The position numbers and the translations under genes were made by a program. Shown piece after piece: positions 1 to 64,000 of a DNA stretch of 64,000 nt (position 1 is the first letter of the stretch; each line of letters starts with the position of its first letter). The notes below the pieces were generated by a model, which saw only the letters and a program-made list of their open reading frames with translations, was not told the DNA's origin and searched no databases. Source of the DNA: Shinella daejeonensis (GTDB taxonomy: Bacteria; Pseudomonadota; Alphaproteobacteria; Rhizobiales; Rhizobiaceae); the NCBI RefSeq assembly GCF_024281235.1, contig NZ_JAHWXY010000010.1:62001-126000 (forward strand), given 5' to 3'.

Positions 1-3000
1 ATCGTCGCAACCGAGCACGATGCCGAAGGCCGCCGCCTGACGCTGCTCAACACCGGCCAGGAGGACCGCTTCATCGAGGTCACCTCCTATATGGAACCGG
101 TGATCGCGACGGACGACGCCGACAACGCCCATCCGCTCTTTTCCAAGATGTTCATCCGCACGGAGATCGGGCGCAACGGCGACGTCATCCGCGCCGAGCG
201 GAAGAAGCGCCATCCCAACGACCCGGACATGATGATCGCCCACCTGATTGTCGACAACGCCGGCCCGTCGCGGCGCACCGAGGTGGAAACCGACCGGCGG
301 CGCTTCATCGGTCGGGGCCGCACCCTGGCCACCGCCGCCGCCTTCGATCCCGACGCCCGCCTTTCCGGGACGGACGGCTTCACGCTCGATCCGGTAATGG
401 CGTTGCGCCGCGTGGTGCGCGTACCGGCCGGCAAGAAGGTGAAGGTCATCTTCTGGACCGTCGCCGCGCCGAGCCGCGCGGAAGTCGACGCGGCCATCGA
501 CCGCTATCGCCATCCCGACAGTTTCAACCATGAGATGATCCACGCCTGGACACGCTCGCAGGTGCATCTGCGCCACATCGGGGTGACCTCGCAGGAAGCC
601 GCGAGCTTCCAGGCGCTGGGGCGCTATCTCGTCTATCCGGATATGCATCTGCGGGCGGAAGCCGGAACGATCCAGAGCGGGCTTGCGCCGCAGTCGGCGC
701 TCTGGCCGCTGTCGATTTCCGGCGACTATCCGATCTATGTGCTGCGCATCAACGACGAGATCGACCTCGATGTCGCCCGGGAGGCGTTGCGCGCGCAGGA
801 ATACCTGCGCCATCGCGGCGTGGCGGCCGATCTGGTGATCCTCAACGAACGCGCATCCTCCTATGCGCAGGACATGCAGCACACCCTGGACCAGATGTGC
901 GAGAACCTGCGCCTGCGCGGCCAGGCCGACGGCATGCGCCAGCATATCTTCGCCGTCCGCCGCGACCTGATGGACGTCGCCACCTGGCAGGCGCTGCTCG
1001 CCACGGCACGCGCGGTGTTCCATGCCCGCAACGGGTCGCTCGTCGACCAGATCACCCGCACCGTCTCGCTGTTTTCGACGCCGAAGACCGCGAGCGGGGC
1101 CGCGGCCGGGGAAAGCCCGCGTGCGTCCACCGTCCCGGCCGCTAGAAACGCGCCTGCGCCGGAACCGGCGGAAATCGACGGACGGGATCTTTCCTTCTGG
1201 AACGGTTTCGGCGGCTTCGATGTGGCGCGGCGGGAATATACGATCCGGCTGCGCGGTGGCGAAGCGACCCCGCAACCCTGGATCAACGTCATCGCCAATG
1301 CGCATTTCGGCTTCCATGTCTCGGCCGAAGGCGGAAGCTACACCTGGAGCCGCAATTCGCGCGACTATCAGCTGACTGCCTGGCGCAATGACCCGGTGAT
1401 CGACCGGCCGGGCGAGGCCTTCTATGTGCGCGATCGCGACAGCGGCGCGGTGATGACGCCCTTCGCCGCGCTGTCGCGGAAGAACCACGTGCGTTTCGAG
1501 ACCCGGCATGGCCTCGGCTATTCCGCATTCCACAGCCGGGAGGACGGCATCGAACTCGATCTCGTCCAGACCGTCGACCCCGAGGAGCCGGTCAAATATT
1601 CCCGTCTGACGCTGAAAAATACCGGCGGGACGGAACGACGCCTCTCCGTCTATGCCTATGTCGAATGGGTGCTCGGCAACAATCCGGGCAAATCCGCGCC
1701 CTTCGTGCTGACCAGCGAGGACGCCGCGACCGGAGCCCTGTTTGCGACCAACCGCTACAGCCTCGACTTCTCCGGGCGCACCGGCTTTTTTGCCGCCGAT
1801 ACGCCGCTTGCCGGCTTCACGGCGCGGCGCGGCGAATTCATCGGCCATGACGGCGATATCGCGATGCCGTCGGCGGTCGCCGCAGGGCGACGCCTTTCGG
1901 GCGCCGCCGACGGCATGGGCGATCCCTGTGCGGCCCTTGCGAGCGAACTGGTGCTGAAGCCGGGCGAGAAACGGGAGATCGTCTTCCTGCTCGGCGACGC
2001 CGACAATGCGGATACGGCGCGAAAATCCATCGCCCGCGCCCGCAAGACCGATTTCGACGGCATGATGGCGGGCATTAGCACCGACTGGCGGGAATTCACC
2101 GGCACGGTGCAGGTGAAGACGCCGGACGCCGCTTTCGACCGCATGGTCAACGACTGGCTGCCCTATCAGGCGCTTGGCTGCCGCATCCTTGCCCGCTCCG
2201 CCTTCTATCAGGCAAGCGGCGCCTTCGGCTTCCGCGACCAGTTGCAAGATACGCTCGCCTTCCTTCTCCACCGGCCGGAACTCGCCCGCCGGCAGATCCT
2301 CAACGCCGCAGGCCGCCAGTTTCCGGAAGGCGATGTGCAGCACTGGTGGCTGCCGGACAGCGGCGCGGGCGTGCGTACGATCATTTCCGACGACGTGGTG
2401 TGGCTTGCCCATGCGGTGGAGCGTTACTGCCGCGTCACCGGCGACCACCGGATCCTCGATGAGCCGCTGCCCTTTCTCGAAGGACCGCCGCTCGATGAGG
2501 GACAGCATGACGCTTTCTTCGCGCCGACGCTTACCGCCGAGCAGGCGCCGCTCTACGAGCATTGCGCCCGCGCGCTCGACCTCGCCGTGAAGCGCACCGG
2601 CGAAAACGGCCTGCCGCTGATCCTCGGCGGCGACTGGAACGACGGGATGAACCGGGTGGGCGAGGCCGGACGCGGCACCAGCGTCTGGCTCGGCTGGTTC
2701 CTCGCCGCCACGCTGCGGGATTTCATGCCGCTGGCGCGCGAACGGAACGATCATGCCCGCGCCGACGCCTGGGATACGCATCTTGGGCAATTGCGGCAGG
2801 CGCTCAAGACCGCGGGCTGGGACGGCGCGTGGTATCGGCGTGGCTATTTCGACGATGGCACGCCGCTCGGCACGGCCGACAGCGCCGAATGCCGCATCGA
2901 TTCCATCGCGCAGAGCTGGAGCGTGCTGTCCGGCGAAGGCGATGCCGAACGGTCGCGGCAGGCGATGGACGCGGTGCTCGAACACCTCGTCGACCGCGAG

Positions 3001-3573
3001 AACGGCATCATCCGCCTCTTCACGCCGCCATTTTCCGAAACGCCGCAGGATCCGGGCTATATCAAGGCCTATCCGCCGGGCGTGCGCGAGAACGGCGGCC
3101 AATACACCCATGCCGCCACCTGGGTCGTGCTGGCGCTGGCGCGCCAGCGCCGCGCCCGGGAGGCCTGGGACTGCTTCGCGCTTCTCAATCCGATCAACCA
3201 CGCCCGCAATCCGCAAGAGGCGGAACGCTATCGCGTGGAGCCCTATGTCGTGGCCGCCGACGTCTATGGCGAGGGCGGAAAGACCGGGCGCGGCGGCTGG
3301 AGCTGGTACACCGGATCGGCCGGCTGGCTCTATCGCGCCGCCGTCGAGGGCATTCTCGGCATCCGCAAGGAGGGAGAACGACTGTTCGTCGATCCGCTCC
3401 TGCCGCCCGGCTGGGACGGCTATGACGCCACGCTGACGCTTGACGGGCGCACCGTCGCCATCAACGTCGCCGGCGGTGCGGACGGCTGCACGGTGACGAT
3501 CGACGGCATAGCCCTCAAATCTCCCGAAGAGGGCCATAAGCTCGAGGTTCCCACGGAGGCCCCGGACCGATGA
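1..3573 (+). CDS. ndvB: Cyclic beta-1,2-glucan synthase, C-terminal part (5' truncated by window)
   Basis: The reading frame is open from base 1, so this is the 3' portion (about 1190 codons) of a protein that is near 2800 residues in rhizobia. NdvB/ChvB is the inner-membrane enzyme that makes cyclic beta-1,2-glucans from UDP-glucose; its C-terminal glycoside phosphorylase-like (GH94) part sets ring size. The sequence shows that part: a beta-sandwich region with WNGFGGFD near 1198 and, downstream, an (alpha/alpha)6-barrel with the GH94-like motif GGDWNDGMNRVG at about 2629-2664. It overlaps the next gene (OpgC type) by 4 bases (ATGA), so the two are probably translated together, which fits synthesis followed by decoration of the same glucan. 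The glycosyltransferase and cyclisation domains lie outside the window. Confidence 0.93.
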   Translation: MVATEHDAEGRRLTLLNTGQEDRFIEVTSYMEPVIATDDADNAHPLFSKMFIRTEIGRNGDVIRAERKKRHPNDPDMMIAHLIVDNAGPSRRTEVETDRRRFIGRGRTLATAAAFDPDARLSGTDGFTLDPVMALRRVVRVPAGKKVKVIFWTVAAPSRAEVDAAIDRYRHPDSFNHEMIHAWTRSQVHLRHIGVTSQEAASFQALGRYLVYPDMHLRAEAGTIQSGLAPQSALWPLSISGDYPIYVLRINDEIDLDVAREALRAQEYLRHRGVAADLVILNERASSYAQDMQHTLDQMCENLRLRGQADGMRQHIFAVRRDLMDVATWQALLATARAVFHARNGSLVDQITRTVSLFSTPKTASGAAAGESPRASTVPAARNAPAPEPAEIDGRDLSFWNGFGGFDVARREYTIRLRGGEATPQPWINVIANAHFGFHVSAEGGSYTWSRNSRDYQLTAWRNDPVIDRPGEAFYVRDRDSGAVMTPFAALSRKNHVRFETRHGLGYSAFHSREDGIELDLVQTVDPEEPVKYSRLTLKNTGGTERRLSVYAYVEWVLGNNPGKSAPFVLTSEDAATGALFATNRYSLDFSGRTGFFAADTPLAGFTARRGEFIGHDGDIAMPSAVAAGRRLSGAADGMGDPCAALASELVLKPGEKREIVFLLGDADNADTARKSIARARKTDFDGMMAGISTDWREFTGTVQVKTPDAAFDRMVNDWLPYQALGCRILARSAFYQASGAFGFRDQLQDTLAFLLHRPELARRQILNAAGRQFPEGDVQHWWLPDSGAGVRTIISDDVVWLAHAVERYCRVTGDHRILDEPLPFLEGPPLDEGQHDAFFAPTLTAEQAPLYEHCARALDLAVKRTGENGLPLILGGDWNDGMNRVGEAGRGTSVWLGWFLAATLRDFMPLARERNDHARADAWDTHLGQLRQALKTAGWDGAWYRRGYFDDGTPLGTADSAECRIDSIAQSWSVLSGEGDAERSRQAMDAVLEHLVDRENGIIRLFTPPFSETPQDPGYIKAYPPGVRENGGQYTHAATWVVLALARQRRAREAWDCFALLNPINHARNPQEAERYRVEPYVVAADVYGEGGKTGRGGWSWYTGSAGWLYRAAVEGILGIRKEGERLFVDPLLPPGWDGYDATLTLDGRTVAINVAGGADGCTVTIDGIALKSPEEGHKLEVPTEAPDR

Positions 3574-4730
3574 TGCCGCAGCAAGGACAGACAAGCACCC
3601 TACCCCGGCCGCGCGACACGCGCCTTGACGTCTTCAGGGCGCTGGCGCTTCTCACCATCTTCGTCAATCATGTGCCGGGCCAGTATTTCGAACATCTGAC
3701 GCACAAGAATTTCGGCTTCTCCGATTCGGCCGAGGCGTTCGTCCTGCTGTCTGGCATGGCGGCGGGCCTCGCCTATGGCGCACGCTTCCGGCCCGGCGCC
3801 CGGCTGGCGGTGACGCTGCGCATCCTGCGGCGGGCGCTGACGCTCTATATCGCGCATATCATGACGAGCGTGATCACCTTCGCGCTATTTGCCGGGGCGG
3901 CGCTCTGGTTCTCCCGTCCGGACCTTCTCTCGGAGATCAACCTGCGTGCCGTGGTGGACCGCACCGACGAGGGCGTCGTCGGCGTCGTGCTGCTCGGCCA
4001 CCAGTTCGGCTATAACAACATCCTCTCGATGTATACGGCGGTGCTACTGATGCTGCCGGGCTTCCTCTGGCTCTACCAGCGCGGACCCGGCCTTGCCCTT
4101 GCCGTCTCCGGTACGCTCTGGCTCTGCGCCGGGATCTGGCGCATCGCGCCGTCCAATTTTCTCGACGACGGCTACTGGTTCCTCAACCCCCTGTCCTGGC
4201 AGTTCCTCTTCGTCATCGGTTTTGCCGCCATGGTGCGCGCACGCGGCGCGGGCTTGCCCCGATCGCCGCTCCTGATGACGCTTTCGGCCGGCTATCTCTG
4301 CCTGTCGTTCCTGTGGGTGGTCGTTCCGCTCTGGGGCATCGACATATCCTTCGGCCTGCCGCCGGTGCTGACCGGTTTCGACAAGACCTTCCTGTCGGCA
4401 AGCCGGCTGCTGCATGTGCTGGCCGCCGCCTATCTGCTGGCGAACATTCCGGCCCTCACCCGCTGGGCGGCGCTGCCGCTTTCCCATCCGCTGGTGGCGG
4501 TCGGCCGGCACTCGCTCGCCATCTTCATCTTCGGCACGCTGCTGGCGATGACCGGACAGGTGATGATGTTCATCACGGGACAGCGGCCGATCCTCGGCAC
4601 GCTCTATGTGGCGGCGGGCCTCGCCCTGCATTTTCTCTACGCCGGCTATCTCGACTGGCACGCACGCGTCGCCGCCAGCAACGCGAAAAGGCAGAACGCA
4701 TCCGGTCCTGCCCCCGAAACGAAGACCTGA
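3570..4730 (+). CDS. opgC: OpgC-family membrane protein (periplasmic glucan substitution)
   Basis: This 386-residue polytopic protein is rich in hydrophobic helices (about ten by eye). It opens with the RDTRLDVFRALALLTIFVNH stretch that marks OpgC/acyltransferase-3-like proteins. OpgC adds succinyl groups to osmoregulated periplasmic glucans at the inner membrane. The start codon overlaps the stop of ndvB (ATGA), and ndvA lies convergently just downstream, so synthesis, modification and export of cyclic glucan are clustered. The donor and the exact substituent cannot be read from the sequence. The family is confident; the specific chemistry is inferred from the family and neighbours. Confidence 0.87.
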   Translation: MMPQQGQTSTLPRPRDTRLDVFRALALLTIFVNHVPGQYFEHLTHKNFGFSDSAEAFVLLSGMAAGLAYGARFRPGARLAVTLRILRRALTLYIAHIMTSVITFALFAGAALWFSRPDLLSEINLRAVVDRTDEGVVGVVLLGHQFGYNNILSMYTAVLLMLPGFLWLYQRGPGLALAVSGTLWLCAGIWRIAPSNFLDDGYWFLNPLSWQFLFVIGFAAMVRARGAGLPRSPLLMTLSAGYLCLSFLWVVVPLWGIDISFGLPPVLTGFDKTFLSASRLLHVLAAAYLLANIPALTRWAALPLSHPLVAVGRHSLAIFIFGTLLAMTGQVMMFITGQRPILGTLYVAAGLALHFLYAGYLDWHARVAASNAKRQNASGPAPETKT

Positions 4731-4752
4731 GCGCCGCTGACGGGACTGCCCC

Positions 4753-6510
4753 TCAGGCGGCGTTCAGGCTCTTGCGGACATCGTCGTCCGTCAGGATGCC
4801 GCTTGCCCGCAGCAGTGCGGCGAAACGGCCGTTGCTCTGGCTGAGTTCATCGAAGCTGCCCATTTCGGCGATCTCGCCCTGATCCATGAAGATCACCAGA
4901 TCCGCCTCGCGAACGGTGGAAAGCCGGTGGGCGATGATGAAGGTGGTGCGATCGCGGCGAAGAGAATCGATCGCCGCCTTCACGCGCGCCTCCGTCTCCA
5001 CGTCGAGCGCGCTCGTCGCCTCGTCGAGCACGAGAATGGGAGCGTTCTTGAGGATCGCCCGGGCGATCGCGATGCGCTGGCGCTCACCGCCCGAAAGACG
5101 GTTTCCGCGCTCGCCGACATGGGTCTCGAAACCGCTCTGGCGCGTGAGGATGAAATCGTTCGCCGCCGCTGCCTCGGCGGCCGCCTCGACTTCCTCGTGC
5201 GTGGCGCTTTCGCGGCCGAGGCGGATATTGTCCGAGATCGAGCGGTTGAGCAGGCCCGCGTCCTGGAACACCGTGGCGATGGCCTGACGCAGCGACTTGC
5301 GCGTGACGGTGGAGACAGGAGTCCCGTCGATGAGGATCTCGCCGGACTGCGGCTCGTGGACCCGTTGCAGCAGGTTGACAAGCGTCGTCTTGCCGGCGCC
5401 GGTCGGACCCACGATGGCGACGGTCTGGCCGGCCTCCACGGTGAAGGAGACGTTGCGCACGCCCTGCGCGGTGTTAGCGAAATCGAAGCATACGTCGCGA
5501 TACTCGACCCGGCCCTTGACGGGACCGAGTTCGACCGCCCCGGCGGGCTCCTCGCGCTCCTTCACGGCGTCCTCCAGCGTGAAGAAGTCCTCAAGCTTGG
5601 CGCGCGCCTCGAAGATCTGCGTGGCGAAGGCCTTCATCTGGTCGAGCCTGCCGATCAGCAGGCCGGCAAAGCCGATGAAGGCGATGACGTCACCGACCCG
5701 GATCTCGCCGCGCTGCACGAGCACGGTGCCGATCACCAGGATGGTCATCATCGAAATCGTCGAGGCGATACGGTTGAGGGCGCTGGCCAGCGCCCACCAG
5801 TCGAGCACCGGGAACTGGGCGTTGATCAGCCGCTCGGCGAGCTGCTTCAGTTCACGCGTTTCCGCCTCGATACGGTTGTAGCTGTGCACCACCGAAACGT
5901 TGCTGATGGAATCGGACACATGCGAGAAAACGGTGTGATAGTGGTTTTCCACCGAGGACTGCCCCTCGCGCGTGCGGTTCATCACCGTCTTGCCGATAAC
6001 GACATAGAGCGCACCGAGCACCACCAGCACCAGCGACAGACGATAGTCCATGGCGAAGGCCGTGGGCACGAGCAACAGCAACGCGATGGCGGTGGAAAGA
6101 TGCGTGCGCATGAACTCCAGCCACAGGCCGAACAGCGTTTCGCACGCCCGCAGCAACGTGTGCAGCGCATTGGACGTGCCGCGTTTGCTGTGCCAGGCGA
6201 GCGGCATGGAAATGATGCGGCCGAAGGCTTCCGTCAGCAGGGTCGCCCGTCGGCCGTGGGCGAGGCGGTCGGCCTCGCGGGCGACGAGAACGAAAGCGAC
6301 CGTGTTGAACAGGCCGAAGCCCGCCCACATCAAAAGCATGGGCGTGACGCTGCCGTGGGAGGAGATGGCGTCGATGATCCGCCCGAAAAGGATCGGCTCG
6401 GCGATGGTGATCGCCGCCAGAACGATGTTGGCCGCCACCACCAGTCCGACACGCAAGCGATAGACCGACAGATAGCTGAGAGCTCTTGAATAGACCTGAA
6501 ACAATGACAC
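4753..6510 (-). CDS. ndvA: Cyclic beta-1,2-glucan ABC exporter (ATP-binding/permease)
   Basis: This is a half-size ABC exporter of 585 residues, the usual NdvA/ChvA length (about 588). An N-terminal six-helix transmembrane domain is followed by a nucleotide-binding domain with Walker A (GPTGAGKTT), the signature LSGGERQR, Walker B (ILVLDEATSA) and the H-loop (IIAHRLS). It exports cyclic beta-1,2-glucan to the periplasm. I chose a GTG start at 6510 because it gives the family N-terminus (SLFQVYSRALSYL) and has a GGAAGGG ribosome site upstream; the frame stays open to 6684, but that extension looks unlike the family. It is convergent with opgC, with only 22 bases between the two stop codons. 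Confidence 0.92.
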   Translation of the reverse strand: MSLFQVYSRALSYLSVYRLRVGLVVAANIVLAAITIAEPILFGRIIDAISSHGSVTPMLLMWAGFGLFNTVAFVLVAREADRLAHGRRATLLTEAFGRIISMPLAWHSKRGTSNALHTLLRACETLFGLWLEFMRTHLSTAIALLLLVPTAFAMDYRLSLVLVVLGALYVVIGKTVMNRTREGQSSVENHYHTVFSHVSDSISNVSVVHSYNRIEAETRELKQLAERLINAQFPVLDWWALASALNRIASTISMMTILVIGTVLVQRGEIRVGDVIAFIGFAGLLIGRLDQMKAFATQIFEARAKLEDFFTLEDAVKEREEPAGAVELGPVKGRVEYRDVCFDFANTAQGVRNVSFTVEAGQTVAIVGPTGAGKTTLVNLLQRVHEPQSGEILIDGTPVSTVTRKSLRQAIATVFQDAGLLNRSISDNIRLGRESATHEEVEAAAEAAAANDFILTRQSGFETHVGERGNRLSGGERQRIAIARAILKNAPILVLDEATSALDVETEARVKAAIDSLRRDRTTFIIAHRLSTVREADLVIFMDQGEIAEMGSFDELSQSNGRFAALLRASGILTDDDVRKSLNAA

Positions 6511-6755
6511 GATAGAGGCCCTTCCGGCTTCCTGTTGCACGGCTTGAACGGATGCCGCATAGCTGTGTTCCGCTATTAGTGAGCGGAAGGGGCAAAAGTT
6601 CTCTCCCGCCCCACAATTTTCGTTACAGTCCTGAAATCTTGCGTGATCCCGCGCTTTCCGGCACACGGGAAGGACGATGCGCACGAATGCGGGCTTTTTC
6701 TGGCCGGGGCATCAACTTTAGCGACGTGAAAACGGCTGCCGGGGAGGTCGCGGGC

Positions 6756-7505
6756 ATGGCGGAGGGAACGGTCGATTCGCTACTGCGATTCCTGACGGAA
6801 GTCGAGGCCCTTCGTGGACGCGAGGAGACGTCGCGCGTGCTGGACCGGCTGCTGACGGATTGTGGTTTTGCCTATTACCGCCTGATGCGCAGGCAGAAGC
6901 CCGCTTCCAATCCGCTGGACCTGCTGCTGGCCGGACGTTCGCCGGAGGGCTGGGACCGGGCCTATGTCGACCGCCGCTACTTCCAGATCGATCCGACGGT
7001 GCGCCGCCTCGATCGGATCCAGACAGGCTTTCGCTGGCGCGATGCGCTGCCGGCGTTTCGCGCCAGTCCGCAGCGCCGGCGCATGGAGCGCATGATGGCC
7101 GATGCACGCCGGCACGGTCTCGAGGACGGCTACAGCTTCCCGGTGCACGGGCGGCGCGGACTGGTCGGCAGTCTCGCCATCGGGGGCCGGCCCCGCGATC
7201 TTTGCGCGCTGGAGATGACGCTGTTCGACGCGGTCGCCAGAAAGCTGTTCTGGAAGATGCTGCACGCCACCGCCCCCGAAGAGGCGGAAAAGCGGCTCGA
7301 ATGCCCCGACCCGGATCTCACCGTCCGGGAGGTCGAAATTCTGGCGCTTCTGGCCGAAGGATTGACCTCCCGGCAAATCGCCGATCTGCTCGGCATCACC
7401 GGTCATACGGTGAACTGGTACATGAACGCCATCCAGCGGAAACTCGGCGCACGCAACCGTCATCACGCCATCGCACTGGCTTTTCGGCGTGGGCTCGTCT
7501 CCTGA
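6756..7505 (+). CDS. LuxR-family regulator with autoinducer-binding-like domain (LuxR solo)
   Basis: This 249-residue regulator has an N-terminal autoinducer-binding-like domain (residues about 15-165, with spaced W/Y/D residues typical of the fold). A C-terminal LuxR/FixJ helix-turn-helix follows (LTVREVEILALLAEGLTSRQ onward, about 187-249). The frame is open back to 6552, but the ATG at 6756 has a strong GGGGAGG site 8 bases upstream and gives the normal family length. No luxI-type synthase is seen in the window, so it is a candidate LuxR solo that senses an external or other ligand. It is divergent from ndvA and about 110 bases upstream of pyc; the target genes are unknown. Confidence 0.85.
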   Translation: MAEGTVDSLLRFLTEVEALRGREETSRVLDRLLTDCGFAYYRLMRRQKPASNPLDLLLAGRSPEGWDRAYVDRRYFQIDPTVRRLDRIQTGFRWRDALPAFRASPQRRRMERMMADARRHGLEDGYSFPVHGRRGLVGSLAIGGRPRDLCALEMTLFDAVARKLFWKMLHATAPEEAEKRLECPDPDLTVREVEILALLAEGLTSRQIADLLGITGHTVNWYMNAIQRKLGARNRHHAIALAFRRGLVS

Positions 7506-7619
7506 CGTCGTATTTCTTTCACACGGTGGCGACTCCGAAATTGAACTTCGAAAAACGAACCGCTAATAATCTCTTCGCGGGTGCAGCATTTCCCGCTTCA
7601 AGTCCTTGAGGAGTTCGAC

Positions 7620-10600
7620 TTGCCCATTTCCAAGATCCTTGTCGCCAACCGGTCCGAAATCGCCATCCGCGTGTTCCGCGCGGCCAATGAACTGGGGCTC
7701 AAAACGGTCGCGATCTGGGCGGAGGAGGATAAACTTGCGCTGCATCGGTTCAAGGCGGACGAAAGCTACCGGATCGGCCGGGGGCCGCATCTTCCGCGCG
7801 ATCTCGGCCCCATCGAAAGCTATCTCTCCATCGACGAGGTGATCCGCGTCGCGAAGCTTTCCGGGGCGGATGCGATCCATCCGGGTTACGGCCTGCTTTC
7901 CGAAAGCCCGGAGTTCGTGGAAGCCTGCGACGCCGCCGGCATCATCTTCATCGGCCCGCGGCCGGAAACCATGCGCCAGCTCGGCAACAAGGTCGCCGCG
8001 CGCAATCTCGCCATTTCCGTCGGCGTGCCGGTGGTGCCCGCCACCGATCCGCTGCCCGACGACGAGGCGGAAATCCATCGCCTGGCCGAAAGCATCGGCT
8101 ATCCCGTGATGCTGAAGGCCTCCTGGGGCGGCGGCGGGCGCGGCATGCGCGCCATCCGCGATCCGAAGGACCTGATCCGCGAGGTGACGGAAGCCAGGCG
8201 GGAAGCCAAGGCCGCCTTCGGCAAGGACGAGGTCTATCTGGAGAAGCTGCTGGAGCGCGCGCGCCACGTCGAAAGCCAGATCCTCGGCGATACCCACGGC
8301 AACGTCGTTCATCTATTCGAGCGCGACTGCTCCATCCAGCGCCGCAACCAGAAGGTCGTCGAGCGGGCGCCCGCCCCCTATCTGTCGGATGCGCAACGCC
8401 AGGAAGTCGCCGATTACTCGATCCGGATCGCCAAGGCGACGAACTATATCGGCGCCGGTACGGTCGAGTACCTGATGGACGCCGATACCGGGAAATTCTA
8501 TTTCATCGAGGTCAATCCGCGCATCCAGGTCGAGCACACCGTCACCGAGGTCGTGACCGGCATCGATATCGTCAAGGCGCAGATCCACATTCTCGACGGC
8601 GAGGCGATCGGCACGCCGGAATCGGGCGTTCCGAAGCAGGAGGACATCCACCTCAGCGCCCACGCGCTCCAGTGCCGCATCACCACGGAGGATCCGGAGC
8701 AGAACTTCATCCCCGACTATGGCCGCATCACCGGCTATCGTTCGGCCTCCGGCTTCGGCATCCGCCTCGACGGCGGCACGGCCTATCCGGGCGCCGTCAT
8801 CACGCGGTTCTACGATCCCCTTCTCGTCAAGGTCACCGCCTGGGCGCCGAACCCGCTGGAGGCGATCAGCCGCATGGACCGCGCGCTGCGCGAGTTCCGC
8901 ATCCGCGGCGTGGCGACCAATCTCACCTTCCTTGAGGAGATCATCCGCCACCCCAGCTTCAAGGACAACAGCTATACGACCCGCTTCATCGACACGACGC
9001 CGGAACTCTTCCAGCAGGTGAAGCGGCAGGATCGGGCGACGAAGCTCCTGACCTATCTCGCCGACGTCACCGTCAACGGCCATCCGGAAGCCAGGGGCCG
9101 GCCGCGGCCCCCGGCGGATGCCGCCCGGCCCGTCGTGCCCTTCATCGAGGGCGACATCGTCCCCGGCACCAAGCAGAAGCTCGACGAACTCGGGCCGAAG
9201 AAATTCGCCGCCTGGCTGCGCGGCGAAAAGCGGGCTTTCATCACCGATACGACCATGCGCGACGCCCACCAGTCGCTGCTGGCCACCCGCATGCGGACCC
9301 ATGACATCGCCGGCGTCGCCGGCACCTATGCCCGGGCGCTTCCGCAACTCTTCTCGCTCGAATGCTGGGGCGGCGCGACCTTCGACGTCTCCATGCGCTT
9401 CCTGACGGAAGATCCCTGGGACCGGCTCGCCCGCATCCGCGAGGACGCGCCGAACCTGCTGCTCCAGATGCTGCTGCGCGGGGCGAACGGCGTCGGCTAC
9501 AAGAACTATCCCGACAATGTCGTGAAGTATTTCGTCCGTCAGGCGGCGAAGGGCGGCATCGACGTCTTCCGCGTCTTCGACTGCCTCAACTGGGTCGACA
9601 ACATGCGCGTCTCCATGGACGCCGTCATCGAGGAAGACCGCATCTGCGAGGCGGCGATCTGCTATACCGGCGACATCCTGAACGCGGCCCGGCCGAAATA
9701 CGACCTGAAATACTACACCGCGCTTGCCGGCGAACTGGAGAAAGCCGGCGCGCATATGATCGCGCTGAAGGACATGGCGGGCCTGCTGAAGCCGGCCGCC
9801 GCCCGCGTGCTCTTCAAGGCGCTGCGCGAGGCGACCGACCTGCCGATCCATTTCCACACCCACGACACCTCCGGCATCGCGGCCGCGACCGTTCTGGCGG
9901 CCGTCGAATCCGGCGTCGACGTGGTGGATGCGGCGATGGATGCACTTTCCGGCAATACCTCCCAGCCCTGCCTCGGCTCCCTCGTCGAGGCGCTCAAGGG
10001 CTCGCAACACGACACCGGCCTCGATCCGGAATCGATCCGCCGGATTTCCTTCTATTGGGAGGCGGTGCGCAACCAGTATGCCGCCTTCGAGAGCGACCTC
10101 AAGGGACCGGCGTCGGAAGTCTATCTGCATGAGATGCCGGGCGGCCAGTTCACCAACCTCAAGGAGCAGGCCCGCTCGCTCGGGCTGGAGACCCGCTGGC
10201 ATCAGGTGGCGCAGGCCTATGCGGACGCCAACCGGATGTTCGGCGACATCGTCAAGGTGACGCCGTCCTCCAAGGTGGTGGGCGACATGGCGCTGATGAT
10301 GGTCTCCCAGGACCTCACCGTCGCCGACGTCGAGGATCCGGCCAAGGATATCGCCTTTCCGGACTCCGTGGTCTCGATGCTCAGGGGCGATCTCGGCCAG
10401 CCCCCGGGCGGCTGGCCGGCGGCCCTCCAGAAGAAGGCGCTGAAGGGCGAGGCGCCCTATATCGCCGTACCGGGATCGCTCCTGCCGGCGGCCGATCTCG
10501 ATGCGGAGCGCAAGACCATCGAGGACAAGCTGGAGCGCAAGGTCGACGACTTCGAGTTCGCCTCCTACCTGATGTATCCGAAGGTCTTCACCGACTATGC

Positions 10601-11075
10601 GCTCGCCGCCGACATGTACGGCCCGGTCGGCGTGCTGCCGACGCCGGCCTATTTCTACGGCCTTTCGGCCGGCGAGGAGGTCCAGCCGGAAATCGAGAGG
10701 GGCAAGTCGCTCGTCATCCTCTACCAGACGATGAGCGACCCGGACGAGCAGGGCATGGTGAAGGTGTTCTTCGAGCTGAACGGCCAGCCGCGGCTCATCA
10801 AGGTCCCCGACCGCAATCGCGCCGCGACCTCCGTCGCCCGGCGCAAGGCGGAGGCGGGCAACCCCGCCCATCTCGGCGCGCCGATGCCGGGCGTCGTCTC
10901 GACCGTCGCCGTCGCCGCCGGCCAGTCCGTCAAGGCGGGCGACGTGCTGCTGTCCATCGAGGCGATGAAGATGGAGACGGCGCTGCATGCCGAAAAGGAC
11001 GGCACGATCGCCGAAGTGCTGGTCAAGGCCGGCGACCAGATCGACGCCAAGGACCTGCTGATCGTTTTCGCCTGA
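7620..11075 (+). CDS. pyc: Pyruvate carboxylase
   Basis: This single-chain 1151-residue biotin enzyme carboxylates pyruvate to oxaloacetate, the main anaplerotic reaction of rhizobia. The domains in order are biotin carboxylase/ATP-grasp (about 1-470, with the glycine-rich KASWGGGGRGM loop and the FIEVNPRIQVEHTVTE motif), carboxyltransferase (about 540-810, with TDTTMRDAHQSLLATRM), the allosteric/tetramerisation linker, and the biotin carrier domain with EAMKMET (biotinyl lysine about K1117). I chose a TTG start at 7620 because the protein then begins PISKILVANRSEIAIRVFRA like other rhizobial Pyc, and GAGGAG lies about 8 bases upstream. The frame remains open a further 39 bases upstream. It appears monocistronic. 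Confidence 0.96.
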   Translation: MPISKILVANRSEIAIRVFRAANELGLKTVAIWAEEDKLALHRFKADESYRIGRGPHLPRDLGPIESYLSIDEVIRVAKLSGADAIHPGYGLLSESPEFVEACDAAGIIFIGPRPETMRQLGNKVAARNLAISVGVPVVPATDPLPDDEAEIHRLAESIGYPVMLKASWGGGGRGMRAIRDPKDLIREVTEARREAKAAFGKDEVYLEKLLERARHVESQILGDTHGNVVHLFERDCSIQRRNQKVVERAPAPYLSDAQRQEVADYSIRIAKATNYIGAGTVEYLMDADTGKFYFIEVNPRIQVEHTVTEVVTGIDIVKAQIHILDGEAIGTPESGVPKQEDIHLSAHALQCRITTEDPEQNFIPDYGRITGYRSASGFGIRLDGGTAYPGAVITRFYDPLLVKVTAWAPNPLEAISRMDRALREFRIRGVATNLTFLEEIIRHPSFKDNSYTTRFIDTTPELFQQVKRQDRATKLLTYLADVTVNGHPEARGRPRPPADAARPVVPFIEGDIVPGTKQKLDELGPKKFAAWLRGEKRAFITDTTMRDAHQSLLATRMRTHDIAGVAGTYARALPQLFSLECWGGATFDVSMRFLTEDPWDRLARIREDAPNLLLQMLLRGANGVGYKNYPDNVVKYFVRQAAKGGIDVFRVFDCLNWVDNMRVSMDAVIEEDRICEAAICYTGDILNAARPKYDLKYYTALAGELEKAGAHMIALKDMAGLLKPAAARVLFKALREATDLPIHFHTHDTSGIAAATVLAAVESGVDVVDAAMDALSGNTSQPCLGSLVEALKGSQHDTGLDPESIRRISFYWEAVRNQYAAFESDLKGPASEVYLHEMPGGQFTNLKEQARSLGLETRWHQVAQAYADANRMFGDIVKVTPSSKVVGDMALMMVSQDLTVADVEDPAKDIAFPDSVVSMLRGDLGQPPGGWPAALQKKALKGEAPYIAVPGSLLPAADLDAERKTIEDKLERKVDDFEFASYLMYPKVFTDYALAADMYGPVGVLPTPAYFYGLSAGEEVQPEIERGKSLVILYQTMSDPDEQGMVKVFFELNGQPRLIKVPDRNRAATSVARRKAEAGNPAHLGAPMPGVVSTVAVAAGQSVKAGDVLLSIEAMKMETALHAEKDGTIAEVLVKAGDQIDAKDLLIVFA

Positions 11076-11164
11076 ACCGATCGCCGGGAACGGCGCGCGG
11101 ATACTTGAAAGCCGGCGGTGGATGTGGGAAGGATTTTCATCCCGCATCCATCAGGCCGACACGC

Positions 11165-11719
11165 ATGTCCTTCGCCATCCGAACCGCCGTTCCCGGCGAC
11201 GTTGCCGCGATCACCGAGATCTATCGCGAATCCGTGTTGAACGGGGTGGCGACCTATGAGACCGAGCCGCCTGCTCTGGAGGAGATGCGCCTTCGCTTCG
11301 AAGCGGTCAGCGGCGCGGGCTTTCCCTATATCGTCGCACAGGCGCCGGAAGGCCTCGTGCTCGGCTATGCCTATGTCTCGGCCTTCCGCGACCGGGCGGC
11401 CTATCGCTGGCTGGTGGAGGATTCGATCTATCTGGCGCCGGAAGCACGCGGCAAGGGCATCGGCAAGGCGCTTCTCGCCGCATTGATCGATCGTTCGACG
11501 CAAGCGGGCTTCCGCCAGATGGTGGCCGTCATCGGCGGCGCGGAACCCGCCTCCGTGGCGCTCCACAGCCGGGCAGGCTTCCAGCACGGCGGCCACATGC
11601 CGGCCTCCGGCTTCAAGCATGGCCGCTGGCTCGATACGATCATCATGCAGCGTCCGCTCGGCCCGGGTGACGCCACGCCCCCGTCTCCCGACACCTTTCC
11701 AGCCACGCCCCACGACTGA
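11165..11719 (+). CDS. GNAT acetyltransferase, phosphinothricin/methionine-sulfoximine type
   Basis: This 184-residue GNAT-fold N-acetyltransferase resembles the Pat/MddA group that acetylates the amino group of phosphinothricin, methionine sulfoximine or methionine sulfone. Visible hallmarks are the N-terminal IRTAVPGDVAAITEIYRESV, ETEPP near residue 36, the acetyl-CoA loop EARGKGIGKALL, and the C-terminal GFKHGRWLDTIIMQRPLG. The ATG at 11165 was chosen over the open frame back to 11105 because it starts the domain directly. The C-terminal tail (about 15 residues, rich in P and T) is longer than the fold needs. The substrate is inferred only from the subgroup. Confidence 0.85.
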   Translation: MSFAIRTAVPGDVAAITEIYRESVLNGVATYETEPPALEEMRLRFEAVSGAGFPYIVAQAPEGLVLGYAYVSAFRDRAAYRWLVEDSIYLAPEARGKGIGKALLAALIDRSTQAGFRQMVAVIGGAEPASVALHSRAGFQHGGHMPASGFKHGRWLDTIIMQRPLGPGDATPPSPDTFPATPHD

Positions 11720-12021
11720 GCACAGGCGACCGGCGGCCGTGTCCCCGGATGCGATCGGTGCGCCGAGAGCCGAAGCATTCCGGCAAGAATGGAACCGGTC
11801 AGGCGAGCGGGATGAGGAAAAGCGTGAAACGGTTTTCCGCCCGAATCCTGTTCCCCCTGCCCGGAACCGATCGCGATGCGTTCCGGTCGGGAACCGGCGC
11901 GGCCTGCCTCGCGCCCGCCCGCCTCTTCGGCCAACGCCCGGCCCGACGCCGTCGCGCGCCGGTCGACCGGGAAGACAGACAGAACGGAGCCGGCCAGCGG
12001 ACAGTGCGGGGCGAGCAGAGG
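11720..12021. other. Intergenic region without a supported gene
   Basis: These 302 bases separate the GNAT gene from the convergent NYN gene. Open frames here are arginine/proline-rich shadows without family features. I see no clear hairpin with a T-run, RNA gene or repeat. Confidence 0.5.
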
Positions 12022-12777
12022 CTATACGCCTCCGCCGCCGCTCTTCTTCCTGGCCGGCGCTTTTATCCGTATCCGCAAGGGTTTGCCATCTTTCTGCTCC
12101 AGTTCAAAGGCGCCGGCCTTCCTGACGAGGTCGCTGAGTTTCCGGAAGCCGTAGGTGCGCGGGTCGAAGTCCGAGGCCAGATTGGCCAGCTGGGTGCCGA
12201 CAGCGCCCAGATGAACCCAGCCGTCGTCGCTTTCCATTTGCAGGATCACGCGCTTGATGATCGGCGCGGCGGAGGATGGCGGTTGCAGCGGGGTTGTGGT
12301 TCCGGCCGCGCCGTTGCCGCCTGTATCCGCCGCCGGCAGCAGGTTCTCCGTATAGGTGAATCTACGGCATGCCTGCCGGAAGCTCTCGGGCGTCTTCTGC
12401 TCGCCGAAGCCGAACACGTCCACCCCCTGTTCGCGGATGCGCGCGGCAAGCCGGGTAAAGTCGCTATCGGAAGACACCAGGCAAAATCCGTCAAAACGGG
12501 CGCTGTGAAGGAGATCCATGGCGTCGATGACAAGGGTGATGTCGGACGCGTTCTTGCCGGTCGTATAGGCGAACTGTTGCTGGGGAATGATCGCATGACG
12601 CGCAAGAACCTCGGTCCACCCCTTGGACCTCGGGCTCGCGAAGTCGCCGTAGATGCGTCGCACGCTCGCTTCGCCGATCTTGGCGATCTCTTCGAAGAGG
12701 CCGTCGACGATCTTGGAGGAGGTATTGTCGGCGTCGATCAGGACGGCCAATCGGGGCGAACGGGGTTCAGTCGGCAT
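12022..12777 (-). CDS. NYN-domain (LabA/DUF88-type) putative ribonuclease with OST-HTH domain
   Basis: This 251-residue protein has an N-terminal NYN (PIN-like) nuclease domain: AVLIDADNTS near residue 11, GKNASDITLVIDAMDLL mid-domain, and FCLVSSDSDFTRLA supplying the conserved acidic residues for metal binding. Residues about 165-240 (IIKRVILQ...GWVHLGAVG...YGFRKLSDLV) look like an OST-HTH/LOTUS RNA-binding domain. Such proteins are predicted cytoplasmic RNases or RNA-binding factors. The last residues are basic and glycine-rich. It is convergent with the GNAT gene. The fold is confident; the biological role is unknown. Confidence 0.88.
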   Translation of the reverse strand: MPTEPRSPRLAVLIDADNTSSKIVDGLFEEIAKIGEASVRRIYGDFASPRSKGWTEVLARHAIIPQQQFAYTTGKNASDITLVIDAMDLLHSARFDGFCLVSSDSDFTRLAARIREQGVDVFGFGEQKTPESFRQACRRFTYTENLLPAADTGGNGAAGTTTPLQPPSSAAPIIKRVILQMESDDGWVHLGAVGTQLANLASDFDPRTYGFRKLSDLVRKAGAFELEQKDGKPLRIRIKAPARKKSGGGGV

Positions 12778-13002
12778 TGCGTCAAACCAGTTTCCATTTC
12801 CAACGGGCCGCAGTTTCTATCTCCATGGACATCCCGTCAAGCAGCGGCGCACCCTCGACGCGCGAGGCCCGCTGGCGGCTTCGGCTCGAAGGAAGCGGCG
12901 GATCGTTCGAGGTCCTTTGCCGGAGCAGTTCAGCGACGCCGAAGCCGGTTTTCCGTCCCGAATCGCACGGGAAACAAAGGAAGAGAATAGTGCGGGTAAT
13001 CT

Positions 13003-13165
13003 TCATTTTCGAGAAATGCTCAAGCCTTCATGAGCGAGCAGCCCTGCGGATCTACGGTCCGCCACCCCGTCGCGCGGCAGGACCACGAAACCTTTGTCGC
13101 CCTCCAAGCCCTTGACGATTTCCAACGTGAACGTCCCGACCCCTTTCAGCATCCGCCCGGCACGA
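13003..13165 (-). pseudogene. Decayed C-terminal fragment of an IS5-like transposase
   Basis: On the minus strand the frame reads RMLKGVGTFTLEIVKG, then GFVVLPR followed by a degraded stretch ending LLAHEGLSISRK. This follows the order of IS5-family transposase C-termini (TLEIVKR, then FVVLPRRWVVERT, then RRLAKD), with several key residues changed and a few missing. There is no N-terminus, no start and no recognisable terminal inverted repeats, so it is a relic. The surrounding 12778-13339 stretch has no other supported gene. It sits exactly where the core block ends and the accessory metabolic block begins. Confidence 0.55.
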
Positions 13166-13339
13166 CCCTCGCGGCAAGGCCACGGCCGGCAAAGATCTAG
13201 AGAAATTTGGAGAGCGAGAAGCCGCAGCCGGGTGCTGGTGAGGGGGTCGTCAATGGGAAAGCGGCTTCTCTCTCCGCGTTCGGACCCGGAACTGGCTTCT
13301 ATCCTTGTCCAACCTGAATCGGCAATGCCCAGACATCCA

Positions 13340-14215
13340 TCAGAATGTGACGGATTCGCCGTCCGCCGGTGCGAGGAGCTTGTCGGCAAAGCCTTTGCTG
13401 CGGGCGAAGGCGCGAAGCGCGGCGCGGGTCACGGTGCAGTGGTTCACTGCTTCCATATGGGATGCGATGAGGATCGTCTCCGGCGCAGCCTGATGGACCG
13501 ACAGAACGTCGGCCGTCCCCATGATGATGCCGTCATCGAGACCGACCAGCTTCGCATCGCCGGTGTTCAGGATCGCGATCTCCGGCCTATGGGTGGCGAG
13601 GACACCTGCAACGTCATCATTCCAGATCGTGTCGTCAGCCAGATAGACGGTTTTCATGTCAGGATGCTTGAAGACCACGCCGCAGACTTCGCCGAGGAGT
13701 GCACCGGCCACCGCATAGGCGGCGTCGGAGCCGTGGCGGCCGCCGGTCTTGATCAGCTGCACCCCGTTGAACTGCGACGTGTCGCCGAGCACCCGGACAT
13801 CGGTGAAGCCCTGCGAGCGGATGGTTTCGGCGTCGGCGTCGTTCTGCGCAAAGAGCGGCAAATTTCTGGGCACGAGATTGCGTGCCGCTTCATCCCAGTG
13901 ATCCTCGTGCAGATGGGTGACGATCACCGCATCCACATCCACAATATCCTCGATCGGGAAGGGAAGATGCACCAGCGGGTTGCGCTCCTCGCTGTTCAAC
14001 GTGCCCTCGAAACCCGGCCAGGCGTGGCGCTCGGCCAGCATCGGATCAACCAGAAAACGTTGCCCGGCATAGTCGACATGCAGGGTGGCGTTGCGGATCT
14101 GGGTGATCTTCAGGCCCGATTCTCGCGTGGCGGGAGTCTCCCCGGCGTGGGCGGCAAAAGCGGTGGCGGCGAGCGCTGCACCGGAGAGGGCCAAGAGGTC
14201 TCTGCGCGTGGTCAT
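13340..14215 (-). CDS. TAT-exported MBL-fold metallohydrolase
   Basis: This 291-residue protein begins TTRRDLLALSGAALAATAFA with AHA before residue 25, a twin-arginine signal with a likely signal-peptidase site. The mature part is a metallo-beta-lactamase fold of the UlaG-like type: the metal motif THLHEDHWD is near residue 100, with a further aspartate at YLADDTIW and a late histidine in ASHMEAVNH. It probably acts on a small molecule in the periplasm; the substrate is unknown. It lies 27 bases downstream of the isochorismatase-like gene on the same strand and is probably co-transcribed with it. Confidence 0.82.
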   Translation of the reverse strand: MTTRRDLLALSGAALAATAFAAHAGETPATRESGLKITQIRNATLHVDYAGQRFLVDPMLAERHAWPGFEGTLNSEERNPLVHLPFPIEDIVDVDAVIVTHLHEDHWDEAARNLVPRNLPLFAQNDADAETIRSQGFTDVRVLGDTSQFNGVQLIKTGGRHGSDAAYAVAGALLGEVCGVVFKHPDMKTVYLADDTIWNDDVAGVLATHRPEIAILNTGDAKLVGLDDGIIMGTADVLSVHQAAPETILIASHMEAVNHCTVTRAALRAFARSKGFADKLLAPADGESVTF

Positions 14216-14242
14216 GGTCGGATTCCTTCTTTCCGGCTCGGT

Positions 14243-14785
14243 TCAGCGCGCGATGAACGCGTCGGTGCTGATCACCTCGCCATAGAGGAAGGCGAGCGCC
14301 GCCATCAGCGCGGCATGAACCTGCGCGGCGGGTGCTGTCACGCCGTCGAATTCCAGATCACGGGTGGCGCAGGCGTCGTGGATGGTGACGGTGCTGTAGC
14401 CGAGGTCGTTTGCGGCGCGCGTCGTGGCGTCGACGCACATATGGCTCATCGCGCCGATCACGACGGTCTCTTCGACGCCTTTTTCCTTGAGCAAATCGCC
14501 CAGCCCGGTTTCGCGGAAGGAATTGGGAAAATTCTTGGTGATGACCGGCTCATCGCCCTGCGGCAGCACGGCCGCGTTGATCTCCGCCCCGTCGCTTCCG
14601 GGCGCGAAGATCGGACCGCCGGGCATCTCATGGCGGATATGGACGACCAGATCACCCTGCTTTCGGGCATGGGCGATGACGCGGGCGGCATTGGCGGCGG
14701 CGGCGTCGATCCCCACCAGCGGGAATTTGCCCGTGGGCCAATATTCGTTCTGGAGATCGACGACGAAGATGGCGCGTTTCGACAT
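14243..14785 (-). CDS. Isochorismatase-family cysteine hydrolase
   Basis: The 180-residue product has the catalytic triad layout of the family: Asp in VVDLQNEY, Lys in ITKNFPNSF and Cys in GAMSHMCVDATTRAA. These enzymes hydrolyse amides or vinyl ethers (isochorismate, nicotinamide, N-carbamoyl compounds); the exact substrate cannot be told. The frame is open upstream to 14995, but the ATG at 14785 gives the standard N-terminus (MSKRAIFVVDLQNEY). It is divergent from the GlxA-type AraC regulator, about 100 bases away, which is the natural candidate to control it and the downstream MBL-fold gene. Confidence 0.86.
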   Translation of the reverse strand: MSKRAIFVVDLQNEYWPTGKFPLVGIDAAAANAARVIAHARKQGDLVVHIRHEMPGGPIFAPGSDGAEINAAVLPQGDEPVITKNFPNSFRETGLGDLLKEKGVEETVVIGAMSHMCVDATTRAANDLGYSTVTIHDACATRDLEFDGVTAPAAQVHAALMAALAFLYGEVISTDAFIAR

Positions 14786-14886
14786 GACGGGTTCCTTTTG
14801 ACTGGATGTTGCTTGCACCCAATATCGTTGCGAGCGACAGTCGCAGCCATTGGCATTATCGACAGAATCAGAGGCAATATCGACAA

Positions 14887-15855
14887 ATGACCGATGCGCG
14901 GATCGGAATCGTCCTTTATCCCGGCGTGCAGATGTCGGCGGTCCTCGGGCTGGCCGACCTGTTCCAGGTCGCCGGCCGTATCGCGCAGGACGCAAACCCC
15001 GACGCGCCCCGACTTGGCGTGCACCATCTGCAAGCGGATGGAGCGGCAGCGCCGGCGGTAGTCTTTGACAGTGACGGCCCGGCTGAAGTGCGAGAGCAGA
15101 AAATCTGCGACGTGCTGATCCTGCCGCCCTCGCTGGAGCCGCCGATCGCCAGCGAAGCCGCGTTGTCGCTGGCGGGCTGGCTGCGCGAACGGCATGGCGA
15201 AGGCTCGGTGCTGGCTTCCATCTGCGCCGGGGCTTTCCTGCTGGGAGAAACCGGCCTGCTGGCAGGCAGGACGGTGACCACCCACTGGACGCTGGCCGAA
15301 ACTTTCGGAAATCGTTTCGCCGATACGCAGATCGACATCGATCGGCTGATCATCGACAATGGCGACATCATCTCGGCCGGAGGGCTGATGGCGTGGACCG
15401 ATCTGGGGCTGAAGCTGGTCGATCGCTTTCTCGGACCCGTGGTGATGGCCAGAACTGCGAGAATGCTGCTGGTCGATCCGCCGGGACGCGAGCAGCGTTA
15501 CTATAGCGGCTTCGTGCCGCGCCTCAATCACGGTGACGCGGCGATCCTCAAGGCGCAGCATTTCCTGCAAGCCAATGAGGGTAAAGAAGCGCGGCTGTCG
15601 ATTCTCGCGGGCGAAGCCGGCCTTGAACAACGCACCTTCCTGCGCCGGTTCCAGAAGGCCACCGGGCTGACCGCGACCGACTATGCCCAGCGCCTGCGCG
15701 TCGCCAGGGCGCAGGAACTGCTCCAGTTCGGCCAATTGCCGGTGGAGCGCGTGGCGTGGGAGGTCGGCTACTCCGATCCCGGCGCGTTCCGCAAAATCTT
15801 CCTGCGCATCGTCGGGCTGTCACCGAGCGAGTATCGGCAGAGGTTTCATGCCTGA
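14887..15855 (+). CDS. GlxA-type transcriptional regulator (DJ-1/PfpI domain plus AraC HTH)
   Basis: The protein has 322 residues. The N-terminal half (about 1-190) is a DJ-1/PfpI amidase-like sensor domain with the nucleophile-elbow-like stretch [17 protein letters not shown]. The C-terminal half (about 215-322) is an AraC/XylS double helix-turn-helix ending [20 protein letters not shown], which contains the family signature. The ATG at 14887 was preferred over the open frame from 14806 because it starts the domain. Divergent placement suggests that it regulates the isochorismatase-like and MBL-fold genes. Confidence 0.88.
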
Positions 15856-15884
15856 GGCCGGCATATTCCCCCCTCGGAAGCCGC

Positions 15885-15900
15885 CCGGCCCGAAGGCCGG
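15885..15900. terminator. Hairpin between convergent genes, possible bidirectional terminator
   Basis: A perfect 6-bp stem, CCGGCC and GGCCGG, with loop CGAA (TTCG when read on the minus strand) lies between the AraC-type stop (15855) and the NmrA-like gene stop (15914). UUCG loops are unusually stable. There is no strong T-run, so intrinsic termination is only probable. Confidence 0.45.
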
Positions 15901-15913
15901 CCGACATGCCGGG

Positions 15914-16597
15914 TTATTTGCGAAGCTGCGCTATAATATCGGCGATCGGCGTCTCGCCATCGTAGAAGTTCACCGTCTGGCGGATGGCGGCGTGGGCGTT
16001 GATGACGTGCGCGATCGTTTCGGCGACATTCTCGCGTGAGGTGACGCGCTGGCTGTCCGGCCAATCGCCGGCGTCCTCGGTTCGCGTGAGCTTTCCGGTG
16101 GCCGGCTCGGTCGTCAGCAGGCCGGGGCCGAGGATGGTGTAGGCGAGCGTGCTGTCGCGCAGTTGCGTATCCGCGTCGTGCTTGGCCCTTGCATAGGGAT
16201 AGAACGAATCCTTGGGATCGAGCCGGTGGACGTCCTCGCCCGCGCCGGCATAGGAGACCATGACGAAGCGCATTACCCCCGCCTTTTGGGCCGCGGCCAT
16301 GGCGCGGGTCGCGGCCTCGAAGTCGACAGCATGGGTGCGTTGCGGATTGCCCCCGCCTGCGCCTGCCGAGAAGACGATCGCGGCGGCGCCGGAGAACAGC
16401 GAAGCGAGTTCCTCCACACCCGCTGTTTCGATGTCGAGCACGACGGGATTGCCGCCGGCTTTGCGTATGGCGTCGCTCTGGCCGGAATTACGGATTATCG
16501 AGTCGACCGCATAGTCCGCGGCTTTGAGTTTCCCGGCGGCGAGCAACGCCACCTTGCCGTGACCGCCGAGGATCACCACGCGTTGGGTATCAGTCAT
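15914..16597 (-). CDS. NmrA-like / atypical SDR NAD(P)-binding protein
   Basis: The 227-residue product starts with a Rossmann nucleotide-binding motif (VVILGGHGKVALLAAGKL, GxxGxxA type). It continues as an atypical short-chain dehydrogenase of the NAD(P)H-binding YtfG/NmrA kind, with FVMVSYAGAG and the YARAKHDAD segment in place of the classical YxxxK. It may be an oxidoreductase or a redox-sensing protein. The ATG at 16597 has AGGAGT about 7 bases upstream and was preferred to a GTG 9 bases earlier. It is last in the co-directional run with the SnoaL-like, luciferase-like and OYE genes. Confidence 0.78.
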   Translation of the reverse strand: MTDTQRVVILGGHGKVALLAAGKLKAADYAVDSIIRNSGQSDAIRKAGGNPVVLDIETAGVEELASLFSGAAAIVFSAGAGGGNPQRTHAVDFEAATRAMAAAQKAGVMRFVMVSYAGAGEDVHRLDPKDSFYPYARAKHDADTQLRDSTLAYTILGPGLLTTEPATGKLTRTEDAGDWPDSQRVTSRENVAETIAHVINAHAAIRQTVNFYDGETPIADIIAQLRK

Positions 16598-16631
16598 CAG
16601 ATTCACTCCTGTGTTTCGCCGACAGGCATCG

Positions 16632-17570
16632 TCATTCGGGGCTGGCGGTGATCCAGCCGGGCAGATAGTCCATTGTTTTGATCCGCCAGCCTAGGTCGTC
16701 GGATTTCACTGCTTCGATCTGGTAGTGGGCGCCAAAGAGGGGCTCGCCGTCCGGTGTTTCCGTCTGGCCGGGAATGATCCGTCCGAGGATGAGTTTGGCT
16801 GACCGCCTATCGGCTGCGATCTCGATATTGATCGGCGCGCCATGGTGCTGCATCCACGGCCAGGGCATCCGAAACGCCTTGAGCGTTCCCATGAGCAGGC
16901 GACGGCCGTGCATATGGCCCATCGGCGTCAATTCCGCCTCGGCGTCTTCGTGGAAAGCCCCTTCAAACAGCGCGAAGTCGGCCTGATCGAGCGCCCAGGC
17001 ATAGCGGAACCAGGCCTCGGCGATGGCGTCGTCATCGGAGAGGATGAGGTCCGACTGCGGAAAGCGGTTCCATACGGCGTCGAGTTCGCTAACGATAACC
17101 GCCGGAGGGTCGCCGGGCTGCCATTGCCGGTCGGCGGCCGGCAGCCGCCAGCCGTCGAGCAGCGCAGATGCGCCTTCGGTCCAGACCAGTTGCACCTTGA
17201 TGTCGGCGATACTGGACCGTTCGCCGTCGAGATCGAGCGACACGACCAGCAAGCCGCCGAAGAGCACCTGCTGGTCGAGCGCGGCGGGGTTTGTGCCCTG
17301 ACCATGGAAATAGGCAGACGCCACGCCGGCGCGCCCTTGCGTCCGAGCGACGCGATTGTTGACGCTCAGATAGTCCAGCTCCAGCCCGGTGAAGGTCGAC
17401 CGCAGGGCGTCCAGAACCGCAGCGCGGCCCTGGGTTTCGCCGTGATAGCTGGTCGACAGGTGAACGGCATCGGCGAATATCTCGTCCGTACGCTCGATCG
17501 GCAGCCCAAGCCAAAGGGCGCGCACAGCTTCCAGCCGTTCCAGAAGATGTTGCCGTGTCACTGTGGTCAT
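16632..17570 (-). CDS. Tandem SnoaL-like (NTF2 superfamily) protein
   Basis: At 312 residues the protein is about twice the length of a SnoaL-like domain and seems to hold two of them. The first is about 5-155 (VHLSTSYHGETQGRAAVLD). The second is about 170-305 (AWFRYAWALDQADFALFEGAF, then HMHGRRLLMGTL, ending WRIKTMDYLPGW). SnoaL-like domains bind small hydrophobic molecules and some are isomerases, cyclases or dehydratases. It begins 3 bases upstream of the stop of the flavin monooxygenase gene before it, so the two are almost certainly co-translated. Confidence 0.72.
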   Translation of the reverse strand: MTTVTRQHLLERLEAVRALWLGLPIERTDEIFADAVHLSTSYHGETQGRAAVLDALRSTFTGLELDYLSVNNRVARTQGRAGVASAYFHGQGTNPAALDQQVLFGGLLVVSLDLDGERSSIADIKVQLVWTEGASALLDGWRLPAADRQWQPGDPPAVIVSELDAVWNRFPQSDLILSDDDAIAEAWFRYAWALDQADFALFEGAFHEDAEAELTPMGHMHGRRLLMGTLKAFRMPWPWMQHHGAPINIEIAADRRSAKLILGRIIPGQTETPDGEPLFGAHYQIEAVKSDDLGWRIKTMDYLPGWITASPE

Positions 17571-17573
17571 CTC

Positions 17574-18551
17574 TTATTCTCCGGGGAAGTGCGGCAACAC
17601 ATATTCGGCGAGTTCCTGCAGGATTTCCTCGACCGGCCGGCGGTTGGGCTTGAGGTTCAGGGCGACATGGCTGACGCCTTGTTCTTCCTGCTGCTTCCAA
17701 TGCGCGATCAGCTGGTTGCGGCCCATGCGGAAGCGGTTGCCGACATAGCGCAGCGAATCGTCGGGGTTCTCGGTCAGTTCGAAGAACGAGCCGTAGCCAT
17801 AGGGCCGGAAGCTGTCGTCCGTCCGGGCTGCGCGCCATTCCTGCAACAGGTTCGGCAATCGGCCGAAGTCGCTCAGATGCCAGATCCAGCCTTGCGTATT
17901 ATTGGCGATCCAGCCGATATCCTGCCGGGCGCGCCCGACGACCAGCATCGGGACATGGCCGATGACAGACTTGGGCACGAGATCGAGATTGCCGCTGAGC
18001 TGACCGTAAAACTGCGTGCTTTTGGTCGGGAAGCTGTCCTCGATGGTCGTGCGCACCAGATCGAAGGCTTCGCGGAAGCGATCGGCGCGGTTGTCGAAGT
18101 CGACGCCGAAGGCCGGATATTCGACCGGCCGGTCGCCGCTCGACAGGCCGAGGATCAGACGCCCGCCCGTCAACTGGTCGACCGAGACGGCCTGCTTGGC
18201 GATGGTCAGCGGATCGCGCAGCGGCAGCACGATGCCCGCCGTTCCCAGGGCTATGCGCCGCGTGTGCGCGGCCAGATAGCCCAGATAGACGAAGGGATCG
18301 AGCATCTGGCCCGTATCGCCGAAACCGGGATCGTAAAACGGCACGTCGCGCATCCATAGCGCCGAAAACCCGGCGTCATCGGCCAGCTTGGCCAGCCAAG
18401 TGTGATCCTTCAGCGTCGGGAACGGCGAATCCGGATAGCCTTCCAGCGGCATGATGAAGCCGAAGGTGAGCTTGCCGGGCCGGAAGACCCGGCTGTAACC
18501 GGGATGGGATTGATAGGCGGCAGGCATGCTGCCGAGATCGAGGGTCTGCAT
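17574..18551 (-). CDS. Luciferase-like (LLM class) flavin-dependent oxidoreductase
   Basis: This 325-residue enzyme has the (alpha/beta)8 luciferase-like fold: LTFGFIMPLEGY near the start, FSALWMRDVPF, and TAGIVLPLRDPLTIAKQAVS followed by LTGGRLILGLSSGD. Such enzymes use FMNH2 or F420 for monooxygenation or reduction of small organics. The ATG at 18551 has AAGGA 7 bases upstream; a TTG 18 bases earlier is less likely. It sits between another luciferase-like gene and the SnoaL-like gene. No dedicated flavin reductase gene is seen nearby. Confidence 0.84.
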   Translation of the reverse strand: MQTLDLGSMPAAYQSHPGYSRVFRPGKLTFGFIMPLEGYPDSPFPTLKDHTWLAKLADDAGFSALWMRDVPFYDPGFGDTGQMLDPFVYLGYLAAHTRRIALGTAGIVLPLRDPLTIAKQAVSVDQLTGGRLILGLSSGDRPVEYPAFGVDFDNRADRFREAFDLVRTTIEDSFPTKSTQFYGQLSGNLDLVPKSVIGHVPMLVVGRARQDIGWIANNTQGWIWHLSDFGRLPNLLQEWRAARTDDSFRPYGYGSFFELTENPDDSLRYVGNRFRMGRNQLIAHWKQQEEQGVSHVALNLKPNRRPVEEILQELAEYVLPHFPGE

Positions 18552-18628
18552 GGCAATATCCTTGCCCAACCGCCCGCTGGGAGCGGAGCGGCGTGGCGTT
18601 TGAGTATGGGAATTTCTGCTTATGCTTT

Positions 18629-19639
18629 TTATGCGGCGCGGGTTGCGACTTGCGGTCGGGTCAGCAGATCGCCCATCGCCTCCGCCGCATATTGGTGGGA
18701 AAGTAGGCGCGCCTGCGGCTCATAGATGCGGCTGTCGATGATCAACTCGTCCGCCTCGGTCGCGGCGGCGACGTCCCGCATCCATGCGCCGACCCTGGCC
18801 CTGTCCCCGGCGACGGTGCAGGCCATGACCTGGTTCAGCACCTCCCGCTCGCCTTCGGGCAGGTTTTCGACGTAGCCTTCCATGGGTTTGGGCAGCAGGC
18901 CCATGCGGCCCACATGCAGGTCCAGCATCCATTTGCGATGCGAACTAGCCAGATATTCGGCCTCTTCATTGGTGTCGGCGGCAAAGACGTTCACGCCGAC
19001 CATGACATAGGGCCGGGCGAGGTGTTTGGACGGGCGGAAATTCTTGCGGTAATGCGCGATGGCCTGATGCAGGAAGCGCGGCGCGAAATGCGAGGCGAAG
19101 GAATAGGGCAGGCCCAGCAACGCCGCAAGTTCGGCGCCGTAGAGGCTGGAGCCGAGAATCCACACCGGCACCTCATGGCGCCCCGGAACGCCGCGCACGG
19201 GCAGATCGCCCTCGTCGGCGAGATACGCCATCACCTCCATGACATCCTTGGCGAAGTCGCGTTCCGGCGCGCCACGTCGCAACGCCTGAACCGTTACCCC
19301 GCCGCTGCCCGGCGCCCGCCCGACCCCGAGGTCGATACGGCCCGTATGGATGGTCTGGAGCGTGCCGAACTGTTCGGCCACCACCAGCGGCGAGTGGTTG
19401 GGCAGCATGATGCCGCCCGAACCGACCCGGATCGTCGAAGTGGCCGAAGCGATTTCGCCGATGATCAGCGGCGTGGCGGCGGAGCCGATGCCGGGCATGT
19501 TGTGGTGCTCGGCGATCCAGTAGCGGCTATAGCCGTGCTGCTCGACATGCCGCGCCAACTGGCGTGACTCGTCCAGCGCTTCGGCAAAGCTTTTGCCTTC
19601 GCCGATCATCACCAGGTCGAGGACTGATAAGGCGGTCAT
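18629..19639 (-). CDS. Luciferase-like flavin monooxygenase (MsnO8-like)
   Basis: The 336-residue product begins LSVLDLVMIGEGKSFAEALD and contains YWIAEHHNMPGI, then GSGGIMLPNHSPLVVAEQFG followed by IDLGVGRAPG, the standard layout of bacterial luciferase-like monooxygenases with unknown substrate. It is distinct in sequence from the LLM protein just downstream, so the cluster has two different flavin enzymes of the same fold rather than a recent duplication. It is transcribed in the same direction as OYE upstream and the LLM and SnoaL-like genes downstream. Confidence 0.86.
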   Translation of the reverse strand: MTALSVLDLVMIGEGKSFAEALDESRQLARHVEQHGYSRYWIAEHHNMPGIGSAATPLIIGEIASATSTIRVGSGGIMLPNHSPLVVAEQFGTLQTIHTGRIDLGVGRAPGSGGVTVQALRRGAPERDFAKDVMEVMAYLADEGDLPVRGVPGRHEVPVWILGSSLYGAELAALLGLPYSFASHFAPRFLHQAIAHYRKNFRPSKHLARPYVMVGVNVFAADTNEEAEYLASSHRKWMLDLHVGRMGLLPKPMEGYVENLPEGEREVLNQVMACTVAGDRARVGAWMRDVAAATEADELIIDSRIYEPQARLLSHQYAAEAMGDLLTRPQVATRAA

Positions 19640-19729
19640 AATCTGCTCCTTGAGAGTTTTTCTGTATCGCTGAGCACGCCTTCGAACCGGGCGTGGTCTG
19701 CGTGCGTGCTGTTGATGTTGTTTGCAGCG

Positions 19730-20845
19730 CTATGCCGCCGGGCTGTAGGCGGGATAGTCGATGTAGCCATGCGCGCCGCCGCCATAGAGCGCCTCGCGCC
19801 CGGCCTCGGCGAGCGGCCAGCCATGGCGGAGCCGCTCGACCAGATCGGGATTGGCGATGAAGGGGCGGCCGAAGACCACCAGATCGGCTTCGTTTGCGGC
19901 AAGGGCCTGCTGCGCCGTCTCGGCCGTAAAGCCCCCGGCCAGGATCAATGTACCGCACCAGGTGTTGCGGAAGGCATGGCGGAAGTCCGGCGTGCCCAGA
20001 TCGCTGGCATGAATATAGGCGAGCCGCCGTTGCGAAAGCGTTCCGGCCAAAGCCAGCCAGGTGGCCTCTTCGCCCTCGAAAGCCTGCAAATCGGCCAAAC
20101 GAGCGAAGGGCGAGATGCGCACCCCGACCCGTGTGCTGCCGATTTCCTTGGACACCGCGTCGACGGTTTCCAGCAACAGGCGCAGGCGGTTGGCGATCGG
20201 CGCGCCGCCATAGCGGTCTTCGCGGGTGTTCAGCCCGCCGTTGATGAACTGCTCGAACAGATAACCGTTGCCGGCATGGATCTCCACGCCATCGAAGCCG
20301 GCCATAAGCGCATTGCGCGCCGCGCGGCGGAAATCCTCGATCACCTGCCGGATACCGGCGATGTCGAGCGCGACCGGCACGCTTGCGGGCACCTGGCCGG
20401 GCTGCCCATCCGCATCATAAGCCTGCACCAGCGTGTCGGCGGCCGGCACGGCCACCGGCCCCACCGGCGGCTGACCGTCTTCCTGCAGGGAGGTGTGCGA
20501 AACCCGCCCGACATGCCAGAGCTGCGCGAAGATGCGGCCGCCAGCGCGATGCACGGCGTCGGTGGTGCGTTTCCAGCCGGCGGTCTGCTCGGACGTGTGG
20601 ATGCCCGGCGTGCACAGATAGCCCCGGCCCTGCGCGGAAACCTGCACGCTTTCGGTGATGATCAGCCCTGCGCTGGCGCGTTGCGCATAATAGAGGGCAG
20701 TGTGTTCCGGCGGGATGGTGTCGAGCGCCCGGGCGCGCGTCATCGGCGCCATGACGATGCGATTGGACAGGTTCAACCCGGAAAGGTCGTAACTGTCGAA
20801 TAGGGAGGGCTGCGCCAGCGCCAAGCCGGGCGGGGAAACAGTCAT
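19730..20845 (-). CDS. Old Yellow Enzyme family alkene/nitro-ester reductase (NemA-like)
   Basis: This 371-residue flavoprotein reduces activated C=C bonds or nitro groups using NADPH. The family marks are NRIVMAPMTRARA near the N-terminus, AQLWHVGRVSH, and GVEIHAGNGYLFEQFINGG (His/Asn pair for substrate binding), followed by NTREDRYGG. The ATG at 20845 has an AGGAAAA ribosome site and gives the expected N-terminus; the frame extends upstream to 20893 without family similarity. It is first in the likely operon with two luciferase-like enzymes, SnoaL-like and NmrA-like proteins, downstream of a LysR gene on the same strand. Confidence 0.9.
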   Translation of the reverse strand: MTVSPPGLALAQPSLFDSYDLSGLNLSNRIVMAPMTRARALDTIPPEHTALYYAQRASAGLIITESVQVSAQGRGYLCTPGIHTSEQTAGWKRTTDAVHRAGGRIFAQLWHVGRVSHTSLQEDGQPPVGPVAVPAADTLVQAYDADGQPGQVPASVPVALDIAGIRQVIEDFRRAARNALMAGFDGVEIHAGNGYLFEQFINGGLNTREDRYGGAPIANRLRLLLETVDAVSKEIGSTRVGVRISPFARLADLQAFEGEEATWLALAGTLSQRRLAYIHASDLGTPDFRHAFRNTWCGTLILAGGFTAETAQQALAANEADLVVFGRPFIANPDLVERLRHGWPLAEAGREALYGGGAHGYIDYPAYSPAA

Positions 20846-20964
20846 GGGGTTTTCCTGGCTCGTTGTCGTTGCAGACAATCTAATTAGAGCCAAAGAGCCG
20901 ATAAACCCTCACATACTTCCATCACCCGGTCCTTAGGTTCCCTAATCAGGGACCGGAACCATCA

Positions 20965-21876
20965 CTATGTCTCCCACGGTACGCCGTCTTGCCAGCGTTC
21001 CACCAGCAGATCGATGAAGGCGCGGATGCGCGGCGAAAGATGCCGCTTGCTGGGATAGAGCAGTTGAATCGGATCCGGCGACGCCCGGAAAGGCTTGAGC
21101 ACTTCCACAAGTGCGCCGGCGCGCAAATCGTTGCCGGTGATATAGGTCGGCAGATGGATCAGGCCGAAGCCGGCGAGAGCGGCCTCCCGCAGCGCTTCGG
21201 AACTATCGATATTGAGCCGCCCCGGTCCCTCGCGCAGAAAGATGCCGTCAGGCGTCTGGTAGCGCCAGGCATTTGGGTGCTCACCGCTGAGAAAGGCAAT
21301 GATGTCGTGTCCCGTCAAATCCTGCGGGGTTTGCGGCACGCCCTTTCTCGCCAGGTAGTCCGGCGAGGCGCAGGTGACGAATTGCTGCCAGCCCACGGTC
21401 CGGGTCAGAAGCTGGGCGTCTTCACGCGGCGCGCCGATCCGCACCGCAATGTCGAAGCCTTCCTCGATCAGGTCGATGAAGCGGTCGGTGAACTTCACAT
21501 CCGCGCGCAACGCCGGCCATTGCGTCATATAGGTATCCAGCACCGGCAATATATGCCGCTGGCCGAACGAGAGCGGCGCAGTAAGCCTCAGTGTGCCGGT
21601 CGGCTGCCCGCGGCGCGCCGCCATCGTTGCCTCCACCTCGTCCAGATCCTCCAGAATCTGGCGCCAGCGCTCATAGACCACGCGGCCTTCGTCCGTCAGG
21701 CTCAGCTTGCGGGTGGTGCGGTTGAGCAGGCGCGCGCCCAACCGCGTTTCCAGCCGCACGACGCTCTTGCCGACAGCCGAACGGGTCAGGTTGAGCGCTG
21801 TCGCCGCCGCGGTGAAACTGCCCGTCCTGACGGCGGCGACGAAGGCGGCGATGTCGCCAAGCCGGTTCGGTTCCAA
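20965..21876 (-). CDS. LysR-family transcriptional regulator
   Basis: This 303-residue protein has an N-terminal winged helix-turn-helix (RLGDIAAFVAAVRTGSFTAA, TALNLTRSAVGKSVVRLETR) and the type 2 periplasmic-binding-like effector domain after residue 90 (GTLRLTAPLSFGQRHILPVL). It is on the same strand as OYE, with a 119-base gap between its stop and the OYE start. It may regulate OYE through that gap or through its own promoter. The effector is unknown. Confidence 0.9.
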   Translation of the reverse strand: MEPNRLGDIAAFVAAVRTGSFTAAATALNLTRSAVGKSVVRLETRLGARLLNRTTRKLSLTDEGRVVYERWRQILEDLDEVEATMAARRGQPTGTLRLTAPLSFGQRHILPVLDTYMTQWPALRADVKFTDRFIDLIEEGFDIAVRIGAPREDAQLLTRTVGWQQFVTCASPDYLARKGVPQTPQDLTGHDIIAFLSGEHPNAWRYQTPDGIFLREGPGRLNIDSSEALREAALAGFGLIHLPTYITGNDLRAGALVEVLKPFRASPDPIQLLYPSKRHLSPRIRAFIDLLVERWQDGVPWET

Positions 21877-22075
21877 TTACTATAGCTCCCTTGAGGGTAT
21901 CCCATATGGGAACATAATTCTTCAATCGAACAAATCTAGCCGCAATTAGAAGAATGAAAAAGCTTATGGGGATAGCGAGCAGACTTTCAGGGGGGAGCCG
22001 TCAGGCCTTCTGACGCCCTGCGGCATATCCATGAGCATAAAAGCACCGCAGGTTTCGGGATTTTCGCGCCAGCCC

Positions 22076-22540
22076 CTAGATTGGGATTTCCGTGGTTAGT
22101 TTGATTGTTTGCATGGGAATTTCAGTTTTGATGCTGCGCACGCCCTTGATCCGGCCAAGGTATTCCATCTGAAAAGCTCTATAGGCGTCAAGATCGGGCG
22201 CGATGACGCGCAGGATGAAATCGCAGTCGCCCGCCATGAGCTGACATTCCACAACCTGCGGCAGCTTCCTGATCGCCTCGACAAAGGGTGCGACGGTGTC
22301 CTCATCCTGGCCGATGAGCCACACACGGGCGAACACCGTCAACCCCATGCCAAGCTTCGCTGGATCGAGCAGGGCGACGTAGCGGGCGATCGCGCCCGAA
22401 TCCTCAAGCATTCGAACCCGGCGCAGACAGGGCGAGGGTGATAACCCAACCCGTTCCGCCAGCTCGATATTCTGAACGCGGCCTTCCTGCTGAAGAACCC
22501 GCATGATCGCCCGATCAATGCAATCTAGCTTCGTTGACAT
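22076..22540 (-). CDS. Lrp/AsnC-family regulator
   Basis: The 154-residue protein has the family two-domain form: an N-terminal HTH (LDCIDRAIMRVLQQEGRVQN and LAERVGLSPSPCLRRVRMLE) and a C-terminal RAM ligand-binding domain (about 70-150). It is divergent from azlCD with 146 bases between starts. That arrangement is typical of AzlB-like regulators that sense branched-chain or other amino acids and control the exporter. Confidence 0.9.
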   Translation of the reverse strand: MSTKLDCIDRAIMRVLQQEGRVQNIELAERVGLSPSPCLRRVRMLEDSGAIARYVALLDPAKLGMGLTVFARVWLIGQDEDTVAPFVEAIRKLPQVVECQLMAGDCDFILRVIAPDLDAYRAFQMEYLGRIKGVRSIKTEIPMQTIKLTTEIPI

Positions 22541-22686
22541 ACGATTTCATCCATCCGCCGTTCATGGGCATTGAATATCAATTTCATGAAGGTTCCTGCA
22601 ATATACGCAACAAAATTCGGTATGTTTTGGGCTAGAACGCCACAAATCGGCGCAGGTGCGCTATAAACAACTACGGATTTGAGTTT

Positions 22687-23424
22687 ATGAGCAATACCGA
22701 TGTAAGCGGCGGGGATGTCCTGACAGAGCGTGTGCCTTCCGAGTTCCGGCTCGGGGTCCTCGCTTCCTTACCCGTCATGTTTGGTTTCGTCCCTTTCGCT
22801 CTCGTTCTCGGCGCGCAAGCCGTCGCCAAAGGGTTCAGCGCTGTCGAAGTGCCGATGCTGACCGGCCTCAATTTTGGCGGTGGCTCGGAGTTCGCGGTCA
22901 TCGCTCTATGGAGTTCGCCGCCGCATCTGCTGCTGGTCGTCGGGGTAACGCTGCTGGTCAACAGCCGACACCTTTTGATGGGCGCCGCACTCGCGCCCTA
23001 TCTGCGCTGCCTGCCGCGTCGCAAAGCGCTGCCCGCTCTTTTTTTTATGTGCGATGAGAGCTGGGCGATGGGGCTGGCGGACGCGAAGAAGCGCGAATTG
23101 CAGGGTAATCGATCTGCCTTCAGCCTGGCCTATTACATGGGCGTCTCACTTCCGCTCTGGACGTCATGGATCGTCTTCACGGCGATCGGCGCGCAGATCG
23201 GCCCCGTCCTCGGCGATATCACCGTCTATGGGTTCGATATGGCGTTTCCGGCTGTCTTCCTCGTGCTGCTCGCCGGCATGTGGAAAGGCGCTCGGGCGGC
23301 GTTGCCATGGCTGGTCAGCCTTGTCGTCGCGGTCGCCGTCTATGTCCTTGTCCCTGGCGCCTGGTACGTGCCGGCCGGCGTCGTCTCCGGCACCGCCGCC
23401 GCGTGGATCGGAGCCCGGCCATGA
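22687..23424 (+). CDS. azlC: AzlC-family branched-chain amino acid exporter, large subunit
   Basis: This 245-residue inner-membrane protein has several hydrophobic helices and the AzlC segments FRLGVLASLPVMFGFVPFAL, LNFGGGSEFAVIAL and NSRHLLMGAALAPYL. AzlC together with AzlD forms a branched-chain amino acid (or analogue) efflux permease. The stop overlaps the azlD start by 4 bases (ATGA). The divergent Lrp gene is the probable regulator. Confidence 0.9.
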   Translation: MSNTDVSGGDVLTERVPSEFRLGVLASLPVMFGFVPFALVLGAQAVAKGFSAVEVPMLTGLNFGGGSEFAVIALWSSPPHLLLVVGVTLLVNSRHLLMGAALAPYLRCLPRRKALPALFFMCDESWAMGLADAKKRELQGNRSAFSLAYYMGVSLPLWTSWIVFTAIGAQIGPVLGDITVYGFDMAFPAVFLVLLAGMWKGARAALPWLVSLVVAVAVYVLVPGAWYVPAGVVSGTAAAWIGARP

Positions 23425-23726
23425 CGCTCGCTCCAGCCACGCTCGCCGCTATCCTGCTGATGGCGCTAGCAACCTATCTAACCCGGATCGGCGGCTATCT
23501 GCTGCTCGGCAACAGGACGCTTTCGCCGCGCGTCACGACGGTCATGGACACGGCGCCCGGCTGCGTACTGATCTCGGTCATCGCGCCGCACTTCGCGACA
23601 GGCCATCCCGCCGACCTGATCTCGCTCGCATTGACAGCGCTGGCGGCCACCCGTCTGTCGTTGCTGCCGACCGTACTGATCGGCGTCGCCAGCGCCGGTC
23701 TCTTACGCAACTTCCTGCCGGTATAG
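23421..23726 (+). CDS. azlD: AzlD-family branched-chain amino acid exporter, small subunit
   Basis: This small membrane protein of 101 residues (LAAILLMALATYLTRIGGYL near the N-terminus, then a conserved turn and two further helices) is the size of AzlD. The longer open frame from 23166 is discounted because it overlaps azlC; the ATG at 23421 gives ATGA coupling and the family N-terminus. Confidence 0.88.
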   Translation: MTLAPATLAAILLMALATYLTRIGGYLLLGNRTLSPRVTTVMDTAPGCVLISVIAPHFATGHPADLISLALTALAATRLSLLPTVLIGVASAGLLRNFLPV

Positions 23727-23740
23727 TAGCAGTACCGGCA
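23716..23740 (+). terminator. Hairpin overlapping the azlD stop, probable terminator
   Basis: A perfect 8-bp inverted repeat (TGCCGGTA and TACCGGCA) with a 9-base loop spans the azlD stop codon. No long T-run follows, so it may be a Rho-assisted terminator or a 3' stabiliser. Confidence 0.5.
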
Positions 23741-24060
23741 AAGCGATCACCCTATCACTCTTGAAGGCCGCGCGCTGCTGGCAACCCAATGGTGCGGATG
23801 CCGCAGCTCAAGTTTACGCTGCTGACGCGCGACGCGTGCTCATATCCGACAGATCGCTATTCCGAGCGAAAGAGAGGCACCGAAGCTGTGGGGTGACGGG
23901 GTGAACCTGGCGACCGCGACATAAGCGCCATTGTGATGACACCAGCCAATAATGTCGTGCCATAGCGGGCTATCGGTGGGTTTGATGTTCTTTTCTAACG
24001 GTAGCGTAGCCGGCAGTAAACGGCGGCGACATCGCGCCATAGAGGGCAATCGGCGGGATG

Positions 24061-24150
24061 GCGGAGAGGGTGGGATTCGAACCCACGATACCCTTGCAGG
24101 TATGCCGCATTTCGAGTGCGGTGCATTCGACCTCTCTGCCACCTCTCCGC
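24061..24150 (-). tRNA. tRNA-Ser (anticodon CGA)
   Basis: The minus strand folds as a 90-base class II tRNA. The acceptor stem is GCGGAGA paired with TCTCCGC, the anticodon loop is CTCGAAA with anticodon CGA (serine codon UCG), the variable arm is long, and the T loop is GGTTCGAATCC-like. CCA is not encoded. Serine tRNAs are common integration sites; the mobile region with an integrase lies to its right. I could not find a second copy of its 3' end in the window, so use as an attachment site is unproven. Confidence 0.97.
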
Positions 24151-24389
24151 TTGAGTTGCAGCGCGGGCCGTTAATAGCCACCGCCATGCTGCCATTCAAC
24201 CGTTTGCCTCAAAGCGGCCTTCGTGCGCCGGTCTATGATCTCGCACACAGCGAGCGGCTAAGGATCTGGGCCAACGGAAGCGATGCCAAACCTGACCACG
24301 ACAGGAACTATGGCCGAGGCCGCGACCGCTGCTTTAAAGATGAGCGGGCGCAAAGTGGGAAGCAGCACCATTCAGTTTCCCGGGTATCT

Positions 24390-25784
24390 CTACGCTCCCT
24401 TCTTAGCCTTACGTTCCACGGTCTTGGCCTTTCTCTTGTTTACACCTTTCCGTGCCTTCTTCTTTGTTCGCACTGGTGCCGGAGTTTCCTCTTTCCGAGA
24501 TCGCAACTTTGCTGCGAGGACAAGAGATTTTCCGCTATTGATGATTTCGGTAATTACTTGTTCCAGAAAGCTTCGCGCAACAGAAGAGGTTCCTACCCAC
24601 CCACTTTGCATGATGGAGATGAACTGCGTATTATCAAAGTATCGGGGGCAATTATCAAAGCTAAGTATTCCGCCTCCAGCTGGCCCTAGAAACTTATTCG
24701 TTGTATCAGCTGTGACGGCTTTCCACATATCTATGGGAATAATCATTCCTTTAACTTGTTCGTTTTCGTCCGGTTCGAAAGCATCACGCGGGCAAATCTT
24801 TAGAAAAAAGGGACTGGCGGTAAGCCTGAAATCAAAGGCTGCGCTTTGGTTCGTGGCTGTAGCTACCTCGTTAGCAAGGACCTCCATTGTTCGGTCCATG
24901 CGATCGATTTCTTTCTCGAGCTGTTTGTCCGGGAAGCGAAATACGTGGGTGTTGCCTTGAGGCTCAGCCATCTTGTATTGCACGAGAACAAAACTCTCAT
25001 GCTGCTCATTAAAATATATCAGGTCGACCCCGAGAGTATGCTCCAAGGCATTCTTGTTTGCATGGAACGTGTGTAAGATTGTCCCGCCGTCTTCCAGCAC
25101 GTAGTGACCGAAGACAGTTTCGTGAAGCAAGTCATATCCCGGTATTCTTGCGACGTCCCAACGGACGACGTCGTCCTCCATGTGTGAGGCAGGTTCTAAA
25201 CCTGTAAAGAACGAAGTAATGGCCGTTTTGCCTTGTTGGCTAGGTGACCACCGATATGACTTTCTAGGCGTCATGTTGGCTATACGCAGTGCCATTTCGA
25301 CGGCGTCGTGCTCTTGGCGGACAATTTGAATCTCATCTTGGCTGAGCTCGTCGATGAGGCCGTAATCGGTCTCCGCCGCTTTGATAAACAAATCTACATC
25401 CTCAGACTCCTCTCGCATCTTTGCAATAAATTCGCGGGAATCGTCAGCGGAGTAAAAGACATCTCGCCCGTCGAAGAAGCGGATGAATTCGCTCCAACCC
25501 TCTCTAGACCGAAGTTCTGATACGTTGATCGGCGAAATTTCTTTTGGGCTATCTAAATTCAACCGCCGGAGCTGTGTGGCCGCCTTATGTCCTCGGCGAC
25601 CCCAGCAGACATGTGAGATGACATCCCGATTGCGAAGGCACAAGAATCCTAGAAGACGCTCCCCGGGACGAAGACTTATTTCTCGAACGGCCTCTGAGAT
25701 TTCCTCTGCTGCGCCGATTGTCTTCCTAAGGGTATTTGCTCGGCTCTGAGGAGGGTTCAAATAATGGACGGCAATATCGAACAT
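24390..25784 (-). CDS. Unknown protein with Mrr-like PD-(D/E)XK nuclease signature
   Basis: I do not recognise this 464-residue protein as a named family. Around residues 250-275 it reads HTLGVDLIYFNEQHESFVLVQYK: an Asp (about D254) followed by a beta-strand and QxK (Q269, K271). This is the active-site layout of Mrr-like restriction endonuclease folds. The C-terminus (about 435-464) is a lysine/arginine-rich tail that could bind nucleic acid. The gene is richer in A and T than the flanking core genes and stands alone next to the tRNA, which suggests acquisition. A stand-alone defence or modification-dependent nuclease is possible; this is inference. Confidence 0.6.
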   Translation of the reverse strand: MFDIAVHYLNPPQSRANTLRKTIGAAEEISEAVREISLRPGERLLGFLCLRNRDVISHVCWGRRGHKAATQLRRLNLDSPKEISPINVSELRSREGWSEFIRFFDGRDVFYSADDSREFIAKMREESEDVDLFIKAAETDYGLIDELSQDEIQIVRQEHDAVEMALRIANMTPRKSYRWSPSQQGKTAITSFFTGLEPASHMEDDVVRWDVARIPGYDLLHETVFGHYVLEDGGTILHTFHANKNALEHTLGVDLIYFNEQHESFVLVQYKMAEPQGNTHVFRFPDKQLEKEIDRMDRTMEVLANEVATATNQSAAFDFRLTASPFFLKICPRDAFEPDENEQVKGMIIPIDMWKAVTADTTNKFLGPAGGGILSFDNCPRYFDNTQFISIMQSGWVGTSSVARSFLEQVITEIINSGKSLVLAAKLRSRKEETPAPVRTKKKARKGVNKRKAKTVERKAKKGA

Positions 25785-26003
25785 CTAGCTTAGTCTCTAA
25801 CCTGAATTCTTAAACGGCGCTTGAGTCTTACGACGACATTTCCCACCAACGCTGTTGAGGGAAACAACTACAGGTCATATAACGAGGTAGTTAAAAATTT
25901 TGGTTGCAAGGCATGCTAAGCACGCCGACTCGGACGAGTCGCTACTTCGCAGCGTTCGACGTGGCAAGCGCATCCGAGAGTCTCTTTTGTCCATTTCGCC
26001 ATG

Positions 26004-26201
26004 CTATTCGATGCGGGCGCTGCGTAGAACCCGAGCCAGCGTTTTCGGATGAACCTGATATCTCGCAGCGACCTCGGCGACAGTCTCCAGGTCGATCTCG
26101 ACAGCTTGCTTTGCAGCGTCAGTCTGCACTTCGGTCATCGACGGGCGGCGTCCTATACGAGATCCTCGTGCTCTGGCAGCTTCCTCCCTGCCTTGCCGTC
26201 C
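26004..26201 (-). pseudogene. C-terminal relic of a serine resolvase
   Basis: The minus strand reads GREEAARARGSRIGRRPSM, then an HTH-like segment VAEVAARYQVHPKTLARVLR, and ends with a stop at 26004. It matches the C-terminal part of the intact resolvase at 27510-28091 (AARARGSRIGRRPAM and IAEQHGIHPRTLLRTLK) but has no catalytic domain; a stop lies at 26202-26204. It is therefore a truncated second resolvase on the opposite strand. The rest of 25785-26338 has no supported gene. Confidence 0.75.
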
Positions 26202-26338
26202 TCATCGAGGCCGATAATCGACTCACAGACGCACTGTCTGGATCCTTGCACGACGACGTTGCTATCCAGCAAACAGCATGCCAAACGCGCCAGTGAGGCT
26301 CCCTGGTCGATTGGGCGGCAGTGCAGACCGGACACGAT

Positions 26339-26812
26339 ATGGCGAAGAAACAGAAGCGCGACAAGGCATATTACGAAGAGCGGCTGATACGGGACCATCC
26401 GGCGATATATGCCGATCTGGTCGACGGGAAATATCGGACGGTGACGGAAGCAGCGGCGGCGGCCGACCTGAAAAAACCCAGGACACGGTTACATGAGTTG
26501 AAGAACGCCTGGAGCAAGTCCAGCAACTCAGAGCGAAAAGATTTCTTGGCCTGGTTGACCAAGACGGGTGCCCTACCAACAAGGACACCGTCCACATCGA
26601 TAAGCACCGGCCGCTACCTTCTTCCGGCAACGGTTGCTCGTATCAATCACATCAAGACCAAACGCGGAATGACGACGGGTGACATCATGGGCGAGATGGG
26701 CTTTTCGAAGCTGGATGCCTCGCTCGGCAACGCCCTGCTAAATGGTCATGGACTTCGGCTGAAGGTCATTGAGGCTCTGGAGAAATGGCTCACCGCGAAC
26801 GCATCGGTGTAG
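26339..26812 (+). CDS. Hypothetical accessory protein
   Basis: This 157-residue protein starts MAKKQKRDKAYYEERLIRDH and is mostly charged and helical. The middle (TVTEAAAAADLKKPRTRLHE) looks like a helix-turn-helix. The C-terminal part (TTGDIMGEMGFSKLDASLGN and the residues after it) resembles another small DNA-binding or partner-binding domain. I cannot name the family. The position between two resolvase loci suggests a cargo or regulatory gene of a mobile element. Confidence 0.6.
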   Translation: MAKKQKRDKAYYEERLIRDHPAIYADLVDGKYRTVTEAAAAADLKKPRTRLHELKNAWSKSSNSERKDFLAWLTKTGALPTRTPSTSISTGRYLLPATVARINHIKTKRGMTTGDIMGEMGFSKLDASLGNALLNGHGLRLKVIEALEKWLTANASV

Positions 26813-26835
26813 GCTCACCCAAAAGGTAGATTAAT

Positions 26836-27276
26836 CTACTGGTTGCGGTGCTGCCGATTGAGAACCTCTTCAGCAAGATATTCAAGATCCCGGTCGATGC
26901 CTCTTTCAATGACCTGCTTGTATCGATCCTGAAGCCCATCTGTGCAATCGAGCCCGCCCAGGTGAGCGTCCGTCTGGTAGGCTTGTTCAATATCCCGGCT
27001 TGCTGCTCGTATATCGATATCTGGCACACCGCTGAGAATCTCAAGCAGCCTTTGCTTGTAGGCAACATGTTCCTCGATCGGCTTTCCGCATGCGACCGAT
27101 GCCCGTTTCAAGACAGCGTAGGGCTGCATTGCAAGGAAATAGGCCGTGTCCAGGCCATCAGCAGAAGCTGGCGTGTTGCTCAGCAGCGCAGAGGCAATAA
27201 CAGCCGAACGCAGGCGCCATCCTATGCCAACCGTGACGTTTGAGTGTGATTTTCTCTGCTTGTTCAGAACCCGCAT
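26836..27276 (-). CDS. Small secreted protein of unknown function
   Basis: The 146-residue product has a basic N-terminus, a hydrophobic stretch (about residues 22-34) and an AxA-like site near residue 39, consistent with a Sec signal peptide. The mature part has two cysteines in separate segments (VACGKPIEEH and LDCTDGLQD), which could form a disulfide in the periplasm. No family is recognised. It lies between the resolvase relic and the intact resolvase. Confidence 0.55.
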   Translation of the reverse strand: MRVLNKQRKSHSNVTVGIGWRLRSAVIASALLSNTPASADGLDTAYFLAMQPYAVLKRASVACGKPIEEHVAYKQRLLEILSGVPDIDIRAASRDIEQAYQTDAHLGGLDCTDGLQDRYKQVIERGIDRDLEYLAEEVLNRQHRNQ

Positions 27277-27509
27277 GCCAACTCCCAGCCCAACAAGGCG
27301 CCGATCATAGTCACCGCACGAAAGGGAAGGGTTCCGTCATAACGAACCCGTGTTCTGATGAACCACGCTAACATGCTGATTTCCTTCGGCACCATTTCCG
27401 TGGTCAACAGATAATCCATACCGCACGAAAAGGTTCCTTTTAATCAAGAACTTGGCGGGTATTGTAGGAGAAGTAATAGCGGCAAGCACGGACACAGAAC
27501 GAGACGTAT

Positions 27510-28091
27510 ATGCGCAACATTGGATATGGACGGGTCAGCACGGTCGAGCAAAATCTCGATCTCCAGATTTCCGCGTTGAAGGCCGCTGGCTGCGACAGGA
27601 TCTTGACCGACGACGGGTATTCCGGATCCGACTTTTCCCGCCCTGGACTGACCAAGCTACTCCAAACCCTGCGCCGGGGTGACACGCTCACCGTCTGGCG
27701 CCTTGACCGTCTCGGGCGTTCCTTGTTCGAACTGCTGAAGCTGATCCGGGATATCAACGAGCGCGGTGTCGAGTTCCGGTCGCTGAGTGAGAACCTGGAC
27801 ACCAGCACGTCGGCGGGACGGCTGCTACTCCATGTCCTCGCCAGCATGGCCGAGTTCGAGCGGTCCCTGATCAGCGAACGAACCCGAGCCGGAATGGCTG
27901 CTGCTCGTGCGCGTGGGAGCCGTATCGGACGACGACCGGCAATGACAGATGAGGAGCGCCAGGAGGCACGTCTGGCTCTCGCTGACGGCTCTGCCACGGT
28001 CGATGTGATCGCCGAACAACATGGCATTCATCCGAGAACGTTGCTGCGCACCCTCAAAGCTGACGATCGTCGGCAGAATGCCGCTGTTTGA
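27510..28091 (+). CDS. Serine recombinase (resolvase/invertase, TnpR/Hin type)
   Basis: This 193-residue enzyme has the catalytic serine in IGYGRVST (about S10), the arginine-rich active-site strands (VWRLDRLGRSLFELL), the long E helix (LLLHVLASMAEFERSLISER), and a C-terminal HTH (IAEQHGIHPRTLLRTLKA). It resolves cointegrates or inverts DNA at res/hix-like sites. No transposase is next to it, so it may serve a plasmid-like or integrative element. The upstream 27277-27509 is probably its promoter/res region. Confidence 0.93.
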   Translation: MRNIGYGRVSTVEQNLDLQISALKAAGCDRILTDDGYSGSDFSRPGLTKLLQTLRRGDTLTVWRLDRLGRSLFELLKLIRDINERGVEFRSLSENLDTSTSAGRLLLHVLASMAEFERSLISERTRAGMAAARARGSRIGRRPAMTDEERQEARLALADGSATVDVIAEQHGIHPRTLLRTLKADDRRQNAAV

Positions 28092-28447
28092 CTGACAGGC
28101 GCTCGCTGGCTGGCTCCGGCGTGTGAGATGAGGAATTTTATGCGTCTCGATGCAAACGCGTGCTGGCGAGTCTGTATGAGTCACGAACGTGATAGCGGCG
28201 GACGATGTCATAATGAATGCAGAACTGGGGCAGTTTGAGCACCAAATTCACGAGAGGAGCAGAAATGCTCTTTACCAGCTTTTTGCAACTTTTTCTGACT
28301 GAAACCGGGGCCGCCTAGCCCAAATCCAACAGATCAAAGCCGCTGCTATGCTTGGGCACCATGGAAATGAGGCAATCCGGCAACCTAATAACTTCTATAA
28401 CGCCCTACACCTTCCTACTACACAGACATACACTTACCACACACCCT
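28092..28447. other. Intergenic stretch without a supported gene
   Basis: These 356 bases lie between the resolvase stop and the stop of the 411-residue protein. The only frames are short and without family features. I see no clear terminator, RNA gene or direct repeat. Confidence 0.45.
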
Positions 28448-29683
28448 TCAAGCTCCAGACAAAAAGTCTGCGCCAACACGGCTACCAAGGTTTCTGAGAG
28501 CGATGCGAACTCGGGCGTTCAGCTCATCATAAGCAACGAACGTTCCCACCACTCCCTTTGCCGTCCTGTCGATAGGAGACAAGCGTAGCCCACGTTCATG
28601 AATGTCCGGAAGGATCGTTCGCCTCATCTGAAGCCAGCGTTCGGCGCGAACTTCATCCATTGCCTTCAAACCCATCACGCCGGTCTTGAAGAACTTTGAA
28701 GCCCGCTCCGGATTGCGCGCTGCAGCGATAGTCATTCCTATACCTGTTTTCCGGTTTACCTGGCTGACGAAGGTCGGCAATGCGAACTGGAAATACCGTC
28801 CCTGAAGGCGTGTGAAGCTCAACGCCTTGAGATCGTCCAGATACGTGATCCCTAGTGCCTTTACCTCCGGTCGATCCAACGTCACCTCCACCCGCGCTCT
28901 CTTCGATTTGTCATCGAGCGGCATGAAGGTGCCAGCAGCTATATTTTGCTGATCGATGATCTTATCCATCACGCGCCATGTCACTGGCGCGTTCTTCTCA
29001 CCGACCACCAATGTGCCATCGGTATATGGAGCACGATCCCAACCCGTCTCCATTAGGAAACGCTTGTTCTGCTCGCTTGTCAGGCGACCAAAATCATATA
29101 GCAGGCGATTGGTATAACCCTCTCCCCGGCCCCAGACGGTCCTCGGTCGATCTCGCACCTTAGAGATCACATCTTGGTTTACCTGAAGATGGTTCATCAA
29201 CACACGAGCCATCCTAGCGCGTTCAAGTTCGTTCGGTGTCTTCGGCGTGAAATCGACACTGATCTCAACACTGCGAACAATCGGATCTAGCGCCAAGCCG
29301 AACTTTGCGCGAAGCGCGTCCATTGCCTTGAGCACAACGGATATCTCCGGTTCCTGAAATCGAATGTCGAAACCATCTGACGATGCATTCGCGTCGCCGA
29401 ATATGTTCTCGACAAAGAGTGCGCGCCCAACGATGCTTTCTAGTTCTTTCTGGACCCATTGGAATTGGGTATGGCGGTTCAGCAGGACGCCAATCGTGAT
29501 CCAGTCGATGACTGCCCGGCTCGTGAATTGCGCCAAATCGATCACAGGACGCAGCGCGTATCGCCCATCGAGCCGCTTCTGCTTCTTCAAAAGCTCCATT
29601 CTGCGGTAATCGAGATAGCCGACCAAAGCAGGCGCCTTGGCGGCAATCAACGGAACATGCAGATCCGGGGTGTGACTGTTCAT
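28448..29683 (-). CDS. Putative replication-initiator-like protein of a mobile element
   Basis: This 411-residue protein is of uncertain family. It has paired beta-strand segments with alternating charge (VRSVEISVDFTP near residue 140, RARVEVTLDRPEVKALG near residue 262) that recall the core strands of rolling-circle Rep_trans-type initiators. The YTNRLLYDFGRLTS segment lies between them. I see no unambiguous HUH motif, so the assignment is weak. Its start overlaps the stop of a small upstream frame by ATGA. Its position with the integrase and resolvase argues for a role in the biology of a mobile element. Confidence 0.45.
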   Translation of the reverse strand: MNSHTPDLHVPLIAAKAPALVGYLDYRRMELLKKQKRLDGRYALRPVIDLAQFTSRAVIDWITIGVLLNRHTQFQWVQKELESIVGRALFVENIFGDANASSDGFDIRFQEPEISVVLKAMDALRAKFGLALDPIVRSVEISVDFTPKTPNELERARMARVLMNHLQVNQDVISKVRDRPRTVWGRGEGYTNRLLYDFGRLTSEQNKRFLMETGWDRAPYTDGTLVVGEKNAPVTWRVMDKIIDQQNIAAGTFMPLDDKSKRARVEVTLDRPEVKALGITYLDDLKALSFTRLQGRYFQFALPTFVSQVNRKTGIGMTIAAARNPERASKFFKTGVMGLKAMDEVRAERWLQMRRTILPDIHERGLRLSPIDRTAKGVVGTFVAYDELNARVRIALRNLGSRVGADFLSGA

Positions 29684-29982
29684 TCTCGTATTCCTGCCAT
29701 CACGGCTCCACTCTTACCCTGATTGCCGACGGTCGGAGAAGTCGAAATACGCCACCGATCGCATGAGCATACCAATACGCTCTCTTTGACTCGAGGGTTC
29801 GCCCTGACGCGCTTCGTTGCGTTTTGTGTGTCCTTGCCTTCATCATGCACAGCGCGCGCCAGAACGAATCCCTGAGCGTTTGGCGAAGTCGCCCGCATGA
29901 CCTCTCCGGCTATCGACTGCTTTATAGCGGTGGCGGAATAGGGATACTTCTCCAGGGCGGCGATCCAATGCTCGGGTGGCAA
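29680..29982 (-). CDS. Small hypothetical protein coupled to the downstream Rep-like gene
   Basis: A 100-residue frame (PPEHWIAALEKYPYSATAIKQS near its start) begins with TTG and ends in a 4-base ATGA overlap with the 411-residue gene, which is the main reason to believe it. The TTG is directly preceded by an in-frame stop, so part of the N-terminus may be lost. The segment resembles the end of small phage-type HTH proteins. Function unknown. Confidence 0.35.
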   Translation of the reverse strand: MPPEHWIAALEKYPYSATAIKQSIAGEVMRATSPNAQGFVLARAVHDEGKDTQNATKRVRANPRVKESVLVCSCDRWRISTSPTVGNQGKSGAVMAGIRE

Positions 29983-30418
29983 TCAAGGATTTTTCCGATC
30001 ACCGAAGTGCAGCAAAGAAGCGTTCTCACGCATCTCCGGTCGTTTTCACGCTCAGACGATGCAGAAGATGCTGGATATCGCGCCGCAAATTCAGAAATCC
30101 CGCCGCTCGTGTCAATCTACGGGAAAGATAGAGGAAACAAGCATCTTATTCTCATTAAGACGCTCGACCAATGACAGCCACCGTTGCACCACGCTGCTCA
30201 GTCCCATGAGCGGCACCGGACAGCGAACATTTTGGCAGATCGGGAAGGGTAAGGCAGGAGAGGTGGTCACGACGCCAGGACGTTGATGGCGACCCGAGAC
30301 ATCCCCTTCGATGAAGCAGGTTTCTCTAGGACTTCGCTTGACGGCAAAGGCATGAGGTGCACCCGCCCAAGGGACAGATAGGCGGGCGACGTGCTTCTAT
30401 TCGTATAGGTAGATCAAG
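29983..30418. other. Intergenic stretch downstream of the integrase
   Basis: Nothing definite is seen in these 436 bases. Only very short frames occur, for example a 31-codon minus-strand frame near 30110-30210. An excisionase gene, often found here, was looked for and not recognised. Confidence 0.4.
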
Positions 30419-31411
30419 CTACCCGAGACGGGCAACGAGATCGTCAGCGGCTAGGTGCGTATAGCGCTTGAGCATCCTCAGCTCCTTATGACCGGAGATG
30501 CTGCTCACCTCGATCATATTCAGCCCACGCTCGAACAGACGGCTGACGCCTTCATGACGTAGATCGTGGAAGCGCAGCGCTTTGACATTCGAGCGAACCA
30601 GGAGACGGCGCCATGCTTGTTCGAGTGCACCCGGCTTCATGGGAAATACAATAGATCGATCTACGTCTGCATGCTCCTTCCATTCCGTCAGAGCATCGAA
30701 GGCACGCTGGGATAGAGGCACCTCACGCCCGGATCCGTTCTTCGTCATCGTCAACGTGATCACCCGGCGATTGTGAGAGACATCGGACCACTTGAGCCCC
30801 AGAATCTCCCCTCGGCGCATCCCGGTCTCGATAGCGAGGATTAGCAGCGTCCGGAGATAGGGAATCTTGCCACGATCGCAACCATCGAGAAGGCGCTGCT
30901 CCTCGTCGCCGGTCAGGCGTCGGCTACGCTCGTTCCGAATGACCGGACGGCGCACGAGCTTCACGACGTTCCTGGCAAGCGGCAAACCCCAATCGCGCAT
31001 GGCAACCTCGATGACGTGGCTGAGGATAGCAAGCTCACGAACGGCAGTAGATGGAGCTACCGACTGGAGCCGCTCATCACGGAACGACGCGATGTCCTGC
31101 TGGCTCAGTCCGATCAGCGTCCGGTAAGCAAGATCATGACGCCGGAGCACATCGATCCGCTGGATCTCCTGGGTGGCACCGCGTTTCGTTGGAGAAACCT
31201 CGTGCCGATAGCGCTCCAGTAGTTCGCCGAGCGTCGTGGTCTCCAAGATCCTTGTGTCCGGTGCGGCACCGAAGCGGTCGACCTGGGCTTCCAAGTCGCG
31301 CGCCCACTTCTCGGCATCCTGCTTCGTGTCGAAACTCTTGCAGCGGGGTTTCATGCCGCGCCGGCGCACCTGGGCTTGCCAGCGTCCTCTGAGCTTTCTG
31401 ATCGTCGCCAT
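30419..31411 (-). CDS. int: Tyrosine recombinase / phage-type integrase
   Basis: The 330-residue integrase has an N-terminal arm-binding region (IRKLRGRWQAQVRRRGMKPR), a SAM-like core-binding domain (about 60-145) and the catalytic domain with Arg in AIETGMRRGEILGLKW, the HxxR box in LRFHDLRHEG, the late His in SISGHKELRMLK, and Tyr in RYTHL. It catalyses site-specific integration and excision. Integrases are often next to their attachment site, so 31412-31601 or the far side of 30418 may hold it, but no repeat was recognised there. Confidence 0.94.
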   Translation of the reverse strand: MATIRKLRGRWQAQVRRRGMKPRCKSFDTKQDAEKWARDLEAQVDRFGAAPDTRILETTTLGELLERYRHEVSPTKRGATQEIQRIDVLRRHDLAYRTLIGLSQQDIASFRDERLQSVAPSTAVRELAILSHVIEVAMRDWGLPLARNVVKLVRRPVIRNERSRRLTGDEEQRLLDGCDRGKIPYLRTLLILAIETGMRRGEILGLKWSDVSHNRRVITLTMTKNGSGREVPLSQRAFDALTEWKEHADVDRSIVFPMKPGALEQAWRRLLVRSNVKALRFHDLRHEGVSRLFERGLNMIEVSSISGHKELRMLKRYTHLAADDLVARLG

Positions 31412-31601
31412 GTGATCTCCAATAGGTGTTGAAGGTCACGCGTAGGACGCCCCCGGAGGGGTGCCAAGCATTATCCCGGCCGTGCCGGTTGCCGCATTGC
31501 TTGCTGCAATCATGAATGGACACTCTGCTGACGCAGCAACCTTGCCAATCCGTGGATTATCCTGTTTGTTCTAGAGATGGTCTCACTGAGGGTATCCGAA
31601 C

Positions 31602-32702
31602 GTGTCTGTAGAATTTTCTGAAGACGAGTTTATGAAAGCGTGTGGTCTGAATCAGGAAGAGTGGGACTTGTTGAATGATAGCAGAGCAACGCTTCATGCC
31701 ATATTTACCGATTTTAAAAAGAAACACGATCAATTTACTGAGATCGCGGTCAGCTTGAGCAGGCTGATACAGAAACTACCTGGAGTGCATTCCGTCAGGT
31801 GGAGGATAAAAGATCCTCATCATCTAGTAAAAAAGATCGCCCGAAAGAAAGCGGCGGCTGTTGAGAAATACGCAACGATCTCACCAGAGAATTATCGTGA
31901 TGTTGTAACCGATCTGATCGGCATACGAGCGCTGCACTTGTTTAAGGGAGATTTTCCGACTTTACATCGGTCAATCATCGAGACGTGGGAGCTTGATGAA
32001 AATCCGGTTGCCTATGTGCGTAAGGGCGATACCGAGGAGTTGAGGACCCTATACCGGGAGCTTGAGTTGGAAGTGGAGGAGCATAAGGATGGGTATCGAT
32101 CCATCCACTACATCACAAAGACGAACTTCACAAAGACCACCGTAAAGTGCGAACTTCAGGTTCGGACAATATTCGAAGAGGGATGGAGCGAGATCGATCA
32201 CAAGGTCCGGTATCCCGACTTTTCTAACGACCCACTCATCCGAGATTTTTTACATATCTTCAATCGCCTTAGCGGCGCGGCGGACGAAATGGGAACATTC
32301 GTAAATCGTTTAGCTGCGGATTTGACTGCTTTAACAGCCGAACAGGCGACGGCTGTTTCCAGAGCATCTGAGATAGAAGCGCAACTTTCTGAGAAAATTC
32401 AGAAGATTGAAGCGTTGTCGTCAAAAAATACTTCGATGCAGTCGGAGATGAAGGAGTTAAAATCACTTATCGCTCGGCAAAAGGCTGAACTTTCAATTCA
32501 AATAGGTAGTGGAGGCCTTGGTTCAAGCGCACTAGAAAGACTCCATGTAAATTCTGATTTACATGCTGTTTCAGATATATTGAGAACTTTAAATATTTCT
32601 CCATCTCTTTATGGAGATGCAGTGTCTGCCTCAAAAAATATAATTGACGCAAGTAAGATCGCTGCTGATGCAGTAAAATTGGTTACAAAGAAAAAGGAAT
32701 AG
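31602..32702 (+). CDS. RelA/SpoT-domain protein with C-terminal coiled coil (candidate toxSAS/anti-phage factor)
   Basis: This 366-residue protein carries a single RelA_SpoT nucleotidyltransferase domain. Its blocks are VVTDLIGIRALH (about 101-112), GYRSIHY (164-170) and CELQVRTIFEEGWSEIDHK (183-201), which supply the G-loop-facing, tyrosine and ExQ/H residues of alarmone synthetases. It lacks the HD hydrolase and TGS/ACT domains of housekeeping Rel. From about 245 to 305 there is a heptad-like coiled coil (SEIEAQLSEKIQKIEALSSK and onward). The gene is much richer in A and T than its surroundings and lies 190 bases from the integrase, which points to horizontal acquisition. Some single-domain proteins of this family pyrophosphorylate nucleotides or tRNA as toxins; the activity here is inferred. 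Confidence 0.8.
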   Translation: MSVEFSEDEFMKACGLNQEEWDLLNDSRATLHAIFTDFKKKHDQFTEIAVSLSRLIQKLPGVHSVRWRIKDPHHLVKKIARKKAAAVEKYATISPENYRDVVTDLIGIRALHLFKGDFPTLHRSIIETWELDENPVAYVRKGDTEELRTLYRELELEVEEHKDGYRSIHYITKTNFTKTTVKCELQVRTIFEEGWSEIDHKVRYPDFSNDPLIRDFLHIFNRLSGAADEMGTFVNRLAADLTALTAEQATAVSRASEIEAQLSEKIQKIEALSSKNTSMQSEMKELKSLIARQKAELSIQIGSGGLGSSALERLHVNSDLHAVSDILRTLNISPSLYGDAVSASKNIIDASKIAADAVKLVTKKKE

Positions 32703-32933
32703 TGACTAGCAAATATTACATGTGCCTTAGTCCGATCATGATGTAGGTGACTACCGCAGTTCTCTGATTTGAGGCAAGCGTAGTATTGCTTCACATTATC
32801 GGCGCCTCGTAATTGTAAAGTGAGTGCGCCTAGAGCGTGGCCCGGTTGGCAAATTTACAGAGCACATCTTTAATCGAAAGTAATATATAAGCTCTAATAG
32901 AAAGCTAAAACCTTGCACTGCAAGGCTCCGGAA

Positions 32934-33000
32934 TGGCGGGCCGTGCGGGATAGCGATGAGAACTATATCCACTCCATAGCCCTCCATAACCCTTCAAAAT
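32934..33000. repeat. 67-bp imperfect direct repeat, copy 1
   Basis: It matches 41569-41635 at 58 of 67 positions without gaps. All nine differences are transitions. Both copies can be read in one frame as WRA(V/M)RDSDENY(I/V)(H/Y)SIAL followed by a stop codon. The surrounding 32703-33522 (820 bases) holds no supported gene. It could be an attachment-site-like repeat or a duplicated gene 3' end. Confidence 0.75.
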
Positions 33001-33522
33001 AAGCCTAAGGGACCGCAGAGCTGGCTGAAAGCCATCAGATGCCCGCTTAGCGCCCAAATGTCGGTCGTTTGAACAGATCGCCGGCCATCCCGAAAGCTGC
33101 CGTTCGGTTGGACAGCCGTATTGTGGATTTCTATCCGCCGTTGTCGGATATGCAGTTCCACTTCCTGGAACGGTTTGGTCCAGGCCTTGTTCAGCTGGGC
33201 TTTTCGGCTCTGATGGTTTCGACCTTGGCCAAGGGGTTCCTAACCGGGCGCTTCTACAATACACTTCGAGATCAAGTCGCGTGAGCGACAACTAATTCCG
33301 GAGGTGGTATAGATTCGGCTGTAGCAAACAAAAAATGACCGAATCTATCTTTCGATAATGCTGTATTACGTCAAGGGAGGGCGAGAACCGCTTAAATTGC
33401 CTGTGAAATATCCCTCGCGACCGACGCTCCGACTGCACACCCTCAGCGATGCCGGCGTCCATCCTGAAATTCCCACGCGCGGCGTAGCATGTCGCCGGTC
33501 GGCGTCTTCGCGGTGACCCCCC

Positions 33523-34371
33523 ATGCTCCAGTTCGACGGCCGTTGGAGATTTGACAGTCCAGGTCCGATAGAATCCGGCGTCGACGACGCTTTCCGTGAC
33601 CTCATCAATCGGATTGCCGGACAAGCTCCGCGTAAATCCATCCTTGAACATTTCAAGTCACGGTTCGCCGCCGCGGCCAACATCCAATACTGGCCGAGCA
33701 GCAACGAGCGGTTCGCCGCCGAGGATCTCACTACCGCCATGTCCGAAGCAGCGACGAACGCGCCTTTATTCATCGAAGCGTTCTGGCTCGGCTGTGAGGA
33801 ACTCCGGCTCCGTCATCCCGAAATGGTGTTGCCCGACGCGGGTCGGATCAACCGCATCCTCACCGACACAAACGCCGGCTATCAGCTCGATCCGCCCATG
33901 CTGGTTGCCACCCGTGTGCATATCCCCATCGCGGTTCCGACCCCGCCCCCATCACTGGATGTGCAGGCCCGGTCGCTCATCGAGCAGGCGCTGCAGGCCT
34001 CAGAACGTGCCCTGGCCGAGGGGAACGGCCGACAGGCCGTCCAGGAAGTCTTGTGGCTACTGGAGACCATCTCCACTGCATTTCGCAGTCCTGAGGTGTT
34101 CGACGGCACCATTCAGGGACGCTACTTCAACAAAATCATCGGTGAGTTGCGCCTGCGCGGTCGCGGGCATCAGGAACAGATCCTGCAATGGATGATGACA
34201 TTGCATGGATACCTGTCCTCCCCCACCGGCGGCGGGGTGCGCCATGGCGTCGATCTCAAGGAAGGCCTCGCCCTGGGAATCGAAGAGGCGCGTCTCTACT
34301 GCAATCTCATCCGTAGCTACCTGACATTTCTCATGGCGGAGCATGAGCGCCTGACAAGGCGCGCCGCATGA
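33523..34371 (+). CDS. Abortive-infection-like helical protein, first gene of a three-gene operon
   Basis: The 282-residue product is mostly helical. The N-terminal part (SGVDDAFRDLINRIAGQAPR, ILEHFKSRFAAAANIQYWPSS) resembles AbiJ-NTD-like segments. The C-terminal part (ALQASERALAEGNGRQAVQE, then GGGVRHGVDL, then NLIRSYLTFLMAEHERL) resembles the Abi_C/HEPN-like helical bundle in which an RxxxxxH-type pair can be an RNase site. There is an RHG but no textbook HEPN motif, so catalysis is uncertain. The stop overlaps the next start (ATGA). The ATG at 33523 has a poor ribosome site. A named family was not recognised with confidence. Confidence 0.55.
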   Translation: MLQFDGRWRFDSPGPIESGVDDAFRDLINRIAGQAPRKSILEHFKSRFAAAANIQYWPSSNERFAAEDLTTAMSEAATNAPLFIEAFWLGCEELRLRHPEMVLPDAGRINRILTDTNAGYQLDPPMLVATRVHIPIAVPTPPPSLDVQARSLIEQALQASERALAEGNGRQAVQEVLWLLETISTAFRSPEVFDGTIQGRYFNKIIGELRLRGRGHQEQILQWMMTLHGYLSSPTGGGVRHGVDLKEGLALGIEEARLYCNLIRSYLTFLMAEHERLTRRAA

Positions 34372-35255
34372 CCGTCTATATGACGAAGACGTGGGGATTT
34401 GGATCGCCATCCGGGCCACTTCAATTTAGCCAGCGCGGGTGGCGGGACCGAGCCCGCGGCCTCCTCCGGCCAGGCGATCTTGTAGTGATCGTCGGCACGA
34501 TGGGCGATGAAACCCATTCCGAAGAGCGCGGCATGATCCTTGGCCTCATGGAGCCGACCACGACGATCGTCAGCTCTCTCGACTACGACCTCGCCCGTGG
34601 CCCACGCGATTTCGATGAGGCTGGCAACTACCGCTGGCCGTTCGGGCTCGAGCTCTTGCGTGCCTGGCGCTTCCTCGAAACAAGGACCGCCTTGTCGGCG
34701 ATCTCGCCACGGCGCTTCAGCATGGATTCCGCGCAGGGAATCGTACCGCTCCTCGCAGATGAGGCCGAGGCGATCCTGCTCTTGCCCAGAGAACCGGTCG
34801 CGCTGCTCCGGCCCGCTCGAACCGAGGCACGGGTCGCGGGTCTAGAGGCAGCTCGCCGGCGAGGCGCACCGCCACCAACGACCAAGCGCACCGGCATCAT
34901 GCATATGCGGAGGGCACCAGCCTTCACCTACGCCATGATGATCGAAGGCGCTTCACCCCCTTCGTTCAAGATTGGCTGGGCCTTTGACTGGAGGCAGCGG
35001 GAGCGCAATTTCAACCAGTCAGCCATGCCCGAGCTCGGTGGCGTTCGATACCGCACGATCCTCCACGAACTGTGGGACACGGCCATAGATGCCTTTCGCA
35101 TGGAGCAGGCGATCCTCCGCCATTTCGATGCTCTCCGGCATGCGCGCAATCAAGAGGTGGTATCCGCGGTCTCGGCAGACACGATCCAGAAGTCGTGGAT
35201 CGATTACCTTTCGAACCACAGGAAGCGGAGCACACGGGCAGGAAAAGGCACATGA
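34368..35255 (+). CDS. EVE/PUA-like domain fused to a GIY-YIG (T5orf172/MUG113-like) nuclease
   Basis: This 295-residue two-domain protein has an N-terminal half (TWGFGSP at 8-14, RPGDLVVIVGTMG at 34-46, RGMILGLMEP at 54-63, ELLRAWRF at 95-102) with the pattern of EVE/PUA-like domains, which often read modified bases. The C-terminal half (about 186-255) matches the GIY-YIG nuclease core: YAM strand, FKIGWAFDWRQRERNF (the second GIY-YIG half with its arginine) and the glutamate of FRMEQAIL. Together they suggest a nuclease guided by base modification or RNA/DNA recognition. It is coupled by ATGA at both ends to its neighbours. The fold calls are by eye; biochemical activity is inferred. Confidence 0.65.
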   Translation: MTVYMTKTWGFGSPSGPLQFSQRGWRDRARGLLRPGDLVVIVGTMGDETHSEERGMILGLMEPTTTIVSSLDYDLARGPRDFDEAGNYRWPFGLELLRAWRFLETRTALSAISPRRFSMDSAQGIVPLLADEAEAILLLPREPVALLRPARTEARVAGLEAARRRGAPPPTTKRTGIMHMRRAPAFTYAMMIEGASPPSFKIGWAFDWRQRERNFNQSAMPELGGVRYRTILHELWDTAIDAFRMEQAILRHFDALRHARNQEVVSAVSADTIQKSWIDYLSNHRKRSTRAGKGT

Positions 35256-36091
35256 AGAAGCCGTCCGCGATGGTCAGCAAGAGCACCAGGTTTCCCTTCC
35301 AGGTTGCCGTATCCTGTTGGATTGACCTGCTCGGCTATGGCGAGATGATCTCCGCCTCCGGGTTCAATCCACTGCACGCCGAAGCGCGCGATGCCCTCGC
35401 TCGCATCAGGACGTTTCATCGCATCGTCGCCGACCACAGCGCGAGATACTTTCCGACATTAGTGATGAATGATGGGGCGGTCGCCTATCGTGATCTCTCC
35501 CTGCGAGCGCGCTCACCTACTCACGATTTTCTCGTGCGGGCGTGGAAGATGTTCGAGGCGGTCCGGAACGAGGACATGAAGAGTGGCCATCCAGGACCGC
35601 GGATGGTCTTGGCCTGCGGGTTTCGCATGCTGGGACGGCGTGCCGGCCTGGACGCGTCTCGCGACCACTTCAAATCAATCGTCGATCGGTTGCAGAGGGG
35701 CGATATCGGCGCCGAGCAAGCGGTACGCGAGGCAGCATCGATGCGGCCGCGCTTTGATATCGTCCCGCAACTGCAAGCGAACTTCGCCTTCACAAAAGCC
35801 TATGTCGCCGAGCAGACCGGGACGAAGGGCAAACTTCCCGGTCCCGCATTCTACGTGGACATGGCGATATTCGGCGGCGACCGTCCGCAATGGATTGATC
35901 TCGGCCCTGACATTGACTGGGCACACCCCAAGTTGAACTTGCATGCGGTTTTCGCTGAGGTCCGTGGCATGCAGGATGGGCGACATCCGAGCGGCGGGCC
36001 GACCGATATTCGCGATGGCCTTGCCGTTGCGCAGACGCTTGCCAACGACCCAGATGTCCTTATGGCACTACACGCCGCGGAAAAATCGTAG
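35252..36091 (+). CDS. Cyclase-fold-like protein, third gene of the operon
   Basis: The 279-residue product begins at an ATG overlapping the previous stop (ATGA). The opening strand SCWIDLLGYGEMI and, 40-odd residues later, FPTLVMNDGAVAYRDLSL are laid out like the first two metal-site strands of class III nucleotide cyclase-like domains (hhhDhhG and hhSDghhh). The usual SD is replaced here by ND. A later segment (GPAFYVDMAIFGG) could be another core strand. It may be a degenerate cyclase or a structural homologue; no named family was recognised. Confidence 0.45.
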   Translation: MKKPSAMVSKSTRFPFQVAVSCWIDLLGYGEMISASGFNPLHAEARDALARIRTFHRIVADHSARYFPTLVMNDGAVAYRDLSLRARSPTHDFLVRAWKMFEAVRNEDMKSGHPGPRMVLACGFRMLGRRAGLDASRDHFKSIVDRLQRGDIGAEQAVREAASMRPRFDIVPQLQANFAFTKAYVAEQTGTKGKLPGPAFYVDMAIFGGDRPQWIDLGPDIDWAHPKLNLHAVFAEVRGMQDGRHPSGGPTDIRDGLAVAQTLANDPDVLMALHAAEKS

Positions 36092-36127
36092 CCATCGCCC
36101 GGGAACGGTCCGCTTCCCATCGACGGC

Positions 36128-39100
36128 TTAGTCCGGGCGTGCACCCTTTCCACCGGTCTGCTTCTTTGAACGCTTCTGACTGCGTCGGGCCAAGGCGGCG
36201 GTCATCTCTGCCGGCCGCGAAACATCCAACACAATGACCTCCAATTTGCCTTTCAGGGGTGTCGGAATATCGTCAAGGAGCATCGCCTCCAGCCCCTCAG
36301 CGCTTGAAGGGGCTTCCCGGCCATCGCTCCGGGCGGGGATCGAAAACTCGGTCCCGAACCAGAAGACCAAATAAATTCCGTAGCCATCGGCCCCCACGTC
36401 CGATGCGTAGCCATTGAGCTGACTGAGGGGTGCCGTCCAAAGCTCCCTATTGTAGTGACGCTTTGCTTCGATAGGCAGATTCTTGCCGGCGTGGCTGAGA
36501 AGCAAAACGTCGGCTCGCGTGTTCTCCCCGCGCCGCGCTTCAGGGAAACTGCCGACAATCCCGTATCTCTCCAGACGAACCCGCATCAGTTCGAGCAGAC
36601 GGTCCCGATCCTCGTTTTCGATCTGTGGTGTCGTTGCCGCTCCGTCCTTGTCGGTGTTCCAGAACCGCTTCCATGGGGTTTCGCTGCCTGTTCGCAACGT
36701 GCTCCTGTACCGATCGATCTCCTCAAGAACCACCGCTGTGAGATCTGCCGGACTTGCAGGGGCTCCCCCCGAAAGCGCCGCGACGAGGTCACCCACCGGC
36801 GGCGGCGCATAGAGATCATCCCGCTTCATCCTGGCATGTTCGGCGGCGGCGTGGGCGAGTTGCGGCTTCCAACTCGGATGTACCTCTGATGAGAGCGTTC
36901 TTAGAATCTCGCCTGCGTCGGCACTTTTCGAAGCGCTCAGGCGGCGGATGGCTGCCCTGATGATCCCGCTGACGGTGTTGGAGTGCAGCCAGTCATCGTC
37001 GTCGGCCTCGTGGGCTTTCCCAAGAACTGCGATTCGGATGCGATCCAGCACATCGGGCTGCGGAGATAATTCAAAGAGGGCAGTCGCCAGATCGCCGTTG
37101 GGCCGCAACAACGCGCCCCGGACCTGCTCATCGGACAGCTTGGCAGAAAAAGCAGTCGGATCGAGAGCCAGCGCAACAAAGCTCCAGATCTCGCGCTGCT
37201 CATCACCAAGATCGGTTCGCTTTAGTGCATCGTCGGCAAAGCCCGCCAAATCGTCGGCAGCAAGAACAGATGCAGCAGCGACCAAAGCCTGCCGCAATGC
37301 GGGCATCGGCAGGTTGGGCCGATGGTTCAGCAGTTCATGAAGGATGGCGGCGATGAACCCATGCTCTTCGGCGCTCACCAAGTGATGAAGGCCATCGAGA
37401 TCGTCGTCTCCAGCGTCAAGGGCAGCGTTCCAGTACCGCAACATCTGGCTGACGCCTTGCTCGCGATCCTGCGCGAGACGTTGCACCGCCCAAGTGGCAA
37501 GCGAGGGTCCGTCGTCGCCCGCAAAATAGCTCTGACGCATTCCAACCAGCGCGCAGACCAGTGGGGCCGCTGCAAGCTCGGCTTCCCGACCATGCAAGAG
37601 CCCCTGATGTATTCCAGCGGCTACAACATATTCCTGAGCGTAGGCGCCGTTGGTTGCCTCCGCCCGTCCGAGACTCTCCGCATCGACCTTGATGTCGGTG
37701 TGTATCGCGAACTGGACAAACCCTTCTGCAATGGCTGCGGCAATCTCCTCATTGGTATAGGTCGTGACTTTGGCGAGCGGCTCCTCCTTCTTTGATATTC
37801 TCGCGTTGCGGTAATGGTCGGCGGCCCACTTCAGCGCGCCGAACTCGCTCGCGACGCCGCTCGCGATCGCGGCGAGCTTCGGTGTCAACGCAGCGATGTT
37901 GTCTTTCCGCGAGACTTCCGTCTTTGCGTCCTGCTGAGCCTGCCTTTGCGCCTGCTGCTTTTTCCACTTGGCGTTCGGATCGGACAGCAGCGACTTTATG
38001 AATCCAACGTGGCCACCTTCCTCTTTGAGAATGACGACCATCTTTTCGCGCCACGTCGACCAATGCGCCTCACCGCGCGCCGTGTACGCGGCAATCTGAA
38101 AGAGCCGTTTGCGCCGTGGTCCCTTCGCCTCGTCCCGGGCCAGCACAATCAGCGCCTCCACCAAGGACTCCGAGGGAAGGCGGCGCATGGTCGAAATGTA
38201 GTGGTTCACAACAACCCAAGGCCCATCGGTGGGTTCGCCGGATTTCGCCATGGCGAGAAAAAAGTCCAGCTCCCGCAGCTGAGGTTCGGCGTCCATCCAC
38301 TTCTGCATCACCTCGACCACGCCGCTATCGAGCATGTCCCAGACATGCTCGCGGGCATTGTTTATCCAGGTCCACAAGCGCTCGGCGTCAACATCGGGAC
38401 GACGCTCAATCGTGGAGACCAGCGCCTGATCGATGAAGAAGCGAACTTGCGATTTCTGTCGGAGCCCGCCAGTCGACCCGTGCGAAATCGGTAGATCGAA
38501 GAGGTCTTCCGGGGCAGACCGACGCAGGGCAAGAGCCAGCGCATTCAAAGCCCCGCGGTCTTTCACCTCATCATCATCCGATGGTGCGGGCAGTGCGCTG
38601 AAGTCAGCCAGGAGTTTTCGGATCTCGGATGCCGCTATCGCGTCGGCCGGCATCCCCGCCAGCAGTCTTGCCCTCAGTATCACCTGGCCGGCGTCGACGG
38701 GCTGACGCTCCAGCTCCGATATCAGGGCTCGCCGTATTGCCGTTCGGTCCCCTCCGGCTCTGACGGTCACTTCCGAGGCGCGTTCCCGCATCCACAACGG
38801 TCGGCCGGCTTCGAGAACGATCTCACGAAGTTTGCTCTGTATTCCCTGCACCGGCGGTCCGTCTGCAAGAGCCTGCAGGACCGTAAGTTGGAGATGACTA
38901 CGGACGTCCGTGTCCAAGATCGTCGCGAAATCTCCGGCAAGATCCTCGCCGGCAAGCCCGCCCAGTACGGTCGCGTCGTCCTGCGCCGACAGGAAATAGG
39001 GATCGTCCCGGTCAAGATTGAAAAGGATCGCTTTTCGCCCGGAGGTGTCGAAAGCGGCAGCATCGCCATAGGCGAGCACGGTCGCGGCATCGCGATCGAT

Positions 39101-40195
39101 GAGACGGAGTGCGCCCTGCGTGTCTCCCCGCTTATGAAGATGCGCCGCGAACCAGGCATAAAGTCCTCGAAGCTCGCTGGGTGCCTGGCGATCCGCGCCG
39201 GTGATGAGCGCGATGGCACGACGCAGGGGGAAAGCGTGATTGTTTCCCGTCCCCGTCACGATCCTTGCCAGGAAACGAGCAGCGAGAAACTCCGCCACTG
39301 TGCGATGGCAGACCTCGAAGGCATGACCCTCGCCGCGAAACAACGCCGTGTCCAAGGCGGCAGCGACCTGTGCAGGCTCGATGTCGAGCCCGTTGGTGCT
39401 CAGATACTCATTGGCGCTACCCGAATGAGGCGGCATGGCATTGGAGCGCCAGACCGCCCTGGCACCGGAAACAAGGACGTAGAAGCATAGTCTGGAAGCC
39501 GTTTCGACAATGGCCTCGACGCTAGGTCTGGGATCGGTCACGCGTTCGGGATCGTACTCGTGGGCCAGTGCCCAGATGGCCTTTTCGAACAACTCGAAGC
39601 GCGTTCTAGGCCATGTTCCATCGGCCACCACGACCGAGTGAAGCAGCCGGAGACTCAGGGGGCTTTCGAGAAAGGCCGCTGCGCCGCGCGTCCGCGCCTC
39701 GATCACGAATGCTCGCGGATCAGCAGCGCCAAGCGCAGTGAGGACGGCCTGGGCCTCAGTTTCGTCCAAGGGCAGAAGGCGCGCGACGACGATGGAGCCA
39801 TTGTTGGCCGCCCGTCGCATGGCCCCAAGATCGGCGGCATCACGCCAGTCCTCAGCCCGACAGGTCAGTCGCCAGCGATGGCGTTTGCTCGCTGACAATG
39901 CGCTGGCAAGTTGCAGGAGCTTGTCTTTGCCGTTCTCGCCCGTCCGATATTCGTCTAAGGCATCGAGATATACTGTATCGGCGGCCGGCAGCGCCGCGCC
40001 ACTCATCGCTTCACGACAGGTGAAGACCTCGCCCCCTTCGGCCGCGGCCTCATAGCGCAACGCCGTCGACTTCCCGAGGCCGGGCTCTCCAAGCAGAACG
40101 ACGAACGGTTCATCGCGCAGCGAGCTCAGCAGGCGCTCGCTCGCTTCTGCCTCGCAGTGAACAAGGACGCGTCGGTCCAGGGATGCAATCTTCAT
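36128..40195 (-). CDS. Large STAND/NACHT-type NTPase with C-terminal PD-(D/E)XK nuclease domain
   Basis: This 1355-residue protein has an N-terminal P-loop NTPase with Walker A GEPGLGKST (about 36-44), Walker B VYLDALDEYR (75-84) and a sensor-like RLTCRAEDWR (109-118), the arrangement of NACHT/STAND ATPases. A long helical-repeat-like middle (about 250-1150) could be the sensor. Near residues 1220-1245 are RADVLLLSH, with the catalytic Asp (about D1229), and PIEAKRH, with ExK (about E1243, K1245), the PD-(D/E)XK nuclease core. A sensor-NTPase-nuclease protein resembles Avs-type antiviral STANDs, but here the effector is C-terminal. The ATG at 40195 was preferred over a TTG 6 bases earlier; neither has a clear ribosome site. 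Confidence 0.85.
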   Translation of the reverse strand: MKIASLDRRVLVHCEAEASERLLSSLRDEPFVVLLGEPGLGKSTALRYEAAAEGGEVFTCREAMSGAALPAADTVYLDALDEYRTGENGKDKLLQLASALSASKRHRWRLTCRAEDWRDAADLGAMRRAANNGSIVVARLLPLDETEAQAVLTALGAADPRAFVIEARTRGAAAFLESPLSLRLLHSVVVADGTWPRTRFELFEKAIWALAHEYDPERVTDPRPSVEAIVETASRLCFYVLVSGARAVWRSNAMPPHSGSANEYLSTNGLDIEPAQVAAALDTALFRGEGHAFEVCHRTVAEFLAARFLARIVTGTGNNHAFPLRRAIALITGADRQAPSELRGLYAWFAAHLHKRGDTQGALRLIDRDAATVLAYGDAAAFDTSGRKAILFNLDRDDPYFLSAQDDATVLGGLAGEDLAGDFATILDTDVRSHLQLTVLQALADGPPVQGIQSKLREIVLEAGRPLWMRERASEVTVRAGGDRTAIRRALISELERQPVDAGQVILRARLLAGMPADAIAASEIRKLLADFSALPAPSDDDEVKDRGALNALALALRRSAPEDLFDLPISHGSTGGLRQKSQVRFFIDQALVSTIERRPDVDAERLWTWINNAREHVWDMLDSGVVEVMQKWMDAEPQLRELDFFLAMAKSGEPTDGPWVVVNHYISTMRRLPSESLVEALIVLARDEAKGPRRKRLFQIAAYTARGEAHWSTWREKMVVILKEEGGHVGFIKSLLSDPNAKWKKQQAQRQAQQDAKTEVSRKDNIAALTPKLAAIASGVASEFGALKWAADHYRNARISKKEEPLAKVTTYTNEEIAAAIAEGFVQFAIHTDIKVDAESLGRAEATNGAYAQEYVVAAGIHQGLLHGREAELAAAPLVCALVGMRQSYFAGDDGPSLATWAVQRLAQDREQGVSQMLRYWNAALDAGDDDLDGLHHLVSAEEHGFIAAILHELLNHRPNLPMPALRQALVAAASVLAADDLAGFADDALKRTDLGDEQREIWSFVALALDPTAFSAKLSDEQVRGALLRPNGDLATALFELSPQPDVLDRIRIAVLGKAHEADDDDWLHSNTVSGIIRAAIRRLSASKSADAGEILRTLSSEVHPSWKPQLAHAAAEHARMKRDDLYAPPPVGDLVAALSGGAPASPADLTAVVLEEIDRYRSTLRTGSETPWKRFWNTDKDGAATTPQIENEDRDRLLELMRVRLERYGIVGSFPEARRGENTRADVLLLSHAGKNLPIEAKRHYNRELWTAPLSQLNGYASDVGADGYGIYLVFWFGTEFSIPARSDGREAPSSAEGLEAMLLDDIPTPLKGKLEVIVLDVSRPAEMTAALARRSQKRSKKQTGGKGARPD

Positions 40196-40262
40196 GAGCA
40201 AGAAATACTGTCGCTTCTGTCAGCGACAAAGAACAAAATGCGAGTCGTTGCCCGCTACACGC

Positions 40263-40547
40263 TCAGCAGACCTTGAAACACGCCTTCGTAGGGCAGCTTT
40301 CCGTCCCCAATTTCCGAAAAGCCGACAGTCCTGGGCCAGCTCCTACCCAAATCTGATCACGGTGAAGATCAGATTCTGATCGACGGAAACCCTCCGCACG
40401 CTGCGCTTCGTCGGCGCGCTTAAGCGCATCCAGCAGATCTGCGGCCGTTATTCCCATGTGATCGCCGCTTTTGTCGCCCAGCGCGCCGCAGCAGTGCTTG
40501 CGAGGGGATCCGCTTCCGCATGGATAGAGTGCGTTCCGTAGCGTCAC
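40263..40547 (-). CDS. SEC-C-motif mini-protein upstream of the STAND nuclease gene
   Basis: This 94-residue frame begins with TLRNALYPCGSGSPRKHCCG, a typical SEC-C zinc-binding motif (PCGSGxxxKxCC type), followed by a short helical segment (ITAADLLDALKRADEAQRAE). SEC-C motifs are appended to SecA and to many accessory and defence proteins. It lies 67 bases upstream of the STAND nuclease on the same strand, so it may be a leader gene of that unit. The exact start and the C-terminal end are uncertain. Confidence 0.5.
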   Translation of the reverse strand: MTLRNALYPCGSGSPRKHCCGALGDKSGDHMGITAADLLDALKRADEAQRAEGFRRSESDLHRDQIWVGAGPGLSAFRKLGTESCPTKACFKVC

Positions 40548-40612
40548 AGCGCGTGATCCGCCGGTCCTGACAGTGTAATCAAGAGTCGTAGTATTCCCGA
40601 GAGGCGACGACC

Positions 40613-41296
40613 GTGCCGCATTACGTTTTCGAATCCGATGAAGGTGGCAACATCGTCCGAATCCTAAAGAACGGCCAGCCGCACGACGAATCGGTGCATC
40701 TGGAGCAGCTATACTCGATCGTCACCATCTACTTCCGGCTCGCATCCGAGCATCTCGCGCGGATGGCGTCGCTCCAGGAGCGCAACGCCAAGCGGTGTGC
40801 CGGTCTGCAGTCGTTCCTTATGGGCCTCACGGGACTAGAAGCGTTCACTAATACATTCTTCCAACTACGCGCGCAGGAGTTGGGGAGCGAAGAGATGATC
40901 GCACGACTCGCGCAGACCCACGGTTCGCTCTCGAGAAAGATATCTGACCTAGTCGCGATGACGCCCGACGGCCCGCTCGTCGATCAGGAAGCGCTTGTTG
41001 AGAGGATCTTCGAGCTCTCCCAATTACGACACGAGATCATGCATCCCCGCTGGACGCCGTCAGCGCTGACCATCGCCGGACAGGTGCGGGTCAACATTAT
41101 GGGTCTAGTCGAGAACCGCCAGGCGATGTTCGAGGACGAGACGCTGTGCCGGGAGGCCCTTCTCTGGTGCCTGCTAGCCGTCGCGCGGATAGGTGAGGCT
41201 CATGGCCGCGAGGAACTGAGCGGTTTCATGTTTCACTGGACCGGGAACTACGGCCTGACCCTGGGTATGATAACTTCACAACTCGGCATTCCCTAA
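40613..41296 (+). CDS. HEPN-like protein
   Basis: This 227-residue helical protein starts with GTG. It contains LRHEIMHPRW (about residues 137-146), an R-x4-H motif typical of HEPN RNases and nucleic-acid-binding HEPN proteins, after a helix with the AHTHGSL-like turn. It is divergent from the SEC-C/STAND unit, with 65 bases between starts, and faces the Hachiman-like helicase gene. A toxin-like or defence-associated role is plausible but not shown. Confidence 0.6.
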   Translation: MPHYVFESDEGGNIVRILKNGQPHDESVHLEQLYSIVTIYFRLASEHLARMASLQERNAKRCAGLQSFLMGLTGLEAFTNTFFQLRAQELGSEEMIARLAQTHGSLSRKISDLVAMTPDGPLVDQEALVERIFELSQLRHEIMHPRWTPSALTIAGQVRVNIMGLVENRQAMFEDETLCREALLWCLLAVARIGEAHGREELSGFMFHWTGNYGLTLGMITSQLGIP

Positions 41297-41568
41297 TGGG
41301 CCGATCGCCCCACCTATCGTCGTCCTGAAAAACCAAACCGCTGATCTCCGCTTTATCCATCGGCGATCCAAAAGCTGCCAATCCGCAAGCGGACGCAATC
41401 CGGTCACGCCTGAGCAGAAGCGAAGTGGCTATGGCGTATGTCCCGAAGGGCTATCCTACGTGGTAGGGCGTGCGAGAACTCCTGCCCGTAGGGCAACAGC
41501 CCTTAAAACGCTATCCGTTTGATAACTAAAGAGATAGTCGGCCAATTTGTGCGGTAATCGGCGGTGTT

Positions 41569-41635
41569 TGGCGGGCCATGCGGGACAGCGATGAGAACTA
41601 TGTCTACTCTATAGCCCTCTATGGCCCTCCAAAAT
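41569..41635. repeat. 67-bp imperfect direct repeat, copy 2
   Basis: This copy matches 32934-33000 (58 of 67, transitions only), in the same orientation. It lies in a 414-base gap (41297-41710) that otherwise contains no supported gene. The two copies are 8.6 kb apart and bracket the three-gene operon, the STAND unit and the HEPN gene. Confidence 0.75.
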
Positions 41636-41710
41636 AGGAATGAGGGGAAGATAGAGCTACGTCACAGTCATTAGATGAACGTTCCGCTCTAGCTACCGGC
41701 ATGGGCCGCG

Positions 41711-44700
41711 TTAGGCCCATCCTCCAAGCTCAGCAGCGACCTTGACGAAATAGCTCGGAATATGCGCGAGCACCGCGCGTACAATCTCCTCTTGCTGGCA
41801 AGCTGCGCGGACGCCGCCGCGGTCGACGACATTTCCCCAGACGAGACCGAGAATGCTCGCGACATGCCTATCTGCGAACCCGGCCTCGTGAAACGCAATC
41901 GCCGCGCGATCAGTCAGGCCGTATTTAATCTGCTTTTGCAGCAGGCTGACGCCCGTGTGCAGTGCGTCGTCTAGGTCCTCGGTCAGGTCCGCTATCGATG
42001 CAACGATCATCGCAACATCGTAGCCGAAGCCGCTCTCGCACAGCGCGACAGCATCTTCGACGGTGACATAGTCACGCCCGACCCGAACTCTTGCCTCAGC
42101 CAATATGTCGAAGATCACCGCATAGGATCTGCCCGCCACCCACTCATCAAGAGAGCGCGGAACTACATTCTGATCGCTAATCGCCTGGATCGCGCGGGAC
42201 GTGGTGAAACGGAGTGCCAACGGAGAGATTTCGGCGAACAGGCGGTTCTCTTGGACTGCGGTCTGCAGGGTTTCAAGGTTCTCAGTCAGCCAAGTTTTGA
42301 GTTCTGCAACCGCCGCAGGCGGTAGGGGCGACCGTCGAATAAGCGCGCGCTGGTCGCCATCGGTGTTGGCCGTGATCGAATCCCCGATTGACCGAAAGAC
42401 TTCGACGAGACGAACCCGCGTCTCCTCGTCAGCGAGGTGATAAGCCAATGTATTAGCCGCAAGTTCACCGATCCGCGCTGCGACGTCCTCTCCCTCGGCA
42501 AAGGTTATGTTGGCAACGAGGAAAGCGGCGATATTCTGGACAGCGCGGGCGCGACCTTCGATGAACCGGCGGAATTCCCGTTCGCTGATATTAGGTTGCG
42601 CCGCGAGCGCTGCGGCCACGACCTCATCTATCCGGGCGGCATCGGCGAAGGCGAGGTCAAGCCAATCGGGCGGAAGCTCTTGTACGATTGGTGGTTGGCG
42701 CTGCTGATACGCATCGAACAACGCCAGGATCGAGCTGCGAGAGGGTTCTGAGTTTCGGGCGTCAAGAAGTTCGGTTGCGCGGTCCCACGTCCATCGGCCG
42801 CGAAATTGCTGCCGCTGATCGTAGATGGACGGGGTCGAGAAGATGACACTGCCCTCGGTGTGCATCCCCGCGCGACCGGCACGACCCATCAGATTGTGGA
42901 AGTCGCGCACCAGGATCTGTTCGCCACCTTGGCGCGTCGATGTGATGATCAGATATTTGAGCGGAAAATTGACCCCTTGCGCCAAGGTCGAGGTGCAAAT
43001 GACAAATTTCGCCATACCTTCTTTCATGGCGTGTTCGATCGCGAGGCGGATACCCTGCGGTGTGTCGGCGTGATGGGCGAATATTCCAAGCGCTGCCGCG
43101 CGGGTCGCTGACACGCCGGCTCCGAGCTCGACTTCGCAGAGCGCTCGGATCTTCTCCACCTCGGCGGCATCCGAGGTATCAATCGGCCATTCCAAGGCGA
43201 CGCCGCGCTCGACGATTTCGACAGCGCGCGAGCAGATCTTCGTCACGCTGTCTTTTCGGCCGCAGAAGATCGCAACGCTACCGTTGCGCACGACGTGCAG
43301 GCCGAGGAACAGACCGACGTCACCGCCGGTTTTCTCCGGAAATCTGCGCTGGGCAGTTTCCTTGCCGCGGAGCGGCAGAGCGATGTCGCTGATAATGCGA
43401 GGCACGAAATATTCTCGCTCGGCCGGATCCTCCGGTTTCACATATTCGAGTCGCCCGCGTTGGTCCTGCCAGCTCGCAAATGCGATGCTTTTGGTCGTCG
43501 GTAGCAGACCCTCGGCGCCGACAACCGCATCGGCATCGCCGATCAGCCATGCAGCGACATCCGGCGCGTTGCCGATCACGGCAGAGATGAGAATGATCTG
43601 GGTTTCAGCGGGGAGCGACATGCGCAGCGAAGTGAGGAGGAGTTCGTAGGTCGGCCCCCTGGTCATTCCGTCGAATTGATGTCCTTCGTCATAGATCACC
43701 AATCCGATCCTCTTGGCGAGGTCCGGTGCCCGGCGCAGCATATAGAGGAGCTTTTCGGGCGTCACGATAAGCACCGAGTCTTCGGCGAACAGTGCATCGA
43801 GTGCGAGGTCGAATTGATAGGCGTCTGATGCTTCGTCCAGGCGCACATTCTCACCAGCAAAGGCCGTTACCAGGTCGCCCCGGATGTCGTGGCAGAGCGA
43901 TCGATAGGGTGCGACGATCACTGCAAGGTGCGCTCGATCGGATAGAAAGGCCGATCGAATGATGATTTCGGTGGCGCGAGTCTTGCCAGCGCTAGTCGGC
44001 ATCTGAATGACTACGGAACGTCCAGCGAACACGCCAGCATCCGCGATCCGTTGCTGAGCAGGCCAGAGTTCGATCGGAAAATGCGACTGCGCGAGCGCTA
44101 GGCGCCACGCATCCGGCGCCAAGCCTGATGCTGTTGGCAGGATCGTCCGGGCAGAATTTCTGAGCTTGAGCGCACACAAGGCGCCAGCAATGTCGGCGTA
44201 GAGCAATTCGCGCGGTGAGCCGGATCGGTGGAAATACTCGCGGATTCTGCGGCACGCTTCGGCAATGCCATCCGCCCCGGCCTCGAAGCTAAAATAGCCG
44301 GCTAGCGCCTGGAGTAGCTCAGTCGTCGCCGCTTGATGAGCATGGGCCGCCTCGGTCGGAACGAAGCTGTTCTTGAGAATGCTATAGACGAGATGACCAA
44401 GCCCGCCCGCGAGGTCGAGGTCCGGCTCCGTCATGTGCCGAATGATTACCGTCGCACTGCCGACATTCCCGGCGATGTAATATGCCGCTGCGCACAGGAG
44501 AGAAAATTCGGTGTCTAAGTCGCCATCGAGCTGCGCGTTCAAATACGCATCGAAGAAAACTGAGGAAAAGCGTAGCACGTCTTGCGGGTTTTCATCCAAC
44601 TCGTCCCAGCCGGGCGGTTGAGGAAGCGCGGCCGGTGCAACTCCTGCACCTTCGAGCGTATCTGCGACGGCGGCCGCAACATCTCCCAAGATGCCGATCG

Positions 44701-44830
44701 CCAATGAGAAGAGTAGCGACGGGTCGCGCGGCAACGCATTGAAGTCCGCTGGCGCGACGCGGAATTCGTGCATCTTGGCCCGTGCTCGCGCGGTGGATAG
44801 GATGGTTAGCGCGGTCGCCTCAGGCCTCAT
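41711..44830 (-). CDS. hamB: Hachiman-like HamB: Ski2-type SF2 helicase
   Basis: The 1039-residue product has helicase core motifs: MPTSAGKTR (Walker A), VIYDEGHQF (DExH), QIILISAVIGN (SAT-like), VICTSTLAQGVNFP (motif V-like) and NLMGRAGRAGMH (motif VI). It resembles Ski2/Hel308-like helicases and the HamB partner of the Hachiman anti-phage system, which translocates on DNA and licenses the HamA nuclease. The ATG at 44830 has GAGAGGG 6 bases upstream and overlaps the hamA stop by 11 bases; an ATG 15 bases earlier has no ribosome site. The assignment to Hachiman depends on the neighbouring HamA-like gene. Confidence 0.82.
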   Translation of the reverse strand: MRPEATALTILSTARARAKMHEFRVAPADFNALPRDPSLLFSLAIGILGDVAAAVADTLEGAGVAPAALPQPPGWDELDENPQDVLRFSSVFFDAYLNAQLDGDLDTEFSLLCAAAYYIAGNVGSATVIIRHMTEPDLDLAGGLGHLVYSILKNSFVPTEAAHAHQAATTELLQALAGYFSFEAGADGIAEACRRIREYFHRSGSPRELLYADIAGALCALKLRNSARTILPTASGLAPDAWRLALAQSHFPIELWPAQQRIADAGVFAGRSVVIQMPTSAGKTRATEIIIRSAFLSDRAHLAVIVAPYRSLCHDIRGDLVTAFAGENVRLDEASDAYQFDLALDALFAEDSVLIVTPEKLLYMLRRAPDLAKRIGLVIYDEGHQFDGMTRGPTYELLLTSLRMSLPAETQIILISAVIGNAPDVAAWLIGDADAVVGAEGLLPTTKSIAFASWQDQRGRLEYVKPEDPAEREYFVPRIISDIALPLRGKETAQRRFPEKTGGDVGLFLGLHVVRNGSVAIFCGRKDSVTKICSRAVEIVERGVALEWPIDTSDAAEVEKIRALCEVELGAGVSATRAAALGIFAHHADTPQGIRLAIEHAMKEGMAKFVICTSTLAQGVNFPLKYLIITSTRQGGEQILVRDFHNLMGRAGRAGMHTEGSVIFSTPSIYDQRQQFRGRWTWDRATELLDARNSEPSRSSILALFDAYQQRQPPIVQELPPDWLDLAFADAARIDEVVAAALAAQPNISEREFRRFIEGRARAVQNIAAFLVANITFAEGEDVAARIGELAANTLAYHLADEETRVRLVEVFRSIGDSITANTDGDQRALIRRSPLPPAAVAELKTWLTENLETLQTAVQENRLFAEISPLALRFTTSRAIQAISDQNVVPRSLDEWVAGRSYAVIFDILAEARVRVGRDYVTVEDAVALCESGFGYDVAMIVASIADLTEDLDDALHTGVSLLQKQIKYGLTDRAAIAFHEAGFADRHVASILGLVWGNVVDRGGVRAACQQEEIVRAVLAHIPSYFVKVAAELGGWA

Positions 44831-45686
44831 CGGCTGCCCTCTCATAAAGCGTATGCACGAGCTTCATCAGTGACGGTCCGCGGATAACCAGAAGGCGCAA
44901 ATTCTCTTGGTTAAAATGAGCCGCACCGTTGGTCGCCGCCATATCGGTCTCGGCGAAGACCGCCTCGTCAAGAATGGCGGCCGCTCCGTTGATCCGGCGA
45001 AAGGGTCGGTCGGCCTCGTTTTGAAAGCGCTCGACCTTCCGGGCATCGCCCACTTCGCCCCGATCGAAGAAGCGGCGCTTAATGGCATTGAGGCTCATGC
45101 CCTCGCGAAGTCTGTCCTTTACGCTGTCATCGATCGCATCCTGGAGCCGGTTCGCGCCGGACGCCGACATGCCAGATTTGGACTCGAAGATAAAAAGCTC
45201 GTCGGCCGGACCGGGGTTGTCCTCGTTCGCGAACTTGAATCCGATAACATCGCAACCCTTTGTCGAGTCATTTCGGTTCCAGCGATCCTGGTAGCGCAGC
45301 TCGCGCGGGCACCAATATCCTAGGAAATATTCGATGAAGTCGGCGACGACGATCTCGCCAAAGTCTCCTGATCGGAGACTCGGTCCAGGTGCTACCTTCG
45401 CATCGGGGAAGAGAATGCTCCTCAGATAATCGGGATGGCTGAGTCCCGTGCCACCAGCCATGAACGGCAAATCGGCATCGGCTATGTAGTGACTACGGAA
45501 ATGCCGAGCCCAGTCTGAAAGAATTTCAGCGTCATCTTGCGGATTTAGTTCCCATATCTCGATTTCACGGCCACACGCCGTTGCTTGACGCTCTCCAGTA
45601 TCGACCAGCCAGTTCAGATAGCTCGGTGTCGCCACGGTATGCCTCCCCCAAGGCCGATAAATAATATGGCGTCGATTCGAAGCCAT
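44820..45686 (-). CDS. hamA: Hachiman-like HamA: DUF1837-type nuclease effector
   Basis: This 288-residue protein has the layout of a PD-(D/E)XK nuclease of the HamA/DUF1837 kind: SGDFGEIVVADFIEYF (conserved GE helix), then TKGCDVIGFKF (catalytic Asp) and DELFIFESKSGMS (ExK). HamA degrades DNA when released by HamB. Its gene overlaps that of the helicase, on the same strand and in the usual HamA-HamB order. The 113 bases upstream, up to the Argonaute stop, are AT-rich and may contain its own promoter. Confidence 0.8.
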   Translation of the reverse strand: MASNRRHIIYRPWGRHTVATPSYLNWLVDTGERQATACGREIEIWELNPQDDAEILSDWARHFRSHYIADADLPFMAGGTGLSHPDYLRSILFPDAKVAPGPSLRSGDFGEIVVADFIEYFLGYWCPRELRYQDRWNRNDSTKGCDVIGFKFANEDNPGPADELFIFESKSGMSASGANRLQDAIDDSVKDRLREGMSLNAIKRRFFDRGEVGDARKVERFQNEADRPFRRINGAAAILDEAVFAETDMAATNGAAHFNQENLRLLVIRGPSLMKLVHTLYERAADEA

Positions 45687-45799
45687 CTTTGCAATGCAGA
45701 ATGCGCGCGTTTCTTACGAAGTATAATTTAATTCAGATTTCATAATTAGTTCTCAGCAATACCATCGCTTCGGTTCATTTATAATTTGTAGAAACCTCC

Positions 45800-47251
45800 T
45801 CACATGAACAACCGATAAGGATAAACATTCCGAGGTAGGTCCGGGACGTTCGCTATCGTGCGGGCCAGTTTCTGCGAATAGCGAATGCTAACTGGCACTG
45901 GGTCGTAGAGCGCGTCGTTATTCCAATCCATCTTCGTGAGGGCCAACACCTCATGGGCGGTGAGTTCAAGTGGCCCGCTGCCGGCATGACGGATCAGTTG
46001 TAGCGGCCGGGGAATGCTCTTCTTGCCCTGATAGTAATCGCCTTTGGTTGAGACCTCGGGAGCATTGCCCGCCACCCATACCAAGGCAGAATTGCCCGTG
46101 CGGATCACCATCGTCCCGCGCGGTACGGGAAACCCCGACGGTTTTGACGGCGGCTTCTCTACTCCCGACTTGATGAGCCAGACGCCGCGCCAGCACGACG
46201 CCGAGCTGACCTCGACGCACTCTATTTCCGCTACGCCGGTAAGCGCATCGAACGCGCCCTCGATTTCAGCTTCCTTGAACGCGGTCGTTTTGTGAATGAC
46301 CATGCGTTTTGGTAGGTTGCCGCCATTGCGTCCCTGATAGAGTTCCAAGCTACGGGCGAGAACCGCGCGCATGTCGTCGCGACTTAGAAAGGGGTTCCTA
46401 CGAGCTTCGGCCACGTCGGCTACCGGGTCTCGCGCCTCGAACGCGACGAACTGCATACCGCCGCCGTCCATGTCGAAGACCTGCGAGCAGCACGTTACAT
46501 AGTGCGCGTCTTGTTGGTCACCGCGCAGGGCATAAGCCAACCCGATGTAGGCGGTGTCCGTCGGCACGCCCTTCAGCGGCGCGAGCTTCCATGGTGTGCC
46601 CGCAGCCTTCACATACAGGGCGGTTGAAAGACGCCAAGCGAGCGAGGCCTTAAAGCTGAAGTTGAAGACGCGATCGTTCAGAACCTGGGTCGGAATATTA
46701 TACTTGGCGCCCAGAGCCTTCAGCACGTCGTGTGCGTCAAAGAATTTTCCGCGTGTCGCCGTGTCCCAGTTGTCGGGAAAGTGGACCAGCACAACGTCGA
46801 ACTCGTTGCGAACGGCGTCGAGGCGGCGGAGCGCGGCATCCATTGCGAGGTATAGGCGATGCTGCGCATTGCCGTCACCCGGTAACTGGTCGAGGTGTTC
46901 AGGCCACTTGATGTGCGCGCTCGCTGGCGCGGGATCGAGCGACACGCGGAACAGGCGCTCGAAACCGGGATATTCCGGCACATATTCTGATCTGTCGGAA
47001 GGCCTATGCACGCCGCGCAACAGCTTCATCAGATCGCCACGACGATGGAAAGCGCTCTCCGGGCCAACCGTCGCGATTCGAATGCGGGGAGTGTACCCGC
47101 TAAACGATCCTTTCGAATACGGCCCGAAGTTCAGGAGGCCGCGCAATGGATGGACATCGACCTGGGTGGCATCGGATGGGGAAAACGACAGGTCCGGCTC
47201 ATCCAAGAGCGTGAATGGCGGCAGCTCGGTGAGGGCTGGGTTCGCCATCAT
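45800..47251 (-). CDS. ago: Short prokaryotic Argonaute (MID-PIWI), SPARSA component
   Basis: This 483-residue protein has the size and features of short pAgos, which lack N and PAZ domains. MID-like segments (VLVHFPDNWD and IPTQVLNDRVFNFSFKASLA) are followed by PIWI-like strands (GVPTDTAYIGLAYALRG, MVIHKTTAFKEAEIEGAF, LTKMDWNNDALYDPVPVSIR) and the hydrophobic C-terminal end YPYRLFM. Short pAgos bind a guide and recognise target nucleic acid but are usually catalytically inactive, so killing is done by the partner. Its start overlaps the stop of the SIR2-APAZ gene by ATGA, as in known SPARSA operons. Confidence 0.92.
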   Translation of the reverse strand: MMANPALTELPPFTLLDEPDLSFSPSDATQVDVHPLRGLLNFGPYSKGSFSGYTPRIRIATVGPESAFHRRGDLMKLLRGVHRPSDRSEYVPEYPGFERLFRVSLDPAPASAHIKWPEHLDQLPGDGNAQHRLYLAMDAALRRLDAVRNEFDVVLVHFPDNWDTATRGKFFDAHDVLKALGAKYNIPTQVLNDRVFNFSFKASLAWRLSTALYVKAAGTPWKLAPLKGVPTDTAYIGLAYALRGDQQDAHYVTCCSQVFDMDGGGMQFVAFEARDPVADVAEARRNPFLSRDDMRAVLARSLELYQGRNGGNLPKRMVIHKTTAFKEAEIEGAFDALTGVAEIECVEVSSASCWRGVWLIKSGVEKPPSKPSGFPVPRGTMVIRTGNSALVWVAGNAPEVSTKGDYYQGKKSIPRPLQLIRHAGSGPLELTAHEVLALTKMDWNNDALYDPVPVSIRYSQKLARTIANVPDLPRNVYPYRLFM

Positions 47252-49131
47252 TTGCTCCTGTCGAAGTAGGTATGGTGATGCGACGGTCGGCTAAACCCTG
47301 TAACGGGTGACACCTTGAACACGGCATCAATGCCAGTGCCGTCTTCGAGTCCGAAAGCGCTTCGAAGCGTGCCGCCCGTCTCCGTCAGAAGCTGGGCCCA
47401 GGCCCCAATAATGTTGGCCCAATTCCTATTATAGCGCGGAGCCCATCGTTCCCGGCGCCAGTCACCGGCAGGATCACCTCGTCGCTCGGCTTGGATGCCC
47501 ATTTCAGCCGCAGCTTCTTGCGCGACCAGATCCTCCGAACCTTCCGTTTGTGGAGTGTCTTGTCGGGGCAACTGGACGAACGTGTAAGGCTCGAAGCCGC
47601 ACCACCACTTTCCATCGACCTGTTCCAGCTTGAGCTGGACACCCTCCTGAAACGGGAAGCCGAGCTTGGGCACTGTGCCAAACAGACTGGTGCCGTAGGC
47701 ATCGCGCAGCCGGGATAGGGTTTGTTGAAGACGCCGCGTTCGATCAGGATCATCGCCGTCGCGCGGTGTTGCAACGACGAGCGAATGGCCGGAACGCCTG
47801 TAGCGTGGGATGAGCGGGCGCTGCCGGGCGAGAGATCGCACGAGCGTGTCGTAGAGCAATCCCGTCGCCCAGCTATCAGCGACCGGATCTAGGTCGATCG
47901 TTCCAGCGAGCGATGGGCCAAGCGGAGCCAAGGCATCCAGGATTTCCTGGTCACGCCCGAACACCGCTAGCTCACGCCCCAAAGCGGCCGCCGTCGCCCG
48001 ACATCCCTTCGCCTTGAAGATCTCGCGCACCTCTGCCGATGTTGTCGGTTGGCTCAACCTGATGCGCCTGGCCGCGGTCGGCATCGATTGAAGCAGAATT
48101 GCCGAATAGCGCAGCACCGGGAATGCGCGGGCTTTGGCATTTGGAATCTGAACGGGTATGAGACGCGGCGTAGGTCGCCCTTCCATCACCCGATCAAGAA
48201 GCGGCTTGGGTAAATCGGTTACCTTGATGATATCGGCAGCCAGTTCGTCAAAGGTCGCGCACTCAACGACGGCCACATCCACGCCAGCCGCTGCGGCCCG
48301 ACCCAGAAATTCGATCACTGCGGGCAGCAAGCGCGACGCCGACGAGGCAAGCCAATAAAGTCCGTTGGGAAATGGCGACGGCGCGTCGAGAACCTCGTTC
48401 AGAGCCTCCATGATCGAAGCGTCACGTCCGCTATAGCCGACGAAGATCATTCCGAAGCGTTGGCCGGACTCCACCAACACATGCCGCATCCGGTTGTCCT
48501 GTTCCTCCAGTTCCGATCCCGCATTCTTAATTGCGATCGATTGGTAATCACCGTGGAGCTTAGCGACTAATGGCCAGTCCGATTCATTGAGGCACCGCAT
48601 GGCACGGTCGGCGGAATCGATCGCAGCCACAGTCGGGCGGTTCTGGTCGCCCACTTGCAGAATCCCATTTGCCGAATGCGCCGACTCCTCGATGAGCGGA
48701 TCGAAGTTCGTCGTGAAAACGCAATCGACCTTGCCGGCAGCCATCAGACTGCCAAGTACCTTGTGTCCAAAACAGGGAGTGCCCTTGGAGATCGCATCGT
48801 CGATATACTGTCGGCGATGCCGGGCCTCTGGATAGACCGCTTCGAAGGCCTTGGCATATTCTGTAGGATCACCGTCAGGTGGCAACAGCGAGTTTTGGCG
48901 GAAAAAGGCATCGATCCTGTCGATCCAGATCGGGTCAGCGGTATCGATCTCGCGCTTTGACAGGTTCGTTTCGCGGCAGAAGATTTGCGCCTTGAAATCG
49001 CGGATCATGGCATAGCCCGTCGGAATGCCGGAGGCGGCCGATGCGCCTGCGCCGAGGAACCAGGCCACAAGATTTGGCCTGAGATCGAACGCTGTCGTGA
49101 ATTGTGCGGCGGAGATAGTTTTTATCGGCAC
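47248..49131 (-). CDS. SIR2-APAZ NADase effector of the SPARSA system
   Basis: At 627 residues the protein has an N-terminal SIR2 domain (about 1-280: WFLGAGASAASGIPTG at 24-39, CVFTTNFDPLIEES, VAKLHGDYQS with the catalytic His, and VGYSGRDASIMEAL). A C-terminal APAZ-like region (about 300-627) docks the short Argonaute. On target recognition such complexes deplete NAD+ and stop growth of an invaded cell. I chose the GTG at 49131 because GGGGAG lies directly upstream and the SIR2 fold begins immediately. It starts 12 bases after the fic stop and overlaps ago, so fic, sir2-APAZ and ago form one transcription unit. Confidence 0.93.
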   Translation of the reverse strand: MPIKTISAAQFTTAFDLRPNLVAWFLGAGASAASGIPTGYAMIRDFKAQIFCRETNLSKREIDTADPIWIDRIDAFFRQNSLLPPDGDPTEYAKAFEAVYPEARHRRQYIDDAISKGTPCFGHKVLGSLMAAGKVDCVFTTNFDPLIEESAHSANGILQVGDQNRPTVAAIDSADRAMRCLNESDWPLVAKLHGDYQSIAIKNAGSELEEQDNRMRHVLVESGQRFGMIFVGYSGRDASIMEALNEVLDAPSPFPNGLYWLASSASRLLPAVIEFLGRAAAAGVDVAVVECATFDELAADIIKVTDLPKPLLDRVMEGRPTPRLIPVQIPNAKARAFPVLRYSAILLQSMPTAARRIRLSQPTTSAEVREIFKAKGCRATAAALGRELAVFGRDQEILDALAPLGPSLAGTIDLDPVADSWATGLLYDTLVRSLARQRPLIPRYRRSGHSLVVATPRDGDDPDRTRRLQQTLSRLRDAYGTSLFGTVPKLGFPFQEGVQLKLEQVDGKWWCGFEPYTFVQLPRQDTPQTEGSEDLVAQEAAAEMGIQAERRGDPAGDWRRERWAPRYNRNWANIIGAWAQLLTETGGTLRSAFGLEDGTGIDAVFKVSPVTGFSRPSHHHTYFDRSK

Positions 49132-49143
49132 AGGCTCCCCCTT

Positions 49144-50325
49144 TCAGGCCGTCGTGGGGAGCGGGTCGGTTCCCTCGCTCAAGATGGCGAGATATCGCCG
49201 GTAACTGAACACGCGCCCCCGTTTGCGCCCGGTGATTTCTTCGACGATGCCGAACCGTTCCAGATCGGCGAGCGCCGCATTGACCGTGGGGGCTGAGAGC
49301 CCTGTTTGCTGAACGAGTTGGTTGGCCGTCAGGAACGGGTTTTGCTGAAAAAGATCGTGGATACGCAGCGCGGAGCCTGCCCGGTCGCTCTCTGTCGTGA
49401 TCCGCTCGCGGTCTTCCTTGAACAGATCGACAATCCGGGTTGCTGCTTCGAATGCCTGATTGGCCGTATCCGCAACACCGGCAAGGAAGAAATCGAGCCA
49501 GGCTTCCCATGCCCCGTGCTCTCGCACCTCCTGAAGCAGGCGGTAATAGTCGGCGCGATGCGTTTTAAGGTAGAGGCTCAGATAGAGCAGCGGCTTGCGC
49601 AGCACACCGTTGACGCACAGGTACAGCGTCACCAACAAGCGACCGATCCTGCCGTTTCCATCCAGGAACGGGTGGATGGTCTCGAATTGGACGTGCAGCA
49701 ACCCTGCCTTGATCAGGGCGGGCAGACGCGAGCCGTCCTCGTGCATGAAGCGCTCAAGCGCATCGAGACAAGCATCCATCTCGGTCGGCGGTGGCGGCAC
49801 GAACAGTGCGTTGCCTGGACGTGAACCACCGATCCAGTTCTGAGACCGCCGAAACTCGCCGGGATTTTTCGTGCCGCCGCGCCCGCTTTGCAGCAGTCGC
49901 TCATGCATCTCGCGGATCAGACGTAATGACAGCGGAAGATCTTCCAGACGCTCCAGCCCATACATCATCGCATCGACATAGTTCGATACTTCACGAATGT
50001 CGTCGATCGGCTGGCCGGCCTGCGCCTCGGTTTCGAAGCGGAGCAGGTCCGAAAGGGTGGACTGCGTTCCTTCGATCTGGGACGAGAGGACTGCTTCCTT
50101 CCTTACATACATGTAGAGGAACAGCTCCTGACGCGGGAGCAACATCGTGATCCCGTCCAGACGACCTAACGCGCGTTCGGCCAGGCCTAGCCGCTCCAGA
50201 AGGGCCAGCACGTCGATCGGCGGTTCGGGCGGCAGTGAGGGCGGCACGAAGGCGCGCACGATTTCCCCCGCAACAGGGGTCTCGACAAAGCGGCCTAGCC
50301 GGAGGCTGAATGCTGATTCGGACAT
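49144..50325 (-). CDS. Fic-family AMP-transferase with winged-HTH C-terminus
   Basis: This 393-residue Fic protein has the full catalytic motif HPFLDGNGRIGR (218-229). An N-terminal inhibitory-helix motif SSQIEGTQS (81-89, S/TxxxE(G/N)) marks a class II self-inhibited Fic enzyme. The C-terminal about 70 residues (LFQQNPFLTANQLVQQTGLS, then NAALADLERFGIVEE) are a winged helix-turn-helix, so it may bind DNA. Fic enzymes add AMP to hydroxyl groups of proteins; the target is unknown. It is the first gene of the block with SIR2-APAZ and Argonaute, and a palindrome lies 24 bases upstream of its start. Confidence 0.93.
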   Translation of the reverse strand: MSESAFSLRLGRFVETPVAGEIVRAFVPPSLPPEPPIDVLALLERLGLAERALGRLDGITMLLPRQELFLYMYVRKEAVLSSQIEGTQSTLSDLLRFETEAQAGQPIDDIREVSNYVDAMMYGLERLEDLPLSLRLIREMHERLLQSGRGGTKNPGEFRRSQNWIGGSRPGNALFVPPPPTEMDACLDALERFMHEDGSRLPALIKAGLLHVQFETIHPFLDGNGRIGRLLVTLYLCVNGVLRKPLLYLSLYLKTHRADYYRLLQEVREHGAWEAWLDFFLAGVADTANQAFEAATRIVDLFKEDRERITTESDRAGSALRIHDLFQQNPFLTANQLVQQTGLSAPTVNAALADLERFGIVEEITGRKRGRVFSYRRYLAILSEGTDPLPTTA

Positions 50326-50349
50326 GCTCCCACTATGCGAGAGCGGCCT

Positions 50350-50379
50350 TATTTAAGCAATTGGCTTTTGGCTTAAATA
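50350..50379. promoter_or_regulatory. Inverted repeat upstream of fic, candidate autoregulatory operator
   Basis: Perfect 9-bp arms, TATTTAAGC and GCTTAAATA, are separated by 12 bases and lie 25 to 54 bases upstream of the fic start. A related half site, CTTAAATA, follows at 50404-50411. The winged-HTH end of Fic is a candidate binder. The repeat is AT-rich and overlaps where the promoter should be. Confidence 0.55.
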
Positions 50380-50783
50380 GGCGTTGAACTAAAGTAAGTG
50401 CTCTTAAATAACGGTCGACAACATTATGGGCGCGTACACGCAAAAGGTTCGTAGCAGCATTTTTCCCGCCTTCAATGACGGAACCCCTGCCGATCGCATT
50501 CGCCCTTTGGCCCGTCGCCGACAACACGGTCTTTCACGAACAACCCATCGAGATCATCATCGCTATAGACGCTGATATGTCGGGCTGTAGCGTAGAAACG
50601 GAGGTGATCGACGGCGCGTATTCCGATCATCAAGGAGATGGGAGGTCTCTATCCTCTGTCGCAGCTAGATCAGAAAAAGGTCAAAGTGCCTACACTTGGC
50701 GGCAATGAGCGGAGCCGAGATGCGGACGCACTCGAAAGACGTCAGGGCAGCCTACGATGTCGATCGGCGAGCATTGCGCAAAA
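50380..50783. other. Intergenic stretch between fic and the TetR gene
   Basis: Apart from the half site noted above, these 404 bases contain only short frames (the longest is 77 codons, from 50475) with no recognised family. No RNA gene or repeat is seen. Confidence 0.4.
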
Positions 50784-51374
50784 TCAATCCCCGAGTGCTT
50801 CTGCCAATGCCATGCTGGCAATGTCCGCTATAGCCAGTAAACGATCAAGGTCCTGACCGTTACGCGCTTTGGTGGACAAGCCCGCCATTATGGTGGCGAC
50901 AAAATCAGTCACACGCTCCGCTTCTTCTGGGTGACGGCTGGCGACATAGTTTCGGATCATACTCTCCGCGGCGGCTTGCAAAGCGCAAGCCGCGTCGCGC
51001 GCATCTGCGTCATTGCTCCGCGTGCCTTCCAGAACCATACAGCCCGAGGTTACAGGATCGGCAGCGTAATGGCGGGCTGCTTCCTCCAGAACCGACGCAA
51101 GGCATTCGGCTACCGGCCGGTCGGGACGCAACAGGTCGCGAAGCGGTATCGCATTGGTGCTGTTGTACCGATTGAGAACGCGAGCGTAGAGCCCGGCCTT
51201 GTTGCCAAACGCCGCATAAAGGCTGGGGGGATTGATGCCCAGAGCATCCGTGACATCGGCAACGCTGACCGCATCGTATCCTTGGGCATGAAACAAGCGC
51301 TGAGCTGTCGCAACCGCCTGCTCAGGATCAAAGCGGCGCGGTCGTCCGCGACCACGAGATATTTTTATAGTCAT
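50784..51374 (-). CDS. TetR-family regulator
   Basis: The 196-residue regulator has an N-terminal DNA-binding domain (RGRPRRFDPEQAVATAQRLF and VTDALGINPPSLYAAFGNKA) and a helical ligand-binding domain. Its single CMVLEGT segment is typical of regulators such as AcrR-like members. The ATG at 51374 was preferred to the open frame from 51398. It is divergent from the SDR gene, with a 7-bp palindrome between them, so it probably represses the SDR operon and itself. Confidence 0.9.
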   Translation of the reverse strand: MTIKISRGRGRPRRFDPEQAVATAQRLFHAQGYDAVSVADVTDALGINPPSLYAAFGNKAGLYARVLNRYNSTNAIPLRDLLRPDRPVAECLASVLEEAARHYAADPVTSGCMVLEGTRSNDADARDAACALQAAAESMIRNYVASRHPEEAERVTDFVATIMAGLSTKARNGQDLDRLLAIADIASMALAEALGD

Positions 51375-51402
51375 TACTACAAAAGTCCTTGACGTCACCT
51401 AC

Positions 51403-51424
51403 AGGCATATTATGTAGTATGCCT
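51403..51424. promoter_or_regulatory. Palindrome between TetR and SDR genes, candidate TetR operator
   Basis: Perfect 7-bp arms AGGCATA and TATGCCT have an 8-base spacer. A TTGACG hexamer at 51389-51394 and a TATGTA hexamer at 51411-51416, 16 bases apart, give a plausible promoter for the SDR gene, and the palindrome overlaps its -10 region. Repression by occlusion is the natural model. Confidence 0.65.
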
Positions 51425-51449
51425 TACATTAAATCTCAAGGAGCGTCGC

Positions 51450-52163
51450 ATGGCAGAATTTCAGGGAAAGTCCGTTCTGGTGCTCGGTGGTAGCCGAGGA
51501 ATAGGTGCAGCAATCGTGAAGCGTTTTGTGTCGGAGGGGGCAGCAGTGACCTTCACCTATGCTAGGTCGGTTGAGGCGGCAGAACGACTTGCAAAGGAAA
51601 CAGGCAGCATTGCAGCGCTGACCGACAGTTCGGATCGCGAGGCCGTGCTTGCGCGGGTGCGCGACAGCGGCCCACTGGATGTGCTGGTAGTCAATGCTGG
51701 TATCGGCATCTTCGGCGATGCGCTTGAACAGGACCCGGACGCAATTGACCGGCTGTTTCACATCAATATCCATGCGCCATATCATGCCGCTGTCGAGGCG
51801 GCGCGCCACATGCCCGAAGGTGGACGAATCATCGTGATTGGATCGGTGAACGGGGACAGGATGCCCGTCCCAGGAATGGCATCCTATGCGGTAAGCAAGT
51901 CGGCCTTGCAGGGTCTGGCACGTGGCTTGGCGCGCGATCTTGGGCCACGCGGGATCACCGTCAATGTCGTGCAACCCGGTCCGATCGATACCGATGCAAA
52001 CCCGGCCGACGGACCCATGAAAGACATGCTGCATGGCTTCATGGCGATAAAGCGCCACGGACGACCCGACGAAGTAGCCGGGATGGTTGCCTGGCTAGCC
52101 GGGCCGGAGGCTGGCTTTGTGACAGGGGCAATGCACACGATCGACGGCGCGTTCGGCGCATAA
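51450..52163 (+). CDS. Short-chain dehydrogenase/reductase (classical SDR)
   Basis: This 237-residue classical SDR has VLVLGGSRGIGAAIV (TGxxxGIG-type cofactor site), VNAGIGIFG (NAG motif), a catalytic serine in VIGSVNGD and the YxxxK pair in YAVSKSALQG. The Arg after the glycine motif (YARSVEAAERLA) suggests NADPH preference. It reduces or oxidises a carbonyl/alcohol substrate that cannot be named. An AAGGAG site precedes the start. The next gene, for another Rossmann protein, is 63 bases downstream, and both are probably controlled by the divergent TetR. Confidence 0.9.
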   Translation: MAEFQGKSVLVLGGSRGIGAAIVKRFVSEGAAVTFTYARSVEAAERLAKETGSIAALTDSSDREAVLARVRDSGPLDVLVVNAGIGIFGDALEQDPDAIDRLFHINIHAPYHAAVEAARHMPEGGRIIVIGSVNGDRMPVPGMASYAVSKSALQGLARGLARDLGPRGITVNVVQPGPIDTDANPADGPMKDMLHGFMAIKRHGRPDEVAGMVAWLAGPEAGFVTGAMHTIDGAFGA

Positions 52164-52226
52164 TCCGACACCATGCAGGGGGCTGCAGCGCGGCCCTCTG
52201 CGCCCGCCCGATTAAGAGAGCGATCC

Positions 52227-52892
52227 ATGACAACAATTGGAATAATCGGTGCCGGCGAGGTCGGCAGCCAGATCGCCCGTGCGGCGATTGCCGTCGGCTA
52301 CGACGTCGTCATCGCCAACTCACGTGAGCCCGAAACCCTAAGCGGTCTGATTGCCGAGCTTGGGCCGACCGCCCGAGCTGCGACCGCAGCAGATGCCGCC
52401 TCAAGCGGTGACTTCGTCATCATCGCCGTTCCCCTCAAGCTGATCAATGACATGCCCGTGTCCGCACTTTCCGGAAAGATCGTGCTTGATACGAACAATT
52501 ACATGCCATGGCGAGACGGTAACTTTCCTATCGTGGACTCAGGTGCGAAAACGGTTCACGAGCTGCGCCAGGAACAACTACCGACTTCCAAGGTGGTCAA
52601 GGCTTTCTCTCACATCCAGGCGCCCAACCTCTTTGTATTGGCCAATCCGGTGGTTGGTCGTGCCCGCCATGCACTCTCCGTCTCGAGCAACTACCCCGAA
52701 GCTGTGGAACTCGTAACAGGACTTTACGATCAATTCGGTTTCGACACGGTTGATAATAGCCCGCTCAGCGAATCCTGGCGCAGCGCCGCCGGTCAGCCCG
52801 CATGGAAAGCATCATTTCAGCATCAGCAACGATCCGAACTGGTCGCCAATCTCGCAAACGCGGAACGTCTGCCTCGACGTGGACTCGAATGA
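52227..52892 (+). CDS. NADP-binding reductase related to NADPH-dependent F420 reductase (NpdG-like)
   Basis: This 221-residue Rossmann protein begins TTIGIIGAGEVGSQIARAAI, then VVIANSREPETL (the Asn-Ser-Arg favours NADP). It has the NYMPWRDG segment of the YqeC/NpdG-like coenzyme F420 or ferric reductase-like family. It looks like a single-domain member, shorter than the 6-phosphogluconate-type proteins. The ATG at 52227 was preferred to the frame opening at 52173. It is probably co-transcribed with the SDR. Confidence 0.8.
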   Translation: MTTIGIIGAGEVGSQIARAAIAVGYDVVIANSREPETLSGLIAELGPTARAATAADAASSGDFVIIAVPLKLINDMPVSALSGKIVLDTNNYMPWRDGNFPIVDSGAKTVHELRQEQLPTSKVVKAFSHIQAPNLFVLANPVVGRARHALSVSSNYPEAVELVTGLYDQFGFDTVDNSPLSESWRSAAGQPAWKASFQHQQRSELVANLANAERLPRRGLE

Positions 52893-53080
52893 CACGAACA
52901 CTGAATGGCGGCTTAGCCAAATTATACGACATGCCTCGCCAATCGCCACCATTTCAGGCGCCTAAATCGGGTCTTCTGTCTGAGGAGACTGTTGCAGAAG
53001 TCATAGTAGATGCCGCACAGGGGCTGTGGATTGGGCGACTTCCGGGTCGTGCGAACGATGACGGCTGCACACGCCCTCGC

Positions 53081-53683
53081 TCAGGCAACGCGGTCCGCGT
53101 TCGCCAAACCTCCCGCTAGGCAACAAAACACTTCGATGGCGTGAGGGAGAACAGATCTCGGTTGGGAGCTTTCAGCCACCCATAGAGCAGCATCCAGCGC
53201 GGCGCCATTCAGCAATCGAGCAGCGGCTTCGATGTCCAAGGGTTTCATAAGCCCATCGGCGACCAGACCTGCCACCACCTGCCTGGTTGCCGCAAGGCAG
53301 GCGTTTTGGCTTGGCCATTGTGAAGGATCCCCAAGTACAGCCGGGCCGTCCAAAAGCACGATTTGTCGGATTTCGGGGTCGAGTGCCATTTTGATATAGG
53401 CAACCCCTTCAGCCAGAAGGCCGTCCCACCTGCCGCCCGCTTTGCTCCCCACCTCCTGGGCGCGCTGTGCCATCTCACCGTCAACCTGCGAGACCACTGC
53501 GGCAAAAAGGCCCCGCTTGTCTCCGAAATTGTGATAGAGCGCACCTCGGGTGAGACCAGCACCTGCTGTCATCTCATCCATCGATGCCGCTGAATAGCCT
53601 TTTTGCGCGAACACGGTTCGTGCTGCCGAAATCAGCCTTGCACGGTTCTCCGCCATCTTTTCGACCCGCCGCTTCGGAGTCAT
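53081..53683 (-). CDS. TetR-family regulator (divergent from RidA-like gene)
   Basis: The 200-residue protein has a clear N-terminal HTH (SAARTVFAQKGYSAASMDEM and AGLTRGALYHNFGDKRGLFA) and a C-terminal ligand-binding helical domain with a TetR_C-like LLDGPAVLGDPSQW segment. It is divergent from the RidA-like gene across a nested palindrome. It is on the opposite strand to the reductase gene upstream of it in the window. Confidence 0.92.
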   Translation of the reverse strand: MTPKRRVEKMAENRARLISAARTVFAQKGYSAASMDEMTAGAGLTRGALYHNFGDKRGLFAAVVSQVDGEMAQRAQEVGSKAGGRWDGLLAEGVAYIKMALDPEIRQIVLLDGPAVLGDPSQWPSQNACLAATRQVVAGLVADGLMKPLDIEAAARLLNGAALDAALWVAESSQPRSVLPHAIEVFCCLAGGLANADRVA

Positions 53684-53717
53684 TTCTCACCTTCTTTCGG
53701 AAAGTTCCATTTTTCCT

Positions 53718-53766
53718 TTGACATACACGCCGTATGTGGGATTGTCACATACGCAATGTATGTCAA
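53718..53766. promoter_or_regulatory. Nested palindrome between TetR and RidA-like genes, candidate operator
   Basis: An outer inverted repeat, TTGACATACA and TGTATGTCAA, encloses an inner one, CGTATGTG and CACATACG. All repeat units share the core CATAC/GTATG, as expected for two bound TetR dimers. TTGACA in the outer arms is also the consensus -35 hexamer, so binding would cover the promoters of both genes. Confidence 0.75.
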
Positions 53767-53835
53767 TTAGCCACGTCGGTGAAGTCTCGTGAGAACCCCA
53801 GCCGGCGAATATAAAAGCGCTGAAAGGAATATGAA

Positions 53836-54234
53836 ATGACCACGCGTAAGGCAATCTTCCCAGAAAATCGCCACGCCCTTTATGAGGAGCACGGCTATTC
53901 CGCTGCGATCCGCTCCGGCGACTTGATGTTTGTTTCCGGTCAGGTCGGAAGTCGAGAGGATGGTTCGCCTGAGCCGGACTTCGCGGATCAGGTCCGCTTG
54001 GCTTTTTCCAATCTGGAAGCAACACTTGCAGCGGGAGGCTGCACGTTCGATGACATCGTTGACTTAACGACGTTCCATACCGATCCCGAAAATCAGTTCG
54101 AAACGATCATGGCCGTGAAGAACGAAATCTTTTCACGGTCACCCTATCCAAACTGGACCGCAATTGGTGTCAACTGGCTTGCCGGCTTCGACTTCGAGAT
54201 CAAGGTTATAGCACGCGTTCCCAGTCCAGCGTAA
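53836..54234 (+). CDS. RidA/YjgF-family protein lacking the deaminase arginine
   Basis: The 132-residue protein has the Rid fold: FVSGQVGSREDGSPEPDFAD, then QVRLAFSNLEATLAAGG, and an end PYPNWTAIGVNWLAGFDFEI. In RidA proper an arginine (P-x-R) and a late glutamate form the imine deaminase site; here the arginine position reads W/T, so it is likely a Rid4-7-type member without 2-iminoacid deaminase activity. It may bind or hydrolyse another small compound. It is controlled by the divergent TetR through the nested palindrome. Confidence 0.85.
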   Translation: MTTRKAIFPENRHALYEEHGYSAAIRSGDLMFVSGQVGSREDGSPEPDFADQVRLAFSNLEATLAAGGCTFDDIVDLTTFHTDPENQFETIMAVKNEIFSRSPYPNWTAIGVNWLAGFDFEIKVIARVPSPA

Positions 54235-54377
54235 TTGATTTCGCATCTTACTGTCGCCAACTGGCACTGCGGCGTCTGCTTCTTTTTCCAGTAGGAACTC
54301 GCCCTAAACTCCGGACAGCTCAAATTCTTCTGATGTAGTTCGTGTTGAGGAAATCAGATCATTGCAGGCAGAAAATG

Positions 54378-54400
54378 CTGACAGCGCGTGACGCTGTCAG
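54378..54400. terminator. Perfect hairpin downstream of the RidA-like gene
   Basis: Nine-base arms CTGACAGCG and CGCTGTCAG flank a 5-base loop, 144 bases after the stop codon. There is no T-run. It may be a terminator remnant or part of an inserted element. The rest of 54235-54829 has no supported gene; short frames there show no family features. Confidence 0.35.
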
Positions 54401-54829
54401 TCTCTGATAACATCGGGCTCACAGCAGAGTTCATCGAGGACGTTCTCTGTCATGCGGGCGCGAAAGGCCCGGCTGAATATTTCATGAGCTCGCCGACATT
54501 CGCGGACTTCGCCTGACGCCTTGATGAAGGGGGGCCTCGAGCCAGAAGCAGAAAATTCCTGTTCGCTTAGCCCGGCACGAAGAGGCTGGCCGGCGCAATG
54601 GGGTTCAGGAGAAGCCTACCCTTCAAGGCAGGCGGTGAACCATCCGATGGCGGCGCTCACTTCTACCCGCCGACATTTCCGATCCTGCAATCAGCACTTG
54701 CGGATCAGGCGGCTTATCCTGCCCGCAAAAACCAGATGAAATAGTACGAAATGCAAAAAGGAACGCACGATGACACGTTGGCACCTGGATCGGATATGGA
54801 ACAGCAGAACCCAGATAAGGAAGGAGTTC

Positions 54830-55702
54830 GTGTGGAGACCTCTGCTGTCGATGGTGTTTGCTATTTCCTGTATCACTCAATCGCAAATGGCGGCGGCGGC
54901 AGAAGATCCCATTATTTGGGCGGCGCGACAGGCTGAAATTCAACTCGACGCTCGTATTGGTCTTGCGATCCACGACACCGGAAGCGGCGCGAACTGGAAC
55001 TACAATGCTGATGAACGTTTTCCCATGGCCAGCACGTTCAAAGTTCTAGCCTGCGCAGCCTTTCTTGCGCGCAGTGATACTGGTGACCTAGATAAAAATC
55101 GGCGTGTGCCAATCGTCCAGACAGATCTTGTCACCTATTCTCCTGAGACCGAGGCATGGGTTGGCCAGGAGGTAACACTTGAAACGCTCTGCTCCGCCAC
55201 CATGCGAACGAGCGATAACACGGCTGCCAACAAAGTGCTTGAGGCGCTTGGCGGACCAGAGGCGGTCACCACGTTCCTGCGCTCCATTGGCGATGAAGTG
55301 ACGCGACTGGATCGCTGGGAAACCGATCTCAACGAAGCCACCCCCGGTGATCCACGCGATACCACCTCGCCGGCGGCCATGGCGAATTCTCTCCGGAATC
55401 TGGTCCTGGGCGAGGCGCTGTCGCCAATGTCACGCAAGACATTGACAGAATGGCTGGTGGACAATGAGGTCGGCGGGCCGCTACTGCGGGCGGGCATTCC
55501 TGACGACTGGCTGATAGGCGACCGTACAGGTGCGGGAGGTCATGGTTCGCGCGGCGTCGTTGCCGTTATCTGGCCGCCCGAGCATGCGCCCGTGGTCGCC
55601 GTGATCTATATCACGCAGACAGAGGCATCGATAGACCTGCGCAATGAGGCCATCGCGAGGATAGGCCGGGCGCTGGCCGAAACGGTCTCAGCCACGCCGT
55701 AA
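54830..55702 (+). CDS. bla: Class A beta-lactamase with RTG triad
   Basis: This 290-residue preprotein has an N-terminal hydrophobic signal (PLLSMVFAISCITQSQMAAA, cleavage near AAA). The mature enzyme has all class A motifs: STFK (Ser70 nucleophile), SDN (130), RWETDLNEA with Glu166 on the omega loop, and DRTGAGGHG in place of the common KTG. An arginine at the KTG position occurs in carbenicillinase (CARB/PSE) types. It hydrolyses penicillins in the periplasm; the spectrum cannot be predicted. The GTG at 54830 has AAGGAAGGAG just upstream and gives a standard signal; a longer frame from 54770 would put it 20 residues inside the protein. No regulator gene of the AmpR type is adjacent. Confidence 0.9.
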   Translation: MWRPLLSMVFAISCITQSQMAAAAEDPIIWAARQAEIQLDARIGLAIHDTGSGANWNYNADERFPMASTFKVLACAAFLARSDTGDLDKNRRVPIVQTDLVTYSPETEAWVGQEVTLETLCSATMRTSDNTAANKVLEALGGPEAVTTFLRSIGDEVTRLDRWETDLNEATPGDPRDTTSPAAMANSLRNLVLGEALSPMSRKTLTEWLVDNEVGGPLLRAGIPDDWLIGDRTGAGGHGSRGVVAVIWPPEHAPVVAVIYITQTEASIDLRNEAIARIGRALAETVSATP

Positions 55703-56120
55703 GCATTGTACATCGACTCTGCTGGAGGGACGTCAACGATGGCGGGCTGTCCCACCGTGGAATGTGCAAGTGGCGACAGCGGGCATGCCATTCGCCGATC
55801 TTGGCGGTCTGTCAATGACGCCTCCAGCAGCGTAGCCAAGCTATGCGAGCGGGAATTGCCCGAGCCGGCGCGGGAATGGCGGAAAGGAAAGAGTTGTCGT
55901 TCCGCGCCGCCACTGACGGCGAGAACATGAGCGGCACCTTCGCCGTGGTCGAGAAACCCCATGGTTCCGTGGCGGCCGGAGAACGCCCATCAGTTCGGCC
56001 GTGCGGTGATGGGCGTCGTGGTCGATCGGGAGATAAAGCGGGTTGGGGCACACTCAAAGTATATAGTCTCAAAGCGGTGCACAGGAAGTCACTATAGGCA
56101 GCCCCAAAATTGCCCGCGGC
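55703..56120. other. Intergenic stretch downstream of the beta-lactamase gene
   Basis: These 418 bases hold overlapping short frames on both strands without family features. A minus-strand fragment near 55850-56050 reads PLYLPIDHDAHHRTAELMGV and could be a decayed gene, but I cannot name it. No terminator is clear. Confidence 0.35.
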
Positions 56121-56564
56121 TCAGATCGGTGTACGCGCATGCACTGACATTGACACAGGTTTTGAAGGCATGAGGCTGTCGAGCGTTACTTCTCCAAATC
56201 GCGCAATGAACAGGGCCTCTGCTTGCGCCATAGTGTCCGAAAGCGCTGCGTTGACGTTCTTCTGCACCTGGCAATCCGGATGTTTGCTGCGATTTCCAAT
56301 CGCAAATAAGGTGGGCCGTCCGAGAGCCTCGTAAACGGCAAGCAGCGTGATCTTGTGGAGAGGTCGTGCGAGTTGCCAGCCGCCGCCGTGGCCTTTCCCC
56401 GATTTGACGTAACCGGCTTCACGTAGACCCGCCATCGTCCTGCGAAACACAGCCGGGTTGGTGCCCATGCTTTTGGCCAACACCTGCGAGGTCACCGGTT
56501 CATCAATCTGTCCCATATGCAACAGCACATGGAGCACGTCCGATAGCCTTGTGTCCTTGTTCAT
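56121..56564 (-). CDS. Rrf2-family transcriptional regulator
   Basis: This 147-residue protein has the Rrf2 winged HTH: LSDVLHVLLHM, TSQVLAKSMGTNPAVFRRTM and GYVKSGKGHGGGWQLARPL. It lacks the three-cysteine cluster of IscR/NsrR and has a single cysteine (HPDCQV), like YwnA-type or other single-Cys redox/electrophile-sensing members. It is divergent from the MFS-led operon with a perfect palindrome in the gap, so it is the probable repressor of that operon, responding to a thiol-reactive signal. Confidence 0.9.
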   Translation of the reverse strand: MNKDTRLSDVLHVLLHMGQIDEPVTSQVLAKSMGTNPAVFRRTMAGLREAGYVKSGKGHGGGWQLARPLHKITLLAVYEALGRPTLFAIGNRSKHPDCQVQKNVNAALSDTMAQAEALFIARFGEVTLDSLMPSKPVSMSVHARTPI

Positions 56565-56657
56565 CTCTCGTCCGCTCCAACGTTATCACGTGCCATACTC
56601 ATCCGGGTGGCGAAGAATATCATGTAGCAGATATTGATGCGTGATATTTAAGCTGCT

Positions 56658-56678
56658 ATGTATCACCAACTGATACAT
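56658..56678. promoter_or_regulatory. Palindromic operator in front of the MFS gene
   Basis: Perfect 8-bp arms ATGTATCA and TGATACAT are separated by 5 bases, ending 14 bases before the MFS start codon. A TATAT-like -10 element overlaps the right arm. The divergent Rrf2 gene is the likely binder. Confidence 0.7.
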
Positions 56679-56692
56679 TATATGGTGCTTCC

Positions 56693-58276
56693 ATGTCCAG
56701 CATAGACAGATCATCTCAGACCGAACCTCCTGCACTCCAAACCAGCGACCCGACCGTCCACGATCCAAAACATCGGCGAAGCATTCTCATTACGGTTTGT
56801 ATAGCTCTGATAGCCGTGATCGCCGCAGTGACGGGCCTCAATGTCGCACAACCGCACCTCGCGCTCGATTTGGGAGCGTCTCAGAGCCAAGTGCTCTGGA
56901 TGATCAACATCTACGCGATCAGCCTCGCCGCGCTGCTTCTGCCGCTCGGTGCCGTTGGCGATCGTTGGGGCCGGAAGCCGGTGCTGCTGATCGGTCTTGG
57001 TATCTTCGGCGTTGCCAACATCGCGTCGGGCCTCGCACCCAGCGCCGAAATCATGATGGCCGCGCGCTTTTTGAGCGGTGTCGGTGCGGCGATGATCATG
57101 CCAGTGACGCTCTCCGTTATCACTTCGGTGTTTCCTGACGAGGAACGGTCGAAGGCCATCGGCGTGTGGACCGGTGTTGCCGGCGCTGGCGGCATCCTTG
57201 GCATGTTCTTGTCTGCTGTACTGGTTGATTTTCTTTCTTGGCGCTGGCTGTTCGCGCTTCCTGTAGTATTGGTCGTGGCCGCTGCCGTTATGGCTTTGCG
57301 CGCTGTTCCGAATTCACGCCAGTTCTCCCAGCATCGGTTCGACACGCTCGGGTCGATACTGTCGCTTCTCGCAATCATGGGCGTAAGCTTTGCGCTGCAT
57401 GAAGGCCCGGCGCTCGGTTGGGCAGCGACAGAAACGCTGGCCGGCCTTGCACTTGGCGTTAGTGCCTTCATCGGCTTTATCGTTTGGGAATTGCGTCACG
57501 CCGAGCCCTTGCTCGATATTCGCCTGTTCAAAAAGCGCAGCCTGACCAGCGGATCGATATCCCTAACGACATGGTTCGGCGTTCAGGCCGGCGTATTCAT
57601 TGTCCTCTATCCATTCTTTCAGGCCGTTCTTGGCTGGTCGGGTCTCCTCGCCACGCTGGGCCTTATGCCCATGGCGTTACTTATGATGATCTTTTCCGGC
57701 GTCGCGCCGCGATTGTCCGCAAACATCGGTCCCAAGGCAACGATTGCCAGTGGCGTGCTTCTAGGTGGTGCGGGACTCGCACTCATGGCGCTGCTGGTTT
57801 CGGTCGATGGCGGTTATCTTTCGGTATTGCCAGGCATGGTGACGATGGGCATCGGCATGGGGCTGGCCATGGCCCCATCGACAGAAGCGATCACGTCTTC
57901 ATTGTCCCGCGAACAACAGGGTGTCGCATCAGCCCTCAATGACGTGACGCGCGAACTTGGAACCTCTCTTGGCGTGGCTCTGCTCGGTGCCGTTTTCGCC
58001 GCTGGCTATAGCAGCGCGATCGCGCCGCTTCTGTCAGGTTTCCCCGAGGACGCTGCGGCGGCAGCCAACCAGAATATCGCCAACGCGATGGTCATCGTCG
58101 ACCAAGGGCTTCCCTATGCCGACGCACTCTACAGGACAGCAAAGGAAGCATTCGTGCAGGGCTGGCAGCAGGCGATGTGGTCCGGTGTTGCCGTGATGGC
58201 GATCCTATTTCTGTTTGTGGCCTTGCGTGGTCCGGTACGTCCTGCCCCGAGCAATGCGGTCCCGGCCGAAGCCTGA
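56693..58276 (+). CDS. MFS drug exporter, DHA2 (EmrB/QacA) family
   Basis: The 527-residue inner-membrane protein has about 14 hydrophobic segments. The motif-A-like loop GAVGDRWGRKPVLLIG between helices 2 and 3 is typical of DHA2 drug:proton antiporters. It opens a four-gene run with a thioredoxin-reductase-like, a methyltransferase and a GST gene, a combination that suggests export and chemical detoxification of an electrophilic compound. It is expected to be repressed by the divergent Rrf2 protein. Confidence 0.92.
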   Translation: MSSIDRSSQTEPPALQTSDPTVHDPKHRRSILITVCIALIAVIAAVTGLNVAQPHLALDLGASQSQVLWMINIYAISLAALLLPLGAVGDRWGRKPVLLIGLGIFGVANIASGLAPSAEIMMAARFLSGVGAAMIMPVTLSVITSVFPDEERSKAIGVWTGVAGAGGILGMFLSAVLVDFLSWRWLFALPVVLVVAAAVMALRAVPNSRQFSQHRFDTLGSILSLLAIMGVSFALHEGPALGWAATETLAGLALGVSAFIGFIVWELRHAEPLLDIRLFKKRSLTSGSISLTTWFGVQAGVFIVLYPFFQAVLGWSGLLATLGLMPMALLMMIFSGVAPRLSANIGPKATIASGVLLGGAGLALMALLVSVDGGYLSVLPGMVTMGIGMGLAMAPSTEAITSSLSREQQGVASALNDVTRELGTSLGVALLGAVFAAGYSSAIAPLLSGFPEDAAAAANQNIANAMVIVDQGLPYADALYRTAKEAFVQGWQQAMWSGVAVMAILFLFVALRGPVRPAPSNAVPAEA

Positions 58277-58294
58277 TGGAGCGAGGTTTTTCCA

Positions 58295-59197
58295 ATGTAT
58301 TACGATGCGATCATCATCGGCGGTAGCTTTGCCGGGCTTTCCGCCGCGATGTATCTGGCGCGCGCGCGCAAAACGGTGTGCGTGTTGGATACGGGCGAAC
58401 CGCGAAATCGGTTCGCCGCCGAGTCCCACGGCTTTTTTGCCCAAGATGGCAGTGATCCGAAGGCCATGTTGGACACCATGCACCAGCAGGTCGCCGCCTA
58501 TGCAACTGTCAGTTTCATCAGGGATGCCGCAGTCGATGCGTTCGAGGAAGAAGGCACGTTCTCGGTGGCGCTGTGGAGCGGCGCTGTCATCACTGGCAAG
58601 CGCCTGCTTTTGGCTTTCGGCATTTCCGACATCATGCCGAAGACGCCGGGACTGGCAGAACGGTGGGGCACGTCGGTCATCCATTGCCCCTACTGTCACG
58701 GCTACGAGTTCAGCGGCCAGCAGCTCGGAGTGTTGAACGTCTCGTCCATGTCGCGTCATCAGGCCATGCTCATCTCCGAGTGGGGGCCGACAACGTTTTA
58801 TCTTAATGGTGGCAATCTCGAAGCGGCGGATACCCAGGCGTTTACGCAACGGGGAATCCGCATCGAGCCTGTTGCCGTCGAGCGTCTGGCCGGTGAGGGC
58901 TGCAACTTGTCGGAAATCCATCTCGCCGATGGCCGGTCGCGCAAGCTCGATGCTCTGTTCATTGGTCCGCACCATCATCTCAACAGCGTCATAGCCGAGC
59001 AGATCGGGTGCGCAATTGAGGCCGGTCCACTTGGTCCGATGGTCAAGGTCGATGAGATGCAGATGACCAGTGTGCCGAATGTGTTCGCGGCCGGCGACAT
59101 TACGCGCATAGCGCACAACGTCACTTTTGCCTGCGCCGATGGCGTTATGGCCGCCATGGCGATGCATCGTTCACTGGTCTTCGAGGTAGCACCATGA
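58295..59197 (+). CDS. Thioredoxin-reductase-like FAD/NAD(P) oxidoreductase
   Basis: This 300-residue flavoprotein has an FAD-binding IIIGGSFAGLSAAMYLARAR motif at the N-terminus and a redox-active CPYCHGYEF site (CxxC) in the middle, followed by an NADP-binding segment and a C-terminal FAD site (VFAAGDITR). These are the features of the low-molecular-weight thioredoxin reductase class. The substrate disulfide may differ from thioredoxin. Its stop overlaps the methyltransferase start by 4 bases (ATGA), so they are translationally coupled. Confidence 0.9.
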   Translation: MYYDAIIIGGSFAGLSAAMYLARARKTVCVLDTGEPRNRFAAESHGFFAQDGSDPKAMLDTMHQQVAAYATVSFIRDAAVDAFEEEGTFSVALWSGAVITGKRLLLAFGISDIMPKTPGLAERWGTSVIHCPYCHGYEFSGQQLGVLNVSSMSRHQAMLISEWGPTTFYLNGGNLEAADTQAFTQRGIRIEPVAVERLAGEGCNLSEIHLADGRSRKLDALFIGPHHHLNSVIAEQIGCAIEAGPLGPMVKVDEMQMTSVPNVFAAGDITRIAHNVTFACADGVMAAMAMHRSLVFEVAP

Positions 59198-59874
59198 ACG
59201 CCAATCTCGCTCCGTTCATGAACCCCGATGCCGTAGCGTCCTACACTCAGGACGCCCCGAAAAAAGTGCCGGGACTGGCCGATCTACACCGCATGACGGC
59301 AATTTTGCTTGGCGAGCGCGCACCGGGTGCCGCCGATATTCTCGTGGTCGGTGCCGGCGGCGGTTTAGAACTGAAAGCAATCGCTCAGTCGCGGCCCGAC
59401 TGGCGGTTCACCGGCGTCGATCCGTCACCCGCGATGTTGGATATCGCTCGACAGACAACTGCGCCCCACGCCGATCGCATCAAGCTTTTGGCAGGCACTG
59501 TGGATCAGATCCCGGATAACCCATTCGACGGCGCGACATGCCTGCTCACGCTGCACTTCCTCAACAGAATCGAGCGTCTGCACACCCTAAGGGAAATCCG
59601 TCGACGCCTGAAATCGGGGGGCGTGCTCGTGATTGCGCATCACACCGCGCCTGACGGTAATGCAGAGCGCTGGCTAGCACGTTCAGCCAGTTTTGCCGAT
59701 CGCACACGTTCCGATGCGCGAAAGTCTGCGGCGTCCGCCAAGGCGATGGCTGAACGCCTCCCGCTGCTCTCCCCGGACGAGGAAGAGGAGCTTCTGCGGG
59801 AGGCCGGATTCGTAGAGCCAGTATTGTTCTATGCCGCCTTCTCATTTCGCGGATGGGCCGCGATCGCCAGCTAA
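59194..59874 (+). CDS. SAM-dependent class I methyltransferase
   Basis: The 226-residue product has motif I (ADILVVGAGGGLELKAIAQS), an acidic residue at the end of strand 2 (GVDPSP) and motif IV (CLLTLHFLNRIER). The substrate is not evident. It is coupled by ATGA to the reductase and followed after 39 bases by the GST gene. Confidence 0.88.
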   Translation: MNANLAPFMNPDAVASYTQDAPKKVPGLADLHRMTAILLGERAPGAADILVVGAGGGLELKAIAQSRPDWRFTGVDPSPAMLDIARQTTAPHADRIKLLAGTVDQIPDNPFDGATCLLTLHFLNRIERLHTLREIRRRLKSGGVLVIAHHTAPDGNAERWLARSASFADRTRSDARKSAASAKAMAERLPLLSPDEEEELLREAGFVEPVLFYAAFSFRGWAAIAS

Positions 59875-59913
59875 CCGCCGTCCTCTTTCAGCCAGCACAA
59901 GGAGCACGAGACG

Positions 59914-60609
59914 TTGCCGATTAAACTCTACAACTTCGCCTTTGGACCCTACCCGCAAAGGCTCAATATTTATCTGGCCGAGAAGACCCCGGCCAATGTC
60001 GAGTTCATCATATTCGATGAACCGGACAAGCAGGGCGGTGTGCCTCCAGCAGCGGTCAAAGAACTCACTCCGACCGGATCGCTGCCAATCCTTGAAGATG
60101 ATGACGGCACGGTCATCGGGCAATCGCTGGCGATCCTCGAATATCTAGAAGACAAGGCGTCAGGTCCTGACATGCTGGGAGCCACGCCGACGACACGGGC
60201 ACGCATCCGTCAGTTTGTTCATATGCTCGATGAAACGTTAACCTTCTTTGGGCTGTGGGCACGTCATGGGAGTTGCCTAGGGCATGGTATTGTGCGGACT
60301 AGCCAAGACGTCGCCGAAATTTGCGCTGCGCGGTATTTTGAACAGCTAAGGCTGATCGAAAGGATGATAGGCGAGGAAGAATTTATCGCCAACGATTGCG
60401 TAACTATCGCGGACTGCGTCGCCATGGCGACATTGCAATACGCAAGTGACTTCTACGACGTTCCGATCCCACGCGATTGTCCGAAACTTACGCGTTGGTA
60501 TGCCGGTTTTGCCAAGCGTCCAAGTGCGGCGTCGCCACGCTATCCGGAAGCCAAGCGTGCGAAGGCGCTGGGGCTGATGGCTCAAACTCGTGTTTCTGTT
60601 ACTATATAG
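59914..60609 (+). CDS. Glutathione S-transferase
   Basis: This 231-residue GST has a thioredoxin-fold N-terminal domain (LYNFAFGPYPQRLNIYLAEK, the cis-Pro turn in TPTGSLPIL, and GQSLAILEYLED) and a helical C-terminal domain. It conjugates glutathione to electrophiles, or acts as a reductase, in the cytoplasm. I chose the TTG at 59914 because AAGGAG lies about 9 bases upstream and the fold begins directly. It is the last gene of the Rrf2-controlled run. Confidence 0.9.
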   Translation: MPIKLYNFAFGPYPQRLNIYLAEKTPANVEFIIFDEPDKQGGVPPAAVKELTPTGSLPILEDDDGTVIGQSLAILEYLEDKASGPDMLGATPTTRARIRQFVHMLDETLTFFGLWARHGSCLGHGIVRTSQDVAEICAARYFEQLRLIERMIGEEEFIANDCVTIADCVAMATLQYASDFYDVPIPRDCPKLTRWYAGFAKRPSAASPRYPEAKRAKALGLMAQTRVSVTI

Positions 60610-60681
60610 CTGACAAGATTTCCCGATGCGCGGCCAAAAGTTGAAACGCGCAACTCCCAGCGAATTACCGCAACTACTCGG

Positions 60682-60798
60682 CTGACCATTCCTCTCGCGT
60701 CGCTGACCCAGACGCTCTCGGTCGCAAAACATCTGCAATTCCGCCACGCCAAGCTGCTCGACGTTGTGCAATCCAGCATCAGCGCGCGCGTGAAGCCT
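60682..60798 (+). pseudogene. N-terminal relic of a LysR gene, plus strand
   Basis: The plus strand reads LTQTLSVAKHLQFRHAKLLD then VVQSSISARVK, the LysR helix-turn-helix (usual form HLxFxRAAxxLxVxQSSxSxxIKxLE) with one residue missing and no start. After 60798 the frame runs into the fragment of a different, oppositely oriented LysR. It is a relic. Confidence 0.65.
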
Positions 60799-60802
60799 GC
60801 GT

Positions 60803-60836
60803 GCGCGAGAGGCCAGCGAGCGCGAGAGGCCAGCGA
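60803..60836. repeat. 17-bp tandem duplication inside the LysR relic junction
   Basis: Two exact copies of GCGCGAGAGGCCAGCGA lie head to tail at 60803-60819 and 60820-60836, at the boundary between the two LysR relics. A 17-bp duplication shifts any reading frame and is a clear inactivating event. Confidence 0.9.
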
Positions 60837-61045
60837 GCGTTCATCGACACCTGCCAGGAATATCGACATTGCCTCCAACCGGTCATGATTGTCCTCGCTT
60901 CTGAAACTAACTCTTTCAATTGGCGCATATTAATTCCGCTTTGAAATACGCTACGTTTCCAGAGAAGAGGAAAGGACTGCGGTCGGTCGGTGACGTGAAA
61001 GTTTGTTGCCGAGAGGGGGGACCCGGCAATTGGCGGTGCCCAGAC
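60837..61045 (-). pseudogene. Degenerate copy of the LysR start / hydrolase start region of 63.05-63.25 kb
   Basis: The minus strand opens with DRLEAMSIFLAGVDERSLA, matching the intact LysR at 62171-63091 (DRLEAMSIFLAVIDEGSLA). Further right the plus strand resembles the intact intergenic region and the start of the alpha/beta hydrolase: TTTCCAGAGAAGAGGAAAGG against TTTCCGGAAAAGATGAAAGG, and SVGDVKVCCREGGPG against SVGDVEVFYREAGPR. About 27 bases, including the hydrolase start codon, are missing, so both gene fragments are dead. Confidence 0.75.
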
Positions 61046-61131
61046 CAACCCGACCCTCCCCGGTCTATTGCCGATGCTCGGCTCCTCCACATTCGTCCTC
61101 GACCTTGATTTTTAAAAGGAAATAATCCCGT

Positions 61132-62064
61132 ATGAAAGCCATTCGGTTCCATCAATTCGGCGGCGCGGAAAATCTGCGCGAATTCGAGATAGATGTTCCC
61201 GTTCCGCTGGCCGGCCAAGTCCTTATCCGTCTGGCAGGAACGAGTATCAATCCCGTCGATTTCAAGGTCAGGGAAGGTGCAGTTCCTTATGTGAACCAGA
61301 CCATGCTTCCCTATACTGGCGGCCGGGATATTGCCGGCTGGGTGGAGGCGATCGGAGAGGATGTCACGGGCCTCACCATTGGCGAAGCGGTGATCGGACT
61401 GCCTGGTTTCGACCATGGCACGTTCGCCCAATATTGCCTTGTCGGGGAGAAGGCGCTCACCCCCGCGCCGAAAACCATTCCACTGCCGCACGCCGGAGCC
61501 ATCCCATTGGCCGCTCTCACGGCCTGGCAGGGCCTAACCCAACATGGTGAATTGCGCATGGGAGAGGCCATTCTCGTCCACGGGGGCGCCGGAGGAACCG
61601 GCCATTTCGCCGTCCAGTTCGCCAAGGCTCTGGGCGCGACGGTGACGGCGACCGCCTCAGCACGCGATCGGGAATTCCTGCTCGAACTTGGAGCAGACAG
61701 CGTGCTCGATTATCGTAACGACCGCTTCGAGGATATTGGGGAACATTTCGATCTCGTGCTCGATCTCGTTGGCGGTGAGGTGACAACCCGCTCCTGGGCT
61801 GTGCTGAAACCCGGCGGCCGTCTGATTTCGGCGATCAAAATCTCGGACCAGATCGAGTCGGACGAGACCAGACGCCTCAGCGCAAGCTTCATGACGGCGC
61901 CGGATCGCGATCATCTCGCCCAAATCGTTGATATGATCGATGGTGAAAAAGTCAGGGTCGTCATCTCTGAAGTCTTTGCACTCAAGGACGTGGCGGCCGC
62001 ACAGGACAGGCTTCAGAGAGGTGGCGTTCGCGGAAAAGTCCTCATCGAAATCGCGAGTGCGTAA
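61132..62064 (+). CDS. NADPH-dependent quinone oxidoreductase-like protein (MDR superfamily)
   Basis: This 310-residue medium-chain reductase lacks the zinc-binding cysteines. It has an N-terminal GroES-like fold and the NADPH-binding LVHGGAGGTGHFAVQFAKAL motif followed by a Rossmann domain. Such enzymes reduce quinones, enones or similar electrophiles. An AAAGGAAAT ribosome site lies upstream. Just before it are the LysR/hydrolase relics. It is convergent with the intact LysR gene, and its regulator is unclear. Confidence 0.9.
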   Translation: MKAIRFHQFGGAENLREFEIDVPVPLAGQVLIRLAGTSINPVDFKVREGAVPYVNQTMLPYTGGRDIAGWVEAIGEDVTGLTIGEAVIGLPGFDHGTFAQYCLVGEKALTPAPKTIPLPHAGAIPLAALTAWQGLTQHGELRMGEAILVHGGAGGTGHFAVQFAKALGATVTATASARDREFLLELGADSVLDYRNDRFEDIGEHFDLVLDLVGGEVTTRSWAVLKPGGRLISAIKISDQIESDETRRLSASFMTAPDRDHLAQIVDMIDGEKVRVVISEVFALKDVAAAQDRLQRGGVRGKVLIEIASA

Positions 62065-62170
62065 GGCCTCTGGAACGTGTAACCAGAGCGGGGTTAGGCT
62101 GGCCCTACCTATATCTCGTGCCCAAGATCATAGTCTTTAAATCATAGACGCTGGCACTCGTGGACAGAGG

Positions 62171-63091
62171 TTAGGAAGCATTGTGTCGCGGTTCCTTGAA
62201 CAATTGCCGCAACCGGGGAACTGCGTGGTCGATGAACGCACGAACCGCGCCGCTATTGCCCCCGCGTTGCGGCCGAAAGACCAAGCTTACAGGAACCGGC
62301 TCCGGTTCGTACGCTTCGAGGAGCGGAACCAGACAGCCCTGCGCAATCTGCTTCTCTACTTGGTAAGACAGAGGGCGAACGATCCCCAGCCCTCGCACAG
62401 CAGCGTCGATCGCTGCACCGGCGCTGTTGGTTGCAAGCCGGCAGGTAACCCGCACCGATCTGACACGGCGTCCGGGTGGACGCTCGCGGTAACGCCAGAG
62501 TTCCTGAGCTCCGGCCTCATTCAGCCCGATACACCAGTGGTTGATGAGGTCCTGGGGCTGTTCCGGTAGTGCGCGCTCGACCAGATAGCCCGGGGCGGCA
62601 CAGGTCAACTGGCGCACTTCGCCGATCTTGATTGCTGTCAAGGACGAATCCGGCAGCGTAGCCAGGCGAACCGCAACATCCACTCCCTCCCCGATAAGAT
62701 CGACCATACGGTTGAGGAAAAGGGAGCGGACGTCCGTTTGCGGATAGGCCGCCAGGAAGCTCTCGACAACAGGCATCACATTGAGACGCCCGAAAAGCTC
62801 GGGCGCCGTGACGACGACGCTGCCACTGACGACGGCGTCCTGCGAGCGCGCCTCAAGCTGCGCAAATTCGGCCAGTATCACCCTATAGGTGGCCGCGTGA
62901 CGCGCACCGGCCTCAGTGATGACGAAACGTCTCGTCGTGCGCTCGAGCAGGCGCTCATCCGCAATCGCTTCCAGACGCGCAACAGCTCGCGTCACAGAAG
63001 CGGGGGAGCAGCCGAGCCGGCGCGCAGCGCCGGCCAGGGAGCCTTCGTCGATGACTGCCAGGAATATCGACATTGCCTCCAGCCTATCCAT
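62171..63091 (-). CDS. LysR-family regulator, divergent from alpha/beta hydrolase
   Basis: The 306-residue regulator starts with MDRLEAMSIFLAVIDEGSLA and has an HTH (ARRLGCSPASVTRAVARLEA) followed by the effector domain (GSVVVTAPELFGRLNVMPVV). The ATG at 63091 has GGAGG 5 bases upstream, which decides it over an upstream GTG at 63097. It is divergent from the alpha/beta hydrolase gene (98 bases between starts) and probably regulates it. Confidence 0.92.
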   Translation of the reverse strand: MDRLEAMSIFLAVIDEGSLAGAARRLGCSPASVTRAVARLEAIADERLLERTTRRFVITEAGARHAATYRVILAEFAQLEARSQDAVVSGSVVVTAPELFGRLNVMPVVESFLAAYPQTDVRSLFLNRMVDLIGEGVDVAVRLATLPDSSLTAIKIGEVRQLTCAAPGYLVERALPEQPQDLINHWCIGLNEAGAQELWRYRERPPGRRVRSVRVTCRLATNSAGAAIDAAVRGLGIVRPLSYQVEKQIAQGCLVPLLEAYEPEPVPVSLVFRPQRGGNSGAVRAFIDHAVPRLRQLFKEPRHNAS

Positions 63092-63188
63092 GATCACCTC
63101 CGATACTGAAATTATAACTTGCGATTAATGTCTATTATATCATCAATTGAAATGCACTACTTTCCGGAAAAGATGAAAGGGCTGCATA

Positions 63189-64000
63189 ATGACAACGAGA
63201 TACGGATTTCAGTCGGTCGGGGACGTGGAGGTTTTTTACCGAGAGGCGGGGCCACGCGATGCGCCGGTTCTTCTCCTGCTGCATGGCTTTCCAACCGCAA
63301 GTCACATGTTCCGTGACCTGATCCCGCTGCTTTCAGATCGCTTTCGGCTCATTGCACCGGATCTCCCAGGTTTCGGACAAACTAAAGCGCCGCCGCGCGG
63401 AACCTTCGACTACACATTCGACAATCTTGCTGAGGTGATTGAGGGCTTCACTGCAGCCATGTCACTCGAGCAGTACGCTCTTTACGTCTTCGACTATGGA
63501 GCTCCGGTTGGACTGCGTTTGGCGATGCGTCATCCCGGAAAGGTTTCCGCTATCATATCCCAGAACGGCAACGCCTATGTTGACGGCTTCAGCGATGAGT
63601 GGGGACCGTGGGAAGCTTATTGGCGGAAGCCCAGCGCGGCCAACCGAGAGGCCTGCAGAGCCTCGCTTGCGCCGGACACGATCCGGAACTGGCAGTATGG
63701 CACCGGAGCCGATCCGAGCCTGTTGTCGCCCGACGGTTACGAACTGGACATCGCCTACATGGCCCGTCCTGGCGCCGAGGAGATACAACTGGACCTGATC
63801 CTGGACTATCGCAGCAACGTCGCGCTCTATCCGGACTTCCAGGCGTATTTCCGCAAACACCGTCCGCCGCTACTGGCTGTGTGGGGACGTCATGACCCCG
63901 CATTTGTGCCTGCAGGTGCGGTTGCCTATCAACGTGATCTGCCGAATGCGCAGATTCATTTGCTGGATACAGGACATTTTGCATTGGAAACGCATGCGAA
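63189..64000 (+). CDS. Alpha/beta hydrolase, haloalkane dehalogenase/epoxide hydrolase-like (3' truncated by window)
   Basis: The frame is open from an ATG at 63189 to the window end, giving about 270 residues. It has an oxyanion-hole LLHGFPTASHMF, LIAPDLPGFGQT, the nucleophile elbow LYVFDYGAPVGLRLAM with Asp as nucleophile (typical of haloalkane dehalogenases and epoxide hydrolases), the acid region VWGRHDPAFVP and the catalytic histidine in LDTGHFALETHA. The substrate is not known. The divergent LysR is the candidate regulator, and a degenerate second copy of its beginning lies at 60.8-61.05 kb. Confidence 0.88.
   Translation, partial: MTTRYGFQSVGDVEVFYREAGPRDAPVLLLLHGFPTASHMFRDLIPLLSDRFRLIAPDLPGFGQTKAPPRGTFDYTFDNLAEVIEGFTAAMSLEQYALYVFDYGAPVGLRLAMRHPGKVSAIISQNGNAYVDGFSDEWGPWEAYWRKPSAANREACRASLAPDTIRNWQYGTGADPSLLSPDGYELDIAYMARPGAEEIQLDLILDYRSNVALYPDFQAYFRKHRPPLLAVWGRHDPAFVPAGAVAYQRDLPNAQIHLLDTGHFALETHA

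Follow-up and report, generated by a model that had tools for sequence, protein, structure and literature searches.

We read the interval 60610-61131 of the window (the whole 64,000-nucleotide stretch of Shinella daejeonensis DNA analyzed here) as debris inside a genomic island, holding a truncated LysR gene of a kind that neighbors traG-type genes and a dead sister of the intact LysR/hydrolase unit nearby; we give this reading a probability of roughly 0.85. The interval looks like ordinary pseudogene debris, and there is no need for a present function of the relic to explain it. Pseudogene fragments in the horizontally acquired islands of prokaryotes are truncated, frameshifted, or devoid of a start codon, and the relics in the window are like them, their particular combination being the sole difference. 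The site would record how island cargo is assembled and trimmed, with a LysR from a transfer-gene neighborhood and pieces of a second regulator/hydrolase pair left behind an acquired module.

Gene Order Around the Interval

The interval lies behind the right end of an Rrf2/methyltransferase/GST module, formed by a plus-strand glutathione S-transferase (GST) gene (59914-60609; Pfam GST_N, GST_C), and ahead of a plus-strand quinone oxidoreductase-like gene of the zinc-binding dehydrogenase family (61132-62064; an open frame with ADH_N, ADH_zinc_N, and ADH_zinc_N_2). Beyond the oxidoreductase follow an intact LysR regulator on the minus strand (62171-63097; HTH_1, LysR_substrate) and an alpha/beta hydrolase on the plus strand (63189-64000; Abhydrolase_1), which extends past the window end and has its full frame at 12190-13053 of locus L089; the Pfam scans covered part of the open reading frames. 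Between the GST end (60609) and the oxidoreductase start (61132) we find only short, overlapping, spurious-looking frames. From left to right this sequence holds a plus-strand LysR fragment, a tandem repeat, some 20 codons from a minus-strand LysR gene, an intergenic region, and a hydrolase start of roughly 50 bases.

The Remains of a Second LysR/Hydrolase Unit

The window sequence 60828-61030 matches the start region of the intact LysR(-)/hydrolase(+) pair at 63032-63260, across both gene starts and the intergenic region between them. Identity amounts to 152 of 202 columns (75%) in a three-sequence alignment and to 144 of 202 (71%) in a four-sequence alignment. Counted in the former, with the relic cut at 60828-60883, 60884-60980, and 60981-61030, it is 47/56 in the LysR codons, 66/96 in the intergenic part, and 39/50 in the hydrolase start; the corresponding features are the relic of the minus-strand LysR N-terminal codons (60828-60886), whose nearest relative is the intact LysR gene, the relic of the intergenic, regulatory region (60887-60980), and the plus-strand hydrolase-start relic (60981-61030). 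BLAST returns the match in two pieces, with E values of 1.5e-18 (60828-60980) and 1.3e-6 (60982-61023).

The chance that this similarity is accidental, or reflects a few shared motifs, is practically nil: the alignment of 60776-61030 with the intact start region reaches a local score of 83.5, and neither the 500 pairs resampled from first-order Markov chains nor any of 118 further tiles from the window exceeds 18.0, which refutes that explanation. Since the score lies far above both controls, the similarity that a first-pass annotation had claimed, from the minus-strand LysR start through the intergenic region to the hydrolase start 2.2 kb from the intact unit, stands by the alignment test set beforehand and is significant far beyond the motifs. 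The match supports our interpretation of 60828-61030 as the probable remains of a second divergent LysR/hydrolase unit.

The coding capacity of the relic is lost through a one-base frameshift, a missing hydrolase start, and truncation at both ends. One base is missing behind the LysR start codon (ATG, 60884-60886), which cuts the frame off from its start; that frame reads HDRLEAMSIFLAGVDERSLA, and its counterpart in the intact LysR reads MDRLEAMSIFLAVIDEGSLA. In the hydrolase part the start codon is gone in a gap of 25 bases (63185-63209 absent) by pairwise alignment, and the length and place of this gap shift by a few bases in multiple alignments, making the earlier figure of about 27 a fair one.

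At its left side the relic runs into an exact 17-bp tandem duplication (60806-60839, copies at 60806-60822 and 60823-60839) of the sequence CGAGAGGCCAGCGAGCG. The edge of the minus-strand LysR stretch falls inside the repeat, which suggests that this stretch was there before the duplication. The plus- and minus-strand LysR fragments meet head-on near 60793-60797. A continuation of the minus-strand relic toward 60796 as ARRL may exist and is only suggestive: 9 of 15 bases agree, a value equaled or exceeded by 285 of 20,000 random stretches. The mosaic of two LysR relics with a 17-bp duplication, as it had been described before, is confirmed in that both homologies hold and the repeat is exact.

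A LysR Fragment From a traG-Adjacent Family

The plus-strand fragment (about 60677-60795, core 60688-60795), recognized by DNA identity and by translation, comprises the helix-turn-helix part at the 5' end of a LysR gene, and the 3' part is missing. Of the 21 loci outside the window that it matches, 19 align over 89-130 columns with 72-80% identity, and two align over no more than 39 and 25 columns. Three bases present in the other rows of the alignment are absent from the fragment, whose translation is LTIPLASLTQTLSVAKHLQFRHAKLLDVVQSSISARVK. Two of the matches come from the window's own genome, as intact genes on the separate contigs C14 and C12.

We mapped the neighborhoods of six of these 21 loci, namely L092-L095 and the own contigs C14 and C12 (L090 and L091). 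In all five stretches where the far side is visible (L092-L095 and L091), the intact relative adjoins a 660-aa gene, which encodes a TraG-type coupling protein in the three that were scanned (L091, L092, and L093; Pfam T4SS-DNA_transf, TraG-D_C) and resembles these by its first 60 residues in the other two. A small gene lies behind it, joined in L091, L092, L094, and L095 by a TrbB-type secretion ATPase; the TrbB-type call rests on Pfam T2SSE in both scanned cases (L091, L092). Contig C14 stops just past its LysR gene, so that the neighbor falls outside the contig. On two plasmids, a relative of the fragment adjoins floR or tet(G).

Judged by its sequence, the fragment is the 5' end of a different, traG-adjacent LysR family, the one whose members neighbor traG-type genes in conjugative elements. 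Unlike these members, it retains only about 120 bases, and no traG-type transfer gene stands next to it: within the window, the relic and then the oxidoreductase follow. The head-on fragment reported earlier is real, and because its family is another one, traG-adjacent in the mapped stretches, it has to be set apart from the LysR/hydrolase unit.

On the own contigs C14 and C12, relaxase-type genes (Pfam DUF3363, Relaxase) accompany the intact relatives of the fragment, and C12 additionally has the TraG-type and TrbB-type genes. The genome is likely to carry at least one further conjugative element.

Descent and Decay of the Relic

Adjacent LysR and hydrolase genes with a homologous stretch between them also occur on the Pannonibacter phragmitetus plasmids NZ_CP032313.1 and NZ_CP013069.1, where they share 71.6% and 71.4% DNA identity with the intact window unit over 1.7 kb; the divergent order was seen for NZ_CP032313.1. 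The Pannonibacter pair is intact, unlike the relic, which is identical to it in 129 of 203 columns (64%). Over 202 columns of a three-sequence comparison, the relic and the intact unit agree against Pannonibacter at 39 sites, the relic and Pannonibacter against the intact unit at 16, and the intact unit and Pannonibacter against the relic at 21. When the unit of genome G487 is added, 12 sites group the relic with the intact unit, against 4 and 2 for the alternatives, and a maximum likelihood tree (HKY+G, 200 bootstraps) gives this grouping a bootstrap support of 100, in an unrooted tree of four sequences with 18 informative sites and a short relic. Left out of these counts are L023 and L024, the units of Sphingomonas and Beijerinckiaceae, whose intergenic parts aligned poorly, and the Roseomonas unit (L105). 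Among the compared sequences, the analysis supports the intact unit 2.2 kb away as the probable nearest relative of the relic.

The branches leading to the relic and to the intact unit measure 0.25 and 0.17, placing the two about 0.42 apart, as compared with about 0.56 between the intact unit and Pannonibacter. With branches of this length, much of the divergence may date from a time when both units worked. We then scored sites that are invariant in three other units and changed in the relic, finding 2/37 in the LysR part, which shows little decay, 10/40 in the intergenic part, and 8/35 in the hydrolase part, where 15 more are missing. The same test of the intact copy against the relic and the two outside units gave 3/38, 6/36, and 1/28. 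All parts together, the relic is changed at 20 of 112 sites and the intact copy at 10 of 102, a difference short of significance (Fisher P = 0.11). For the hydrolase part alone (8/35 vs. 1/28), Fisher P is 0.04 as one of several tests, and an excess of changes there is expected if the relic is a dead copy.

Origin of the Second Unit

We propose that the second LysR/hydrolase unit came about either as a duplicate or as an acquired sister unit, that it would have diverged partly while still working, and that it may then have lost most of its sequence through deletion. A tandem duplication in place, after which the first hydrolase was replaced by the oxidoreductase, would account for the two units having the same orientation 2.2 kb apart, for the relic being the sister of the local copy (on the site counts above, from four sequences only), and for the single hydrolase match at E <= 1e-20 in the whole genome. 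A divergence of 25-29% is, however, large for a local duplicate, the tree distance being 0.42 vs. 0.56 to Pannonibacter, and no trace of the hydrolase is left on either side of the oxidoreductase. The 101 bases at 61031-61131 contain neither hydrolase nor following sequence (score 9.0 vs. a median of 10.5 over 300 shuffles), nor do the 106 bases at 62065-62170 (10.0 vs. 10.0, 300 shuffles), so a hidden remainder of the hydrolase beside the oxidoreductase, with scores at or below the shuffle medians, is rejected. The older state, moreover, occurs in no genome found by searches of limited depth, and overall we regard duplication in place as somewhat improbable. The acquisition of a sister unit accounts for the large divergence at least as well, and that two sister units came in separately, for example on two mobile elements, one of them then being lost, has about an even chance of being correct. 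The unit does travel, being found on Pannonibacter plasmids. In G487, which belongs to another family, the LysR/hydrolase pair is accompanied on its contig by RidA and NADP-binding genes, whose proteins are 77% and 74% identical to those of window genes at 53836 and 52212. In addition, the hydrolase DNA is 78-79% identical to sequences on three plasmids of the cyanobacteria Gloeocapsopsis, Oscillatoria, and Trichormus; the Pannonibacter (75%) and G487 (77%) genes fall below these matches, which suggests wide transfer of the hydrolase. Against separate acquisition stand the proximity and shared orientation of the two copies, and the fact that no other carrier of the relic lineage was found. The first-pass annotation had seen a duplication of the whole divergent unit followed by its replacement by the oxidoreductase; the tree supports a second copy, which may have arisen in place or have been acquired as a sister unit, and the replacement finds no backing in the sequence around the oxidoreductase or in any older arrangement.

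Our searches of related genomes, limited in depth and with few neighborhoods read, brought up no intact pair in the older place. Among the best two candidates or fewer per genome in 296 other genomes there was no relic-like match, which is weak evidence, as the intact copy of the own genome was also missed. With up to 15 candidates per genome in 41 genomes, matches outside the own genome were to the plus-strand fragment only, and with up to 32 per genome in 21 genomes they were short (35-43 bases). A further search for the older arrangement scored the best seven candidates or fewer per genome; a search of 151 genomes gave a match in 30, the own genome included, and among the others the neighborhood was read in genome G106; and a pattern scan, sensitive only to close relatives, returned 48 loci.

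The Rrf2, methyltransferase, and GST genes occur in the same order on single plasmids of Agrobacterium and Allorhizobium and in G106, the DNA match of the latter ending at window position 60580; in the window, MFS and FAD oxidoreductase genes stand between Rrf2 and the methyltransferase. G106 and the two Rhizobiaceae plasmids have different genes following the GST gene, and do not provide an older arrangement. No close relative of the quinone oxidoreductase came up in the searches made: the best match reaches 46% identity among 385 genomes from the class and 45% among plasmids, and identities within the own genus are 35-42%; one of these searches scored the best five candidates or fewer per genome.

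An Inverted Repeat in the Intergenic Relic

The intergenic relic contains an exact inverted repeat, TGAAA-N7-TTTCA (60902-60918, plus strand), a possible LysR operator that occurs once in the whole window, where 0.03 exact occurrences are expected. The G487 unit has it without mismatch and the Pannonibacter unit with one; its counterpart in the intact window unit (63107-63123, plus strand) reads TGAAA-N7-TTGCG, with the right half changed. The repeat was picked after the alignment had been seen, and it therefore serves as a lead only.

We consider it very unlikely that the regulatory region of the relic has been kept to control the oxidoreductase, with the intact LysR as a possible mediator. 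The exact repeat, single in the window and exact in G487, and its end lying 213 bases upstream of the oxidoreductase start fit such retention, but the repeat was chosen post hoc, the intact unit itself lacks the right half, and the single promoter-like match shortly before the oxidoreductase (61099-61126) reaches only 9/12. Nor is the intergenic part of the relic better kept than its dead coding parts (invariant sites kept 30/40 vs. 62/72; Fisher P = 0.20), giving no sign of selection on it. Even less probable is a regulatory fossil in which the relic operator would still bind the intact LysR and so bring the newcomer oxidoreductase under that regulator; an operator in use would, if true, have a meaning beyond this genome, and otherwise little.

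Promoter-like sites number 2, against a shuffle average of 1.0, and terminator-like sites also 2, against an expected 2.2. Rfam returned no RNA element at gathering score in 60500-63300.

The Island Setting

A tRNA-Ser gene (cga, 24059-24148) is preceded by sequence with a GC content of 0.60-0.67 and followed by sequence of 0.51-0.62, and a phage-type integrase gene lies at 30419-31411. The tRNA, the GC drop, and the integrase (24059-31411) mark the left portion of a genomic island, which apparently continues past the window end. Parts of this island are found separately elsewhere, and the relics appear to sit immediately past the edge of a module that has neighbors of other origin.

A 1357-aa protein (36128-40201) has no PADLOC match and a sub-threshold nSTAND3 match only. 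By PADLOC, a defense cluster (41711-50325) comprises Hachiman HamB (41711-44845) and HamA (44820-45686), a prokaryotic Argonaute (45800-47251) with its SIR2-type partner (47248-49131), and SoFic (49144-50325). Also within the island, a gene of the serine beta-lactamase family (54770-55702; Pfam Beta-lactamase2) stands near RidA, SDR, and TetR genes. Past the window end, at 15462-17538 of L089, lie genes for a DNA methylase (N6_N4_Mtase) and for a protein carrying a RovC DNA-binding domain; genes of these kinds are common in conjugative elements.
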